The position numbers and the translations under genes are program-made. DNA of 43,164 nt. It comes from Candidatus Aminicenantota bacterium. GTDB lineage: Bacteria; Acidobacteriota; Aminicenantia; Aminicenantales; JAFGAV01. Numbering within the stretch: the first letter of the stretch is position 1; each line of letters opens with the position of its first letter. Positions 1 to 43,164 of this stretch are shown in pieces. Below the pieces are notes generated by a model. It made no database searches, was not told the DNA's origin, and was given only the letters and a program-made list of their open reading frames with translations. The stretch lies in assembly GCA_016933515.1 (NCBI GenBank), contig JAFGAV010000017.1, positions 1 through 43,164 of the forward strand, written 5' to 3'.

Positions 1-136
1 GATTCATTTCAAGCTTCCGGACCGCGGCCGGGCCGGTCCCCGGGAGCCCCGGGAAGCGGGATGGGCCGGTGCATCGTCCGGGAAAACCTCACGGCGCACG
101 GGAACGGCGATCGCGGACCGGAGGGAAAATCGTCCG

Positions 137-916
137 CTAGGAAAGAACCAAAGAAAGAACGCCGGCCGCGACACAGTAAAGGGAAAAGAAAATCAGCTTC
201 CCCCGCCGGACGAGAGCGACCATCAGGCGGCAGGCGAGAATGCCGGTGATGAAGGCCGCGAGAAAACCCGCCGCCAAAGGGCCCGGGGCGAGGGAAGCCC
301 CGGCGAAACCGCCGCCGGCCGCTTCCAAAATGTTGGCCCCTAGGATGGGCACGACGGACATCAGGAAGGCGAACCGGGCCAGCTCGTCGCGCCGCGCGCC
401 GGCGAGCATGCCCGCGGAGATGACGGCCCCCGATCTCGAGATGCCGGGCAGGACGGCCACAGCCTGGGCCGCGCCCATCAGGAGCGCGTCCCCGGCGTTG
501 ATCTCCCGGCGGCCCGGACTCCTGAAGTGGGCGGCGGCGAGGAACGAGGATGTCACCAGGAAGAAGATCCCGACCGCCGCGAGGTTGCCGGTGAAAAAGG
601 CCTCCACCCGGTCCCGGAGAAACAGACCCACGAGAAGAATGGGGATCATGGACAAAAGAAGCTTGAAACCATACGACTTTTCCGCGTTCGGGCCCCGGCT
701 CAGCGCGCCGCGAGCCAGCCGGAGAATGTCGGGCCAAAAAACGACGATAACCGCCAGGACGGTCGCTCCGTGGACGGCGATGACGAACGGAAGTCCCTGT
801 TCGACGGACCGGCCGAGAAGCGCCCGGCCGATCTCGAGGTGTCCGGAGGAACTGACGGGCAGGAACTCCGTCAGTCCTTGGATGACGCCCAGGATCAGGG
901 CTTCGAGCCAGGTCAT
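137..916 (-). CDS. uppP: Undecaprenyl-diphosphatase UppP (BacA family)
   Basis: Integral membrane phosphatase that converts undecaprenyl diphosphate to the monophosphate and so recycles the lipid carrier for peptidoglycan and other envelope glycans. The 259-residue protein shows the two family signatures: the N-terminal GLTEFLPVSSSGHLEI with the conserved Glu and PVSSSGH, and the central LPGISRSGAVISAGMLAG (SGRSG-type motif) followed by the RRDELARFAFLMS stretch. Hydrophobic segments run through the whole chain, and the length is close to the usual 260-275. The ATG overlaps the stop of the upstream thioredoxin-like gene in an ATGA arrangement, so the two are probably co-transcribed and translationally coupled. 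The family assignment is secure. A bacitracin-resistance phenotype is only inferred from the family. Confidence 0.96.
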   Translation of the reverse strand: MTWLEALILGVIQGLTEFLPVSSSGHLEIGRALLGRSVEQGLPFVIAVHGATVLAVIVVFWPDILRLARGALSRGPNAEKSYGFKLLLSMIPILLVGLFLRDRVEAFFTGNLAAVGIFFLVTSSFLAAAHFRSPGRREINAGDALLMGAAQAVAVLPGISRSGAVISAGMLAGARRDELARFAFLMSVVPILGANILEAAGGGFAGASLAPGPLAAGFLAAFITGILACRLMVALVRRGKLIFFSLYCVAAGVLSLVLS

Positions 917-1767
917 TTCACCTCGGCCGTCGAGGCGTTGAGGATGGATCCTGAGATCCTGTCCTGGACGAAAAACACGACGCGCAGGCCGCGGCGGCCG
1001 ATGGCCGTGAGTTTCGCCGGGAAGGCGATTCTCCTCAACCGTTCGAAATCCGCGACATGCTTCACGGCCGCCGCTTCGGCGGCGGTCAGATTGATCGTCA
1101 GTCGGCCCGAGGGCTTGGGCGCGGCCTCGAGAGTGATCAGTTCCTTGACGACCCTATGATGGCGATCGATCCCGTTGTATCCGGAGTACTTTTCCTCTTC
1201 TTGGACGAGAGCGAAGTGGAATTCGGCGTCGGGAGGGATTTTATCCAAGGTGTAAGACACGACCACGTTGTCGCCCTTGAGCGCGGCGCTCAATCCGAGC
1301 TTCACGCCGGGGGCGGCGTTGAGACGGCGCAGGACTTCTTTCTTATAGACCTCATACAGCCTTTCCCCGTAAACCGCCGGCCCGCCCCCGCGGGGCCCTG
1401 CCGCTCCGTCGAAATAGACCGAGGGAGCGCTGTCGATCGCGTAGGCGGCCGCACGCCGCAGAGAGGCGTGATTTTGCATCGGGTCGGGCCGCGGAATGGG
1501 CACATGATACGCCAGGACCGTCAGGGCCTTGGACTCGAAGGTTTCGAGCAGCGCGTCCAATCCCAGGTCGGCGCCGGCGCAGGGGGGGCATTCCGAGCCC
1601 GTGAAAAACTCGACCAGAACGGTTTTGCCTTTCCATTCCGGTCCGGTCCGGAACGGCCGGACGGTGAACGGCAGCTCGGAAGCGGGTTCCGCCGGCGCCT
1701 GAAGGAGACCGGCGCTTCCGAGAAGAAGACCGGAAAGAAGAATGAGGGCCGTTTTTTTTCCTATCAT
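913..1767 (-). CDS. Secreted thioredoxin-fold protein with CPPC motif
   Basis: Predicted periplasmic protein of 284 residues. It begins with a signal peptide (MIGKK, then a hydrophobic stretch to about residue 22). A thioredoxin-like domain follows, in which VLVEFFTGSECPPC places a CPPC redox pair at residues 60 and 63 directly after a beta strand. The rest has no motif I can name. The C-terminal part (VVFFVQDRISGSILNA) resembles the end of thioredoxin-fold proteins of the Omp28/DUF1223-like type. The frame stays open upstream to 1887, but ATG 1767 is chosen because it has an AAGGA ribosome site, starts a signal peptide, and lies just downstream of a strong promoter (1799-1827). A role in disulfide or redox handling is inferred. 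A link to uppP is suggested only by the gene overlap. Confidence 0.75.
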   Translation of the reverse strand: MIGKKTALILLSGLLLGSAGLLQAPAEPASELPFTVRPFRTGPEWKGKTVLVEFFTGSECPPCAGADLGLDALLETFESKALTVLAYHVPIPRPDPMQNHASLRRAAAYAIDSAPSVYFDGAAGPRGGGPAVYGERLYEVYKKEVLRRLNAAPGVKLGLSAALKGDNVVVSYTLDKIPPDAEFHFALVQEEEKYSGYNGIDRHHRVVKELITLEAAPKPSGRLTINLTAAEAAAVKHVADFERLRRIAFPAKLTAIGRRGLRVVFFVQDRISGSILNASTAEVK

Positions 1768-1798
1768 TTCGATTCCTTTTCTCGGGAATAGAGACTCT

Positions 1799-1827
1799 AC
1801 CTTACAAAAGACAAGGCGGTCTGTCAA
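1799..1827 (-). promoter_or_regulatory. Sigma-70-type promoter for thioredoxin-like gene and uppP
   Basis: On the minus strand, TTGACA (1822-1827) is separated by exactly 17 bp from TAAGGT (1799-1804). The ATG at 1767 lies about 25 nt beyond the expected transcription start. Its position inside the upstream open frame argues that translation starts at 1767, not 1887. Confidence 0.7.
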
Positions 1828-1989
1828 TCGGCCGGCGGCTCTATGACGAAGTGTGTGGTGAAATCTAGTCTGAGGCCCAATGCTCACGCTAAAGGACCAC
1901 GCAAAACGTCATGGAGCCTCGGCCGGCGGCCGCCGCCCGGGCCGCGGAAAAGGGTGCCGCCCCACAATGCGTCCGGCGCGAATTTCTGA

Positions 1990-1995
1990 TAAAAT
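1990..1995 (+). promoter_or_regulatory. Possible -10 element for the GlmS-like gene
   Basis: TAAAAT stands out in otherwise GC-rich DNA and would start transcription about 15 nt before ATG 2017. No good -35 is visible 16-18 bp upstream, so the promoter may be weak or need an activator. Confidence 0.3.
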
Positions 1996-2016
1996 AAAAG
2001 GCCTTAAAAGACAGCC

Positions 2017-5000
2017 ATGTGCGGCATCATCGGAATTCTGCCGGTCAAGAAGCCCTTCGGCCCGGGGAGTTCCTCTTCGGACCTGAAGCGGCTCGAAAGC
2101 CTGATCGCCCAAGCCGAGGAGCGGAACGCCGACTCCTGTCTCGCCGGGAAAGGATTTCGGGCCGCCGAATACCTCGGCGGCCCGGCCGCCGCGTCGGAGC
2201 TCATGAAAACGGCGCGCTCTCTCCGGGATGGGGAGGACTTTCAAAAAATCCTTTTCGATGCCCCGCTTCGGGAAGGCCTGAAGACCGCCGCCCGCAGGCT
2301 CGAAAAATTGATTCAATCGGAATCCGCGTTCTGGAAAGAAACGGCCGGTCGTCTTGAGGCTTCGAAAGCCGAGCCCGCGTTGCTGAGTCTCGAGGAGCTC
2401 AAGGACGCTTCCTGGTGCCTGTCCGAGGAAGTCCTGGGAAATGCGGAGAAAGTCCGGGCCCTTGCGGGCGGCCGCCCGGAGTCGGAATCCCTCTCCCCGC
2501 CCGCCGCCCGGACCCTGCGCCATCTGAACCTTGTCCTGAACAGTCTCGACCGCCTCGAAGTCCGGGGGCGCGACTCGGCGGGATTGTCGGTGACGATGAC
2601 TTTCGACCGTGCGGACTTCGAAGAATGGGAAGAAGGCCTGGGCCGCTCCGGATTGCGGTCCGAATGGACGGAACGAACGGCCGGAGAGGATCTCCGGAAT
2701 CGAAGCGTGTCGTTTCGCCGCCGGGACGACGGAGGAGCGACCGTCATCTTCACCTACAAGATCGTTGCCGAGGTCGGCTCTCTGGGCGACAACGTGCGCT
2801 TTCTGCGCGGGGAGATCTCCGGGGACGCCCTGTTCCAGTCCGCGGTCCGCCGCCCGGCGCGCAACCTGTCCATCATCTCTCACACCCGTTGGGCTTCGGT
2901 GGGGGCGATCGACGAAACCAACTGCCATCCCGTGGACAACCGCAGCCCGGCCACCGCGGGCCGGGCCGACAGGCCGCTCATTCATGTTTGTCTGAACGGC
3001 GATATCGACAATTATTTGGAGATCCGGGGGGTGATCGAAAACAACGGCCTGGCGCTCCCGGGCGAAGTGGCGTCCGACACGAAGATCATTCCGCTTCGCG
3101 TGGCCGACCATTTCCGCCGGACCGGCGACGTCCGGGAGGCGTTCCGGCTGGCGGTGAACGAGTTCAAGGGCTCCCATGCCATCGCCCTCCAGACCGACCT
3201 CGAGCCGGGGAAGATTTTTCTGGCCCAAAGAGGGAGCGGACAGGCGCTGTTCATCGGCCTTGCGGCCGACATGTATGTGGCCGTCTCGGAGGTCTACGGC
3301 CTTGTGGAAGCCGCTTCGTCCTTCGTCAAACTCAACGGCGAGGCGGCCGTTCCCGGCCCAAGCGGCCCGGTACAGGGACAAATTTTCGTGCTCGACCAGG
3401 AGTCCGGGGGCGGGCTGGCCGGCATCCGGGCGTTTTCCTACAACGGCGATCCGGTGGCGCTCAAGGAGAGCGACGTCAAATCCACGCCCATCACATCCCG
3501 CGACATCGACCGCCAGGGCTTTCCGCATTATTTCATAAAGGAGATCAACGAGTCGCCCCTGTCCGTGGAGAAGACCCTCATGGGCCGCTGGACGGTCACG
3601 GGAGACGGACGGCCGCGCTACGAAGTCCGGCTCGACGAGTCCGTGATCTCCCCCCGCCTGAGAACGGCCCTGGAACAAGGCCGCATTCGGCGCTTTGTTT
3701 TTATCGGACAGGGAACGGCCGGCGTCGCCGCCCAATCCTGCGCCGACATCCTGAAAGGTTTTCTCGACGACGCGTCTTTTCAGGTCCAGTCCATGAGGGC
3801 TTCGGAGCTCAGTGGGTTCTCGCCGGGACGGGAGGGCGTGCCGCCCCGCCTCGAGGACACGCTTGTCGTGGCCATCAGCCAGTCCGGGACGACCGCCGAC
3901 ACCAACCGGACGATCGACCTTGTCCGCTCGCGCGGCGCCCACACCCTGGCTGTCGTCAACCGGCGCGACTCGGACCTGACCTTCAAGGTGGAGGGCGTCC
4001 TCTACACTTCGAGCGGCCGCGACGTCGAGATGTCCGTGGCCTCGACCAAAGCGTTTTACGCCCAAATCGTGGCCGGGGCGCTCCTCGGACTGGAAATGGC
4101 GCGAATCGCGGGCCGGCGTGACGAGGATTTTATTTCCGGCCAGATCCGCCTCCTCCTCAAGCTTCCGGAAGCTATGCGCCGCGTCCTGGCGCAAAGCGAG
4201 CGGTTTGAAAATTCGGCCCGGCGGACCGCCCTAAGCCGGACCTACTGGGCCGCGGTCGGCAGCGGGCCGAACAAATCGGCCGCCGATGAGATCCGGATCA
4301 AGCTCTCCGAGCTCTGCTACAAAACGATCTCCTCGGATTATATCGAAGACAAGAAACACATCGACCTGTCCTCGGAGCCTCTGATCATCGTCTGCGCCGC
4401 GGGCGTGTCCGAGACCGTGCTTTGCGACTTGGTCAAGGAAGCGGCCATCTTCCGGGCGCACAAGGCCGTTCCCCTGGTCATCGCCGACGAGGACGAGGAC
4501 CGGTTCGCCCCCTATGCCGAAGACGTGTTCTCCGTTCCCCGCCTGGAACCGCATCTGGCTCCCGTGGTGGCGACCTTGGCCGGCCACCTGTGGGGCTATT
4601 ACGCCGCCCTGGCCATCAACGATGGGGCGAAATTCCTGGACGATTTCCGGCGCGAACTCGCATCCGCCGTGGAGGACTCCGCGGCCCGCGGGCTCGATGT
4701 TTACGACCTGATCCTCGACCCGTCCTTCCGAGAGACCCTGGCCCGATTCTACACCGAGCTCAGAAAAAGGCAGAGAGAGGGACGGCTGCCGTCGGCCTCG
4801 GGCTTCGACCGCTTGGCCGATTTGCTCCTCCTGCTGAAGTATCTCTCCGGGCGGCTGCCGGCCTCGGACTTCGAGCTCGATTTCGGCGTCAAGGGCACGG
4901 CCCTCATCATGCTTCAGGCGCTCCAGACCGGCCTGTCCGAAGCCGTGAACCGCCTGTCCCGTCCCGTGGACGCCATCCGCCATCAGGCCAAGACCGTGAC

Positions 5001-5613
5001 CGTGGGCACGAGCCGCATCAGCGACCGCCTGGAAGGCCTTCTGTTCGACGCTCTGGCCGGGCACGGCGTCCAGTTCTGGCAGCTAACGGCCCGGAACATC
5101 CATGTCCTCAAAAATCTTCAGTCGGTGGTGGAGGGGATCACCGGTTCGTCCTTTTACAGAATCGACGGTCTGAACCTACTGGGCGAGCCCACCGACCGGT
5201 CGACGATCGAGGTTTTGCGCAAGGGAGGAACGCTTCGGGACATCCCGTCCCGCGTCGAATCCGACCGCCGTCTGCAGGGAACGAAGAGCATCATCGTCCG
5301 TCAGGGCAATGTCTATATCGGACGGGGCCGCAAGGACGGGCTGAGCATCCTGATCGTTCCCGTCCTGTCCGCTTCTCCGGCCCGGCCGAACATCATCGAA
5401 TTCCTGCTTTTGCTGCACATCGATTTCAGGAGCCGCGTGCCGCTCGAAGTCCGAATCAAGGCCCTGGGCGGCAAGTACGAGCACATCAAAAACATCGTCC
5501 AGGAAACCAAGGGTTCCTGGGACGACCTCTGGCTCGACCGGGTCTCGATCGAGGACCTCTTCGGACTTTCGGCGGAAAAAGTGGCCGAGTCGCTTCTTTC
5601 CTCAAAAAGCTGA
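2017..5613 (+). CDS. Oversized GlmS-like glutamine amidotransferase/SIS protein
   Basis: The 1198-residue protein has the full set of glucosamine-6-phosphate synthase landmarks, spread over nearly twice the usual length of about 610. Glutaminase part: Cys2 in MCGIIGI, then an inserted helical region of about 160 residues (15-175), then RGRDSAGL (184), HTRWASVG with Arg291-Trp292, His304 in NCHP, Asn327-Gly328 and Asp354 in SDTKII. First SIS domain: about 555-700 with ISQSGTTADT (620) and SVASTKAF. Second SIS domain: about 735-875 with Glu765 and His781, 16 residues apart exactly as Glu488 and His504 are in E. coli GlmS. A second insert (about 880-975) precedes RHQAKTVTVG (988), which matches the C-terminal tail AKSVTVE with its catalytic Lys (here Lys992). 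A further 200 residues of unknown fold follow. All catalytic residues appear kept, so glutamine-dependent aminosugar-phosphate synthesis is likely, but the true substrate is not proven. The ribosome site is weak. Confidence 0.82.
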   Translation: MCGIIGILPVKKPFGPGSSSSDLKRLESLIAQAEERNADSCLAGKGFRAAEYLGGPAAASELMKTARSLRDGEDFQKILFDAPLREGLKTAARRLEKLIQSESAFWKETAGRLEASKAEPALLSLEELKDASWCLSEEVLGNAEKVRALAGGRPESESLSPPAARTLRHLNLVLNSLDRLEVRGRDSAGLSVTMTFDRADFEEWEEGLGRSGLRSEWTERTAGEDLRNRSVSFRRRDDGGATVIFTYKIVAEVGSLGDNVRFLRGEISGDALFQSAVRRPARNLSIISHTRWASVGAIDETNCHPVDNRSPATAGRADRPLIHVCLNGDIDNYLEIRGVIENNGLALPGEVASDTKIIPLRVADHFRRTGDVREAFRLAVNEFKGSHAIALQTDLEPGKIFLAQRGSGQALFIGLAADMYVAVSEVYGLVEAASSFVKLNGEAAVPGPSGPVQGQIFVLDQESGGGLAGIRAFSYNGDPVALKESDVKSTPITSRDIDRQGFPHYFIKEINESPLSVEKTLMGRWTVTGDGRPRYEVRLDESVISPRLRTALEQGRIRRFVFIGQGTAGVAAQSCADILKGFLDDASFQVQSMRASELSGFSPGREGVPPRLEDTLVVAISQSGTTADTNRTIDLVRSRGAHTLAVVNRRDSDLTFKVEGVLYTSSGRDVEMSVASTKAFYAQIVAGALLGLEMARIAGRRDEDFISGQIRLLLKLPEAMRRVLAQSERFENSARRTALSRTYWAAVGSGPNKSAADEIRIKLSELCYKTISSDYIEDKKHIDLSSEPLIIVCAAGVSETVLCDLVKEAAIFRAHKAVPLVIADEDEDRFAPYAEDVFSVPRLEPHLAPVVATLAGHLWGYYAALAINDGAKFLDDFRRELASAVEDSAARGLDVYDLILDPSFRETLARFYTELRKRQREGRLPSASGFDRLADLLLLLKYLSGRLPASDFELDFGVKGTALIMLQALQTGLSEAVNRLSRPVDAIRHQAKTVTVGTSRISDRLEGLLFDALAGHGVQFWQLTARNIHVLKNLQSVVEGITGSSFYRIDGLNLLGEPTDRSTIEVLRKGGTLRDIPSRVESDRRLQGTKSIIVRQGNVYIGRGRKDGLSILIVPVLSASPARPNIIEFLLLLHIDFRSRVPLEVRIKALGGKYEHIKNIVQETKGSWDDLWLDRVSIEDLFGLSAEKVAESLLSSKS

Positions 5614-5674
5614 GCGGAGCCCGTCCATGTCGCCCGCGACCTCGGAGCCGGCGAAGTGCTTCCTCCCCCGAAAT

Positions 5675-5713
5675 TGAATCAAAAATTTATCGTTTCTTAA
5701 TCATTTCTTAACA
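5675..5713 (+). promoter_or_regulatory. Four 11-bp-spaced hexamers resembling a PhoP/PhoB box
   Basis: Hexamers TGAATC (5675), TTTATC (5686), TTAATC (5697) and TTAACA (5708) recur at an exact 11-bp period. The last two lie within a plain direct repeat of TTTCTTAA. A possible -10, TATCTT, begins at 5723, nine bases after the last hexamer, with no separate -35 element. This is the typical layout of PhoP/PhoB-activated promoters. It lies directly upstream of the porin-pst-phoU operon. The identity of the regulator is inferred. Confidence 0.55.
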
Positions 5714-5763
5714 GAGAAGAAGTATCTTTTCGCCGTCTGAAATTCCATACAAGGAGAATGACC

Positions 5764-6828
5764 GTGAACAAAACCGTGAGAAGGGCCTTGGCGGCCGCCT
5801 TGGTCGCAGCCGTGGCCGCCGTGGCGGCGCCCGTCAAGGCCCAGCAGAGCTTCAAGACGACGATCTATTTCGATTATTCCTTCTTTCTGTCGAACGACGG
5901 GCCCAAAACGTCAGGTGCCTTGGACAATGCGTTCCGATTCCGGAGGGCCTACTTCAATTATGAAAACAAAATTTCCGGCAATCTGAAATTCCGGTTTCGT
6001 TACGATGCCGACAACACGGCCAACATCACCGGGGTCAACTTCGCCGATTCTTCGACGAAGAAGGACGACAAGTTTCGCCCCTTCATCAAACACCTGTTTA
6101 TGCAATACGACAACCTCCTGCCGAACAGCTCGATCAAGGTGGGGATGGCCGACACCTTGACCTTCGGCCAGGCCGAAGATCGCTGGGGCTTCCGCAGCGT
6201 GGCCAAGACCCTTATGGACGGCTACAAGGACGTCACCGGCGCCAGCATCGACGCCACCTCGGCCGACCTGGGCGCGAGCCTCACGGGCTCCTTGTCCAAA
6301 CACTTCCGCTACGGTTTCATGATCTCCAACGGTTCCCACTACTCCCACGTCGAAACCGACAAGTACAAAAAGATCATGGTTCAAGCCATGATCATGCCCG
6401 TCGCCGGGTTCTCCGTGGTGGGCTACATGGATCATGAAAAGCAATCGGGCTCGGCGGACGCCCAGACCTACAAGCTCGACGCCTACTTCGAAAAAATCAA
6501 GAACTTGACGCTGGCCTTCGAGTGGTTCACGTACAAAAACGACGCCAACATGACCGCGGGCAACCGTTATGACAGACAGGGCTGGTCTCTTTTCGGACGT
6601 TATGTCCTCAAGGCAAAGAAATTGACCGTTTTCGGCCGCTTGGACCAGTACGAACCCAACACCGAGGTCGGAGACGACAAAATCGGTCTCATCATCGCCG
6701 GGTTCGAGTGGCAGCCCCTGGCCTCCTCCGCTTTCAAGCTTCAGCCCAATGTGTGGTTCACGACTTATGAAAACTCCGCCAAGAAAAACGACATCGTGGC
6801 CGTCGTGACCTTCTTCTGGTCGTTCTGA
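5764..6828 (+). CDS. Outer-membrane beta-barrel porin, likely phosphate-related
   Basis: Predicted outer-membrane channel of 354 residues with an Ala-rich signal peptide ending near VKAQQ. The mature chain is rich in alternating hydrophobic/polar strands with aromatic residues and ends in FFWSF, the terminal aromatic residue expected of outer-membrane barrels. It resembles phosphate-selective porins (OprO/OprP type) in length and pattern, though I see no diagnostic motif, so the specificity rests mainly on its place immediately before pstS. GTG 5764 is preferred over ATG 5758 because the AAGGAG at 5751-5756 is 7 nt from the GTG but only 1 nt from the ATG. The gene follows the candidate Pho box and is probably induced by phosphate starvation (inference). 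Confidence 0.72.
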   Translation: MNKTVRRALAAALVAAVAAVAAPVKAQQSFKTTIYFDYSFFLSNDGPKTSGALDNAFRFRRAYFNYENKISGNLKFRFRYDADNTANITGVNFADSSTKKDDKFRPFIKHLFMQYDNLLPNSSIKVGMADTLTFGQAEDRWGFRSVAKTLMDGYKDVTGASIDATSADLGASLTGSLSKHFRYGFMISNGSHYSHVETDKYKKIMVQAMIMPVAGFSVVGYMDHEKQSGSADAQTYKLDAYFEKIKNLTLAFEWFTYKNDANMTAGNRYDRQGWSLFGRYVLKAKKLTVFGRLDQYEPNTEVGDDKIGLIIAGFEWQPLASSAFKLQPNVWFTTYENSAKKNDIVAVVTFFWSF

Positions 6829-6856
6829 GTCCAAAATTTCCATAAAGGAGATCACT

Positions 6857-7783
6857 ATGAATATCAAACGAGTTCTGATGACCGGATTCCTGATGGGCCT
6901 GGTCATCATCGCCGCGGGCGGTCTTTTCGCCCAGAAAGGGAAGATGATCCAGATCAAGGGATCGGACACCCTGGTCAACCTCGTCCAGATCCTGGCCGAG
7001 GAGTACATGGACAAGAATCCCGGCGCCATGCTGGCCGTCATGGGCGGCGGTTCCGGGACGGGCATTTCCGGCCTGATCAACCAAACCTGCGACATCGCCG
7101 ACCATTCCCGAGAATGGAAAGAGAAGGAATTTGTCCAGGCCCGGGAGAAAGGCATTCAACCCCGTATCTTCGTCATCGCCGTCGACGGGCTGAGCGTCAT
7201 CGTCCACGCCTCGAATCCCGTCAAGAAGCTCACCCTGGCCCAGCTGGGCGCCATCTACCGCGGCGAAATCACGAACTGGAAAGCCGTGGGCGGTCCCGAC
7301 AAGAAGATCTCGCTCTACGGCCGTCAGTCGAACTCCGGGACCTATGTCTTCATGCAGGAGTTCGTCCTGGGCGACAGGAATTACTCCAAAGACATGAAGG
7401 AAATGAACGGCAACGCCCAGATCATCGAAGGCATCGCCGGCGATGAGCGCGGCCGGCGCGGCGACGAAAGCGGCATCGGCTACGTGGGCGTCGGCTACCT
7501 TTATGACGCAAGCGGCCAAATCCGCAAAGGCCTGAAGGTCGTCCCCATCGCCAAGGACGACGCCTCCCCGGCTTTCATGCCCACGGACAAGGCCGCCGTG
7601 GACAGCGGCGACTATCCCGTAGCCAGGGCGCTGTATCAATCAACGAACGGCAAACCCAGCCCGGCCGTCGCGGCCTTCCTCAAATTTGAAATGAGCCCCG
7701 AAGGCCAGAAGATCGTCGCGCGTGAGGGATTTTTCGCCATCAGCCCCAAGCACATCGCCGAGAACGAAAAAAATCTCAGATAA
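6857..7783 (+). CDS. pstS: Phosphate ABC transporter substrate-binding protein PstS
   Basis: Periplasmic phosphate-binding protein of the PstSCAB importer, 308 residues. A signal peptide ends near GGLFA. There is no lipobox Cys, so the protein is probably soluble. The mature chain begins IQIKGSDTLVNL and carries GGGSGTGISGL, the loop that with a later SGTYVF segment (NSGTYVFMQEF) coordinates phosphate in this family. LTLAQLGAIYRGEITNW is the conserved PstS segment. An AAGGAG ribosome site sits 6-7 nt from the ATG. It follows the porin by 28 nt, and a strong hairpin separates it from pstC, which would allow more PstS than membrane subunits to be made. Confidence 0.93.
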   Translation: MNIKRVLMTGFLMGLVIIAAGGLFAQKGKMIQIKGSDTLVNLVQILAEEYMDKNPGAMLAVMGGGSGTGISGLINQTCDIADHSREWKEKEFVQAREKGIQPRIFVIAVDGLSVIVHASNPVKKLTLAQLGAIYRGEITNWKAVGGPDKKISLYGRQSNSGTYVFMQEFVLGDRNYSKDMKEMNGNAQIIEGIAGDERGRRGDESGIGYVGVGYLYDASGQIRKGLKVVPIAKDDASPAFMPTDKAAVDSGDYPVARALYQSTNGKPSPAVAAFLKFEMSPEGQKIVAREGFFAISPKHIAENEKNLR

Positions 7784-7798
7784 TCTTCTCAAGATTCA

Positions 7799-7832
7799 GG
7801 AGCCGGGCGGCTTTCCCCAACCGCCCGGCTCC
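7799..7832 (+). terminator. Strong hairpin between pstS and pstC (attenuator-like)
   Basis: Twelve-base perfect arms (7799-7810 and 7821-7832, GC-rich) enclose a 10-base loop, followed only by a short CCTTTTCC tract. A second small inverted repeat (AATCTT/AAGATT, 7782-7796) overlaps the pstS stop. Partial termination, or 3'-end protection of pstS mRNA, is the likely role. Confidence 0.6.
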
Positions 7833-7871
7833 GCCTTTTCCTCGCTTCTTTCCCTGAGAAAAGAAGAGCCC

Positions 7872-7877
7872 TATAAT
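7872..7877 (+). promoter_or_regulatory. Consensus -10 element upstream of pstC
   Basis: A perfect TATAAT ends 19 nt before the pstC ATG. The matching -35 position (about 7849-7854, TTTCCC) is poor. It could be an internal promoter for pstCAB-phoU downstream of the pstS hairpin. Confidence 0.4.
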
Positions 7878-7896
7878 AGAAGCGGTCGGATAAGCC

Positions 7897-8817
7897 ATGA
7901 GTGACCTGAAAGTCGACGTGCGGGCCAACTTGAGAAAAAGAAGCGCCGTGAAGGAAGCGGCCATCAAGGCCTTTTTCTTCGTCAACGGAATCACGGCCGT
8001 CGTCGTTTTGCTCGGCATCTTCGGCCTGTTGCTTTACACGTCCGTTCCGGCCTTCCGTGAGATCGACCTTAAAGAGTTCCTGGGAAGCCCCGCCTGGGAT
8101 CCCACCTCGCCCGAAAAAGCCGAATACGGCATCCTGTCCATGGTTGTCAGCACCTTTCTGGTCACCATCGGCGCTTTGGTCCTCGCCGTTCCCATCGGCC
8201 TCGGCGTGGCCTCCTACCTGTCGGACGTGGCGCATTGGCGGGTGCGTGAGATCGTCAAGCCCGTCGTCGAGATCCTGGCCGGCATCCCTTCCGTGGTCGT
8301 CGGCTTCCTGGGCATCGTCATCTTCGGCCCGGCGATCGCCGGGATTTTCGGTTTGTCCCACGGGCTGAACGCGCTGAACGGCAGCATCCTTCTGGCGATC
8401 ATGTCGCTTCCGACGATCATCAGCATCTCCGAGGATTCCCTGAGCGCCGTTCCCCAGGCTTACGCCGAGGCCTCCCTGGGCCTGGGAGCCACGCGCTGGC
8501 AGACGCTCGTCCGGGTCAAGATCCCGGCCGCCCTCTCGGGCATTATCGCCGCGGTCATGCTGGGGATGGGCCGGGCCATCGGCGAGACGATGACCGTCCT
8601 TATGGCCACGGGCAACGCCCGCTCCTTTCCCACGGGGATCTTTCAGTCCGTGCGGACGATGACGGCCAACATCGCCATCGAACTGGGCGAGGTTCCTTAT
8701 CACACCACGCACTACTACGCCCTGTTCGCCATCGGGCTGGTTCTGTTCATCATCACCTTTTTGGTGAACATGGCCGCCGACATCGTGCTGCGAAAGTATC
8801 AGGAGAGGGAACAGTGA
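7897..8817 (+). CDS. pstC: Phosphate ABC transporter permease PstC
   Basis: Inner-membrane permease subunit of the high-affinity phosphate importer, 306 residues. A first hydrophobic helix (about 27-50, FFFVNGITAVVVLLGIFGLL) is followed by a periplasmic loop containing FLGSPAWDPTSPEKAEYGI. This is typical of PstC and sets it apart from PstA. The binding-protein-dependent permease core follows, with the EAA loop EASLGLGATRWQTL that docks on PstB and the GRAIGETMTVLMATGN segment typical of PstC. The stop overlaps the pstA GTG start by 4 bases, so translation is coupled. The ribosome site is weak, and the start codon is supported by protein length. Confidence 0.94.
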   Translation: MSDLKVDVRANLRKRSAVKEAAIKAFFFVNGITAVVVLLGIFGLLLYTSVPAFREIDLKEFLGSPAWDPTSPEKAEYGILSMVVSTFLVTIGALVLAVPIGLGVASYLSDVAHWRVREIVKPVVEILAGIPSVVVGFLGIVIFGPAIAGIFGLSHGLNALNGSILLAIMSLPTIISISEDSLSAVPQAYAEASLGLGATRWQTLVRVKIPAALSGIIAAVMLGMGRAIGETMTVLMATGNARSFPTGIFQSVRTMTANIAIELGEVPYHTTHYYALFAIGLVLFIITFLVNMAADIVLRKYQEREQ

Positions 8818-9665
8818 AGCGCAAGATTGTCCAGTTTCTGGGCTTCATGCTTCTTCGGGTTTGCCTGTATCTCGTTTTGGCTGTCCTCCTGCTTTTCCTC
8901 TTTGACATCATCCGCAAGGGCGGCGGGGTGATGTCTTGGGAATTCCTCACTCAGGCTCCCCGCCGGGGCATGACCGAAGGGGGCGTCTTTCCGGCCATCG
9001 TCGGCACGTTCCTGGTGACGATGATCACCGCCGTGCTGGCCGTGCCCATGGGCATGTTCGCCGCCATTTATCTCAACGAGTACGCCAGGCAGACGCGCCT
9101 GACGCGGCTCATCCGGCTGGCCATCCGCAATCTCTCGGGCGTGCCGTCGATCGTCTACGGGCTGTTCGGCGTCATCCTGTTCGTCAACATCTTCGCCTTC
9201 GGAACCTCGGTTCTCTCGGCCGGGCTCACGCTCGGCCTCCTGACCCTGCCGTGGACGATCACCGCTTCCGAGGAGGCCCTCAAGACGGTGCCCGATTCCT
9301 ACCGTGAGGGCGCCCTGGCCTTGGGCGCCACCAAGTGGCAGTCGATCCGGACAAACGTCCTGCCCTACGCCGTTCCCGGGATGCTGACCGGAACGGTGCT
9401 CGGGCTGGCCCGGGCGGCGGGCGAGACGGCGCCCATCATGTTCACCGGCGCGGCCTTTTTCCTGCCCGTCCTGCCCAGGTCTCTGGGCGACCAGTTCATG
9501 GCCCTGCCCTATCACCTGTACATCATGGCCACCCAGCACCATAACATTCTCAAGGTCAGGCCCCTGGCTTACGGAACGGCCCTGGTGCTCATCGCTTTGG
9601 TTCTGGGCATGAACATGGCGGCCGTCGTCATCAGATATCGCCTCCGGCGGAAGAGAAGGATGTGA
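8814..9665 (+). CDS. pstA: Phosphate ABC transporter permease PstA
   Basis: Second permease subunit of the Pst importer, 283 residues, with about six membrane helices. It carries [19 protein letters not shown], the PstA counterpart of the periplasmic loop, then [11 protein letters not shown] and the EAA loop [14 protein letters not shown] for contact with Pst[21 protein letters not shown] is the family signature. It starts with GTG inside the pstC stop (GTGA overlap) and ends three bases before the pstB ATG, so the order pstC-pstA-pstB is tightly coupled. Nothing unusual is seen. Confidence 0.94.
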
Positions 9666-9667
9666 AC

Positions 9668-10429
<762 letters not shown>

Positions 10430-10459
10430 GCCCTCTGAGGAGGGAGACAAGGAGGAGAC

Positions 10460-11152
10460 ATGGAGCGACAGTTCGACGAGGAACTCAAGAATCTCAGGGC
10501 TCTCCTGATGCGCATGGCCTCTCTGGTCGAGGAGTCGATTGCTCAGGCCGTCCGGGCTCTTAAAACGAGCGACGAGAAGGCGGCCCGCGAAGTCCTGGAG
10601 CGCGAGGATGACGTCAACCTCATGGACATCGAGGTCGACGGATCCTGCCTCAGGCTCCTGGCCCTCAAACAGCCCATGGCCGGCGACCTGCGGTTCATCA
10701 CCTCGGCCATGAAGATCGGGGAGGAACTCGAACGCATGGGGGACCTGGCGGTCAATATCGCCGAGCGGACCCTGGAGCTCATCAAGCTCCCGCCCCTCAA
10801 GCCGTTGATCGACATCCCCCGCATGGCCCTTCTGGCCCAGAATATGGTTCGGGACGTGATCACCGCCTTCGTCAACGGGGACGAAAAGCTGGCCCGCGAG
10901 GTTTGCCGCCGGGACGACGAGGTGGACAATCTCAACGATCAGATTTTCCGAGAGCTTTTGACCTATATGATGCAGGATCCGGGAAACATCAGCCGGGCGG
11001 TGGGCTTGATCCTCATCGGGCGGCATTTGGAGCGGATCGCCGATCATGCCACGAACATCGGCGAGGCCGTTTTCTATCTGGTGGAGGGTAAAACGATCAA
11101 GCACCACATCGAGAGCCGCGACGCGCAGAAAGGCAAGGGGGAAAGCCGATAG
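10460..11152 (+). CDS. phoU: Phosphate signalling regulator PhoU
   Basis: PhoU is a helical cytoplasmic protein that couples Pst transporter activity to the PhoR/PhoB-type two-component system and restrains phosphate uptake. The 230 residues contain the two PhoU repeats, each with the metal-binding pattern E-R-x-x-D-x-A-x-N-I: ELERMGDLAVNIAER near 90-105 and HLERIADHATNIGEAV near 190-205. The start has a strong AAGGAGG ribosome site. The stop TAG overlaps the ATA that may start the following glycosyltransferase. No dedicated PhoR/PhoB sits inside this operon. The nearest candidate system is at 27385-30068. Confidence 0.94.
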   Translation: MERQFDEELKNLRALLMRMASLVEESIAQAVRALKTSDEKAAREVLEREDDVNLMDIEVDGSCLRLLALKQPMAGDLRFITSAMKIGEELERMGDLAVNIAERTLELIKLPPLKPLIDIPRMALLAQNMVRDVITAFVNGDEKLAREVCRRDDEVDNLNDQIFRELLTYMMQDPGNISRAVGLILIGRHLERIADHATNIGEAVFYLVEGKTIKHHIESRDAQKGKGESR

Positions 11153-12147
11153 CGCCGTCGACTCCGATTCCCGGAAAAGTTCTTGCTGTTCGGCTGGGAG
11201 GATTGGGCGATCTCCTGACCGCTTTCCCCGCGCTGGCTCTGCTCCGCGACGCCCGCCCCGATTCGGAATTCACTCTTGCGTGCCGGGAAGCTTACGGCCT
11301 CTTTTTCAGAGAGTGCGGTCTGGCGGAGCATGTCGTTTCGGCCGATTCTCCGATGTTGACCGGTTTGTTCGGAGATTGCGAAAAGGGCTCCCCCCGGCTC
11401 GATCCTTGGCTGGCCCGGTTCGATGAAGTCTGGGGCTGGATGAACGGGGGATCGGGGGCCGGATTGGCGCGCTCCCTGGCAGGACACGGCGCGAGGAACG
11501 TCCGAATCATCGGCCCCCCTCGGCGTTCTTCCCCCCGGCCTTTGTACACGCATTATCTGGAAGAAACGGCTCGGGCCGCCGGCTGTCCTTTCCCCGGTGA
11601 AGAAACGAGCAAAGCGTATTGCCGGCTGAAAGCCTGCCGGGGAGACGGGTCCGGAAGGATGTCCGAGGCGTCCGCTCCGGTCATCATTCATCCCGGAAGC
11701 GGCGGAAAAGACAAATGCTGGCCTTTGGAACGGTTTTTGGAGATTGTGCGCCGATTGTCCGCTCGAGGAGCAGAGGGATTGCTGGTCACGGGCGAAGCCG
11801 AGGAACGCATGGCCCCCGCTCTCTGTTCTTTTCGTTTTCCGGACGGCTGGAATTGGATGCGGCGTCCGCCTCTTCGCCGCCTGGCCGAGCTTCTCGCCCG
11901 TTCCCGGTTTTATCTCGGAAACGATTCCGGCGTCACTCACCTCGCTGCGGCCTGCGGCGCGCCGGTCCTGGCGCTGTTCAAGGAGGAAAACGCCGTCTTC
12001 TGGAGGCCGTGTGGAAACGTCGAAATTTTCTCCGCCGAAAAGATCGGGAATATCAGCGTTGATGTCGTCTGGGAAAAAATTTCTCAGCTGAAAACTGCAC
12101 ACAATCGAGTGCAAACAGCCATATCCGTCTTGTTATCAAAAAAATAG
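11149..12147 (+). CDS. Glycosyltransferase family 9 (heptosyltransferase-like)
   Basis: Predicted ADP-heptose-type glycosyltransferase acting on lipopolysaccharide core, about 332 residues. The N-terminal strand-loop KVLAVRLGGLGDLLTAFPAL and the C-terminal donor-site segments HPGSGGKDKCWP and YLGNDSGVTHLAAACGAPV are the GT9 hallmarks. The start is unusual. TTG 11203 would cut off the conserved first strand and the GG of the GGLGD motif. Upstream to the in-frame stop at 11089 there is no ATG, GTG or TTG. The best candidate is ATA 11149, preceded at 6 nt by AAGGGGGA and overlapping the phoU TAG as ATAG. ATT 11167 is an alternative without a ribosome site. The function is inferred from family; LPS is not otherwise visible in the window. 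Confidence 0.78.
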   Translation: MAPSTPIPGKVLAVRLGGLGDLLTAFPALALLRDARPDSEFTLACREAYGLFFRECGLAEHVVSADSPMLTGLFGDCEKGSPRLDPWLARFDEVWGWMNGGSGAGLARSLAGHGARNVRIIGPPRRSSPRPLYTHYLEETARAAGCPFPGEETSKAYCRLKACRGDGSGRMSEASAPVIIHPGSGGKDKCWPLERFLEIVRRLSARGAEGLLVTGEAEERMAPALCSFRFPDGWNWMRRPPLRRLAELLARSRFYLGNDSGVTHLAAACGAPVLALFKEENAVFWRPCGNVEIFSAEKIGNISVDVVWEKISQLKTAHNRVQTAISVLLSKK

Positions 12148-12162
12148 AAGAAAAATAATCGA

Positions 12163-12198
12163 GATATTCACAGGGTTATCCACATTTCTGTGAATATC
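12163..12198. promoter_or_regulatory. DnaA-box cluster inside a perfect 11-bp palindrome
   Basis: Arms GATATTCACAG (12163-12173) and CTGTGAATATC (12188-12198) are exact inverted repeats. Their 14-bp centre contains the consensus DnaA box TTATCCACA (12176-12184). Each arm also holds ATATTCACA, one mismatch from the TTWTNCACA consensus, in opposite orientations. The flanks (about 12130-12160 and 12200-12242) are strikingly AT-rich for this DNA. The site could be a replication origin element, a DnaA-titration or DnaA-regulated site, or an unrelated palindromic operator. The rest of the 12148-12336 gap holds nothing else I recognise. Confidence 0.5.
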
Positions 12199-12336
12199 AT
12201 TTACCAACTCTCTCTTTTTCCTTAAGATACGAAAAAATATTACCGCTTCCGCTCGCTTTCCGGAATCCCCGCCGCAACGATAGCCGGAGGCGGGAGGCAA
12301 GATTCCGTCTTGACCTCGCTGTTTATTTCCTGTTAA

Positions 12337-12834
12337 ATGATTGAAATTGATAATGAAGCGGACGGCGATATGAACGAGGATTCCTGGAAGGAACGGCTGA
12401 GGAACGTTCTGGGCGATTTCGATCTCCTGGAAAAGTGCAAGCGGGACACGCTCGATAATTTTCAGCAGTTTTGTGAATTCATCGCGGAGCCGGCTTTCGA
12501 AAGCCTGCGGCTCGAGTTCCGAAGGCACCGCATCAAAACGTCGTACGGCCGGCTGAAAAAAAGGGCGGTGTATTTTCGAGTGAATTTTCGGAGATCCCGA
12601 GCGGACAATTTTTATTACGTGCTCATCCTGCCGGCGAATGCGGTGGAAATGCGTCTCAGGCTCCTTCTGCGTGGGAGGAGAGCCCCCCATGCGGCCCTTG
12701 AAGACCGGGAAGAGGCGTTCCTGCCCCTTCTTGCACCGTCGGAGGTCATGAAAATCGACCGGGAAGCCTTGATTTTGGACGTCATCACCCGCTATCAGGA
12801 GTTCAATTACCGGGCAAGGACCTCTCCCTGCTGA
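12337..12834 (+). CDS. Hypothetical cytoplasmic protein
   Basis: A 165-residue protein I do not recognise. It is charged, has no signal peptide or membrane segment, and is rich in Arg, Glu and Leu. The N-terminal half looks helical (WKERLRNVLGDFDLLEKCKR). The middle contains an alternating beta-like stretch (AVYFRVNFRRSRADNFYYVL), and a helical tail follows. Translation may begin at ATG 12337 or at ATG 12370 (MNEDSWKERL); neither has a clear ribosome site. It stands alone between the AT-rich DnaA-box region and a convergent transporter gene. Codon use and GC content look like the neighbours, so it is probably a real gene. Confidence 0.6.
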   Translation: MIEIDNEADGDMNEDSWKERLRNVLGDFDLLEKCKRDTLDNFQQFCEFIAEPAFESLRLEFRRHRIKTSYGRLKKRAVYFRVNFRRSRADNFYYVLILPANAVEMRLRLLLRGRRAPHAALEDREEAFLPLLAPSEVMKIDREALILDVITRYQEFNYRARTSPC

Positions 12835-12877
12835 GCGGATCGCCGTCCGGCTCCGCTCCAAACCTCAAGCCTTATCG

Positions 12878-12897
12878 ATCGCCGGTCCTGCGGCGAT
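12878..12897 (+). terminator. Small hairpin between convergent genes
   Basis: Inverted repeat ATCGCCG/CGGCGAT with a 6-base loop, followed by GTTTATT. It sits between the hypothetical gene and the transporter gene on the other strand. A weak intrinsic terminator is possible. Confidence 0.35.
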
Positions 12898-12902
12898 GTT
12901 TA

Positions 12903-14291
12903 TTAGGAATCGGCCTTGACGGCGGATTCCGCCCGTCCGCGGCGAAGCTTGTAGTGTTTGTAGATCATGAGGCTCAAGGAGATCCACAAGAGGACGAATA
13001 CGATATTGAGCACGGCGAATCGCTCGATGGACAGCCCCAGGAACGTCGTGCCGACGAAGACCGCCAGGGCGGCCAGCGCGTCGCCGCCGCGGACGAAAAA
13101 GGTGTCGATGGCCGCCTTGGCCTTGTATTTTTCCTCCCGGGGAGTGACCAGGAACAGGGCGGCCTTGGTCGTGTTCATCAGCGAGTAATCCGTGCCGTTT
13201 TCAAGGGATTTGACCCACTTGACCAGGAGCAGGGTCGCGCCCATGGAGATGAAGGCATAGCCGCCCAGGGCGATGAAGGGCAGGACGAACAGAGCCCCCC
13301 CGACTCCCAGCCACTTGAATATCCTGGAGACCAGGAAAAGCTGAATGACGAGAGCCAGGGTATTGGTCAGGAACTGGTAATCGGAGAAAAACCCGCCGAT
13401 GAAAACCCCCATGGATTCGGCTTTCCCCTGGGCGACGGCGGCCAGGCCGGCCCGGGTGGCGACGTCGGAAATGATGTATTCGCCTATGGTGTTGATGAAA
13501 TTGTAGACCAGGATGGCCAGGGCGATGAAAAAAAGATAGCGTGTCTTGACCACCAGGCTGAATCCGTCGCCCGGCTTGAGGGGCTGAGTCTGGGCCGCCC
13601 GCTCGGGCGGCTCTTCTCCCGGAGAAAAGGCGACCTCCCTTTTGTGGATGAAGACGGCCAGCACGATGCAGGCCAAGAGCAGAGCTCCCGAAAGAAGCAT
13701 CATATTGTAAAGGCCGAGAGGGCCGATGATGAGCTTGGCCACCCGGCTGCCCGCCACGGCCCCTAGGGTGGCGCCGAAGGCGATCAGGGGAAAGATGCGC
13801 TTGCCCGTCTCGGGCGCGTAGAGATCGTTGGCGAACCCCCAAAACTGGGCCACGACCAAGAGGTTGAAGATGCCGATCCAAATAAAAAACACGATGCCCA
13901 TCACTCCGGCGCCGACTCCGGCCAGGTGAAGGACATAGAATACGGCCAGGTTGGAGACGAAAAACAGAGTCACCCAGGTGATCAGTTTGTGCCGGGAAAC
14001 CTTGGACGCCAGCCAGCTGAATCCCAGAATGACGAAGACGAGCAGGACGGCCTGGGCGCCGCTGAGGTAGCTTTTGATCCGGGGAGCGTCCTTGTCAACG
14101 AGGAGCAGCGCCTCCCGGACCGGCTTGATGAGGTAATAGGCCAGAAGGAGGAGAAAGATGTTCAGGGTGAGAAGAAGCGCCTTGGCCGCCTCGCCGGGCC
14201 GGATGTCGGTGAAAAGGCGGAGAAAGGCATAGCCCGGATTCGGCCGGGATGCCGGCGTCCGGTTTTTTTGCGGGTCGTCTGAGCGGGTCAT
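12903..14291 (-). CDS. Npt1/Npt2-type (ATP/ADP translocase-like) membrane transporter
   Basis: A 462-residue inner-membrane protein with about 12 hydrophobic segments, related to the bacterial/plastid nucleotide transporters (Npt/TLC family). Family-type segments include LLLLAYYLIKPVREALLL, the WGFANDLYAPETGKRIFPLI loop with GATLGAVAGS, and SLMNTTKAALFLVTPREEKYK near 365, where PREEKYKAKAAID is the conserved cytoplasmic loop. It ends after the transmembrane core with only a short basic tail, unlike its two HEAT-fused relatives at 19358 and 21832. Proven nucleotide exchangers come mainly from intracellular bacteria and plastids, so a free-living homologue may carry another ligand. AAAGGAGG precedes the ATG. 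It is divergent from the RsbW-like gene. Confidence 0.8.
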   Translation of the reverse strand: MTRSDDPQKNRTPASRPNPGYAFLRLFTDIRPGEAAKALLLTLNIFLLLLAYYLIKPVREALLLVDKDAPRIKSYLSGAQAVLLVFVILGFSWLASKVSRHKLITWVTLFFVSNLAVFYVLHLAGVGAGVMGIVFFIWIGIFNLLVVAQFWGFANDLYAPETGKRIFPLIAFGATLGAVAGSRVAKLIIGPLGLYNMMLLSGALLLACIVLAVFIHKREVAFSPGEEPPERAAQTQPLKPGDGFSLVVKTRYLFFIALAILVYNFINTIGEYIISDVATRAGLAAVAQGKAESMGVFIGGFFSDYQFLTNTLALVIQLFLVSRIFKWLGVGGALFVLPFIALGGYAFISMGATLLLVKWVKSLENGTDYSLMNTTKAALFLVTPREEKYKAKAAIDTFFVRGGDALAALAVFVGTTFLGLSIERFAVLNIVFVLLWISLSLMIYKHYKLRRGRAESAVKADS

Positions 14292-14347
14292 TGTTCCTCC
14301 TTTTGAATCCGTTGGCCGACTGGATTTCCTTGCGAAGGTGCCTCAGT

Positions 14348-14374
14348 CTTATAAAATTCAGCCCCGAAAGTCAA
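14348..14374 (-). promoter_or_regulatory. Promoter for the Npt-type transporter gene
   Basis: On the minus strand, TTGACT (14369-14374) and TATAAG (14348-14353) are 15 bp apart. The -10 is good but the spacer is short. Transcription would begin about 50 nt before the ATG at 14291. Confidence 0.5.
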
Positions 14375-14499
14375 TCCGGACCCGCTGCCGTTTTCTCCCT
14401 CCTTGCGGGCTCAGATCGGGATTGCGGCTGTTTCCGGGACCGGTGTTTTGATAGAATAATCGGCGAACGGACCTCTCGGTCCGGACAAACGGTGAATCG

Positions 14500-14919
14500 G
14501 TGAAGTCGAGGGAAACGAAGCTTTTCGAGGGTGACCTGTCCGGAGTGGAACAGGCCCGCCGCTTTTTTAAAAGTATCGCCGCCCGTCTCGGGCTGACGGA
14601 GGATTTGGCGTTCCAGATCGAACTGGCCCTGGTCGAAGTCTGGACCAACATCGTCCGGCACGCCTACTCCCTGAAGAAGGGGGATTTCCTCGTGTCTTCA
14701 TGGACCGAGGACGACCGCCTGTATTTCGAGGTCCGGGACGACGGCTCCCCCTTCGATCCGCGCGATTTCAAGGAGCCGGACCTGGAGCGTCGTCTGAACG
14801 ACGGCCAACGCGGAGGATTCGGCTGTTTTTTGACCAGCCGCCTTATGGACGGCGTGGCCTACCGCCGTGAAGACGGGAAGAACATCCTGACCCTTTGGAA
14901 AAGGATCCCTCTTTCCTAG
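14500..14919 (+). CDS. RsbW-like anti-sigma factor/serine kinase
   Basis: A 139-residue GHKL-type ATPase domain protein of the RsbW/SpoIIAB class. These bind a sigma factor, or another partner, and phosphorylate a STAS antagonist. Motifs: N-box IELALVEVWTNIVRHAY with Glu46 and Asn50, G1-box VRDDGSPFDP (Asp80), and the G2-like GGFGCFLTSRLMD (105). The length is that of a single-domain anti-sigma kinase. The start is GTG 14500, and earlier in-frame starts are not evident. Its likely partners in the window are the STAS protein at 18977 and the PP2C phosphatase at 24359. No sigma-factor gene is present, so the controlled output is unknown. Confidence 0.85.
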   Translation: MKSRETKLFEGDLSGVEQARRFFKSIAARLGLTEDLAFQIELALVEVWTNIVRHAYSLKKGDFLVSSWTEDDRLYFEVRDDGSPFDPRDFKEPDLERRLNDGQRGGFGCFLTSRLMDGVAYRREDGKNILTLWKRIPLS

Positions 14920-14997
14920 AAATGCGGAAACCGGCCCGCCGCCGCGGAATTTGCGCTGCGGAAGCCGGTGGAGGCGCTCGCCTCTCCCGTCCGGCGG

Positions 14998-15828
14998 TCA
15001 GTAGAAGACTTTGTCCTCCCCGCCCGCGACTTTGATGATCCTGTCGAGTTCCGTGAGGATCAAGTCGCGCCGGATCATGACCGCCGCCACTTCTTCGTCG
15101 GTCAGATACTCGCCTACGGCGGCTTTGACGCTTTCGGCCGTCAAAGCTCTGAGCTTCTCCACGAAGGCCCGCGGCAGCTCCTTCATTTCCCGGGGCCCTT
15201 CCTTGAATTTGTCCGTGTAGATCAGGGATTTGGTGAATTTCTTGCTCGTCCGGAAGGAGCGGGAGTGGTCGATGAGGATGAGCCGCCAGTCCTCAGTGAT
15301 CAGGAAATTGTTTTGGTGGCGGTCTTCGTTGGCGATCAAGTTGTCGAAAGCCCGCTGCAGGTACAAGGCCCGGTTCCACGGGAAGATCTTGTAGGAAGGC
15401 GTCTTGATTTTTTTGGTTTCCTTGTCCCTGAGGCTCATCATCACCTTGGCCCAGATCTGAAGCGAGCCGCGGTTCTCCTTGAAACGGCGCTCGATCGTGG
15501 CCGGCACCATATAGAGCTCCAGGAGCCTGTCCAGGCGGTAGGCCGCCACTTCCCACTTCCAGCTGTCGGGATACCGGCCCGCCCGGACGTCGATCCCCTT
15601 CCACAGGGCGAAATTCTCAAGATCTCCCAGCTTCAACGTCAGTTTCCAGGGGCTGGTCACCGCCTCGCTGCTGACCATCTGCTCCTGGCCCATGATGTCC
15701 GCTTTTTCCAGGAATTCCTCCCATTTCGGCTGTTCCGCCGCTTCCTCGGGAGTGAACTGTGCCGCGGCCGGAGCGGCCAGAATGAGACAGGCGGCGGCCG
15801 CGGCCGTGAAAAAGAGCTGCTTTCTCAT
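14998..15828 (-). CDS. Secreted HipA/FAM20-like kinase homologue, paralogue A
   Basis: A 276-residue protein with a signal peptide ending AAAQ (residue 24). It has the landmarks of atypical kinases of the HipA/FAM20/PI4K group: ALWKG with a candidate ATP-anchoring Lys77, WEVAAYRLDRLLELYMVP with Glu93 (compare the AEIAAFHLDRIL-type helix of FAM20), RGSLQIW, then FDNLIANEDRHQNN with candidate catalytic Asp169 and Asn173/174, and LILIDHSRSF with metal-binding Asp187. The reading as a kinase rests on these motifs only; substrate and activity are unknown. ATG 15828 has AGGAGG at 6 nt, while the upstream GTG 15834 would abut it. It is last of four minus-strand genes behind a secreted PPP-type phosphatase. 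About 30-40% of positions look shared with the next paralogue by eye. Confidence 0.7.
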   Translation of the reverse strand: MRKQLFFTAAAAACLILAAPAAAQFTPEEAAEQPKWEEFLEKADIMGQEQMVSSEAVTSPWKLTLKLGDLENFALWKGIDVRAGRYPDSWKWEVAAYRLDRLLELYMVPATIERRFKENRGSLQIWAKVMMSLRDKETKKIKTPSYKIFPWNRALYLQRAFDNLIANEDRHQNNFLITEDWRLILIDHSRSFRTSKKFTKSLIYTDKFKEGPREMKELPRAFVEKLRALTAESVKAAVGEYLTDEEVAAVMIRRDLILTELDRIIKVAGGEDKVFY

Positions 15829-15945
15829 AATCACCCTCCTTTTTTTGATTCGATTCTATCCGAAATTGCGTCAGGAATCATCAGGCTCAAGCCGGGCGGA
15901 AATCCTTTCGGCGGCCGGAGCAGGGTGCGCGCGAGAGAGCGGGGG

Positions 15946-16782
15946 TCAATACAGCACACGGTCCTCTCCCTGTTCCTTGATCATGAGAGCGATTTCATCC
16001 AGGAGAAGACGCCGGCGGGCCAGGACGGCTTGGATTTCGGTTTCGGTCAGGAACGGTCCGACGGCTTGATCAAGCTTCGCCCGGTCGAGTCCGCGGATGG
16101 CCTCCACCATCGCCCGCGGGAGGAGCCGGAACAGGAACGGGCGCCCGTCATCGCCGGACTTGATTCCGTTCCGTCCGTTCATCAGGCGCTTGAAATGCCG
16201 CCGGGAGGAGCGGAAGGATCGGGAGTGGTCGATGGCAATCGTCCTCCAGTCCTCGGTATAGAGAAGGTTCTGCTGGGTCCGGTCTTCGTTGGCGATCAGG
16301 CTGTCGAAAGCCCGAATGATGTATTTCATTCTGTTGATGCCGTCCCAGGCCGTTTCGGGGACGGGAATCCGCTCCTCCATGACCTTGAGCAGGGAATGCT
16401 TGACCGAGACCCAGAACTGGAGGGAGCCCCGTCGGCCCTGAAATTCCCTTTCGACCGTGGGCGGGATCATGCCCAGTCCGAGGAGCTTGTCGATTTCATA
16501 GGCGGCGATCTCGTATTGCCATCCCTCCAGGAATCCGGATCTCTTGCCCGACGGGTTTTTCCACAATCCCCTGGCTTCCAGACCGTCCTTCCTCAGAGTC
16601 AGGCGAATGGGTTTGGTGACGCCCTCGCCCACTTCCTCCCATTTGACGATTTCGGCCGTCTTCAGGAATTCTTCCCACAGCGGTCTCTCGGCCGCCTCGG
16701 CCGCCGTGAATTGGGCGCCGACCTCCCCGGCCGCGACGAGGAAAACAAGAACGAAAGGCCAAGCTCGGATTCGCATTTTCAT
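15946..16782 (-). CDS. Secreted HipA/FAM20-like kinase homologue, paralogue B
   Basis: A 278-residue paralogue of the 14998-15828 protein. The signal peptide ends GAQ, and the mature start FTAAEAAERPLWEEFL nearly repeats that of paralogue A. Key residues are all present: Lys75 in RGLWKN, Glu91 in YEIAAYEIDKLLGLGMIP, RRGSLQFW, Asp167 and Asn172 in DSLIANEDRTQQN, and Asp185 in TIAIDHSRSF. The His after the catalytic Asp-Arg in A is Thr here. The C-terminal helix ends DRVLY, as in A (DKVFY). ATG 16782 has GGAGG upstream; the frame stays open to 16950, but that stretch lacks a ribosome site and would mask the signal peptide. It probably acts in the periplasm or outside the cell. Confidence 0.7.
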   Translation of the reverse strand: MKMRIRAWPFVLVFLVAAGEVGAQFTAAEAAERPLWEEFLKTAEIVKWEEVGEGVTKPIRLTLRKDGLEARGLWKNPSGKRSGFLEGWQYEIAAYEIDKLLGLGMIPPTVEREFQGRRGSLQFWVSVKHSLLKVMEERIPVPETAWDGINRMKYIIRAFDSLIANEDRTQQNLLYTEDWRTIAIDHSRSFRSSRRHFKRLMNGRNGIKSGDDGRPFLFRLLPRAMVEAIRGLDRAKLDQAVGPFLTETEIQAVLARRRLLLDEIALMIKEQGEDRVLY

Positions 16783-16946
16783 CCCCGCCTCCCGGACACG
16801 CTTGTCTTCACCGTGAGCTTTGGGGCTATCATAGTCAAGACAAAAAAAAATTGCAAACAATCGGCCGGCGCCGGGGCGCCGCCGCTTTTTTTCTGTGCGC
16901 GCGGTCGTTCGGGGGATTCCGGACGTCTGCGCACCGAGGAGGGAGG

Positions 16947-17756
16947 TCAAGGACGATAGAGGACCGCGGCTTCTCCTTTTTCCGCGATCAGGCGCTTGAT
17001 TTCGTTCAGGAGGAGCAAGCGCCTTTGGAGCAGGGCTTCAAGCTCCTCGGCATTGAGCAGGCTTTTCAGCCGGGCGCGGACCGCATCGTCGTCCCATTCG
17101 TCCGACAGAGAGGCCAGAACGCGGCGCGAGCAGCGCCGGAGCGGATAGTCCGTCAGGAGCTCGGCTGAGGGAGCAAAGGCTTCGGAAAAATCCACCCTCA
17201 TGGGCCGCCAGGAATCCGTTTGGAAAATGACGTCTCCCAGATCCTGCCGAGGAGCGAAGACCAGGTGCTCGAGAACGAGAATCTCGTCCAGCCGGTCCCC
17301 GTAGGCCTGCGGGTCGGGAGGCCGGAGGTTTTTATTCAAGCGGGATTTTTCGGTTTCCACTCCATCGAGGAAAAGCTGCAGGGAGCCGGCCCGGCCTTCG
17401 ATGGACCTTTCCACCGTCGCGGGCACGAGTCCCAGGCCCAGCAATTTGTCGAGCTCATAGGCAGCGAGCTCATAGGCGCAGCTGTCCGGCATGATGGCCG
17501 GCCGGCTTCGGCGGATGGACTTGAAAAACGCCCGCCGGGTTGCCGTCCCGTCGCTCAGGGTGACCAGCCAGGCGTTGGTCCGCCCGTGCTGATGCATCTT
17601 TTCCACGGCCGTGATGTCCGCCTCTCGGAGAAAGGTTTCGAGCTCCTCCCGGGGATCGGAGGGAGTGGGTTGAAGAGAGGCCCGGCACAAGGCCGATGCG
17701 CCTCCGAGGAGAATCAGGCAGACCCAGAGGCCGAGCCGAGTCTTTTTATTCATCAT
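16947..17756 (-). CDS. Secreted kinase-like protein, degenerate paralogue C
   Basis: A 269-residue third member of the tandem family, with a signal peptide (hydrophobic to about residue 22). N-lobe landmarks are kept: Lys79 in AFFKS, Glu96 in YELAAYELDKLLGLGLVP, GRAGSLQLF. The catalytic loop is not: where A and B read IANEDR-x-x-x-N, this protein reads FAPRQDLGD, although the following VDFSEAF retains the metal-type Asp179. It may be a pseudokinase or an allosteric partner for A and B, or a binding protein. The start overlaps the end of the phosphatase gene by 11 nt, with GGAGG upstream and two adjacent ATGs (17756 or 17753). The C terminus AAVLYRP matches the family ending. Confidence 0.65.
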   Translation of the reverse strand: MMNKKTRLGLWVCLILLGGASALCRASLQPTPSDPREELETFLREADITAVEKMHQHGRTNAWLVTLSDGTATRRAFFKSIRRSRPAIMPDSCAYELAAYELDKLLGLGLVPATVERSIEGRAGSLQLFLDGVETEKSRLNKNLRPPDPQAYGDRLDEILVLEHLVFAPRQDLGDVIFQTDSWRPMRVDFSEAFAPSAELLTDYPLRRCSRRVLASLSDEWDDDAVRARLKSLLNAEELEALLQRRLLLLNEIKRLIAEKGEAAVLYRP

Positions 17757-18762
17757 TCACCCTCCAAACCTGGTAACAGCCCGCTTCAATCAACAGAGCG
17801 CTCAGCGGTCCCTGGTAGTAAGCGGAGATGCCGGTATCGATGGCCCAGACTTTCCCGCCGAAACGCCTCATGGCTGTTGCGGTGGGCACCCGCAGAACCG
17901 TATGCCCGATGACGATGTGGCGGGCCTGCAAGTTGGCCAGGATGCCGTCCACTTCGTCCTCGAACAGCGCCTCGTCCTGCAGGGCAAGATCGCGGTACCA
18001 AAGCGGTCCCTCCCGGGCGTAGAGCACCTGGGGCTGGAACATCCCGTTCTTCATGACCAGGCGCAGCTCTCGACGCACCGTGTCGTTGATCTTTTCCAGG
18101 GACCAGAGGGAGTATGCGGGACTGATGCCGCCGTGGACAAAGACCGTGTCGTTGATTTTGATGACGGTGTTGAGATCGGCGATCCATTGGCCGTATTGCC
18201 GGCGGAAAAACTTCAGGTACTGTCTCCGGCCCTCCGGATCGTTTTGGAGAATCTCCGCCCACAACGCCCGCCGTTCCTCGGCCGAAATCTCGGTGCGGCC
18301 GTCGCCGCGGCGCCGGAGGGCCTCGTTTTCTTTCTCCTTGATGTAATCCTCGGGGAGAAAGGACCGGAATTGCTCCGCGGTGACGTATTCGGGATAATCG
18401 AAGGAGATGCCCGAGATGTTCATCATTTCGTGGTTGCCGATGAGAACATGGACCCGCCCGCCGGCGGCCTCGGCTTCTATTTCTAGGCGTCGGAGAAGGT
18501 CGAAGATCGCACGGGCGTTGGGCCCGCGGTCCATGATGTCCCCGATCTGGACCAGATGCGTCTCCCCGGCCGCCCAGTGGAGCTCACGATCCACGACTCC
18601 CGTGCCGATCAAGATGGCCGTGAAGGCGTCATAGTCGCCGTGAAGGTCTCCGACAGCCATGATCTTCTCGACGCCCGTCCAGACGCAAGGGATTTCGGCG
18701 CGAGCCGCGGCGCTGATAAGGAGGAGACACGCGGCAAGGAGCCAGACGGTTCTTTTTCTCAT
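17746..18762 (-). CDS. Secreted PPP-family metallophosphatase (Shewanella-like type)
   Basis: A 338-residue calcineurin-like phosphoesterase with a signal peptide ending AARA (about residue 22). The two-metal site is complete: GDLHGDYDA (Asp39, His41), GDIMDRGP (Asp75), GNHEMM (Asn110, His111), VHGGISP and VIGHTVL. The GDxHG/GDxxDRG/GNHE spelling is that of PPP protein phosphatases, and the secreted bacterial form resembles Shewanella-like phosphatases. It could remove phosphate from proteins or small molecules in the periplasm. It is first in the four-gene minus-strand operon and overlaps kinase-like paralogue C, suggesting that it opposes the kinase-like proteins (inference). ATG 18762 is chosen because it begins the signal peptide; the frame extends to 18807. 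Confidence 0.82.
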   Translation of the reverse strand: MRKRTVWLLAACLLLISAAARAEIPCVWTGVEKIMAVGDLHGDYDAFTAILIGTGVVDRELHWAAGETHLVQIGDIMDRGPNARAIFDLLRRLEIEAEAAGGRVHVLIGNHEMMNISGISFDYPEYVTAEQFRSFLPEDYIKEKENEALRRRGDGRTEISAEERRALWAEILQNDPEGRRQYLKFFRRQYGQWIADLNTVIKINDTVFVHGGISPAYSLWSLEKINDTVRRELRLVMKNGMFQPQVLYAREGPLWYRDLALQDEALFEDEVDGILANLQARHIVIGHTVLRVPTATAMRRFGGKVWAIDTGISAYYQGPLSALLIEAGCYQVWRVNDE

Positions 18763-18914
18763 GGCCGGCTGTCCGGGATCGCCTCTCTTCACATGATAGC
18801 AAGACAAAAGGGGCCGCGTCTACACTTTCCACTTTTTTTCCGGCCGATGTCCAGCAGGATTCGAAATCGCGGATTTCAGGCCGGGAGAAAGGCGGACGCG
18901 GCCCCGTCTTTCCG

Positions 18915-18943
18915 TTGACAGGGAGGCGGCCTTCTGATAATAA
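18915..18943 (+). promoter_or_regulatory. Strong sigma-70-type promoter for the STAS-transporter operon
   Basis: TTGACA (18915-18920), a 17-bp spacer and TAATAA (18938-18943) lie about 30 nt upstream of ATG 18977. It is the best consensus match seen in the window. On the other strand a weak TATCAT (18793-18798) may serve the phosphatase operon. Confidence 0.75.
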
Positions 18944-18976
18944 CTAAAGATAAATGAGGGAGGGCGCAGACACCCC

Positions 18977-19324
18977 ATGGACATCAAAAAACGAGAAAAA
19001 GACGACATCACGATCTTCGACATCCAGGGCGAAATCAGGCGCACGGATATCGCCGAGTCGACTCTTCATGAGCTTGTCAAGGACCAGTTGGATCTCGGCA
19101 AAAAGCACATTTTGCTGAATTTCGACAAAGTGGAGTTCATCGACAGTTTCGGTGTGGGCGAAATTCTGGCCAGCTACATCTCCACGCACAACCTGGGCGG
19201 GCAGCTCAAAATCGCCCGCATCTCCAAGAAGCTGTTTCTGGTTTTTCAGATCACCATGCTGACCAAAGTCCTGGAAATCTTCGACGAAGAAGAATCGGCC
19301 CTGCAGAGCTTCCTCAAGGAATAA
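18977..19324 (+). CDS. STAS-domain anti-sigma factor antagonist
   Basis: A 115-residue single STAS domain of the RsbV/SpoIIAA class. The strand-turn VEFIDSFGVGEILA carries Ser57 at the position phosphorylated by RsbW-type kinases. When dephosphorylated, such proteins bind the kinase and release its partner. The RsbW-like kinase at 14500 and the PP2C phosphatase at 24359 are the obvious local partners. It is first in a four-gene operon with two large transporter-HEAT fusions and the phosphatase. A GGAGGG lies 12 nt from the ATG, farther than usual. Confidence 0.88.
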   Translation: MDIKKREKDDITIFDIQGEIRRTDIAESTLHELVKDQLDLGKKHILLNFDKVEFIDSFGVGEILASYISTHNLGGQLKIARISKKLFLVFQITMLTKVLEIFDEEESALQSFLKE

Positions 19325-19357
19325 AAGCCGAGCCGGGCGCCGCCACAGAGCCTCGGG

Positions 19358-21835
19358 ATGCGGACAGGACGCCCCTTTCGATGGCCGCCGCGCCTCCCCG
19401 GCGTCAAGAGGGGAGAAGAAACGCCGGCCGTTCTCCTTTTTCTGCTCTTTTTCCTCATCACCGCGCCGTTCAGCATTTTTAAAAGCATCCGGGACGCCAG
19501 CTTCCTGACCGAGCTGGGTTCGGAGAATCTTCCCCTCGCCTACGCCACGGCTTTTTTTGTCGGCCTGGCGGTCGCTCTCCAGGCCAAGCTTCAGGCCCGG
19601 GTCTCCCGCCGCGCGCTTCTCTCCGGGAGCATGATGTTCTTCTCCCTGACGGGCGCGATTTTCGCCTTGCTGCTACAGATGTCCGGAAAGTGGCTGGCGC
19701 TGGCTTACTGGGTTTGGGCGAACATTCTCATCGTCTCGCTCATGACCCAATACTGGATGCTGGTCAACGACATTTTCAATCCCCGGGAAGCCAAACGGCT
19801 CATCGGCTTCATCGGCAGCGGAGGCATCCTGGGCGGCATCGCCGGCGGTCTGTTGACCGGCTTTCTGGCCGAGTCGTTCCCGCTGGGCATCCTGTTCCTG
19901 GGAGGAGTGCTGCTCTTGGCCGCGATCCCCGTCATCCTTCGGCTGACCGGCCGGGGAAGGCCGGGGGGGGAACCGCGCGATTCCCGCGCGGCGGAGACGG
20001 AAAACCGGGACGCGTCCTTGCGTCAAGAGGGGTTCAAATCCTGTTTCGACATCGTCCGCCGAAACGACTATCTGCGTCTTCTGGCCGGAATCGTCCTTCT
20101 GACCGGATTGATATCGACGTTCGTCGACTGGCAATCGAAGGCCGTGATCGAGATGACCGTTCGGGGGCATTTGGCCTCGTTCTTCGGCTGGTTCAACGCC
20201 GGATTGCTGATTTTTTCCTTTTTCCTTCAGATCCTGGGCACGAGCCGCATTGTCGACCGCTACGGCATCCGCAGCCTTCTGCTGTTCTATCCGGCCGTCA
20301 TCCTCATCTTCACCCTCGGCCTCTCGGCCTGGCCCGTCTTGGTGCTGGCCGTGGCCTTGAAGGGTGGGGACAAAAGCCTGTCTTATTCGATCAACCAGTC
20401 CGCCCGGGAGCTTCTCTATTTTCCCGTCCCGCCCGAGCAAAGGGTCCGCGCCAAGGTCTTCATCGACATGTTTCTCAACCGTTTCTCCCGGACGGCCGGC
20501 GCGATCCTGCTTCTGGCGGCGTTCGCCCTTCCCTGGCCGTCTCCGTTGCAGGCGGTCGGCATTTTGTCGGTTCTCACCCTGGCGGCCTGGATCGCGCTCA
20601 ATCTGAAAGCCGCCTCGGCTTATGTCCGCATCGTGAAGGACAAGCTCCGCGGCCGCTGGGACAGGGGGGACAGGGTGGTCGAGGCCGAAGTGGACGTGGG
20701 GTTCGCCAAGACGGTTTTCGATCTGATCGAGACACGGCGCCGCAGTCCCGTTCTTTTCAGCCTTCATCTCTATGACTTGATGCGAAAAAAAAAGCTGACG
20801 CCGGACATTCGGGCCATGCTTCTCTCCGAGCCCGGCGATCCGCGCTTCACGGCGCTGGGCGCCCTTTTTGAGGCCGGGGCCGAAGCCGCCGCTTCCGCGG
20901 CCGGCTTGGAGGCCGAGGACGCGGCGCTCGAGCAATTCGTCCGCGAGGTCATGGGACTCGAAGTTTACGGTCAGGTCATGGAGGAGTATCTGGCCCGCGC
21001 TCTCGAGCGGGGGGGGGCAGACGATCCCGTGACTCGGATGGAGATCGCCAAGGCCCTGGGCCTGATGCCGCCCCGTTCGCCCCTTGTCCGCCGGCTTGAA
21101 GAGCTGCTCGAGGACGAGTCCGAGGACGTCGTCCGCTACGCGTTGGAGAGCGCCGGGCGGCTGGGTCTGCGCGAACATGTCCCGGCCGTGGTCCGGCGCC
21201 TCGGTCATCCCCGGCTTCAAGACGCGGCGGAAGAGGCGTTGATGCAATACGGGCCGAGAATCACCGGCGGCTTGCTCGACATTCTCCTCGACTCTTCCGA
21301 GCCTCCGGCCGCGAGGAGGAAGGCCGCCTCGATTCTGGGCGGCATCGGCGATCAGGACGCCGTGGACGGGCTTTTGTTCTCGCTCGGCGCGGTTTCCGGG
21401 AAAATCCGGGATGAAGTTCTGGACGCCCTGGACAGGGCCCGTTCCGCGGGCGGAGTCATCCGTTTCGACCGGAACCTCGTGCTCGCCCATTTGGCGGAGG
21501 AATTCAAGCGCGTCTACAAAATTTTCATCGCCGAGGCGCGGACGCGGAAAGAAGGAAAAGACGACCCTATGCGTAAAGGCTGGGCGTCCGGCCTTGTGCT
21601 CGGAGTTTTCAAGATCCTGGGACTGGCCTATCCGCGGGAAGACGTGTTCAAGGCCTACAAAAACTGGCTGTCGGGGACTCGCGAATCCGTGGCTTACGCA
21701 CTGGAACTCCTGGACAATTTCCTGTCCAAGAGCGTTCGCGACAGACTGTTTCCCCTGCTGGAGGATCATTCCTTGAAGGACAGGCTGCGTTTGATCCGCA
21801 GCCGGCTGAAGAACGGCGGGGAGCTGAGGCCGTGA
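19358..21835 (+). CDS. Npt-type transporter fused to a C-terminal HEAT-repeat domain (first)
   Basis: An 825-residue protein. Residues about 22-420 form a 12-helix transporter-like core of the Npt/ATP-ADP translocase type: LIGFIGSGGILGGIAGG, KGGDKSLSYSINQSARELLY, FPVPPEQRVRAKVFIDMFLN. The latter parallels the PREEKYKAKAAID loop of the 12903 gene. After a linker, about 545-690 is built of HEAT-like helical pairs (ARRKAASILGGIGDQDAVDGL), followed by a helical C-terminal domain. The cytoplasmic half could sense or dock partners. The ATG has no good ribosome site and lies 33 nt after the STAS gene. The stop overlaps the GTG of the next gene. Transport substrate unknown; a sensor role without transport is also possible. 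Confidence 0.78.
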   Translation: MRTGRPFRWPPRLPGVKRGEETPAVLLFLLFFLITAPFSIFKSIRDASFLTELGSENLPLAYATAFFVGLAVALQAKLQARVSRRALLSGSMMFFSLTGAIFALLLQMSGKWLALAYWVWANILIVSLMTQYWMLVNDIFNPREAKRLIGFIGSGGILGGIAGGLLTGFLAESFPLGILFLGGVLLLAAIPVILRLTGRGRPGGEPRDSRAAETENRDASLRQEGFKSCFDIVRRNDYLRLLAGIVLLTGLISTFVDWQSKAVIEMTVRGHLASFFGWFNAGLLIFSFFLQILGTSRIVDRYGIRSLLLFYPAVILIFTLGLSAWPVLVLAVALKGGDKSLSYSINQSARELLYFPVPPEQRVRAKVFIDMFLNRFSRTAGAILLLAAFALPWPSPLQAVGILSVLTLAAWIALNLKAASAYVRIVKDKLRGRWDRGDRVVEAEVDVGFAKTVFDLIETRRRSPVLFSLHLYDLMRKKKLTPDIRAMLLSEPGDPRFTALGALFEAGAEAAASAAGLEAEDAALEQFVREVMGLEVYGQVMEEYLARALERGGADDPVTRMEIAKALGLMPPRSPLVRRLEELLEDESEDVVRYALESAGRLGLREHVPAVVRRLGHPRLQDAAEEALMQYGPRITGGLLDILLDSSEPPAARRKAASILGGIGDQDAVDGLLFSLGAVSGKIRDEVLDALDRARSAGGVIRFDRNLVLAHLAEEFKRVYKIFIAEARTRKEGKDDPMRKGWASGLVLGVFKILGLAYPREDVFKAYKNWLSGTRESVAYALELLDNFLSKSVRDRLFPLLEDHSLKDRLRLIRSRLKNGGELRP

Positions 21836-24315
21836 GCGGCGCGGACGGACGCCTTTTTCGGCTGCTCAAGCGGGCGGTGGACATCCGGCCCGAGGAGACG
21901 GGGGTCGTCGTCCGGATGTTCTTTCATTTTTTCCTCATCACGTTCACCGCCTACGTCATCAAGCCGGTCAAGCTGTCGCTCTATCTCACCTTCCTGACCG
22001 CCGATCGTCTGCCGTACGCATATTTGCTCACCGCCTTGCTGATGGGGCTGGCCGTGTCGCTCAACTCCCGGCTCCTTTCCCGCCTCAACAGGCGGGCCTA
22101 CATCTCATGGAGCCTTCTTTTCTTCATGGGAAACCTCCTCGTTTTTCGCTGGCTGTTCGGCTTCCACTGGCCGTGGGTTTCGATGCTTTTCTGGTTCTGG
22201 TCCGATCTTTTCATCGTCACGGCGGTCATGCAGTTCTGGATGGCGGTCAACGACCGGTTCCATCCGCGTCAGGCGCGCCGTTTGGTCGGATTTTTCGTCA
22301 GCGGCGGCCTCTGGGGGGGCGTGGCCGGGGCCCTCGTCGCCTCGCGGCTGGTGCGTCTGATCGGAACGGAAAATCTGCTTCTCGTCTGCCCCGCATTCCT
22401 GGCCGGAGCCTTCGTCCTTGTCCGCCACCGGGACGCCGCCGGACAGCCCGAGGAGAGCGAAGCGGCGCCCGAAAACGCCTCGGCCCCGAAGAAGACCGGA
22501 TACGCCGGGAGTTTTCGCATCCTCCGCCGGAGCCGCTACCTTCGGCTGCTGGCCGCTCTCGTGGCCGCAGGCATCGTGGTCACCACCCTGGTGGATTTTC
22601 AATTCAGCTCCGCGGTGGAGGCCGCGCTGCCTCTCAAGGACGCCCGGACCTCGTTTCTCGGCACCTTCTTTCTGGGCCTGCTGGTCTTTTCCACCCTTCT
22701 CCACCATCTGTTGTCCGGCCGCATCCTCAAGCGCTACGGGATCTTGGCCGCGCTGATCATCCCGCCGGCCGTGCTGTTCCTCGGCTCGGCCGCCGTTTTC
22801 TTCGTCCCCGCCGGGAGTCTTCTGTGGTGGGCCGTGCCGGTCAAGGGCCTGGACAAAAGCCTGACCCACACGATCAACCAGTCCGTCCGCGAACTGCTCT
22901 ACATCCCCGTTCCGGCCGATGAAAAGTACAAGGCCAAGGCCTTCATCGATATGTTCGTCAACAAGTTCGCGGACGGCCTGGCCGCCGTCATGCTTCTCGC
23001 TCTCCCCCTGTCCCTCAAGGGAGTGAGCGGCCTCACGGCGTTCTTTTGTCTGGCCTGGGCGGCCCTGGCGGCGCTCATCACCAAGGAATATGCCGAGGTC
23101 GTCAAGCGCCACCTCAAAATTCAGTGGGAGGACGCCGATCGCCTGATTCTCGACCGCATAGACGTCGACACGACCCAATTGGTCTTCGACACCCTTGAAA
23201 GCCGCGGGCGCAGTTCGGTCCTTTACGCCATGAACCTTTACGAACTCATTCGGCGGGAACGCCTGACGCCCGAACTGAGGAAAATCATCGCTCAGCGCTC
23301 GGGAGAACTCAGAGCCGGGGCGATGGATTCTCTTCTCGACGTGGACGGCGAACCGCTCTTTCCCGATACGGACGACGTCCTGCCGGAGGAAACCCTTGAC
23401 GCTCAAGTCCGCGAGATCCTGGACCTCGGCGTTTATCGGCAGGTCATGGGCCGGTATCTGGAAGACGTGGCGAAGGAGGCCGGGCCGAACTCGGAAACGG
23501 CCCGGATGGAGGCCGCCAAAGCCCTCGGCCTGATGGACCCCGGGTCGCCTCTGGCGAGGAACCTGGCGAAATTTCTGCGGGACGAATCCCCCGAGGTGGC
23601 CGTTTACGCCCTGAGGAGCGCCGGACAGCTGAAACGGCGGGATTTGTTGCCGCCTGTCCTGTCCTGTCTGTCCCGTCCGGCTCTCTCTCAAGCGGCCGTT
23701 CTGGCCTTGACCGAATACGGAGACAGAATCGTGGGCGCGCTCAAGGATTACCTGGCCGATCCGGAGGAGGATCTCAGGATCAGGCGTTTGCTGCCCGATG
23801 TCCTGGCCAGGATCGGGACTCAGCGCGCGGCCGACGCGCTCCTTTCCGAATTTCGAAAGGCGGGCTCGAGGTTTGAGGCCGAGCTCATCGAGGCCCTGGC
23901 CAAGCTCAAGGTCTCCCGGCCGGAGATTCGATTCGACGAGACCGTCGTTCTCGAAGGCGTGAAGCGGCAGCTCCGGACGGCCTACGGCGATCTGGAAAGA
24001 TATCACGATCTCAAACCGGGCGGGAAAAAAGAGGGCCGGAGGCGCGACCTGGAGCTCATGCTTTTCAAAACCGTCAAGAGCATTTTCGCCCTTCTGGGCC
24101 TGATCTATCCGCCGGAAGACATCCGCCGGGCTTACCAGAATCTTCTGGCCGGGACGAAGAAAGCCATCGATTATTCCGTCGAACTCCTCGACAGCCTCCT
24201 GCACAAGGACATCAAGCCTTTCCTCCTGCCCATGGTGGAAGATCTCCCTCTCGACGAGAAAGCCAAGTCCGCAGGCCGGATCCTGAAAGCCCTGAACAAA
24301 GCGTCGGCGTCTTGA
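21832..24315 (+). CDS. Npt-type transporter fused to a C-terminal HEAT-repeat domain (second)
   Basis: An 827-residue paralogue of the preceding protein with the same architecture and almost the same length. The membrane core shows FLITFTAYVIKPVKLSLYL, LVGFFVSGGLWGGVAG, KGLDKSLTHTINQSVRELLY and IPVPADEKYKAKAFIDMFVN. The cytoplasmic half holds HEAT-like units (TARMEAAKALGLMDPGSPLARNL matches RMEIAKALGLMPPRSPL in the first copy) and ends in the same helical module (LGLIYPPEDIRRAYQNLLAG versus LGLAYPREDVFKAYKNWLSG). It starts with GTG inside the stop of the first copy, so the pair may form a heterodimer made in equal amounts. Function inferred only from family. Confidence 0.78.
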   Translation: MSGADGRLFRLLKRAVDIRPEETGVVVRMFFHFFLITFTAYVIKPVKLSLYLTFLTADRLPYAYLLTALLMGLAVSLNSRLLSRLNRRAYISWSLLFFMGNLLVFRWLFGFHWPWVSMLFWFWSDLFIVTAVMQFWMAVNDRFHPRQARRLVGFFVSGGLWGGVAGALVASRLVRLIGTENLLLVCPAFLAGAFVLVRHRDAAGQPEESEAAPENASAPKKTGYAGSFRILRRSRYLRLLAALVAAGIVVTTLVDFQFSSAVEAALPLKDARTSFLGTFFLGLLVFSTLLHHLLSGRILKRYGILAALIIPPAVLFLGSAAVFFVPAGSLLWWAVPVKGLDKSLTHTINQSVRELLYIPVPADEKYKAKAFIDMFVNKFADGLAAVMLLALPLSLKGVSGLTAFFCLAWAALAALITKEYAEVVKRHLKIQWEDADRLILDRIDVDTTQLVFDTLESRGRSSVLYAMNLYELIRRERLTPELRKIIAQRSGELRAGAMDSLLDVDGEPLFPDTDDVLPEETLDAQVREILDLGVYRQVMGRYLEDVAKEAGPNSETARMEAAKALGLMDPGSPLARNLAKFLRDESPEVAVYALRSAGQLKRRDLLPPVLSCLSRPALSQAAVLALTEYGDRIVGALKDYLADPEEDLRIRRLLPDVLARIGTQRAADALLSEFRKAGSRFEAELIEALAKLKVSRPEIRFDETVVLEGVKRQLRTAYGDLERYHDLKPGGKKEGRRRDLELMLFKTVKSIFALLGLIYPPEDIRRAYQNLLAGTKKAIDYSVELLDSLLHKDIKPFLLPMVEDLPLDEKAKSAGRILKALNKASAS

Positions 24316-24340
24316 ATTTCCCCCTCGGGGGGGCTACAAT
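24312..24340 (+). promoter_or_regulatory. Promoter for the FHA-GAF-PP2C gene
   Basis: TTGAAT (24312-24317), 17 bp, TACAAT (24335-24340). The -35 overlaps the stop of the second transporter-HEAT gene. The phosphatase gene may thus also be expressed separately from the operon. Confidence 0.5.
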
Positions 24341-24358
24341 CGTTGCGAACCGGATCCC

Positions 24359-26032
24359 ATGGCCAAGCTGTACGTTTACCCCAAAAGAGGCGAGTCGTTC
24401 ACGATTCCCTTCGAAAGAGAGAAAATCACGTTCGGGCGGAGCGCCGACAACACGCTTCCCCTCACCGACCCCTTCTGCTCCGGCCATCATGCCGTCCTGA
24501 CCATGGATCAGGGCCGCATTCGCGTGCGTGACCTGGGCAGCAAGAACGGCGTGTTCGTCAACGGCAAGAGGATTCAGGGCGAGGTCGAAATCCGGTCCGG
24601 AGACGAGATTCTCATCGGTCAGACCCGGATGTCCGTGGACCGCAAACTCCTGTTCAATGTCGAAGTGTCCGACGGGCCCAGTCCCTCCACGAGCTTCAAC
24701 ACCGTCATGAAGCTCAACGACATCCTGGTCAAGCCGGAGAGCCGGACGACCACGCGTGCGGCCCCCCTCGGGGACCTTGAGAAGATCCGGTCCGAGCACC
24801 GGCTCTTCGCCGTCATGAGCGAGGTCAGCAAGGCCCTTCTTCTGCACCGTCCCCTGAACGAGCTTCTGGAACACATCATGGAGTTGATTTCCCAGAACCT
24901 GCCCATGGACCGGGGGGCGCTGTTCCTTCGAGAGGGAAGCCCGGAACAGCTCTTTCCCAAGGTGGTCCGCATCAACGACAAAAGCCTGGCCGGCCAGAAG
25001 ATGCAGCTCAGCCGTTCGATCGTCGACATGGCCTTTGAGCAGGAGCTCGCCGTCCTGTCCCGGGACGCCCTGTCCGACCCCCGGTTCCGCGCCCGGGACA
25101 GCATCATCACCGCCCATATCAAATCCGCCGTCTGCGTGCCGTTGTGGGACAACGAAAAAGTGATCGGCATCGTGTATGCCGACCGGACCTCCCTGACCGA
25201 ACCGTTCGATGAGGAGGACTTGAAGCTTCTGACTCTTCTGGCCAACCTGGCGGCGGTCAAAATCGAAAACGCGCGCCTTGTGGAAAGAGCCCTGGAAAAC
25301 GAGAGGATGGAGCGGGAGCTCGCCCTGGCGGCTCAGATTCAGCGCGACCTTCTCCCCCGCGGAAGCCCATCTCTTGAGGGATACGAGATTTGCGGATTGA
25401 ACCTGCCCTGTTTCGAAGTGGGGGGGGATTATTACGATTTCCTGACGATCGACGAGGACCGTCTGGGGGTCATCATCGGCGACGTGTCGGGCAAGGGCGT
25501 CGGGGCCGCCCTGCTCATGGCCTCGCTGCGCGCCTCCCTCCAATCCGAGATTTCCGCCGGTTATGACCTCGCGGTCATGACTTCGAGGCTCAACAATTTC
25601 GTCCACCGCAGTTCGGCGTCCAACTGCTTCATCACGTTCGTTTTCTGCGAGATCATCCTCAAAACGGGCGCGGTGCGCTACGTCAACGCCGGGCACAATC
25701 CTCCGGCGGTGCTCAGGCCGAAGGGCGTCATCGAGCGTCTGGGACCCACGGGCCTCTGCCTGGGGATGTTTCCCGCTTCGACCTACGAGATCGGCGCCTC
25801 CCGCTTGGAGAAGGGCGACGTCATTCTCCTGTTCACCGACGGGCTGATCGAAAGCCGGAACAAGGCCGGGCAGGAAATGGGAGAGCAGAAAATCCTCGAT
25901 TTCCTGAAGCGCAACGTCAAGCGCCCGGCTCCCGAGCTTGTCAAGGATCTCGAGGCGCAATTCCAGGACTTCACCGCCGGCGTCAAGCCTTTCGACGACA
26001 CGACTTTGGTCCTCATCAAAAAAACGTCCTGA
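24359..26032 (+). CDS. FHA-GAF-PP2C (SpoIIE/RsbU-like) serine phosphatase
   Basis: A 557-residue cytoplasmic signalling protein with three domains. An N-terminal FHA domain (about 22-90, with GRSADN, SGHHAV and GSKNGVFVN) binds phosphothreonine peptides. A GAF domain spans about 155-305 (SAVCVPLWDNEKVIGIVYAD). A helical linker ELALAAQIQRDLLP leads into a SpoIIE-type PP2C phosphatase (340-555) with metal ligands in EVGGDYYDF, GDVSGKG, LFTDGLIES and DDTTLV. The linker and catalytic core are those of RsbU-type phosphatases that dephosphorylate STAS antagonists; the STAS protein at 18977 is the likely substrate. The FHA domain suggests control by a Ser/Thr kinase such as the one at 32629 (inference). 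Confidence 0.9.
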   Translation: MAKLYVYPKRGESFTIPFEREKITFGRSADNTLPLTDPFCSGHHAVLTMDQGRIRVRDLGSKNGVFVNGKRIQGEVEIRSGDEILIGQTRMSVDRKLLFNVEVSDGPSPSTSFNTVMKLNDILVKPESRTTTRAAPLGDLEKIRSEHRLFAVMSEVSKALLLHRPLNELLEHIMELISQNLPMDRGALFLREGSPEQLFPKVVRINDKSLAGQKMQLSRSIVDMAFEQELAVLSRDALSDPRFRARDSIITAHIKSAVCVPLWDNEKVIGIVYADRTSLTEPFDEEDLKLLTLLANLAAVKIENARLVERALENERMERELALAAQIQRDLLPRGSPSLEGYEICGLNLPCFEVGGDYYDFLTIDEDRLGVIIGDVSGKGVGAALLMASLRASLQSEISAGYDLAVMTSRLNNFVHRSSASNCFITFVFCEIILKTGAVRYVNAGHNPPAVLRPKGVIERLGPTGLCLGMFPASTYEIGASRLEKGDVILLFTDGLIESRNKAGQEMGEQKILDFLKRNVKRPAPELVKDLEAQFQDFTAGVKPFDDTTLVLIKKTS

Positions 26033-26083
26033 CGGTTTCCATCGAACGGCGGTCCCCGCGCCGGAGCGGGCGTTCGAAAAGCC

Positions 26084-26122
26084 GTAACAATCTTTTTACA
26101 ATCTTTTGACCCCCTGGTGACA
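26084..26122 (+). promoter_or_regulatory. Four 11-bp-spaced hexamers resembling a PhoP/PhoB box
   Basis: GTAACA (26084), TTTACA (26095), TTGACC (26106) and GTGACA (26117) recur at an exact 11-bp period. The first two are each followed by ATCTT. The array is AT-rich in its first half against GC-rich surroundings and lies about 65 nt upstream of the ARPP gene that opens the two-component operon. It matches in period and core the array at 5675-5713. A -10 is not clear; TATCGT at 26143 is a candidate. Confidence 0.55.
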
Positions 26123-26188
26123 CGGTCGAGGCGTCGTCGGCGTATCGTGAGTGTGGACGTCGGACAAGACGTCCTCAAGGAGGTCATC

Positions 26189-27244
26189 ATGAGAAAATGG
26201 ATTTTGGCTGCGCTGGGGATCGTGGTTCTGCCGCTCTTTCTCCCGGGCTGGCGGAGCGGGTCGGCCGAGCTTCGGAACCCGGCGAATCCCGTCGTGTCGC
26301 TTGTCCGGACGCTCGAGGTGGGGCCGCCGGTCTCTTGCGGGAATCTGACCTTTGTCCCCGTCTATGCCCGCCGGATCGCGGACCGGACCGACTATGTCAC
26401 TCTGGAAGAGGCGCTCAAGACCCGGGTCGTTGAAATCACCGAAGTGGACGGGGGCCGCGTCCCGCAAGTCAAGATTTCGAACCTCTCCAAGAGCGTTCTG
26501 TTTCTCATGGCCGGAGAGATCCTGTCCGGATGCCGGCAGGACCGGATCCTGGCCCAGGACGTCCTCCTTGCGCCCGGAACGCGCAATCTGATCGTTCCCG
26601 TCTACTGCGTGGAGCAGGGGCGCTGGACGGCGCATTCGGCCGCATTCACCAGCAAGGCGAACCTGGGGACCTACCGGCTGAGGGCCAAGGCCGCTGAGCA
26701 GGCTCCCGCGGCCCAGAGCCGGATCTGGGAGGAAGTCCGTTCCCAGAACCGGGATTTGGGCGTCGCCTCCGGAACGAGCGCCTACCAGGATGCTTATGAC
26801 AAGGAGGAGAACAAACAGGCCATCGGCGACATCGAGAAAAAGATCAGCCGCGAGCTGCGCCTGGGCGACGATGTCGTTGGCGTGGTTATCGGCCTGGGAG
26901 GGCGGGCGGTCAGCGTGGACATCTTCGCCAACGCGGGCCTTTTCAAGAAGCAGTGGCCGAAAATCCTTAAATCCTCCGCCCTGTCCTCGATCTACGAAAA
27001 CCGCGGCGGGGAGCTTTCTCAGAAGGCGGCCGCCGATTTCTTGAGGTCTTTCGCCGGCCGCGAATACGGCCGCCGGCCCGCCCTCGACCTGGGCTATGAA
27101 CTCGAAAGCGCCGAAAAGGGAGCGATGGTCAAGGCGCTCGTCTGCGGGACGGCGGTCATTCATCTGGCCGGATTCCCCCAGGAGGCGGACAGGATGAAGG
27201 TCGTGGAGTCTCCCGAGCCGAGAATGCCCGTGTTCCGCCGCTGA
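26189..27244 (+). CDS. Secreted ARPP-1 (DUF6569-like) domain protein
   Basis: A 351-residue protein with an N-terminal signal sequence (MRKWILAALGIVVLPLFLPG). The body matches my knowledge of the ARPP-1 family: FVPVYARR, DYVTLEEALKTRVVEITEV, VPQVKISNLSKSVLFLMAGEIL with a CRQDRIL segment (GGKQDR in most members), and the strongly conserved VPVYCVEQGRW. The molecular function of the family is not established to my knowledge. ATG 26189 has a perfect AAGGAGG site; the frame extends to 26117 but would run through the promoter region. It heads an operon with a histidine kinase and response regulator, so it may be a periplasmic input to the sensor (inference). Confidence 0.75.
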   Translation: MRKWILAALGIVVLPLFLPGWRSGSAELRNPANPVVSLVRTLEVGPPVSCGNLTFVPVYARRIADRTDYVTLEEALKTRVVEITEVDGGRVPQVKISNLSKSVLFLMAGEILSGCRQDRILAQDVLLAPGTRNLIVPVYCVEQGRWTAHSAAFTSKANLGTYRLRAKAAEQAPAAQSRIWEEVRSQNRDLGVASGTSAYQDAYDKEENKQAIGDIEKKISRELRLGDDVVGVVIGLGGRAVSVDIFANAGLFKKQWPKILKSSALSSIYENRGGELSQKAAADFLRSFAGREYGRRPALDLGYELESAEKGAMVKALVCGTAVIHLAGFPQEADRMKVVESPEPRMPVFRR

Positions 27245-27293
27245 CGGACGGCCGCTCCCGGCGCTCCGGCGGGGGGGGGATGGACACAGGCAT

Positions 27294-27324
27294 GGGACGG
27301 CCCCTCGGGACGAGGGGCCGTCCC
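27294..27324 (+). other. 13-bp perfect hairpin in the ARPP-kinase intergenic region
   Basis: Arms 27294-27306 and 27312-27324 pair perfectly over 13 bp (GC-rich) with loop GGGAC. No T-run follows, so it is not a classic terminator. It could stabilise or process the mRNA between the ARPP gene and the kinase gene. Confidence 0.6.
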
Positions 27325-27384
27325 GGATTCCGGCCGGAGAGCGCCGTATTGAAAAGGCCGGGGCGCCGTGGGAAGATAGAGAAA

Positions 27385-29373
27385 ATGAAAAACACCGGAC
27401 CGAGTTCCCGCCTGCGGCTGCTGTTTCTGGCGGCCGTGGTTCTGCCGGCGGCGCTTCTGGCCGTTCTCGCCGCGCGCTCCATAAACCGCGAGGAGGCTTA
27501 CATCGAAAAACAGATCGAGACGGCGCTCGACGCCGAGCTCGTCCACGTCGTGAGCCGGATGAACGCGGAGCTCGAGCGGCTTCGGGAGGAGCTTGAGCGA
27601 TCGTCTCCCGATGACGCCGGCGACCCCGCCGCGGTTTTTGCCGTTTGGAAGGAAGCCGGCCCGCTCATCCGGACGCCCTTTCTTCTTTCCGCAGATTTCG
27701 AAATTCTCTGGCCCCGGCCGAGAGTCGGGGCTTCCGAAGACGAGCTCGCCTTCCTGAAAGCCAACCGGGAATTCGTCACGGACAAGACCGAGATTCCGGT
27801 TTACCAGAACATCGTCGAGGTCTACGGCCAAGAGATCGTCGATTTGGCCGCGTCACAGAAACCGAGCCCGGAGACGGCGGCCGGAGAGGAAAAAGATGAG
27901 CCCTCCTCTCTCCGAAGTTTGGAGAGAAAGGAGGCCGAACCGAGGGAGGCGCCTTCCGGCGAAACGTCTTCCCCAAACAAGGCGGCGGAGACGGCGCGGC
28001 CGTCCGTCTCCCGGGCGAAGGCATCCGACGCCGGCGCCGAATACGCTCAAACCCAAATGGCGATCAAGGAATTCGAGTCCAGCGAGAACATCCGGCGGCA
28101 GGTCTACCAGCAGGCCCGGGAGCGGGGCCGCGAGCCTCTGAGCCGGAACGTCGTTCCCGACGCCGGCACGGAGTCCGAACGGAAGGCGCCCGGTCGCCGG
28201 GAGTCGATTTTCATCTCCGAGGCCATGACGTTCAGCCGCATCATTGCCGGCCGGGAATCCGGACTGATCGCCCGCTTTCTCGGTGAGGAATTGTTCCTGT
28301 TTTTCTGGAAGAGGGCCGCGGACGGAGCGATTCTCGGCTGTGTCCTCGATCCCCCCGCGCTCCGGTCCCGTCTCACGGGATTGCTGCCGGAGACTTACAC
28401 CCCTTCGCGCATCCTGACCGTTCTCGATGAAAGGGGCCGTCCTCTCTACAGGCCGGAGGAAGAGAAGGGACGAGATTGGCGCCGGCCGTTCGCTTCGCGC
28501 GAGGTGAGCGAACTGCTGCCCCGTTGGGAGGCGGCGGCCTATCTCACCGATCCGGACCTCATCCGGTCGCGGGCGGGTTTTCGGGCGCTCGTGCTGTGGA
28601 TCCTGGTCCTGACGTTCCTCGTTTCCATCCTGGCGGGCGGGACATGGACGCTCAATACGTTCCGCCGGGAAATCGAGCTCGCCCGGAACAAGACGACGTT
28701 CGTCACCAACGTTTCCCATGAGCTCAAGACGCCCCTGACCTCGATTCGGATGTTCGCCGAGATGCTCAAGGAAGGGCGGCCGGCCGATCCGGGAAAGAGG
28801 GAGCAATATTTGGGGCTTATGGTCTCGGAAACCGACCGCCTGACGCGGCTCGTCAACAACGTTCTGGATTTTTCCCGGATGGAAAAAGGCAAAAAAACCT
28901 ACGCTCCCAAGCTCGTGGACGCCGGGCGTCTGGTCGGGGAGATCGCCGCGGGACAGCGGCCCCGTCTGGAACATCAGGGATTCCGCCTTGATGTCCGCGT
29001 CCCGGACGGGTCCGTCCTCGTCCGCGCGGACGAGGAAGCGCTCAAACAGGCCGTGCTCAACCTCCTGTCCAACGCCGAGAACTATTCTGACGCGACTCGG
29101 GAAATCGAGATCGAAGCAACGGCCGCGGCCGAAGAAGTCTTCATACGCGTCTCCGATCGGGGAATCGGAGTTCCCCGTCAGCACGCCAAGAAAATTTTCC
29201 AGGAATTCTATCGGGCCGACGATTCCCTGACCGCCCGGACGAAAGGCACGGGCCTGGGCCTCACGATCGCCCGCCGCCTGGTGCGCGACCAGGGGGGCGA
29301 TCTTGTCTACGCCGCCCGTCCGGGAGGAGGCAGCCTTTTCGAAATCCGGCTGCCCCGGGTCGAGACGCCGTGA
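27385..29373 (+). CDS. Membrane sensor histidine kinase
   Basis: A 662-residue kinase. TM1 spans about 10-31. A long extracytoplasmic region with a low-complexity Glu/Ala/Ser/Pro stretch in the middle follows, and TM2 lies near 405-428 (LVLWILVLTFLVSILAGG). The catalytic part has no PAS or HAMP that I can see: H-box FVTNVSHELKTPLTSIRMF, N-box NLLSNAENYS, G1 VSDRGIGVP, F-box FQEFYRADD, G2 GTGLGLTIARRL. The stop overlaps the regulator GTG. ATG 27385 is chosen because the frame upstream (to 27280) runs through the 13-bp hairpin and lacks a ribosome site. The organisation recalls PhoR/CreC-like systems. Phosphate sensing is inferred from the shared box, not from the sensor domain. Confidence 0.88.
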   Translation: MKNTGPSSRLRLLFLAAVVLPAALLAVLAARSINREEAYIEKQIETALDAELVHVVSRMNAELERLREELERSSPDDAGDPAAVFAVWKEAGPLIRTPFLLSADFEILWPRPRVGASEDELAFLKANREFVTDKTEIPVYQNIVEVYGQEIVDLAASQKPSPETAAGEEKDEPSSLRSLERKEAEPREAPSGETSSPNKAAETARPSVSRAKASDAGAEYAQTQMAIKEFESSENIRRQVYQQARERGREPLSRNVVPDAGTESERKAPGRRESIFISEAMTFSRIIAGRESGLIARFLGEELFLFFWKRAADGAILGCVLDPPALRSRLTGLLPETYTPSRILTVLDERGRPLYRPEEEKGRDWRRPFASREVSELLPRWEAAAYLTDPDLIRSRAGFRALVLWILVLTFLVSILAGGTWTLNTFRREIELARNKTTFVTNVSHELKTPLTSIRMFAEMLKEGRPADPGKREQYLGLMVSETDRLTRLVNNVLDFSRMEKGKKTYAPKLVDAGRLVGEIAAGQRPRLEHQGFRLDVRVPDGSVLVRADEEALKQAVLNLLSNAENYSDATREIEIEATAAAEEVFIRVSDRGIGVPRQHAKKIFQEFYRADDSLTARTKGTGLGLTIARRLVRDQGGDLVYAARPGGGSLFEIRLPRVETP

Positions 29374-30068
29374 AAAAAGACAAAATCCTGGTGGTCGAGG
29401 ACGATGCCGCGATTCTGACCGGACTCGTGGACTTGCTTCGGGGAGAGGGTTACGAGACGGCCCAGGCCGCCGACGGCAAAGCGGCCCTGAGGCTGTTCGC
29501 CGCGTCGCGGCCGAGTCTTGTGCTTCTCGACATCATGATCCCTGAGAAGAGCGGCTATGATGTCTGCCGCGAGATCCGGCTCAAAGACGCCCGGACGCCG
29601 ATCCTCATGCTGACGGCCAAAGGGCAGGAGGCGGACAAGGTGGCGGGGCTCGAACTCGGCGCGGACGATTACGTGGTCAAGCCGTTCGGGATCGCCGAGC
29701 TCCTGGCCCGCGTGCGGGCTCTGCTCCGGCGCGGCCGCCGGGAACCGGGCGTCAAGAACGGCCTCCCCATCGCTTTCGGCGACGTCCGCGTCGACCCCCG
29801 GACCTACGAGGGACGGAGAGGGAAAAAAACCTTCACCCTGACGGGACTGGAGCTCAAGCTCCTCAGGCACCTGGTCGACCACGACGGGCAGGTCATGGAG
29901 CGTTTCGAACTCCTGGAGGCCGTGTGGGGCATGACCTATGAAGGCACGACCCGCACTCTGGACCAGCACATCGCCCGCTTGCGGCGCAAGATCGAGGCCG
30001 ATCCGGCATTGCCGCGTCACATCCTGACCGTGCATGGCGTCGGCTACCGTTTCCGCTCCCGGCCTTGA
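29370..30068 (+). CDS. OmpR/PhoB-family response regulator
   Basis: A 232-residue two-domain regulator. The receiver has the acidic pair Asp11-Asp12, phospho-acceptor Asp54 in LVLLDIMIP, Thr in MLTAK and Lys in YVVKPF. A winged-helix DNA-binding domain follows (FTLTGLELKLLRHLV, EAVWGM, RTLDQHIARLRRKIE, HILTVHGVGYRF). OmpR/PhoB regulators bind tandem 11-bp repeats, and exactly such arrays occur at 26084-26122 and 5675-5713. It starts with GTG in the stop of the kinase gene. I leave the symbol empty because PhoB identity is inference. Confidence 0.92.
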   Translation: MKKDKILVVEDDAAILTGLVDLLRGEGYETAQAADGKAALRLFAASRPSLVLLDIMIPEKSGYDVCREIRLKDARTPILMLTAKGQEADKVAGLELGADDYVVKPFGIAELLARVRALLRRGRREPGVKNGLPIAFGDVRVDPRTYEGRRGKKTFTLTGLELKLLRHLVDHDGQVMERFELLEAVWGMTYEGTTRTLDQHIARLRRKIEADPALPRHILTVHGVGYRFRSRP

Positions 30069-30146
30069 AAACCGCCGTCCCGGATGCTGGGGCGGACGGT
30101 GGGGAAAGACGCCCCCCTCAAGCCGTTTTCCTTGGGGAACGCGCCT

Positions 30147-31232
30147 TTAGAGGACGAACAGCCGGCTGAAAAAGGCGCCGAGGATCCGGAAGCTCGGTCC
30201 GTCGAAGCCTCCCTCGACGACGGCCATGACCGCAAAACACACCCCCCAGGCGAGAAAACAGGCCGGAGGAATGCGCAGCAGCAGCTCCCGGTTCTTGCGG
30301 CCCGGGCCCCAGTCCTTCCGGTCACGGACGCGGAAAACGAAATAGCCGAACACCGAGATCGCTCCGAACCAGGCGGCGAAATTCAGGATCGGCACGCCGA
30401 AAAACGCCGGAGGCAAAAGCTCGTTCCAACTCCAGTACAGACCGGCCATCGACGCCAGGGGGTCTCCCTGAGCGTCCAGGCACAGGGCCATGGCCGTCGC
30501 CGTCGCGACCCGCGGCCAGACCCGCCTCGACGGCGCCAGCCACGGCACCCATTCGCCCAGCCGGTCGGTGACGGAGACCACGACGGCCAAAACCAGGCTC
30601 CAGGCCAGCATCGTGCACAGCGGGGCGGGGAGGAACCGCAGAGTGACAAGGAAACCGGGCTCGCTGAAAAACCCCATGACAATGCCCGAGTTTTCGAGAA
30701 GCAGGCCGTAGACAAAGCCGACGCCGAAGAAAAGGATTGCGGTCTGCCGACCGCGGGACAGGAGGATATGGACGATAAACACCGCGGTCCAGACGAAGAT
30801 CGAAACTTCAAACAACGCCCGCATCTGGCCGACGGTGAACGGGTAGGGCCGATAAAAGAAGAAGGCGGCCAGGGGGACGCCGAGAACGAGGGCGGCCAGC
30901 GCCAGAGCGGCCTTCCAGCGGCGGACAAGCCGTTTCGATCTCCGGATGCGGAGGATGAAATACAACGCGAACCAGAACAGAGGGAAAGGAGCGAGGGCCA
31001 AAAACATCCGGCGCGGGATGCCGCTCGCGGCGAACACATGCTCGGGAGCATTGGACAGCGTGGCGTGGAGCGTCCCGATCGCGGCCAGGTAGACGAGCCA
31101 GATCGGAAAGTGCTCGCGAAACTCGCGGGCGATGCCCCGCCGGGAAAAAAGCGGGGGAGACGGAAGGGGGTCTTCTTCCGGGCGGATCGACGTCGACGCG
31201 GTGGATCCCGCGCGCTGTTTTTTCCCGATCAT
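30147..31232 (-). CDS. Carotenoid-biosynthesis-like (DUF422/CruF-type) membrane protein
   Basis: A 361-residue protein with about 8-9 hydrophobic segments. The segments YGLLLENSGIVMGFF and LDAQGDPLASMAGLYWSW, then FFGVPILNFAAWFG, fit the DUF422 family, where the DP-x-A-x-x-x-G-x-W-W and FGVP-x-x-NF blocks are typical; some members (CruF) hydrate carotenoid ends. No other carotenoid gene is in the window, so the substrate is uncertain. The ATG at 31232 lies only a few bases from the predicted transcription start, so the mRNA may be leaderless. No ribosome site is visible. Confidence 0.55.
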   Translation of the reverse strand: MIGKKQRAGSTASTSIRPEEDPLPSPPLFSRRGIAREFREHFPIWLVYLAAIGTLHATLSNAPEHVFAASGIPRRMFLALAPFPLFWFALYFILRIRRSKRLVRRWKAALALAALVLGVPLAAFFFYRPYPFTVGQMRALFEVSIFVWTAVFIVHILLSRGRQTAILFFGVGFVYGLLLENSGIVMGFFSEPGFLVTLRFLPAPLCTMLAWSLVLAVVVSVTDRLGEWVPWLAPSRRVWPRVATATAMALCLDAQGDPLASMAGLYWSWNELLPPAFFGVPILNFAAWFGAISVFGYFVFRVRDRKDWGPGRKNRELLLRIPPACFLAWGVCFAVMAVVEGGFDGPSFRILGAFFSRLFVL

Positions 31233-31241
31233 TGTGCGGAA

Positions 31242-31270
31242 GCATAAAGGGAGGAACGTTGAGCTGTCAA
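31242..31270 (-). promoter_or_regulatory. Promoter for the carotenoid-type gene
   Basis: On the minus strand, TTGACA (31265-31270), 17 bp, TTATGC (31242-31247). The predicted start is 2-5 nt from ATG 31232. Confidence 0.6.
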
Positions 31271-31313
31271 GGCGAAGCGCGGGTGGAGCTGTCGGAGAGG
31301 CGGACGATTCCGA

Positions 31314-31342
31314 TTGACAGCCTCGAAGCCGGATGATATTTC
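31314..31342 (+). promoter_or_regulatory. Promoter for the FadL-like gene
   Basis: TTGACA (31314-31319), 17 bp, TATTTC (31337-31342), followed by a GAGGA ribosome site before ATG 31364. It is back-to-back with the divergent promoter at 31242-31270. Confidence 0.6.
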
Positions 31343-31363
31343 TGTCGGAAACGAGGATTACGG

Positions 31364-32593
31364 ATGAAAAAGGTCGAGGGGCCTCTGCTGTCGCGACTTC
31401 CGAGCCGGCGGCTTTGGCTGGCCGCCGGGCTTCTTCTCTTTCCGTCTCTTGTCCGGGGAGGAAGCTGGAACAACATCCTTGTCAGCACCCGCCCGGCCGG
31501 TATGGGGGGAGCTTTTGCAGCGGTCCCCGGAGACCCGAGCGGAATATTTTTCAACCCCGCCGGACTGGCCGGAACGCGGAGCGCCTGGATCGTCGATGTT
31601 GAGGGATGCTACGTCCGGCCCGATCATTCCTACCGCGTCCCGGGCCGGCCCGAAGCCGCCAGCCGGCGCTCCGGAGTCCTTCCCCAAGGATTCGCCGTTT
31701 TCCGGGCGACCCAGAGGCTGTCGATCGGCTTCGGCGTCTTCCTCGTCTATGCGGCCGGCGGCGTCGATTGGAAGCTTGAAGACACCGGCCTGCCGCTCAA
31801 ATCGGTGATGGGAATTTATTCTTTTTCTTCGGCGATCGCCTATCGTGTGAGCGAATCCCTGTCCGCCGGCTTCGCGCTGAACGTCTACCGAACCCGGCTG
31901 AGCGTCACCGCCGAAATGGATCCTTTCGGGCTCGTTGAAAACAACGAGACGGGAGGGGCCGTCTCGGCCAGTTTCGGCCTGATGGCCCGGCCTCTCTCCG
32001 GGCTGAGCCTGGGCCTCTGCCTGAAAGGTCCGGCGGAGATGAAAACCTCGGGCCAGACCTCGGTGGATCTCGGAGTCTTCACCTTCCGCTTTCCCTCGGA
32101 GACTTCGTTCCCGCTGCCCTGGGACATCGAAGCCGGCTTCTCTTACCGCGCCGCCGGCCGTTTTCTGGTCGCTGTTTCGGCGGAGTATGCCCTCTGGTCC
32201 TCCTTGAAAACCCTGGACAAGGTTTTCAAGGATGTCCCCCTCATGGGAGACGTTGCCGTTTCCTCGGCAATGAACTACCGGAACATCCTTATTCTCCGGG
32301 CGGGGATGGAATGGGCCCTCTCTCCCGCATTCCAGGCCCGGGCCGGATTCACTTGGGATCCGGCCGCCGCCCCGGAGGAAAGCCTGAACCTGGGCAATAT
32401 CGATGTCGACAAGCGCACGCTCAGCCTGGGAGCAAGCTGGCGCGCGGGGCGGACGCAGATTGATATCGCCTGCGGCTACGCCTTCGGCGCCCCGCGGCAA
32501 AAGCGAACCGAAGAAGCCGGATCCGAAACCATCGAGACGTATGACCTCGATGTTTTTTTTCTGGGCGTCGGCTTCAGATTCATGAGAGACTGA
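31364..32593 (+). CDS. FadL/OmpP1-family outer-membrane transport protein
   Basis: A 409-residue predicted outer-membrane barrel for uptake of hydrophobic compounds. A signal peptide (about 1-32, ending LVRGG) precedes STRPAGMGGAFAAVPGDPSG and IFFNPAGLAG. This is the FadL N-terminal hatch signature (RGMGGA...D-x-S-x-x-xNPAGL). The rest alternates strand and turn and ends VGFRFMRD. Ligand is unknown; fatty acids or aromatic hydrocarbons are typical of the family. The divergent carotenoid-type gene may be related only by position. Confidence 0.75.
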   Translation: MKKVEGPLLSRLPSRRLWLAAGLLLFPSLVRGGSWNNILVSTRPAGMGGAFAAVPGDPSGIFFNPAGLAGTRSAWIVDVEGCYVRPDHSYRVPGRPEAASRRSGVLPQGFAVFRATQRLSIGFGVFLVYAAGGVDWKLEDTGLPLKSVMGIYSFSSAIAYRVSESLSAGFALNVYRTRLSVTAEMDPFGLVENNETGGAVSASFGLMARPLSGLSLGLCLKGPAEMKTSGQTSVDLGVFTFRFPSETSFPLPWDIEAGFSYRAAGRFLVAVSAEYALWSSLKTLDKVFKDVPLMGDVAVSSAMNYRNILILRAGMEWALSPAFQARAGFTWDPAAAPEESLNLGNIDVDKRTLSLGASWRAGRTQIDIACGYAFGAPRQKRTEEAGSETIETYDLDVFFLGVGFRFMRD

Positions 32594-32628
32594 AAGCCGC
32601 GCTGGAGGGGAGGCGACACGGAGGCTTG

Positions 32629-34524
32629 TCAGGAGCCTCGGATCCGTCGAAACAGGAACAGAACCTGCAAATAGCAGGCCGCCGCGTTTTCGTATTCTTC
32701 GGCTTCGAGGAAAGCGTCACCCTGAGTCTTGATCTGAGCCGCGTTCTCCATCAGCCAACGGTCGGCCGGCGATCCCGGACGGGCGAAAATCTCCCGTTCC
32801 AAGGCGGCGATCTCCTTCTGGAGGGCCCGGCAGCCCGCCTCGTCCGTGGAGACGTCGAGACTGAGGCGGTAGACGTCGGCCAGGACGAGAAACAGCGTCT
32901 TGGCGCCGGCGAAATCGTTCTTCGCCAGGGCGTCCTCGGCGTTTTGCTCCTCATAGCGGGCCAGACGGAAGAGGAGGTTCGCGCCGTCGAGGCCGATGCG
33001 CTCGGCCCGGGTCCGGGCTTGTCCGGAGGCGGAACGGGCCTCGAGCGCCCGGTCGCGCTCGGCAACCTGGGCCATGAGCTTCTGCATCTCTTCCCGTCCT
33101 TCCTGTTCGAGCTTCCTGGCCTCCTCTTTCCGGCCTTGCTCATCAAGCCGCTTCGTTTGCCGGACTTTCTCGGATGCGGCGGACACGGTTTCTTGAAGCG
33201 CACTGTCCCGGGGGAGAGCGGTTTTGACCGTTTCCAGGAATCTCTCCGCGTCGTTCAGCTCGGAGATTTCGCCGGCTCTGAGAAATTTCAGCGCTTCGCT
33301 CCCCAGCCGGCTCAAAGGGAGGGAAAAGCCCTCGGTCTTTTCAAGGGACGGCGCCCGCTCCGTCCGGACCCGGAAAGCCGGAGTCTCTTCCGCGGGGGAG
33401 GCGACCGGCGCCGGGCGCCGGAAAAACACCCGGGGCAAGAAAATCCCTCCCGCCAGGATGACGATCGCCAAGGCCGCTACGGGCAGGGCGAGCTTTTTGA
33501 GGCGGAACTTGACCGTGAATTCCCTTGAGGTGAGAGGCTCCCGCCGCGGCGGACGCGTTTCCGTCAGGGGGAGTCCCCGGGCCACGGAATCAAAGTCGGC
33601 GGCCATTTCCTCCGCCGTCTGATAGCGGCGGTCCCGGTCCTTGGCCAGAGCCTTGAGGACGACGGCGGCCAGGTCGGCCGGGACATGAGGATTGAGCTCG
33701 CGCGGGGAGCGGGGCGGCTCGCTCTTGTGCTTCATGGCGATGCCGAGAGGCGTTTCCCCCTCGAAGGGAACCCGGCCGGTGAGCATCTCGAAGAGAACGA
33801 CTCCCAGGGAGTACAGGTCGGATCGGGCGTCGATGTCCTTGAGCTCGGCCTGCTCGGGCGACATGTATTCCGGAGTGCCGATGAAGACGCCCGAGCCGGT
33901 CAGGCCCTCGACCTCCTGAATGCGGGCGATGCCGAAATCCATGATCCGGGCGTTGCCTTCCCTGTCGATCATGATGTTCTGGGGCTTGAGATCGCGGTGG
34001 ACGACGCCCAGGCGATGGGCTTCGGCCAGGCCTTGGGCCGTCTGCCGGGCCAGGCTGACGGCCTTGGAAGGAGTGAGCTGGCCGGAGCGCCGGATGAAGG
34101 CTTTCAAGTCTTCGCCGGGGACATATTCCATGGTCAGGAAATGGGTCAGCCCGTCCTCCCCGACGTCGAACATCCGACAGACGCTCCGGTGAGCGATCCG
34201 GCGCGCGAATCGCAGCTCGTTCTTGAACCGCTCCACGGCCGTTTCGCTGACCGAGATTTCTGGTTTGATGAGCTTGAGTGCGACGACCTCTTTGATTTTG
34301 CGGTCGAAGACCTTGTAGACCCGTCCCATGCCGCCGCGGCCGATCTCCTCGATCACCTCGTAGCGGCCGGCGAGCAGGCTCCCTCGGGCGAGCTCGGCGG
34401 TGAGGGGCATCATCGTTTGCGTGATCGGAGGCTGGGCCTTGTCGGCCCAGGGAAGAGGGGTGGCGCACTTGCGGCAGAAGCGGCTGTCAGGAGGATTCTC
34501 TGCGAAGCACTGCGGACATTTCAT
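32629..34524 (-). CDS. Transmembrane Ser/Thr protein kinase with N-terminal zinc ribbon
   Basis: A 631-residue Hanks-type kinase. A short zinc ribbon (Cys3, Cys6, Cys17, Cys20) precedes the kinase domain (about 55-315) with G-loop GRGGMG (62), Lys84 in VALKLIK, VHRDLKPQN (Asp178), DFGIA (196) and GTPEYMSPEQ. One membrane helix (about 345-364) follows. The C-terminal 260 residues are predicted helical and rich in Glu/Arg/Ala, resembling a coiled-coil or TPR-like sensor outside the membrane. All catalytic residues are present. It could supply phosphothreonines recognised by the FHA domain of the 24359 phosphatase (inference). The mRNA leader appears very short and lacks a ribosome site. Confidence 0.9.
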   Translation of the reverse strand: MKCPQCFAENPPDSRFCRKCATPLPWADKAQPPITQTMMPLTAELARGSLLAGRYEVIEEIGRGGMGRVYKVFDRKIKEVVALKLIKPEISVSETAVERFKNELRFARRIAHRSVCRMFDVGEDGLTHFLTMEYVPGEDLKAFIRRSGQLTPSKAVSLARQTAQGLAEAHRLGVVHRDLKPQNIMIDREGNARIMDFGIARIQEVEGLTGSGVFIGTPEYMSPEQAELKDIDARSDLYSLGVVLFEMLTGRVPFEGETPLGIAMKHKSEPPRSPRELNPHVPADLAAVVLKALAKDRDRRYQTAEEMAADFDSVARGLPLTETRPPRREPLTSREFTVKFRLKKLALPVAALAIVILAGGIFLPRVFFRRPAPVASPAEETPAFRVRTERAPSLEKTEGFSLPLSRLGSEALKFLRAGEISELNDAERFLETVKTALPRDSALQETVSAASEKVRQTKRLDEQGRKEEARKLEQEGREEMQKLMAQVAERDRALEARSASGQARTRAERIGLDGANLLFRLARYEEQNAEDALAKNDFAGAKTLFLVLADVYRLSLDVSTDEAGCRALQKEIAALEREIFARPGSPADRWLMENAAQIKTQGDAFLEAEEYENAAACYLQVLFLFRRIRGS

Positions 34525-34544
34525 AGGCGGATTCTGAAAACGAA

Positions 34545-34572
34545 ATTATCATGCCCCTGCCGGGGAAGTCAA
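34545..34572 (-). promoter_or_regulatory. Promoter for the Ser/Thr kinase gene
   Basis: On the minus strand, TTGACT (34567-34572), 16 bp, GATAAT (34545-34550). The expected start is about 14 nt before ATG 34524. Confidence 0.6.
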
Positions 34573-34697
34573 TTTGCCCAAAGAGCGGCCCAACGGCTCC
34601 GGGTGGAGACGGCCGCGCGGGCGTGTCCTTTCGCCGCCGGACCGGGCCGGCTCCCGGCTTGAATGCCTGAAGGATAGAGGCGGCGGGCGCGGAGCCG

Positions 34698-34726
34698 TTG
34701 ACCTTTTTGCCTTGGCTTGATATCCT
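34698..34726 (+). promoter_or_regulatory. Promoter for the zinc-motif membrane protein gene
   Basis: TTGACC (34698-34703), 17 bp, TATCCT (34721-34726), giving a leader of about 110 nt before ATG 34846. Confidence 0.6.
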
Positions 34727-34845
34727 CGGGACGAAAATTCCGGGAGGAGCCGGCCGGGGAATGTCCGGGAGGCGTTCCCGTCGCCGGCTCAGGAATTCAA
34801 AACTCGGGCTGTCCGCCCGACTAAACTGGGCCGAACGGAAAAATC

Positions 34846-35361
34846 ATGACTCAGGTCAACATTCTCATCAAGCCTCTTCAATCGGGGGAGGTCAAAACCG
34901 CGGGAAAAATCCTCTTTCTCCTCGGCGTGGGATTCCTGTTTTTCAGCGGCACTCTCCTCGTGGGCTTCAAGGATTTCAGCGCCCAGCATGCGTCCATCAT
35001 CCTGATCGTTTTCTTATCCTCCTTGGCGCTCCTCCTGGCCGGGGAGTCTCTGATCGCCGTCGCCGGGCATCTCGACTCCGGCGCGGGCCGGAAGAAAGTT
35101 TTTTTCCACTGGATGGCCGAGCCGCTGAGCCGGCCCAAGCCGATCCAGGGAAGACAGTGCTCATTCTGCGGGATGAATTTCATCCTCCCCCCGGTTTCGG
35201 AGAGCGAGAATGAGTCACGGGAACGGGATTTCGACAGGCCGATTTTCGGCGTGTGCCTGGGCTGCGGGAAGACCGTCTGCCCGAGGTGCGCCTATATGAA
35301 GGGTCAGGAGCTGAAAATCAAGTCCCTTCATTGTCCGGGCTGCGGCAGCCTCGTCCTCTGA
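34846..35361 (+). CDS. Two-helix membrane protein with C-terminal eight-cysteine zinc motif
   Basis: A 171-residue protein I do not recognise. Two membrane helices lie near 20-40 (ILFLLGVGFLFFSGTLLVGF) and 49-71 (ASIILIVFLSSLALLLAGES). A soluble C-terminal part carries CSFC, CLGCGKTVCPRC and CPGC, eight cysteines in a pattern expected to bind two zinc ions, as in RING-like or treble-clef domains. The helices are close enough to form a hairpin with the zinc module on the cytoplasmic side. The ribosome site is weak. It is transcribed divergently from the zinc-ribbon kinase. No function assigned. Confidence 0.7.
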   Translation: MTQVNILIKPLQSGEVKTAGKILFLLGVGFLFFSGTLLVGFKDFSAQHASIILIVFLSSLALLLAGESLIAVAGHLDSGAGRKKVFFHWMAEPLSRPKPIQGRQCSFCGMNFILPPVSESENESRERDFDRPIFGVCLGCGKTVCPRCAYMKGQELKIKSLHCPGCGSLVL

Positions 35362-35479
35362 AGGAGAAATTCCGCCCCGGCCGGCAGGCGCCCGCGGGAT
35401 TCCTGCGCGAGGGCGGGCCGCTTTTCTTTTCCCCGCCGAATGAAGAACCGGCCTCAATCCGAAGCGCTCCGTTTCTGGA

Positions 35480-35508
35480 TTGACTCGGCGCCGCCGCACC
35501 AATAGAAT
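35480..35508 (+). promoter_or_regulatory. Promoter for the epimerase-ABC exporter operon
   Basis: TTGACT (35480-35485), 17 bp, TAGAAT (35503-35508). Transcription would start close to the AAGGAGGGG site at 35513-35521. Confidence 0.6.
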
Positions 35509-35526
35509 CGAGAAGGAGGGGCGCTC

Positions 35527-35547
35527 ATGAACTGCGGGGCGGAATGA
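35527..35547 (+). CDS. Possible six-codon leader ORF coupled to the epimerase-like gene
   Basis: ATG 35527, 8 nt after the strongest ribosome site in the region (AGGAGG), encodes MNCGAE and stops at TGA 35545-35547. The stop overlaps ATG 35544 of the enolase-superfamily gene, which has no ribosome site of its own. Re-initiation at the overlap would explain its translation. Confidence 0.4.
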   Translation: MNCGAE

Positions 35548-36770
35548 GGATTGCGGCCTGGGACGTTTTTCGGCTTCGGATTCCCTTTCGCTTCGCCCCC
35601 CGGCGTCCGGAAGGGGGGCGGCGCGCCGAAGACAACATCATCGTCCGGCTCGTCCTCGAGGACGGAACCGCGGGCTACGGCGAGGGGGCTCCGCGAGAAG
35701 CCGTCACCGGCGAGACGGTTGAGAGCGCGGCGCGGATGATCGCCGGGCTTTACGCCCCCGAGGCGGAAAAGATCGATCCCGTCTCTTTCGGGGAAGCCGC
35801 CTGGGCCGCGGCCGGGCTGAGAGTCGTTCGCGAGGGGCGGACGGTCCACAACGCGGCGCGATGCGCCGTGGAGCTCGCGCTTCTCGACGCCTACGGCAAA
35901 GCCTTCGGCGCCGGCATGGACGCCCTCAAGGAATCGATCCCCGGAATCGGGGGGGAAGGGGGATCATCCGCCGCGCCGCTCGTCGCATCCCTTCCCCGTC
36001 TCGGGAAGTTCGGATCGAGGGCGGCGTTCCTGTTTTTCAGGATTTTCGGATTCCGGAGTTTCAAGGTAACGATCGGTGCTCCGTCGGACAAAATCTCCTG
36101 GTCCGCGGCGGCCTCACTGGCCCGAAAAACCCGGAGAGGCCGGTTTGCGATCGTTGCCGATGCGGAAGGCGCCTGGACGGCCGAAGAGGCGCCCGGTCTC
36201 ATCGCCCGACTCGCCCGCCTGGGCTTTGCGTCCGTTGAACAGCCCGTGCCCGCTGAGGACCTGGCGATCTTCGCCCGCTCCCGGAGCGAGGGGACAGGGA
36301 TCGAAGTCACGGCCGATGAATCCTTCAGGACGGCGGGCGAGGCGGAAAGGCTCGCGGCCGGCCGGGCCTGCGACGGTCTTATGGTCGGCCTGTCGAAGTG
36401 CGGAGGTCTGTTTCCCTCACTCCAGGTTGTCGAAGTTGCCCGGCGGCACGGCCTCCGCTGCCGCCTGGGCGCCGCCGAGGGGGAGACGGGAATTTTATCC
36501 GCGGCGCAGGGTTTTTTCCGGGAGATCGCGCCGGGCTTCGTCTCGGTCGAACCGTCGTTCTCCCGGCTCTTTCTGAGGCCGAACATCGTCCGGCGGCCCC
36601 CGGGCCTGGGCGGCCTGGCCGGGTTCTGGCCGAGGAGCGGATGCGGCCTGGGAGTCCGGGTCGATGAAAAGAAATTTCAGGATTTGACCGAAAAGCTTTG
36701 TGATCGGAAATCGGGCGCGGCCGCCGCAGGCGTTCGGAAGGCCGACGGCCGTTCGGGAGCGACATCATGA
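35544..36770 (+). CDS. Enolase-superfamily enzyme, dipeptide-epimerase-like
   Basis: A 408-residue protein with the capping domain and TIM-barrel landmarks of the muconate-lactonizing/mandelate racemase branch. Metal ligands are visible as Asp206 (VADAEG), Glu232 (SVEQPVP) and Asp258 (TADES), and a late-strand Lys285 in GLSKCGG. It most resembles L-Ala-D/L-Glu epimerases. Two positions deviate: the KxK motif reads FKVTIG (Lys174, but Thr176 where the catalytic Lys is expected), and the usual DAN is DAE. Racemisation by two bases may be impossible, so a related reaction or lost activity is likely. The stop overlaps the next gene (ATGA), so the enzyme is made together with the exporter. Confidence 0.68.
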   Translation: MRIAAWDVFRLRIPFRFAPRRPEGGRRAEDNIIVRLVLEDGTAGYGEGAPREAVTGETVESAARMIAGLYAPEAEKIDPVSFGEAAWAAAGLRVVREGRTVHNAARCAVELALLDAYGKAFGAGMDALKESIPGIGGEGGSSAAPLVASLPRLGKFGSRAAFLFFRIFGFRSFKVTIGAPSDKISWSAAASLARKTRRGRFAIVADAEGAWTAEEAPGLIARLARLGFASVEQPVPAEDLAIFARSRSEGTGIEVTADESFRTAGEAERLAAGRACDGLMVGLSKCGGLFPSLQVVEVARRHGLRCRLGAAEGETGILSAAQGFFREIAPGFVSVEPSFSRLFLRPNIVRRPPGLGGLAGFWPRSGCGLGVRVDEKKFQDLTEKLCDRKSGAAAAGVRKADGRSGATS

Positions 36771-37660
36771 AAAAAACCGCCGTCCTCGCCTCGGCCGTCG
36801 TCGCGGCGCTTTCCCTGGCCTCCTGCCGGAAGGAAGAGACTTTCATCCGAGCGCCCGGATTGGTCGAGGGAAAAGTCGTCACGATCAGAACGCAGGCGGT
36901 GGGCGTCCTTGACGCCTGGACGGCCGCCGAAGGCCTGCGCCTTGTGAGCGGGCAGGAAATCGGCCGCCTCAACCAGGACAAAATCCTCAATGCCCTGGAG
37001 GAGGTCGCTCTCACGGAAAAAGAGGTCTCCAATCAGGAAGCGAGACTGAAGCCGAAGCTGGTCAGCCTGAGGGCGAACGTCGATTACCTGAAGGGACAGG
37101 TCGAGCGGGTCGAACGGCTGGTGAAGGAGTCCGCCGCGGCGAGCGACGAACTCGACAGGGCGAATCTGCGGTTTCTCGAAGCGGAAGCGGGCCTGTTCGA
37201 AGCCCAAAAGGCCCTGGCCGCCCTGGGGATCCAAAAGGACAAGCTCGCCGTCAAGCGTCGGGCACTCGATCTTCAGCTCAAAGATACGGTCCTCATCTCT
37301 CCTGTGGACGGCCCGGTCCTGGACACCTATGTCACCGTGGGGGAGACTCTTCTTCCCGGCGCCGTTCTGGCCGATGTTCTGGATGAACGCAGCCTGTACA
37401 TCGGGGTCTTTCTCGAGGAGAAAGAGCTCGGGCGGCTGAAAAGGGGCGGCCGGGCGGATATCCTCATCGACGGCCGGAGCGGGCCTCCTTTGCGAGGGAC
37501 GATCTTCTTTTTCGGGCGGCAGGCGGAATTTTCCCCGAAATACATCCTCTCCGAAAAGGAAAGGGAGGCGCTCCTCTACGAGGTCAGGGTCACGCCCGAG
37601 AATCCGGGGGAAGTCCTCAAGATCGGCATGCCGGTCACCGTCGTTTTTCGCCCTGAATAG
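36767..37660 (+). CDS. HlyD/YbhG-type lipoprotein membrane-fusion subunit
   Basis: A 297-residue periplasmic adaptor. The N terminus is a lipoprotein signal with lipobox LASC (Cys20). It has the split lipoyl-like and coiled-coil plan of the family: APGLVEGKVVTIRTQAVGVL near 29-48, a long helical hairpin (about 65-165), and ISPVDGPVLDTYVTVGETLL near 178-197, then a beta-barrel part ending GMPVTVVFRPE. It should link the inner-membrane ABC exporter encoded downstream to the outer envelope. The start overlaps the epimerase-like stop. The four following genes complete the exporter. Confidence 0.85.
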   Translation: MKKTAVLASAVVAALSLASCRKEETFIRAPGLVEGKVVTIRTQAVGVLDAWTAAEGLRLVSGQEIGRLNQDKILNALEEVALTEKEVSNQEARLKPKLVSLRANVDYLKGQVERVERLVKESAAASDELDRANLRFLEAEAGLFEAQKALAALGIQKDKLAVKRRALDLQLKDTVLISPVDGPVLDTYVTVGETLLPGAVLADVLDERSLYIGVFLEEKELGRLKRGGRADILIDGRSGPPLRGTIFFFGRQAEFSPKYILSEKEREALLYEVRVTPENPGEVLKIGMPVTVVFRPE

Positions 37661-37683
37661 CCGGGTGCCGGAAAGAGAGCGGC

Positions 37684-38577
37684 GTGCTCAAGCTTGAACG
37701 CGTCTCCAAGTCCTACGGCGCTTTGCGAGCCGTGGACGGGGCGAGCTTCGATGTTCCCGAAGGCGAAGTCACGGTTCTGGCCGGCGCCGACGGCGCGGGC
37801 AAGAGCACCCTGTTGCGCATGCTCGTCGGCTTGGTCCGCCCCGACGAAGGCCGCATCCTGCTCGACGGCCGGGAGACAGAGGGCGGCGGCGCCCGCGTCG
37901 CTTCGGTCGCGGGATACATGCCCGAACGCTTCAGCCTCTATCTCGACCTCTCGGTCGAGGAGAATTTGAACTTTTTCGCCGACGTTCACGGAGTCGGCCG
38001 GAAACGGCGCGAGGAGATGAAAAGGAGGCTTCTTGAGAGGACGGGCATGGAGCCTTTCCGCCGCCGCCGGGCCGGGGCTCTCTCGGGAGGGATGAAGCAG
38101 AAGCTCGCCCTGTCGGCCATGCTGCTTGCTTCCCCCCGGCTGCTCCTTCTCGACGAGCCGACGACGGGCGTCGACCCCCTGAGCCGCATCGAATTTTACG
38201 ACATCATCCGCGAGCTCAAGGCCGAGGGCCGGACCGTGCTCATGGCCACTCCCTATCTGGCCGAAGCCGAGAAAGGGGACCGGGTGGTGTTCCTGAAGCA
38301 GGGACGGGTGATTCTCGAGGAGACGATCGCCCGGCTGAGAAAGAATTTCCCCGCCCGGGTTTTCCGCGTCCTTCCCCGGGAAAACGTTTTCGAGGCCCTG
38401 CGCCGCGTCGAGGAGCGGGGAAAGGAGGAGGGGCGCCGCATCCATCTTCACGGCCGCTACCTGCGCGTCATGGTCGGCGAAGGGGAGGACCCCGCGCGGC
38501 TCGTGCCGGCGCTTTCGGTCGAGGAGGAGAAGCCGACGCTGGAGGACATGTACCTGTTTTATGAAAGGCGGGCCTGA
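37684..38577 (+). CDS. ABC exporter ATPase (YbhF N-half-like)
   Basis: A 297-residue ATPase. Walker A is GADGAGKST (Asp where Asn is usual, as in YbhF-type proteins). The signature is LSGGMKQKLALSAMLL, Walker B LLLLDEPTTGVDP. The switch His is replaced in LMATPYLAEAE, where Pro-Tyr stands in place of the usual His, again as I recall from YbhF-like N-terminal halves. Loss of the switch His suggests a degenerate ATP site paired with the intact one of the next gene. GTG start. The downstream ATPase gene begins just after its stop. Confidence 0.88.
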   Translation: MLKLERVSKSYGALRAVDGASFDVPEGEVTVLAGADGAGKSTLLRMLVGLVRPDEGRILLDGRETEGGGARVASVAGYMPERFSLYLDLSVEENLNFFADVHGVGRKRREEMKRRLLERTGMEPFRRRRAGALSGGMKQKLALSAMLLASPRLLLLDEPTTGVDPLSRIEFYDIIRELKAEGRTVLMATPYLAEAEKGDRVVFLKQGRVILEETIARLRKNFPARVFRVLPRENVFEALRRVEERGKEEGRRIHLHGRYLRVMVGEGEDPARLVPALSVEEEKPTLEDMYLFYERRA

Positions 38578-38581
38578 GGAG

Positions 38582-39304
38582 ATGAAGGCCGTCGAGGTGC
38601 GGGACCTGACCAAGCGCTTCGGCCGTTTTACGGCCGTGGACCGCGTCAGCTTCTCTGTGGAAAGGGGCGAAATCCTCGGCTTCCTGGGTCCGAACGGGGC
38701 GGGGAAGACCACGACCATCAAGATGATCCTGGGGCTTCTCGAGCCGAGCGGCGGCCGCATCTCGATCCTGGGTCTCGACGTCCGCCGCAAGCGAAGCGAT
38801 GTCAAGAAGAAGACCGGCTACATGTCCCAGCAGTTCTCCCTCTATCCCCTGCTCACCGCCCCGGAGAACGTTGAGTTCTTCGCCGGCATTTCGGGGCTGA
38901 GAAGGTCTGAGATCCGTGCCCGCCGCGCGGAGCTCGAAGCCGAGCTGGGGTGCGGGCTGAGCCGGCTCTTGGTGCGCGACCTCCCGCCCGGCATCCGGCA
39001 GAAAACGGCGCTCTTCGTCAGCCTGGTCGCGGACCCGGAGCTCATCTTTCTCGACGAGCCGACCTCGGGCGTCGATCCCCTGGCTCGCCGCGCTTTTTGG
39101 AGTACGATCTACGGGCTGCGCGAGAGGGGAAAGACGATCCTTGTCACGACCCACAACCTCGACGAGGCGGAATACGCCGATCGCATCCTGGTTATCCACC
39201 GCGGGACGATCGTCCTCGACGGCCGGCCGCGCGCGCTTCTTGAGGAGAGGGGAGCGGCATCGGTGGAGCAGCTTTTCCGGGAAGCGATCCGGGGGGAAAC
39301 ATGA
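38582..39304 (+). CDS. ABC exporter ATPase (YbhF C-half-like)
   Basis: A 240-residue second ATPase. Walker A GPNGAGKTT, Q-loop GYMSQQFSLY, signature-type region LPPGIRQKTALFVSLV (PPGIRQ in place of LSGGQ), Walker B LIFLDEPTSGVDP and switch His in LVTTHNLDEAE. In E. coli YbhF the two halves are fused; here they are separate genes. ATG 38582 is preferred over ATG 38561, which lies inside the upstream gene, because it matches the normal start (MKAVEVRDLTKRFG). The gene ends in an ATGA overlap with the first permease. Confidence 0.88.
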   Translation: MKAVEVRDLTKRFGRFTAVDRVSFSVERGEILGFLGPNGAGKTTTIKMILGLLEPSGGRISILGLDVRRKRSDVKKKTGYMSQQFSLYPLLTAPENVEFFAGISGLRRSEIRARRAELEAELGCGLSRLLVRDLPPGIRQKTALFVSLVADPELIFLDEPTSGVDPLARRAFWSTIYGLRERGKTILVTTHNLDEAEYADRILVIHRGTIVLDGRPRALLEERGAASVEQLFREAIRGET

Positions 39305-40410
39305 AACGCTTTCGGGCGGTCATAGCCAAGGAATTCCGCCATCTCCTTCGCGACCCGCGCAGCCTGGCCATCGTTTTCGCCATGCCCCTCGTTCAGATTT
39401 TCATCTTCGGCTACGCCATCTCCTTCGACCTTGAGGACATCCCCATGGCCGCGGTGGATTTCGACCGCTCTCAGCCGTCGGCGGAGCTCGTGCGGATTTT
39501 CGCCCGGTCGGGGGTGTTCGTCCTCAAGCCGCTCGGGGGGGAGGGCGGCCTAGAGGACGCCGAGCGCGCTCTGCGGTCGGGGGCGGTGAAGCAGGTTCTG
39601 ATCATCCCGCCCGATTACGCCGAACGGATCCGTGAGGGCCGGACGGCCGATGTCGGTCTGCTCATCGACGGCAGCGACTCCAACGTCGCCGTTCGGGTGT
39701 TCCAGCACAGCGAAATCCTGCTGCAGCGTCATGCGACCGGGCTTCTGGGCGCCGGGGAGGTCTTCCGGGTCGGGACCAAGGTCTATTTCAATCCCGAAAG
39801 CAAGAGCGTGTTCTTTTTCATGCCCGGGCTGGTGGCCGTCATCCTGCTCATGATCTCGGCCCTCATCACCTCCTCGAGCATCTCGCGGGAGCGGGAGACG
39901 GGCTCCGTTGAGCTGCTTTTCATTTCGCCTCTCCGCTCGGCCGAGATCGTCGTCGGCAAGACTCTGCCCTACGTTCTCGTGGCTCTGGCCGTAGGCGGCT
40001 TCATTCTCCTTTTTTCCCATTTCTGGTTCGGTGTGCCTTTCCGGGGGAACTTTATCATTCTTCTCGTTTTCGCCCTGCTCTATGTCCTGGCCGGGCTGTC
40101 GTTCGGCATCCTGGTCTCGACCGTCGCGTCGACCCAGCGTACGGCCGTGCTGGGCTCGCTCCTGGCCACGCTTCTGCCTTCCATCCTGCTTTCGGGATTC
40201 ACCTTTCCCCTGGATTCCCTGTCGCCGGTTCTGCGGGGCCTGTCGTTGGCCATCCCCGCCACGCACTTTCTGCGCATCATCCGCGGCGTGGTGGTCAAGG
40301 GAGCGGAACTGCGGCATTTCCTGGCCGAGGGGCTGTTCCTGGCCGGGCTGAGTGTCCTGCTTCTGGGCCTGGCCGCGGCCAAGTTCGCGGCGCTGAGGAG
40401 GCGGCGGTGA
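39301..40410 (+). CDS. ABC-2 type exporter permease, first (YbhS/YbhR-like)
   Basis: A 369-residue permease. One N-terminal helix (about 22-44), a large extracytoplasmic domain (about 45-170) that opens with the typical IPMAAVDFDRSQPS strand, and five C-terminal helices with the ABC-2 signature around ISRERETGSVELLFISPL. It exports an unknown substrate with the second permease; related systems handle drugs, Na+ or cholate. Coupled by overlap to genes on both sides. Confidence 0.88.
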   Translation: MKRFRAVIAKEFRHLLRDPRSLAIVFAMPLVQIFIFGYAISFDLEDIPMAAVDFDRSQPSAELVRIFARSGVFVLKPLGGEGGLEDAERALRSGAVKQVLIIPPDYAERIREGRTADVGLLIDGSDSNVAVRVFQHSEILLQRHATGLLGAGEVFRVGTKVYFNPESKSVFFFMPGLVAVILLMISALITSSSISRERETGSVELLFISPLRSAEIVVGKTLPYVLVALAVGGFILLFSHFWFGVPFRGNFIILLVFALLYVLAGLSFGILVSTVASTQRTAVLGSLLATLLPSILLSGFTFPLDSLSPVLRGLSLAIPATHFLRIIRGVVVKGAELRHFLAEGLFLAGLSVLLLGLAAAKFAALRRRR

Positions 40411-41519
40411 GGCTGCTCTATTTGGTCAAGAAGGAGATGCTCGAGGTCGTCCGGCAGCGCGAGCTCCTGGTTCTTCTGTTCGTCGCCCCCCTCATCCAAA
40501 TCGTCATCCTGGGCTACGTCATCACCACGGACGTCCGGAACATCCCCGTCGCCGTTGTGGATCTCGAGCAGGGGCGCGTCTCGCGGGCCGTGACCGAGAG
40601 GCTCGTCCGCAGCCCCCTGTTCCGCGTCCGGAGCGTCACCTTTCGGGAAGAGGACGCCGGGGAAAGGTTTCGCCGGGGTGAAGTGAGCGCGATCATCGTT
40701 TTCCGCGATCCGGCCGCGAAGGGACGGGTTCCGCTGACGCTCCCCGAGGTTCAGGTCCACCTGGACGGCGTCGACGCCAACTCCTCGCAGATCGCGGCCG
40801 GATACTTCAACGGACTCATCAGGGACGTTCTGGCGCGGGAGGTGAAGCGCGCCGGTGCAAAGATGCCGCTTGAGGCCCGGCCCCTCATCCGCTACAATCC
40901 CCGGCTGCGAAGCATCAATTTCATGGGACCCGGCATCGTGGCCCTGCTTCTCACCATCCTGTCGATGTTCATCACCTCGTTTTCGTTCGTTCGGGAGCGA
41001 GAGCAGCAGACCATGGACACCCTGCTGCTCTCGAGGCTCCGGCCTCTGGAGATCTACGCCGGCAAGGCCCTGCCGGCGGTCGTCGTCGGCCTCGTGGACA
41101 TGATCCTGGGCGTCGCTGTCGTCATTTTCTGGTTCGGCATTCCCGTTCGGGGGAACCTCCTTCATCTTTTTCCCGCGGCGCTTCTGTACCTGGCGGCCAT
41201 CCTGTCTTACGCCCTCATCATTTCCACGGTGGTCTCCAACCAGCAGCAGGCTTTGTTCTTCACCTGGTTTTCGCTCGTTTTGTTCCTGCTGCTCGGCGGG
41301 TTTTTTACCCCCCTGGAGAGCATCCATGCCCGGGCGCCGGGGCTCATGGTGCTCACCGACATCAATCCCTTCCGCTACCTGATCAAGATCATCCGGGAGA
41401 TCTTTCTTAAAGGCAACGGTCCGGCGTTTTTCTGGCGCGACCTGGCGGCGCTGGCGGCCATCGCCCTGACGCTGACATCGCTCTCGCTCCTGAATTTCAA
41501 GCGGTTCATCTCCCGGTAG
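40407..41519 (+). CDS. ABC-2 type exporter permease, second (YbhS/YbhR-like)
   Basis: A 370-residue paralogue of the preceding permease with the same plan: N-terminal helix, extracytoplasmic domain opening IPVAVVDLEQGRVSRAV, and five C-terminal helices with VREREQQTMDTLLLSRLRPL as the coupling segment. GTG start inside the stop of the first permease. It is last in the operon. A GC-rich inverted repeat near 41554-41574 separates it from the convergent JAMM gene, and a run of ten G follows the stop. Confidence 0.88.
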   Translation: MRLLYLVKKEMLEVVRQRELLVLLFVAPLIQIVILGYVITTDVRNIPVAVVDLEQGRVSRAVTERLVRSPLFRVRSVTFREEDAGERFRRGEVSAIIVFRDPAAKGRVPLTLPEVQVHLDGVDANSSQIAAGYFNGLIRDVLAREVKRAGAKMPLEARPLIRYNPRLRSINFMGPGIVALLLTILSMFITSFSFVREREQQTMDTLLLSRLRPLEIYAGKALPAVVVGLVDMILGVAVVIFWFGIPVRGNLLHLFPAALLYLAAILSYALIISTVVSNQQQALFFTWFSLVLFLLLGGFFTPLESIHARAPGLMVLTDINPFRYLIKIIREIFLKGNGPAFFWRDLAALAAIALTLTSLSLLNFKRFISR

Positions 41520-41574
41520 GACGGGGGGGGGGAAGCGTTCGTTCCCATCCGGAGCCGGCGCGCCACGGGCGCGC

Positions 41575-42000
41575 TCAGTTCGAGCCCGGGATGAACGTCT
41601 TGAACTTGACGGGCAGGGGAGTGTTCTTTTTCCAGAACTTGAGCTCGGAGACCTTGTAGGCGTTGCGCTTGCGGACGCTCAGGATGCCCACGACTTTGTC
41701 GTTCTCCCAGTGCATGTAGTCGTGATAGGAGATCGTCGGGGGGGCCTGGGGGTGGGAATGGATCGAGCCGATGTACAGCAGGCCGCTCTGGGCGATGATT
41801 CGGTCGATTTCGTCGTAATCGGGTATGACGTAGTCGTAGGTCGCTTCCACGAGGCGCGGCAGGGCGATGCGCAGGATTTTGAACGTGTCGTTTTTCAGCT
41901 TTTTTCCGAGCAGGATCCCGTAGACTTCGCGGGGATAGCCGCGGCTCGCGCGCCGTTTGAAGCGGTGGAGATCGCGGCCGTTGATGATCAGTCTTGTCAT
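41575..42000 (-). CDS. JAMM/Mov34-type metalloprotease-fold protein
   Basis: A 141-residue single JAB domain. The metal site is complete: Glu25 (PREVYGILLG), His81 and His83 in GSIHSHPQ, Ser91 and Asp94 in ISYHD, fitting H-x-H-P-x(6)-S-x(2)-D. Such proteins cleave isopeptide or peptide bonds next to ubiquitin-like folds or in thiocarboxylate pathways (Mec+/RadC-like). No ubiquitin-like, E1 or cysteine-biosynthesis gene is in the window, so the substrate is unknown. AGAGGGG lies 8 nt from ATG 42000. The gene is unlinked to the exporter, which is convergent. Confidence 0.8.
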   Translation of the reverse strand: MTRLIINGRDLHRFKRRASRGYPREVYGILLGKKLKNDTFKILRIALPRLVEATYDYVIPDYDEIDRIIAQSGLLYIGSIHSHPQAPPTISYHDYMHWENDKVVGILSVRKRNAYKVSELKFWKKNTPLPVKFKTFIPGSN

Positions 42001-42367
42001 CGGGCGACCCCTCTGGCACTCATCGAAACATAAATCATTTAAATTCAGTAAATTGAAGTCTTACAATCTGGCCCCTGCCCGCATCTCCGGCAAGGGTTCA
42101 TGCTTATAGCACACAAAAAAACAACGCGTCAATCTGATGGCTTCGTTTTTAAAGGGCAAAAACGCTCCTAAATTATTGAAATTTAAATAATTAAAAAAAT
42201 TTCTGTGGAATATCGAACCCAGGCCGCCTCAGTTGAAAAAAGAAGAGGACGAAGGCATAATTTTAATAGAATCAATTGATTATAGATATTTTGCTTAAAT
42301 AAGCATAAGAAAAAACGCCGGCTCGCCGCGTTTTTCGCGGCCTCTCCACGGCGATTCGTCGATTTCG
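42001..42367. other. 367-bp AT-rich intergenic region
   Basis: This gap lies between two minus-strand genes and is markedly richer in A/T than the rest of the window. It contains several inverted repeats: CGTTTTT/AAAAACG (42144-42164), AATTATT/AATAATT (42171-42192) and TGCTTA-AA-TAAGCA (42292-42305). It also has a possible minus-strand promoter for the JAMM gene (TTGTAA 42061-42066, 17 bp, TTTAAA 42038-42043) and a terminator (42311-42335). I see no coding frame I would defend. It could hide a small RNA or a regulatory protein-binding region. Confidence 0.55.
42311..42335 (-). terminator. Intrinsic terminator downstream of the PrsW-like gene
   Basis: Arms AAAAACGC (42311-42318) and GCGTTTTT (42328-42335), read on the minus strand, form a stem followed by a T-run. 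The repeat is symmetrical, so it could work in both directions. It lies 33 nt after the stop of the PrsW-like gene. Confidence 0.6.
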
Positions 42368-43075
42368 TCATGAGCCGCCGCGGCTGATGAGACGGGATTG
42401 AGCTTTCGCCTCTTTTTCAAACTTGACGATGACCCACGCCCAAATGCCGAGGATCAGAAGGGCGCCGAGCAAGCGCAGCGCGGCCGATGTCGTGAAAAAG
42501 TTGAACAGGCCGTGAAACAGGGCCGACAAACCGAGGCCTCCGACAGCGGGGAAAAAGACGGTTTTCCCCCTGAGCTTGGCCGAGGCCACGGCATACCCCC
42601 ACACCGAGGAGAAGACGGCGTGCGTCAATGGCGAGGCCACGGCCCGGCCGAACAGTTCGAACCCGCTGAGGTAGCCGAGATAGCCCAGATTTTCGAAAGA
42701 GGCGAATCCCAGGGCGACGGCCGAGGCGTAGATGATGCCGTCCGTTTTTTCATCGAACTCCCTGTAGCGAAGCGTGACGAGAAAAAAGGGAAGGAATTTG
42801 CACATCTCCTCGAGAGGGCCCGTGAGGAACAGGCAGGCCGCCAGATAGGTCCCCCTTTCCGGCGTGAGAAGCTGAGCGCCGTAGGCGTTCGGAACGCCGG
42901 CGAAGGCGAGGAGGTCATAGAGCTTCAGGCAGCCGAAAGCGGCGGCGAATCCCAGAACATAGGAAGCGCCGAATTTGAGAAGCGGCTCGGGCTGGAAGCG
43001 GTCCTTGTAGTAGAGGTATCCCGTCCAGAAGAGCGCCGGGGCCATGATGGCCGAGAGAACGAGCGTGACCGTCAT
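42368..43075 (-). CDS. PrsW-family glutamic-type intramembrane protease
   Basis: A 235-residue polytopic membrane protein. The PrsW landmarks are present: TGPLEEMCKF with Glu89-Glu90 and Lys93, ALGFASFENLGYL (Glu128, Asn129), PLTHAVFSS (His152) and LSALFHGLFNFF (His188). In Bacillus, PrsW cleaves the anti-sigma factor RsiW; the substrate here is unknown and no transmembrane anti-sigma gene is nearby. The ribosome site is weak, and no promoter is seen in the remaining 89 bases upstream. Confidence 0.85.
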   Translation of the reverse strand: MTVTLVLSAIMAPALFWTGYLYYKDRFQPEPLLKFGASYVLGFAAAFGCLKLYDLLAFAGVPNAYGAQLLTPERGTYLAACLFLTGPLEEMCKFLPFFLVTLRYREFDEKTDGIIYASAVALGFASFENLGYLGYLSGFELFGRAVASPLTHAVFSSVWGYAVASAKLRGKTVFFPAVGGLGLSALFHGLFNFFTTSAALRLLGALLILGIWAWVIVKFEKEAKAQSRLISRGGS

Positions 43076-43164
43076 CGGGCTCGCCCTTCGGCCTTCGCGG
43101 CGACACTCCCGCCGGGTGAAAACGTCCGTTGCCCGGGACGAACGGCGGGACCGAACCGAAAAAA

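Follow-up and report, generated by a model that had tools for sequence, protein, structure and literature searches.

Four genes on the minus strand of a 43,164-nucleotide stretch of DNA from a Candidatus Aminicenantota bacterium (hereafter, the window) probably belong to an extracytoplasmic phosphorylation system, in which two FAM20-like kinases (K1 and K2), a PPP-family phosphatase (PP) and a likely pseudokinase (K3) are supplied with ATP by carriers of the NTT family; a probability of roughly 58% is assigned to this reading. The genes, their linkage and fusion, the predicted fold and catalytic residues of K2, the loss of an aspartate across the K3 clade and the co-occurrence with NTT genes were computed, and from these we infer periplasmic export, ATP export, phosphorylation, its reversal by PP and the role of K3.

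Animals phosphorylate secreted proteins in the Golgi by means of FAM20 kinases. The periplasm is generally regarded as free of ATP, and a bacterial equivalent would therefore need an ATP source. The question becomes testable here, as FAM20-like kinases with predicted export, an eraser and an ATP/ADP-carrier family are inherited as one set; if true, the reading would offer a role for the NTT and NTT-HEAT proteins that free-living bacteria carry, and fused relatives add a single-chain protein that is probably an exported kinase-phosphatase. No description of an NTT-supplied secreted kinase system or of a bacterial PPP-FAM20 fusion was found among the titles and abstract openings listed in searches of open-access literature, preprints excluded.

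Organization of the locus

The four minus-strand genes that the first-pass annotation had placed at 14998..18762 are present as open reading frames and are ordered, in the direction of transcription, PP (18762-17746), K3 (17756-16947), K2 (16782-15946) and K1 (15828-14998). The end of PP and the start of K3 overlap by 11 bp (17746..17756) and GGAGG lies just upstream of the K3 ATG, an arrangement through which the two genes are likely to be translationally coupled. Signal peptides had been claimed for all four proteins, and each N-terminus passes a home-made heuristic (used rather than SignalP), by which PP, K1, K2 and K3 are predicted to be exported. The same heuristic was positive for 114 of the 119 best-listed K1 relatives and 115 of the 119 best-listed K2 relatives, with internal-window controls at 0/483 and 0/487, respectively; the set of fused proteins described below scored more weakly (82/120).

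A single-domain NTT gene (TLC1, 12903..14291) lies on the same strand as K1-K3, and two genes for NTT-HEAT proteins lie on the plus strand, TLC2 (19358..21835) and TLC3 (21832..24315), the start of the latter overlapping the end of the former. The NTT-HEAT genes are flanked by plus-strand genes encoding a STAS-domain anti-anti-sigma-like protein ahead of TLC2 (18977..19324; PF01740, 48.2 bits against a cut-off of 22.6), an FHA-GAF-SpoIIE phosphatase of the PP2C type after TLC3 (24359..26032; SpoIIE 168.1, FHA 73.8 and GAF 65 bits) and an RsbW-like HATPase of the anti-sigma kinase type that is convergent with K1 (14500..14919; PF13581, 97.6 bits against 27.4). No Rfam match at the gathering score was detected within the window, the folding of the 78 nt that follow K1 is no better than that of shuffled sequences, and scans for promoters and terminators returned consensus matches only.

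The kinase-like proteins K1 and K2

In a sequence search of the draft genome, K1, K2 and K3 were the sole matches to K1 at E <= 0.01, and the identities of 47% between K1 and K2 (E 4e-63) and 31% between K1 and K3 (E 4.5e-20) bear out the proposed paralogy of the three. K1 has 3179 relatives at E <= 1e-3. The full set of atypical-kinase residues that had been ascribed to two of the paralogues is present in K1 and K2, comprising the Lys, the Glu, the loop Asp/Asn and the DHS Asp; the FAM20-type acids of K2 are E86, E91 (the helix-C Glu), D167 (loop) and D185 (DFG-type). E86 is equivalent to Glu213 of ceFam20, a residue with a role among the acidic residues of FAM20 (PMC5865150), and this acid is kept in 107/107 rows of an alignment (A1) that combines 99 of 240 listed proteins with 8 window and locus proteins, as well as in 67/69 rows of an alignment (A3) of 69 of the 120 listed fused proteins.

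The first-pass annotation had likened the residue blocks to those of HipA/FAM20-type kinases and had proposed that predicted structures be compared with FAM20C, CotH and HipA, naming a fold unrelated to kinases as one outcome that would count against it. The predicted K2 model adopts a kinase fold and FAM20 is the best of the kinds named, the first nine entries in the ranking by Z all being FAM20 (20.6 to 18.6); the weakest of these are on a par with PI4KII (18.6 versus 18.3). Of K1 and K2, the protein modeled was K2. HipA/HipT kinases share the kinase-like fold of the K2 model, but their match is far weaker than that of FAM20, and a HipA-type toxin kinase was rejected as the closest kind. CotH is not named among the 50 rows listed for the K2 model, an absence that proves nothing. 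The K2 sequence alone gave no match below E 0.5 in the PDB, and the profile match to FAM20 contains no segment that by itself passes 0.05. K1 and K2 are predicted to be kinases that add phosphate.

FAM20 enzymes are disulfide-bonded, with conserved disulfides, and act in the secretory pathway of animals as a protein kinase (FAM20C), a xylosylkinase (FAM20B) and a pseudokinase (FAM20A). K1 and K2, by contrast, are bacterial proteins of about 250 residues in mature form; the mature proteins contain no cysteine and thus lack such disulfides (cysteine counts range from 0 to 4 over A1 rows 1 to 60). Their scores against the Pfam Fam20C model PF06702 (14.1 bits for K1 and 11.3 for K2) lie below the curated cut-off of 26.8, and they are therefore termed FAM20-like rather than filed as family members. 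Both proteins also remain under the PI3_PI4_kinase cut-off of Pfam. Similarity to HipA_2 (PF20613; 18.0 and 16.6 bits for K1 and K2 against 27) and to the SCO1664 family (TIGR03843; 38.7, 44.3 and 34.9 bits for K1-K3 against 172.4) is weak, extends across the kinase core and falls well under the curated cut-offs, and precomputed annotation with PF20613 or PF00454 occurs on some of the listed relatives.

The phosphatase PP, the paralogue K3 and their fusion

PP had been described as a complete PPP metallophosphatase, in agreement with its PF00149 score (47.1 bits against a cut-off of 21.5) and the five PPP motifs in its translation. Among PDB sequences it matches the Shewanella cold-active protein-tyrosine phosphatase (2z72, E 2.4e-37), which has the PPP fold and represents the Shewanella-like phosphatases; unlike that enzyme, PP shares its operon, or in relatives its polypeptide chain, with a FAM20-like kinase. 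In K3, Arg replaces the loop Asp, and this Asp is missing from 15/15 rows of the K3 clade, whereas it is present in 58 of the 59 other rows, the remaining one having a gap. The earlier statement that two of the three paralogues carry the full residue set therefore holds, and the third is read more exactly as a likely pseudokinase. FAM20A provides a parallel, having Gln in place of the Mn-binding Glu (PMC7948968), although K3 has lost the catalytic Asp and adjoins, or is fused with, a phosphatase.

In relatives, PP and K3 also occur as a single open reading frame. Seven PPP residues are kept in 68 or 69 of the 69 fused proteins in A3 and the loop Asp is retained in 64. Some fused kinase parts look degenerate, L084 and L085 having His and Gln in place of the Lys and Glu. 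Among all 120 listed fused proteins, simple motif patterns detected GDxHG in 96, GDxxDRG in 97 and GNHE in 101, and 88 match both GNH[ED] and NxDRxxx[ND]. In the kinase tree, the fused genes are found in more than one place, with 4 label changes, at least 2 of them forced. The structure list for a fused-protein model was filled by PPP chains, the occurrence of the fusion in Gammaproteobacteria is taken from source-supplied names, and plasmid records contained no fused relative spanning most of the query, with two partial metallophosphoesterase matches only.

Co-occurrence with NTT carriers

All three carriers exceed the PF03219 cut-off of 21 (TLC1, 48.7; TLC2, 43.9; TLC3, 45.1 bits), with HEAT_2 scores of 45.8 and 34.1 bits for TLC2 and TLC3, and a profile of 11 TLC1-like proteins matches ADP,ATP carrier protein 1 (9j3n, E 6.4e-14) and also the chloroplastic carrier 9j3j; TLC1 falls short of the TIGR00769 cut-off (58 versus 387.2 bits). 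NTT-HEAT and NTT-HEAT-cNBD architectures were found. The functionally characterized NTTs are all from parasites or organelles (PMC5381601), whereas those considered here are genome partners of kinases with predicted export, and ATP export is proposed for them. The same paper describes the NTT fusions as being of unknown function and raises ATP transfer as a speculation, which, in the parts consulted, does not extend to kinases.

Within the phylum of the window, to which the co-occurrence counts refer, an NTT was detected in 57/59 genomes with a kinase of the K1-K3 family (the exceptions being G077 and G099), PP was undetected in 7/59, and 20/77 NTT genomes have no such kinase. Kinase and NTT genes lie within 10 kb of each other in 26/56 genomes against 1.2 expected, the other 30 having no detected NTT at that distance, and in 10/15 loci a TLC1-type gene separates K3 from K2 or K1. 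Places were taken from search listings, with pieces of one gene counted once and some weak PP places excluded; G113 has no listed kinase place, and the PP count becomes 37/51 if the excluded weak place of G196, on another contig, is added. The association is retained at the levels of genus and of family, and gene order varies among relatives while the partners persist. In the order of the window, 11/19 genomes have all three families and 7/19 have none, the set thus being present or absent as a unit. A control transporter showed no association. CotH, another family of secreted-kinase type, is mildly linked with NTT (14/32, p 0.016) and with the K1-K3-family kinase (13/59 genomes, p 0.0035), and part of the association may therefore be shared ecology. 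Conserved linkage of PP and kinase in related genomes, the test set beforehand, extends up to gene fusion. The idea of a writer/eraser pair outside the cytoplasm is thus supported by fold and linkage, but the original account missed the ATP/ADP-carrier-like genes that travel with it.

Proposed mechanism and alternatives

Signal peptides would send PP, K1, K2 and K3 to the periplasm, and NTTs in the inner membrane would exchange cytoplasmic ATP for periplasmic ADP; in a cell that is assumed to be free-living and to hold more ATP inside, the net result would be ATP export. K1 and K2 would spend this ATP on phosphorylating secreted or envelope proteins, or possibly a glycan, PP would remove the phosphate, and K3 might hold PP and the kinases together or tune them, in the manner of the pseudokinase FAM20A with FAM20C. 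The STAS, HATPase_c_2 and SpoIIE proteins are encoded together, as in a partner-switching module, and among 46 compared loci STAS relatives occur in 12 and a cluster joining RsbW-like and FHA-SpoIIE relatives in 15; these cytoplasmic proteins may toggle the NTT-HEAT carriers. RsbU-RsbW-RsbV switches also combine SpoIIE, HATPase and STAS proteins, but here the genes are interleaved with NTT-HEAT and kinase genes. It is tentatively proposed, at somewhat below even odds, that free-living bacteria possess an ATP-driven extracytoplasmic phosphorylation compartment in which NTTs send ATP out of the cytoplasm, FAM20-type kinases act as writers, a PPP enzyme that is fused or coupled acts as the eraser, a pseudokinase connects writers and eraser, and a cytoplasmic RsbU/W/V-type switch controls the supply; it would be a bacterial counterpart of the secretory-pathway phosphorylation of animals and might be its source.

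A protein substrate is not certain, the substrate of FAM20B being a sugar and that of PI4KII a lipid. The exported kinases could accordingly act on an envelope glycan or lipid, like FAM20B on xylose or PI4KII on phosphatidylinositol, with PP removing that phosphate; we consider this unlikely, since the eraser is a PPP enzyme, has a protein-tyrosine phosphatase as its closest relative of solved structure and shares a chain with the kinase in many proteins, and a GT9 cluster was not seen in 42 of the 46 loci, which is weak evidence given that most neighbor clusters carry no annotation. Less probable again is that the NTTs import or exchange nucleotides for salvage, NAD or signaling, the neighborhood reflecting a shared regulator and the kinases using trace ATP or another donor. 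One NTT does carry NAD (PMC5381601), the NTT genomes without a kinase and the regulatory genes flanking the NTT-HEAT genes fit such a role, but the near-constant presence of NTT in kinase genomes, the excess of linkage, the unassociated control transporter and the TLC1-type genes inserted among the kinase genes do not.

Kinase-like proteins with AMPylation or glutamylation activity exist (PMC10870513), and ATP supplied by NTTs would serve AMPylation too, with PP acting on unrelated phosphoproteins. Such activities are nevertheless improbable for K1 and K2, in which the catalytic residues are ordinarily placed and the FAM20-specific acid is kept, and a PPP eraser on the same chain fits phosphate removal. 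That the linkage is incidental, reflecting mobile or clade-specific neighborhoods without functional dependence, might be read from the near all-or-none distribution in the order of the window; the persistence of the association at genus and family level, and of the partners despite variable gene order, together with the fusions at different places in the kinase tree, makes it highly improbable.

Genes for substrates were sought by clustering neighbors over the 46 loci. An antisense gene for a phytase-like/SdiA-regulated protein occurs in 5/46 loci (Pfam was run on one) but is absent from the window, a GT9 gene and phosphate-uptake-like genes are present in 4/46, and a histidine-kinase cluster occurs in 6/46.

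Gene organization and predicted export signals

The window is a complete contig (C99) of the 2.37-Mb draft genome G000, and the four minus-strand ORFs proposed in the first-pass annotation are present in it, encoding, in order of transcription, a PPP phosphatase (PP; 18762–17746) and the kinase-like proteins K3 (17756–16947), K2 (16782–15946), and K1 (15828–14998). Among named assemblies, the closest to G000 are those of Candidatus Aminicenantes. The PP and K3 reading frames share an 11-bp overlap, and a GGAGG sequence is located just upstream of the K3 start. The proposed paralogy of K1, K2, and K3 was confirmed, and they were the only matches to K1 found across G000. All four N-termini, for which signal peptides had been claimed, pass a simple signal-peptide heuristic; among relatives, it was positive for 114 of the 119 best-listed of K1 (0/483 internal windows), 115 of the 119 best-listed of K2 (0/487 internal windows), and 82 of the 120 proteins listed in a search for fused proteins (22/1562 internal windows). 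Of these 120, 15 start without Met. These sequence features suggest that PP and the kinase proteins are exported.

Predicted kinase fold and conserved residues

The kinases gave only sub-threshold matches in Pfam (PI3_PI4_kinase, HipA_2, ABC1, and Fam20C) and NCBIfam (SCO1664), and a search of PDB sequences with K2 as a single sequence returned nothing below E 0.5. When a K2 model from 107 aligned sequences (pLDDT 90.5, pTM 0.87) was compared with known structures, the first nine ranks by Z-score were all FAM20 (20.6 to 18.6), in agreement with the likeness proposed earlier; PI4KII (18.3) was tied with the lowest FAM20 rows, followed by Helicobacter pylori CtkA (16.6) and HipT/HipA (11–12.7). 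Foldseek likewise placed FAM20 at matches 1–4 and PI4KII-alpha at 5. The kinase family profile matched sequences of FAM20A (1e-4), a hydra Fam20 xylosylkinase chain (5e-4), and FAM20C (0.011 and 0.022), with no individual stretch below 0.05 alone. The special acidic residue of FAM20 kinases is described as Glu213 of ceFam20 in PMC5865150; the FAM20-type acidic residue, five positions N-terminal to the helix-C Glu, is D or E in all 107 rows of the kinase alignment and D in 67 of 69 fused phosphatase-kinase relatives. The Lys, Glu, both Asp, and Asn reported for two of the paralogues are retained in K1 and K2.

Among 74 kinase domains compared, the loop Asp is absent from all 15 K3-type rows and present in 58 of the 59 others, the remaining row having a gap at the site. 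The K3-type rows form a single clade with full support (100/100), and the K3-clade gene adjoins or is fused with PP in 15/15 loci having one. K3 is thus a likely pseudokinase and, by analogy, may be compared with FAM20A, a pseudokinase that activates FAM20C according to PMC7948968.

Several loci depart from the usual residues. The K1 of L050 (7907–9196) has a catalytic-loop gap, LIAN running directly into RMILIDH, which reflects a deletion or an assembly fault. In L076 (6287–9422), where the phosphatase gene lies between two kinase genes, both kinases carry Gln in place of the Lys and Asn in place of the helix-C Glu, with both Asp intact. In the fusions of L084 (3677–5702) and L085 (1376–3775), His replaces the Lys and Gln replaces the Glu, and the kinase domains are possibly inactive.

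Association with ATP/ADP-carrier-family genes

Across 297 genomes of the phylum, the kinase (K2 query) was found in 59, PP in 68, and NTT proteins (PF03219, the ATP/ADP-carrier family) in 77. Of the kinase genomes, 52 also have PP and 57 also have NTT (Fisher 3e-41, which is not a true probability because the genomes are related). The latter association was retained when genomes were collapsed by genus (39/41 kinase genera vs 54/167 overall) or family (24/25 kinase families), and among the 19 genomes of the window's order, 11 have all three families, one has NTT only, and seven have none. Considering listed gene places only (available for the kinase in 58/59 genomes), PP lies within 10 kb of the kinase in 37/50 genomes, and NTT within 10 kb of the kinase or PP in 26/56, as against ~1.2 expected by random placement. 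In the same genomes, a chromate transporter control showed no enrichment (25/113 with NTT, 16/59 with kinase), and CotH showed a mild link (14/32 with NTT, p 0.016; 13/59 with kinase, p 0.0035) that may reflect shared ecology. The inference of a secreted phosphorylation system withstood those of its refuting conditions that could be examined computationally, and the carrier link raises the interest of the locus beyond it. The component parts are relatives of known kinds; their combination was not found among the matches listed in searches of the open-access literature.

The window contains three NTT genes: the single-domain TLC1 (12903–14291) and the NTT-HEAT genes TLC2 and TLC3 (19358–24315). 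A profile of 11 TLC1-type proteins matched the ADP,ATP carriers 9j3n (6.4e-14) and 9j3j (3.1e-7) and nothing else in the PDB below 0.1. Of the 15 loci that have a K3-clade gene, 10 carry a TLC1-type gene placed between K3 and K2 or K1 (just a piece in L006); such a gene follows K1 in the window and in L004. Kinase, PP, and NTT-HEAT genes are arranged head to tail on one strand in L075, which comes from another class. HEAT repeats occur in 6/6 NTTs scanned near such genes outside the class, three of which, near fused phosphatase-kinase genes, also have a C-terminal cyclic-nucleotide-binding domain (L071, 6550–9804; L072, 11199–14408; L082, 2748–5930); PMC5381601 describes both architectures from many bacteria and calls the fusion functions unknown.

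L077 (G113), outside the window's order, combines a fused gene of the K3 type with genes for NTT-HEAT, STAS, FHA-SpoIIE, and RsbW proteins, which suggests transfer of the entire set. The very similar kinase loci L005 and L007 are in assemblies labelled Clostridiales and Chloroflexi, for which mislabelling or mixing seems likelier than transfer.

Proposed mechanism and neighboring genes

Beyond gene content, linkage, fusion, the predicted K2 fold, and residue conservation, which were established by computation, a mechanism can be proposed in which the proteins would be exported, K1 and K2 would write phosphate and PP would erase it, NTTs would carry ATP out by ATP/ADP exchange, and K3 would act as a regulator or tether. 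Protein is the favoured substrate because the nearest solved relative of PP is a protein phosphatase; a glycan or lipid is also possible. A GT9 heptosyltransferase-type gene lies near the locus (11203–12147), and its ORF cluster is found in 4 of 46 loci compared (L004, L052, L067, and the window).

The NTT-HEAT carriers may be controlled by a partner switch. Genes for an RsbW-like HATPase beside K1 (14500–14919), a STAS protein ahead of TLC2 (18977–19324), and an FHA-GAF-SpoIIE protein after TLC3 (24359–26032) are interleaved with the NTT-HEAT and kinase genes, and the module recurs in related loci: RsbW-like and FHA-SpoIIE form a joint cluster in 15/46 loci and STAS relatives occur in 12/46, counts that indicate recurrence, not enrichment, because the loci were fetched for a kinase or PP match. 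An ARPP-1 domain protein (ARG and rhodanese-phosphatase-superfamily-associated; 26117–27244) is encoded immediately after the FHA-SpoIIE gene.

Upstream, 6857–11152 contains a PBP-type solute-binding protein gene and PstB- and PhoU-like translations that resemble a phosphate-uptake set, with relatives of these ORFs in L004, L052, and L067. Five loci, not including the window, have an antisense phytase-like/SdiA-regulated lipoprotein-like gene ahead of K2 (L057, 9658–10521; L061, 10232–11095; L005, 7908–8747; L006, 8069–8914; L008, 8080–8991), identified by Pfam on the L061 copy, whose product is a possible substrate or regulator.
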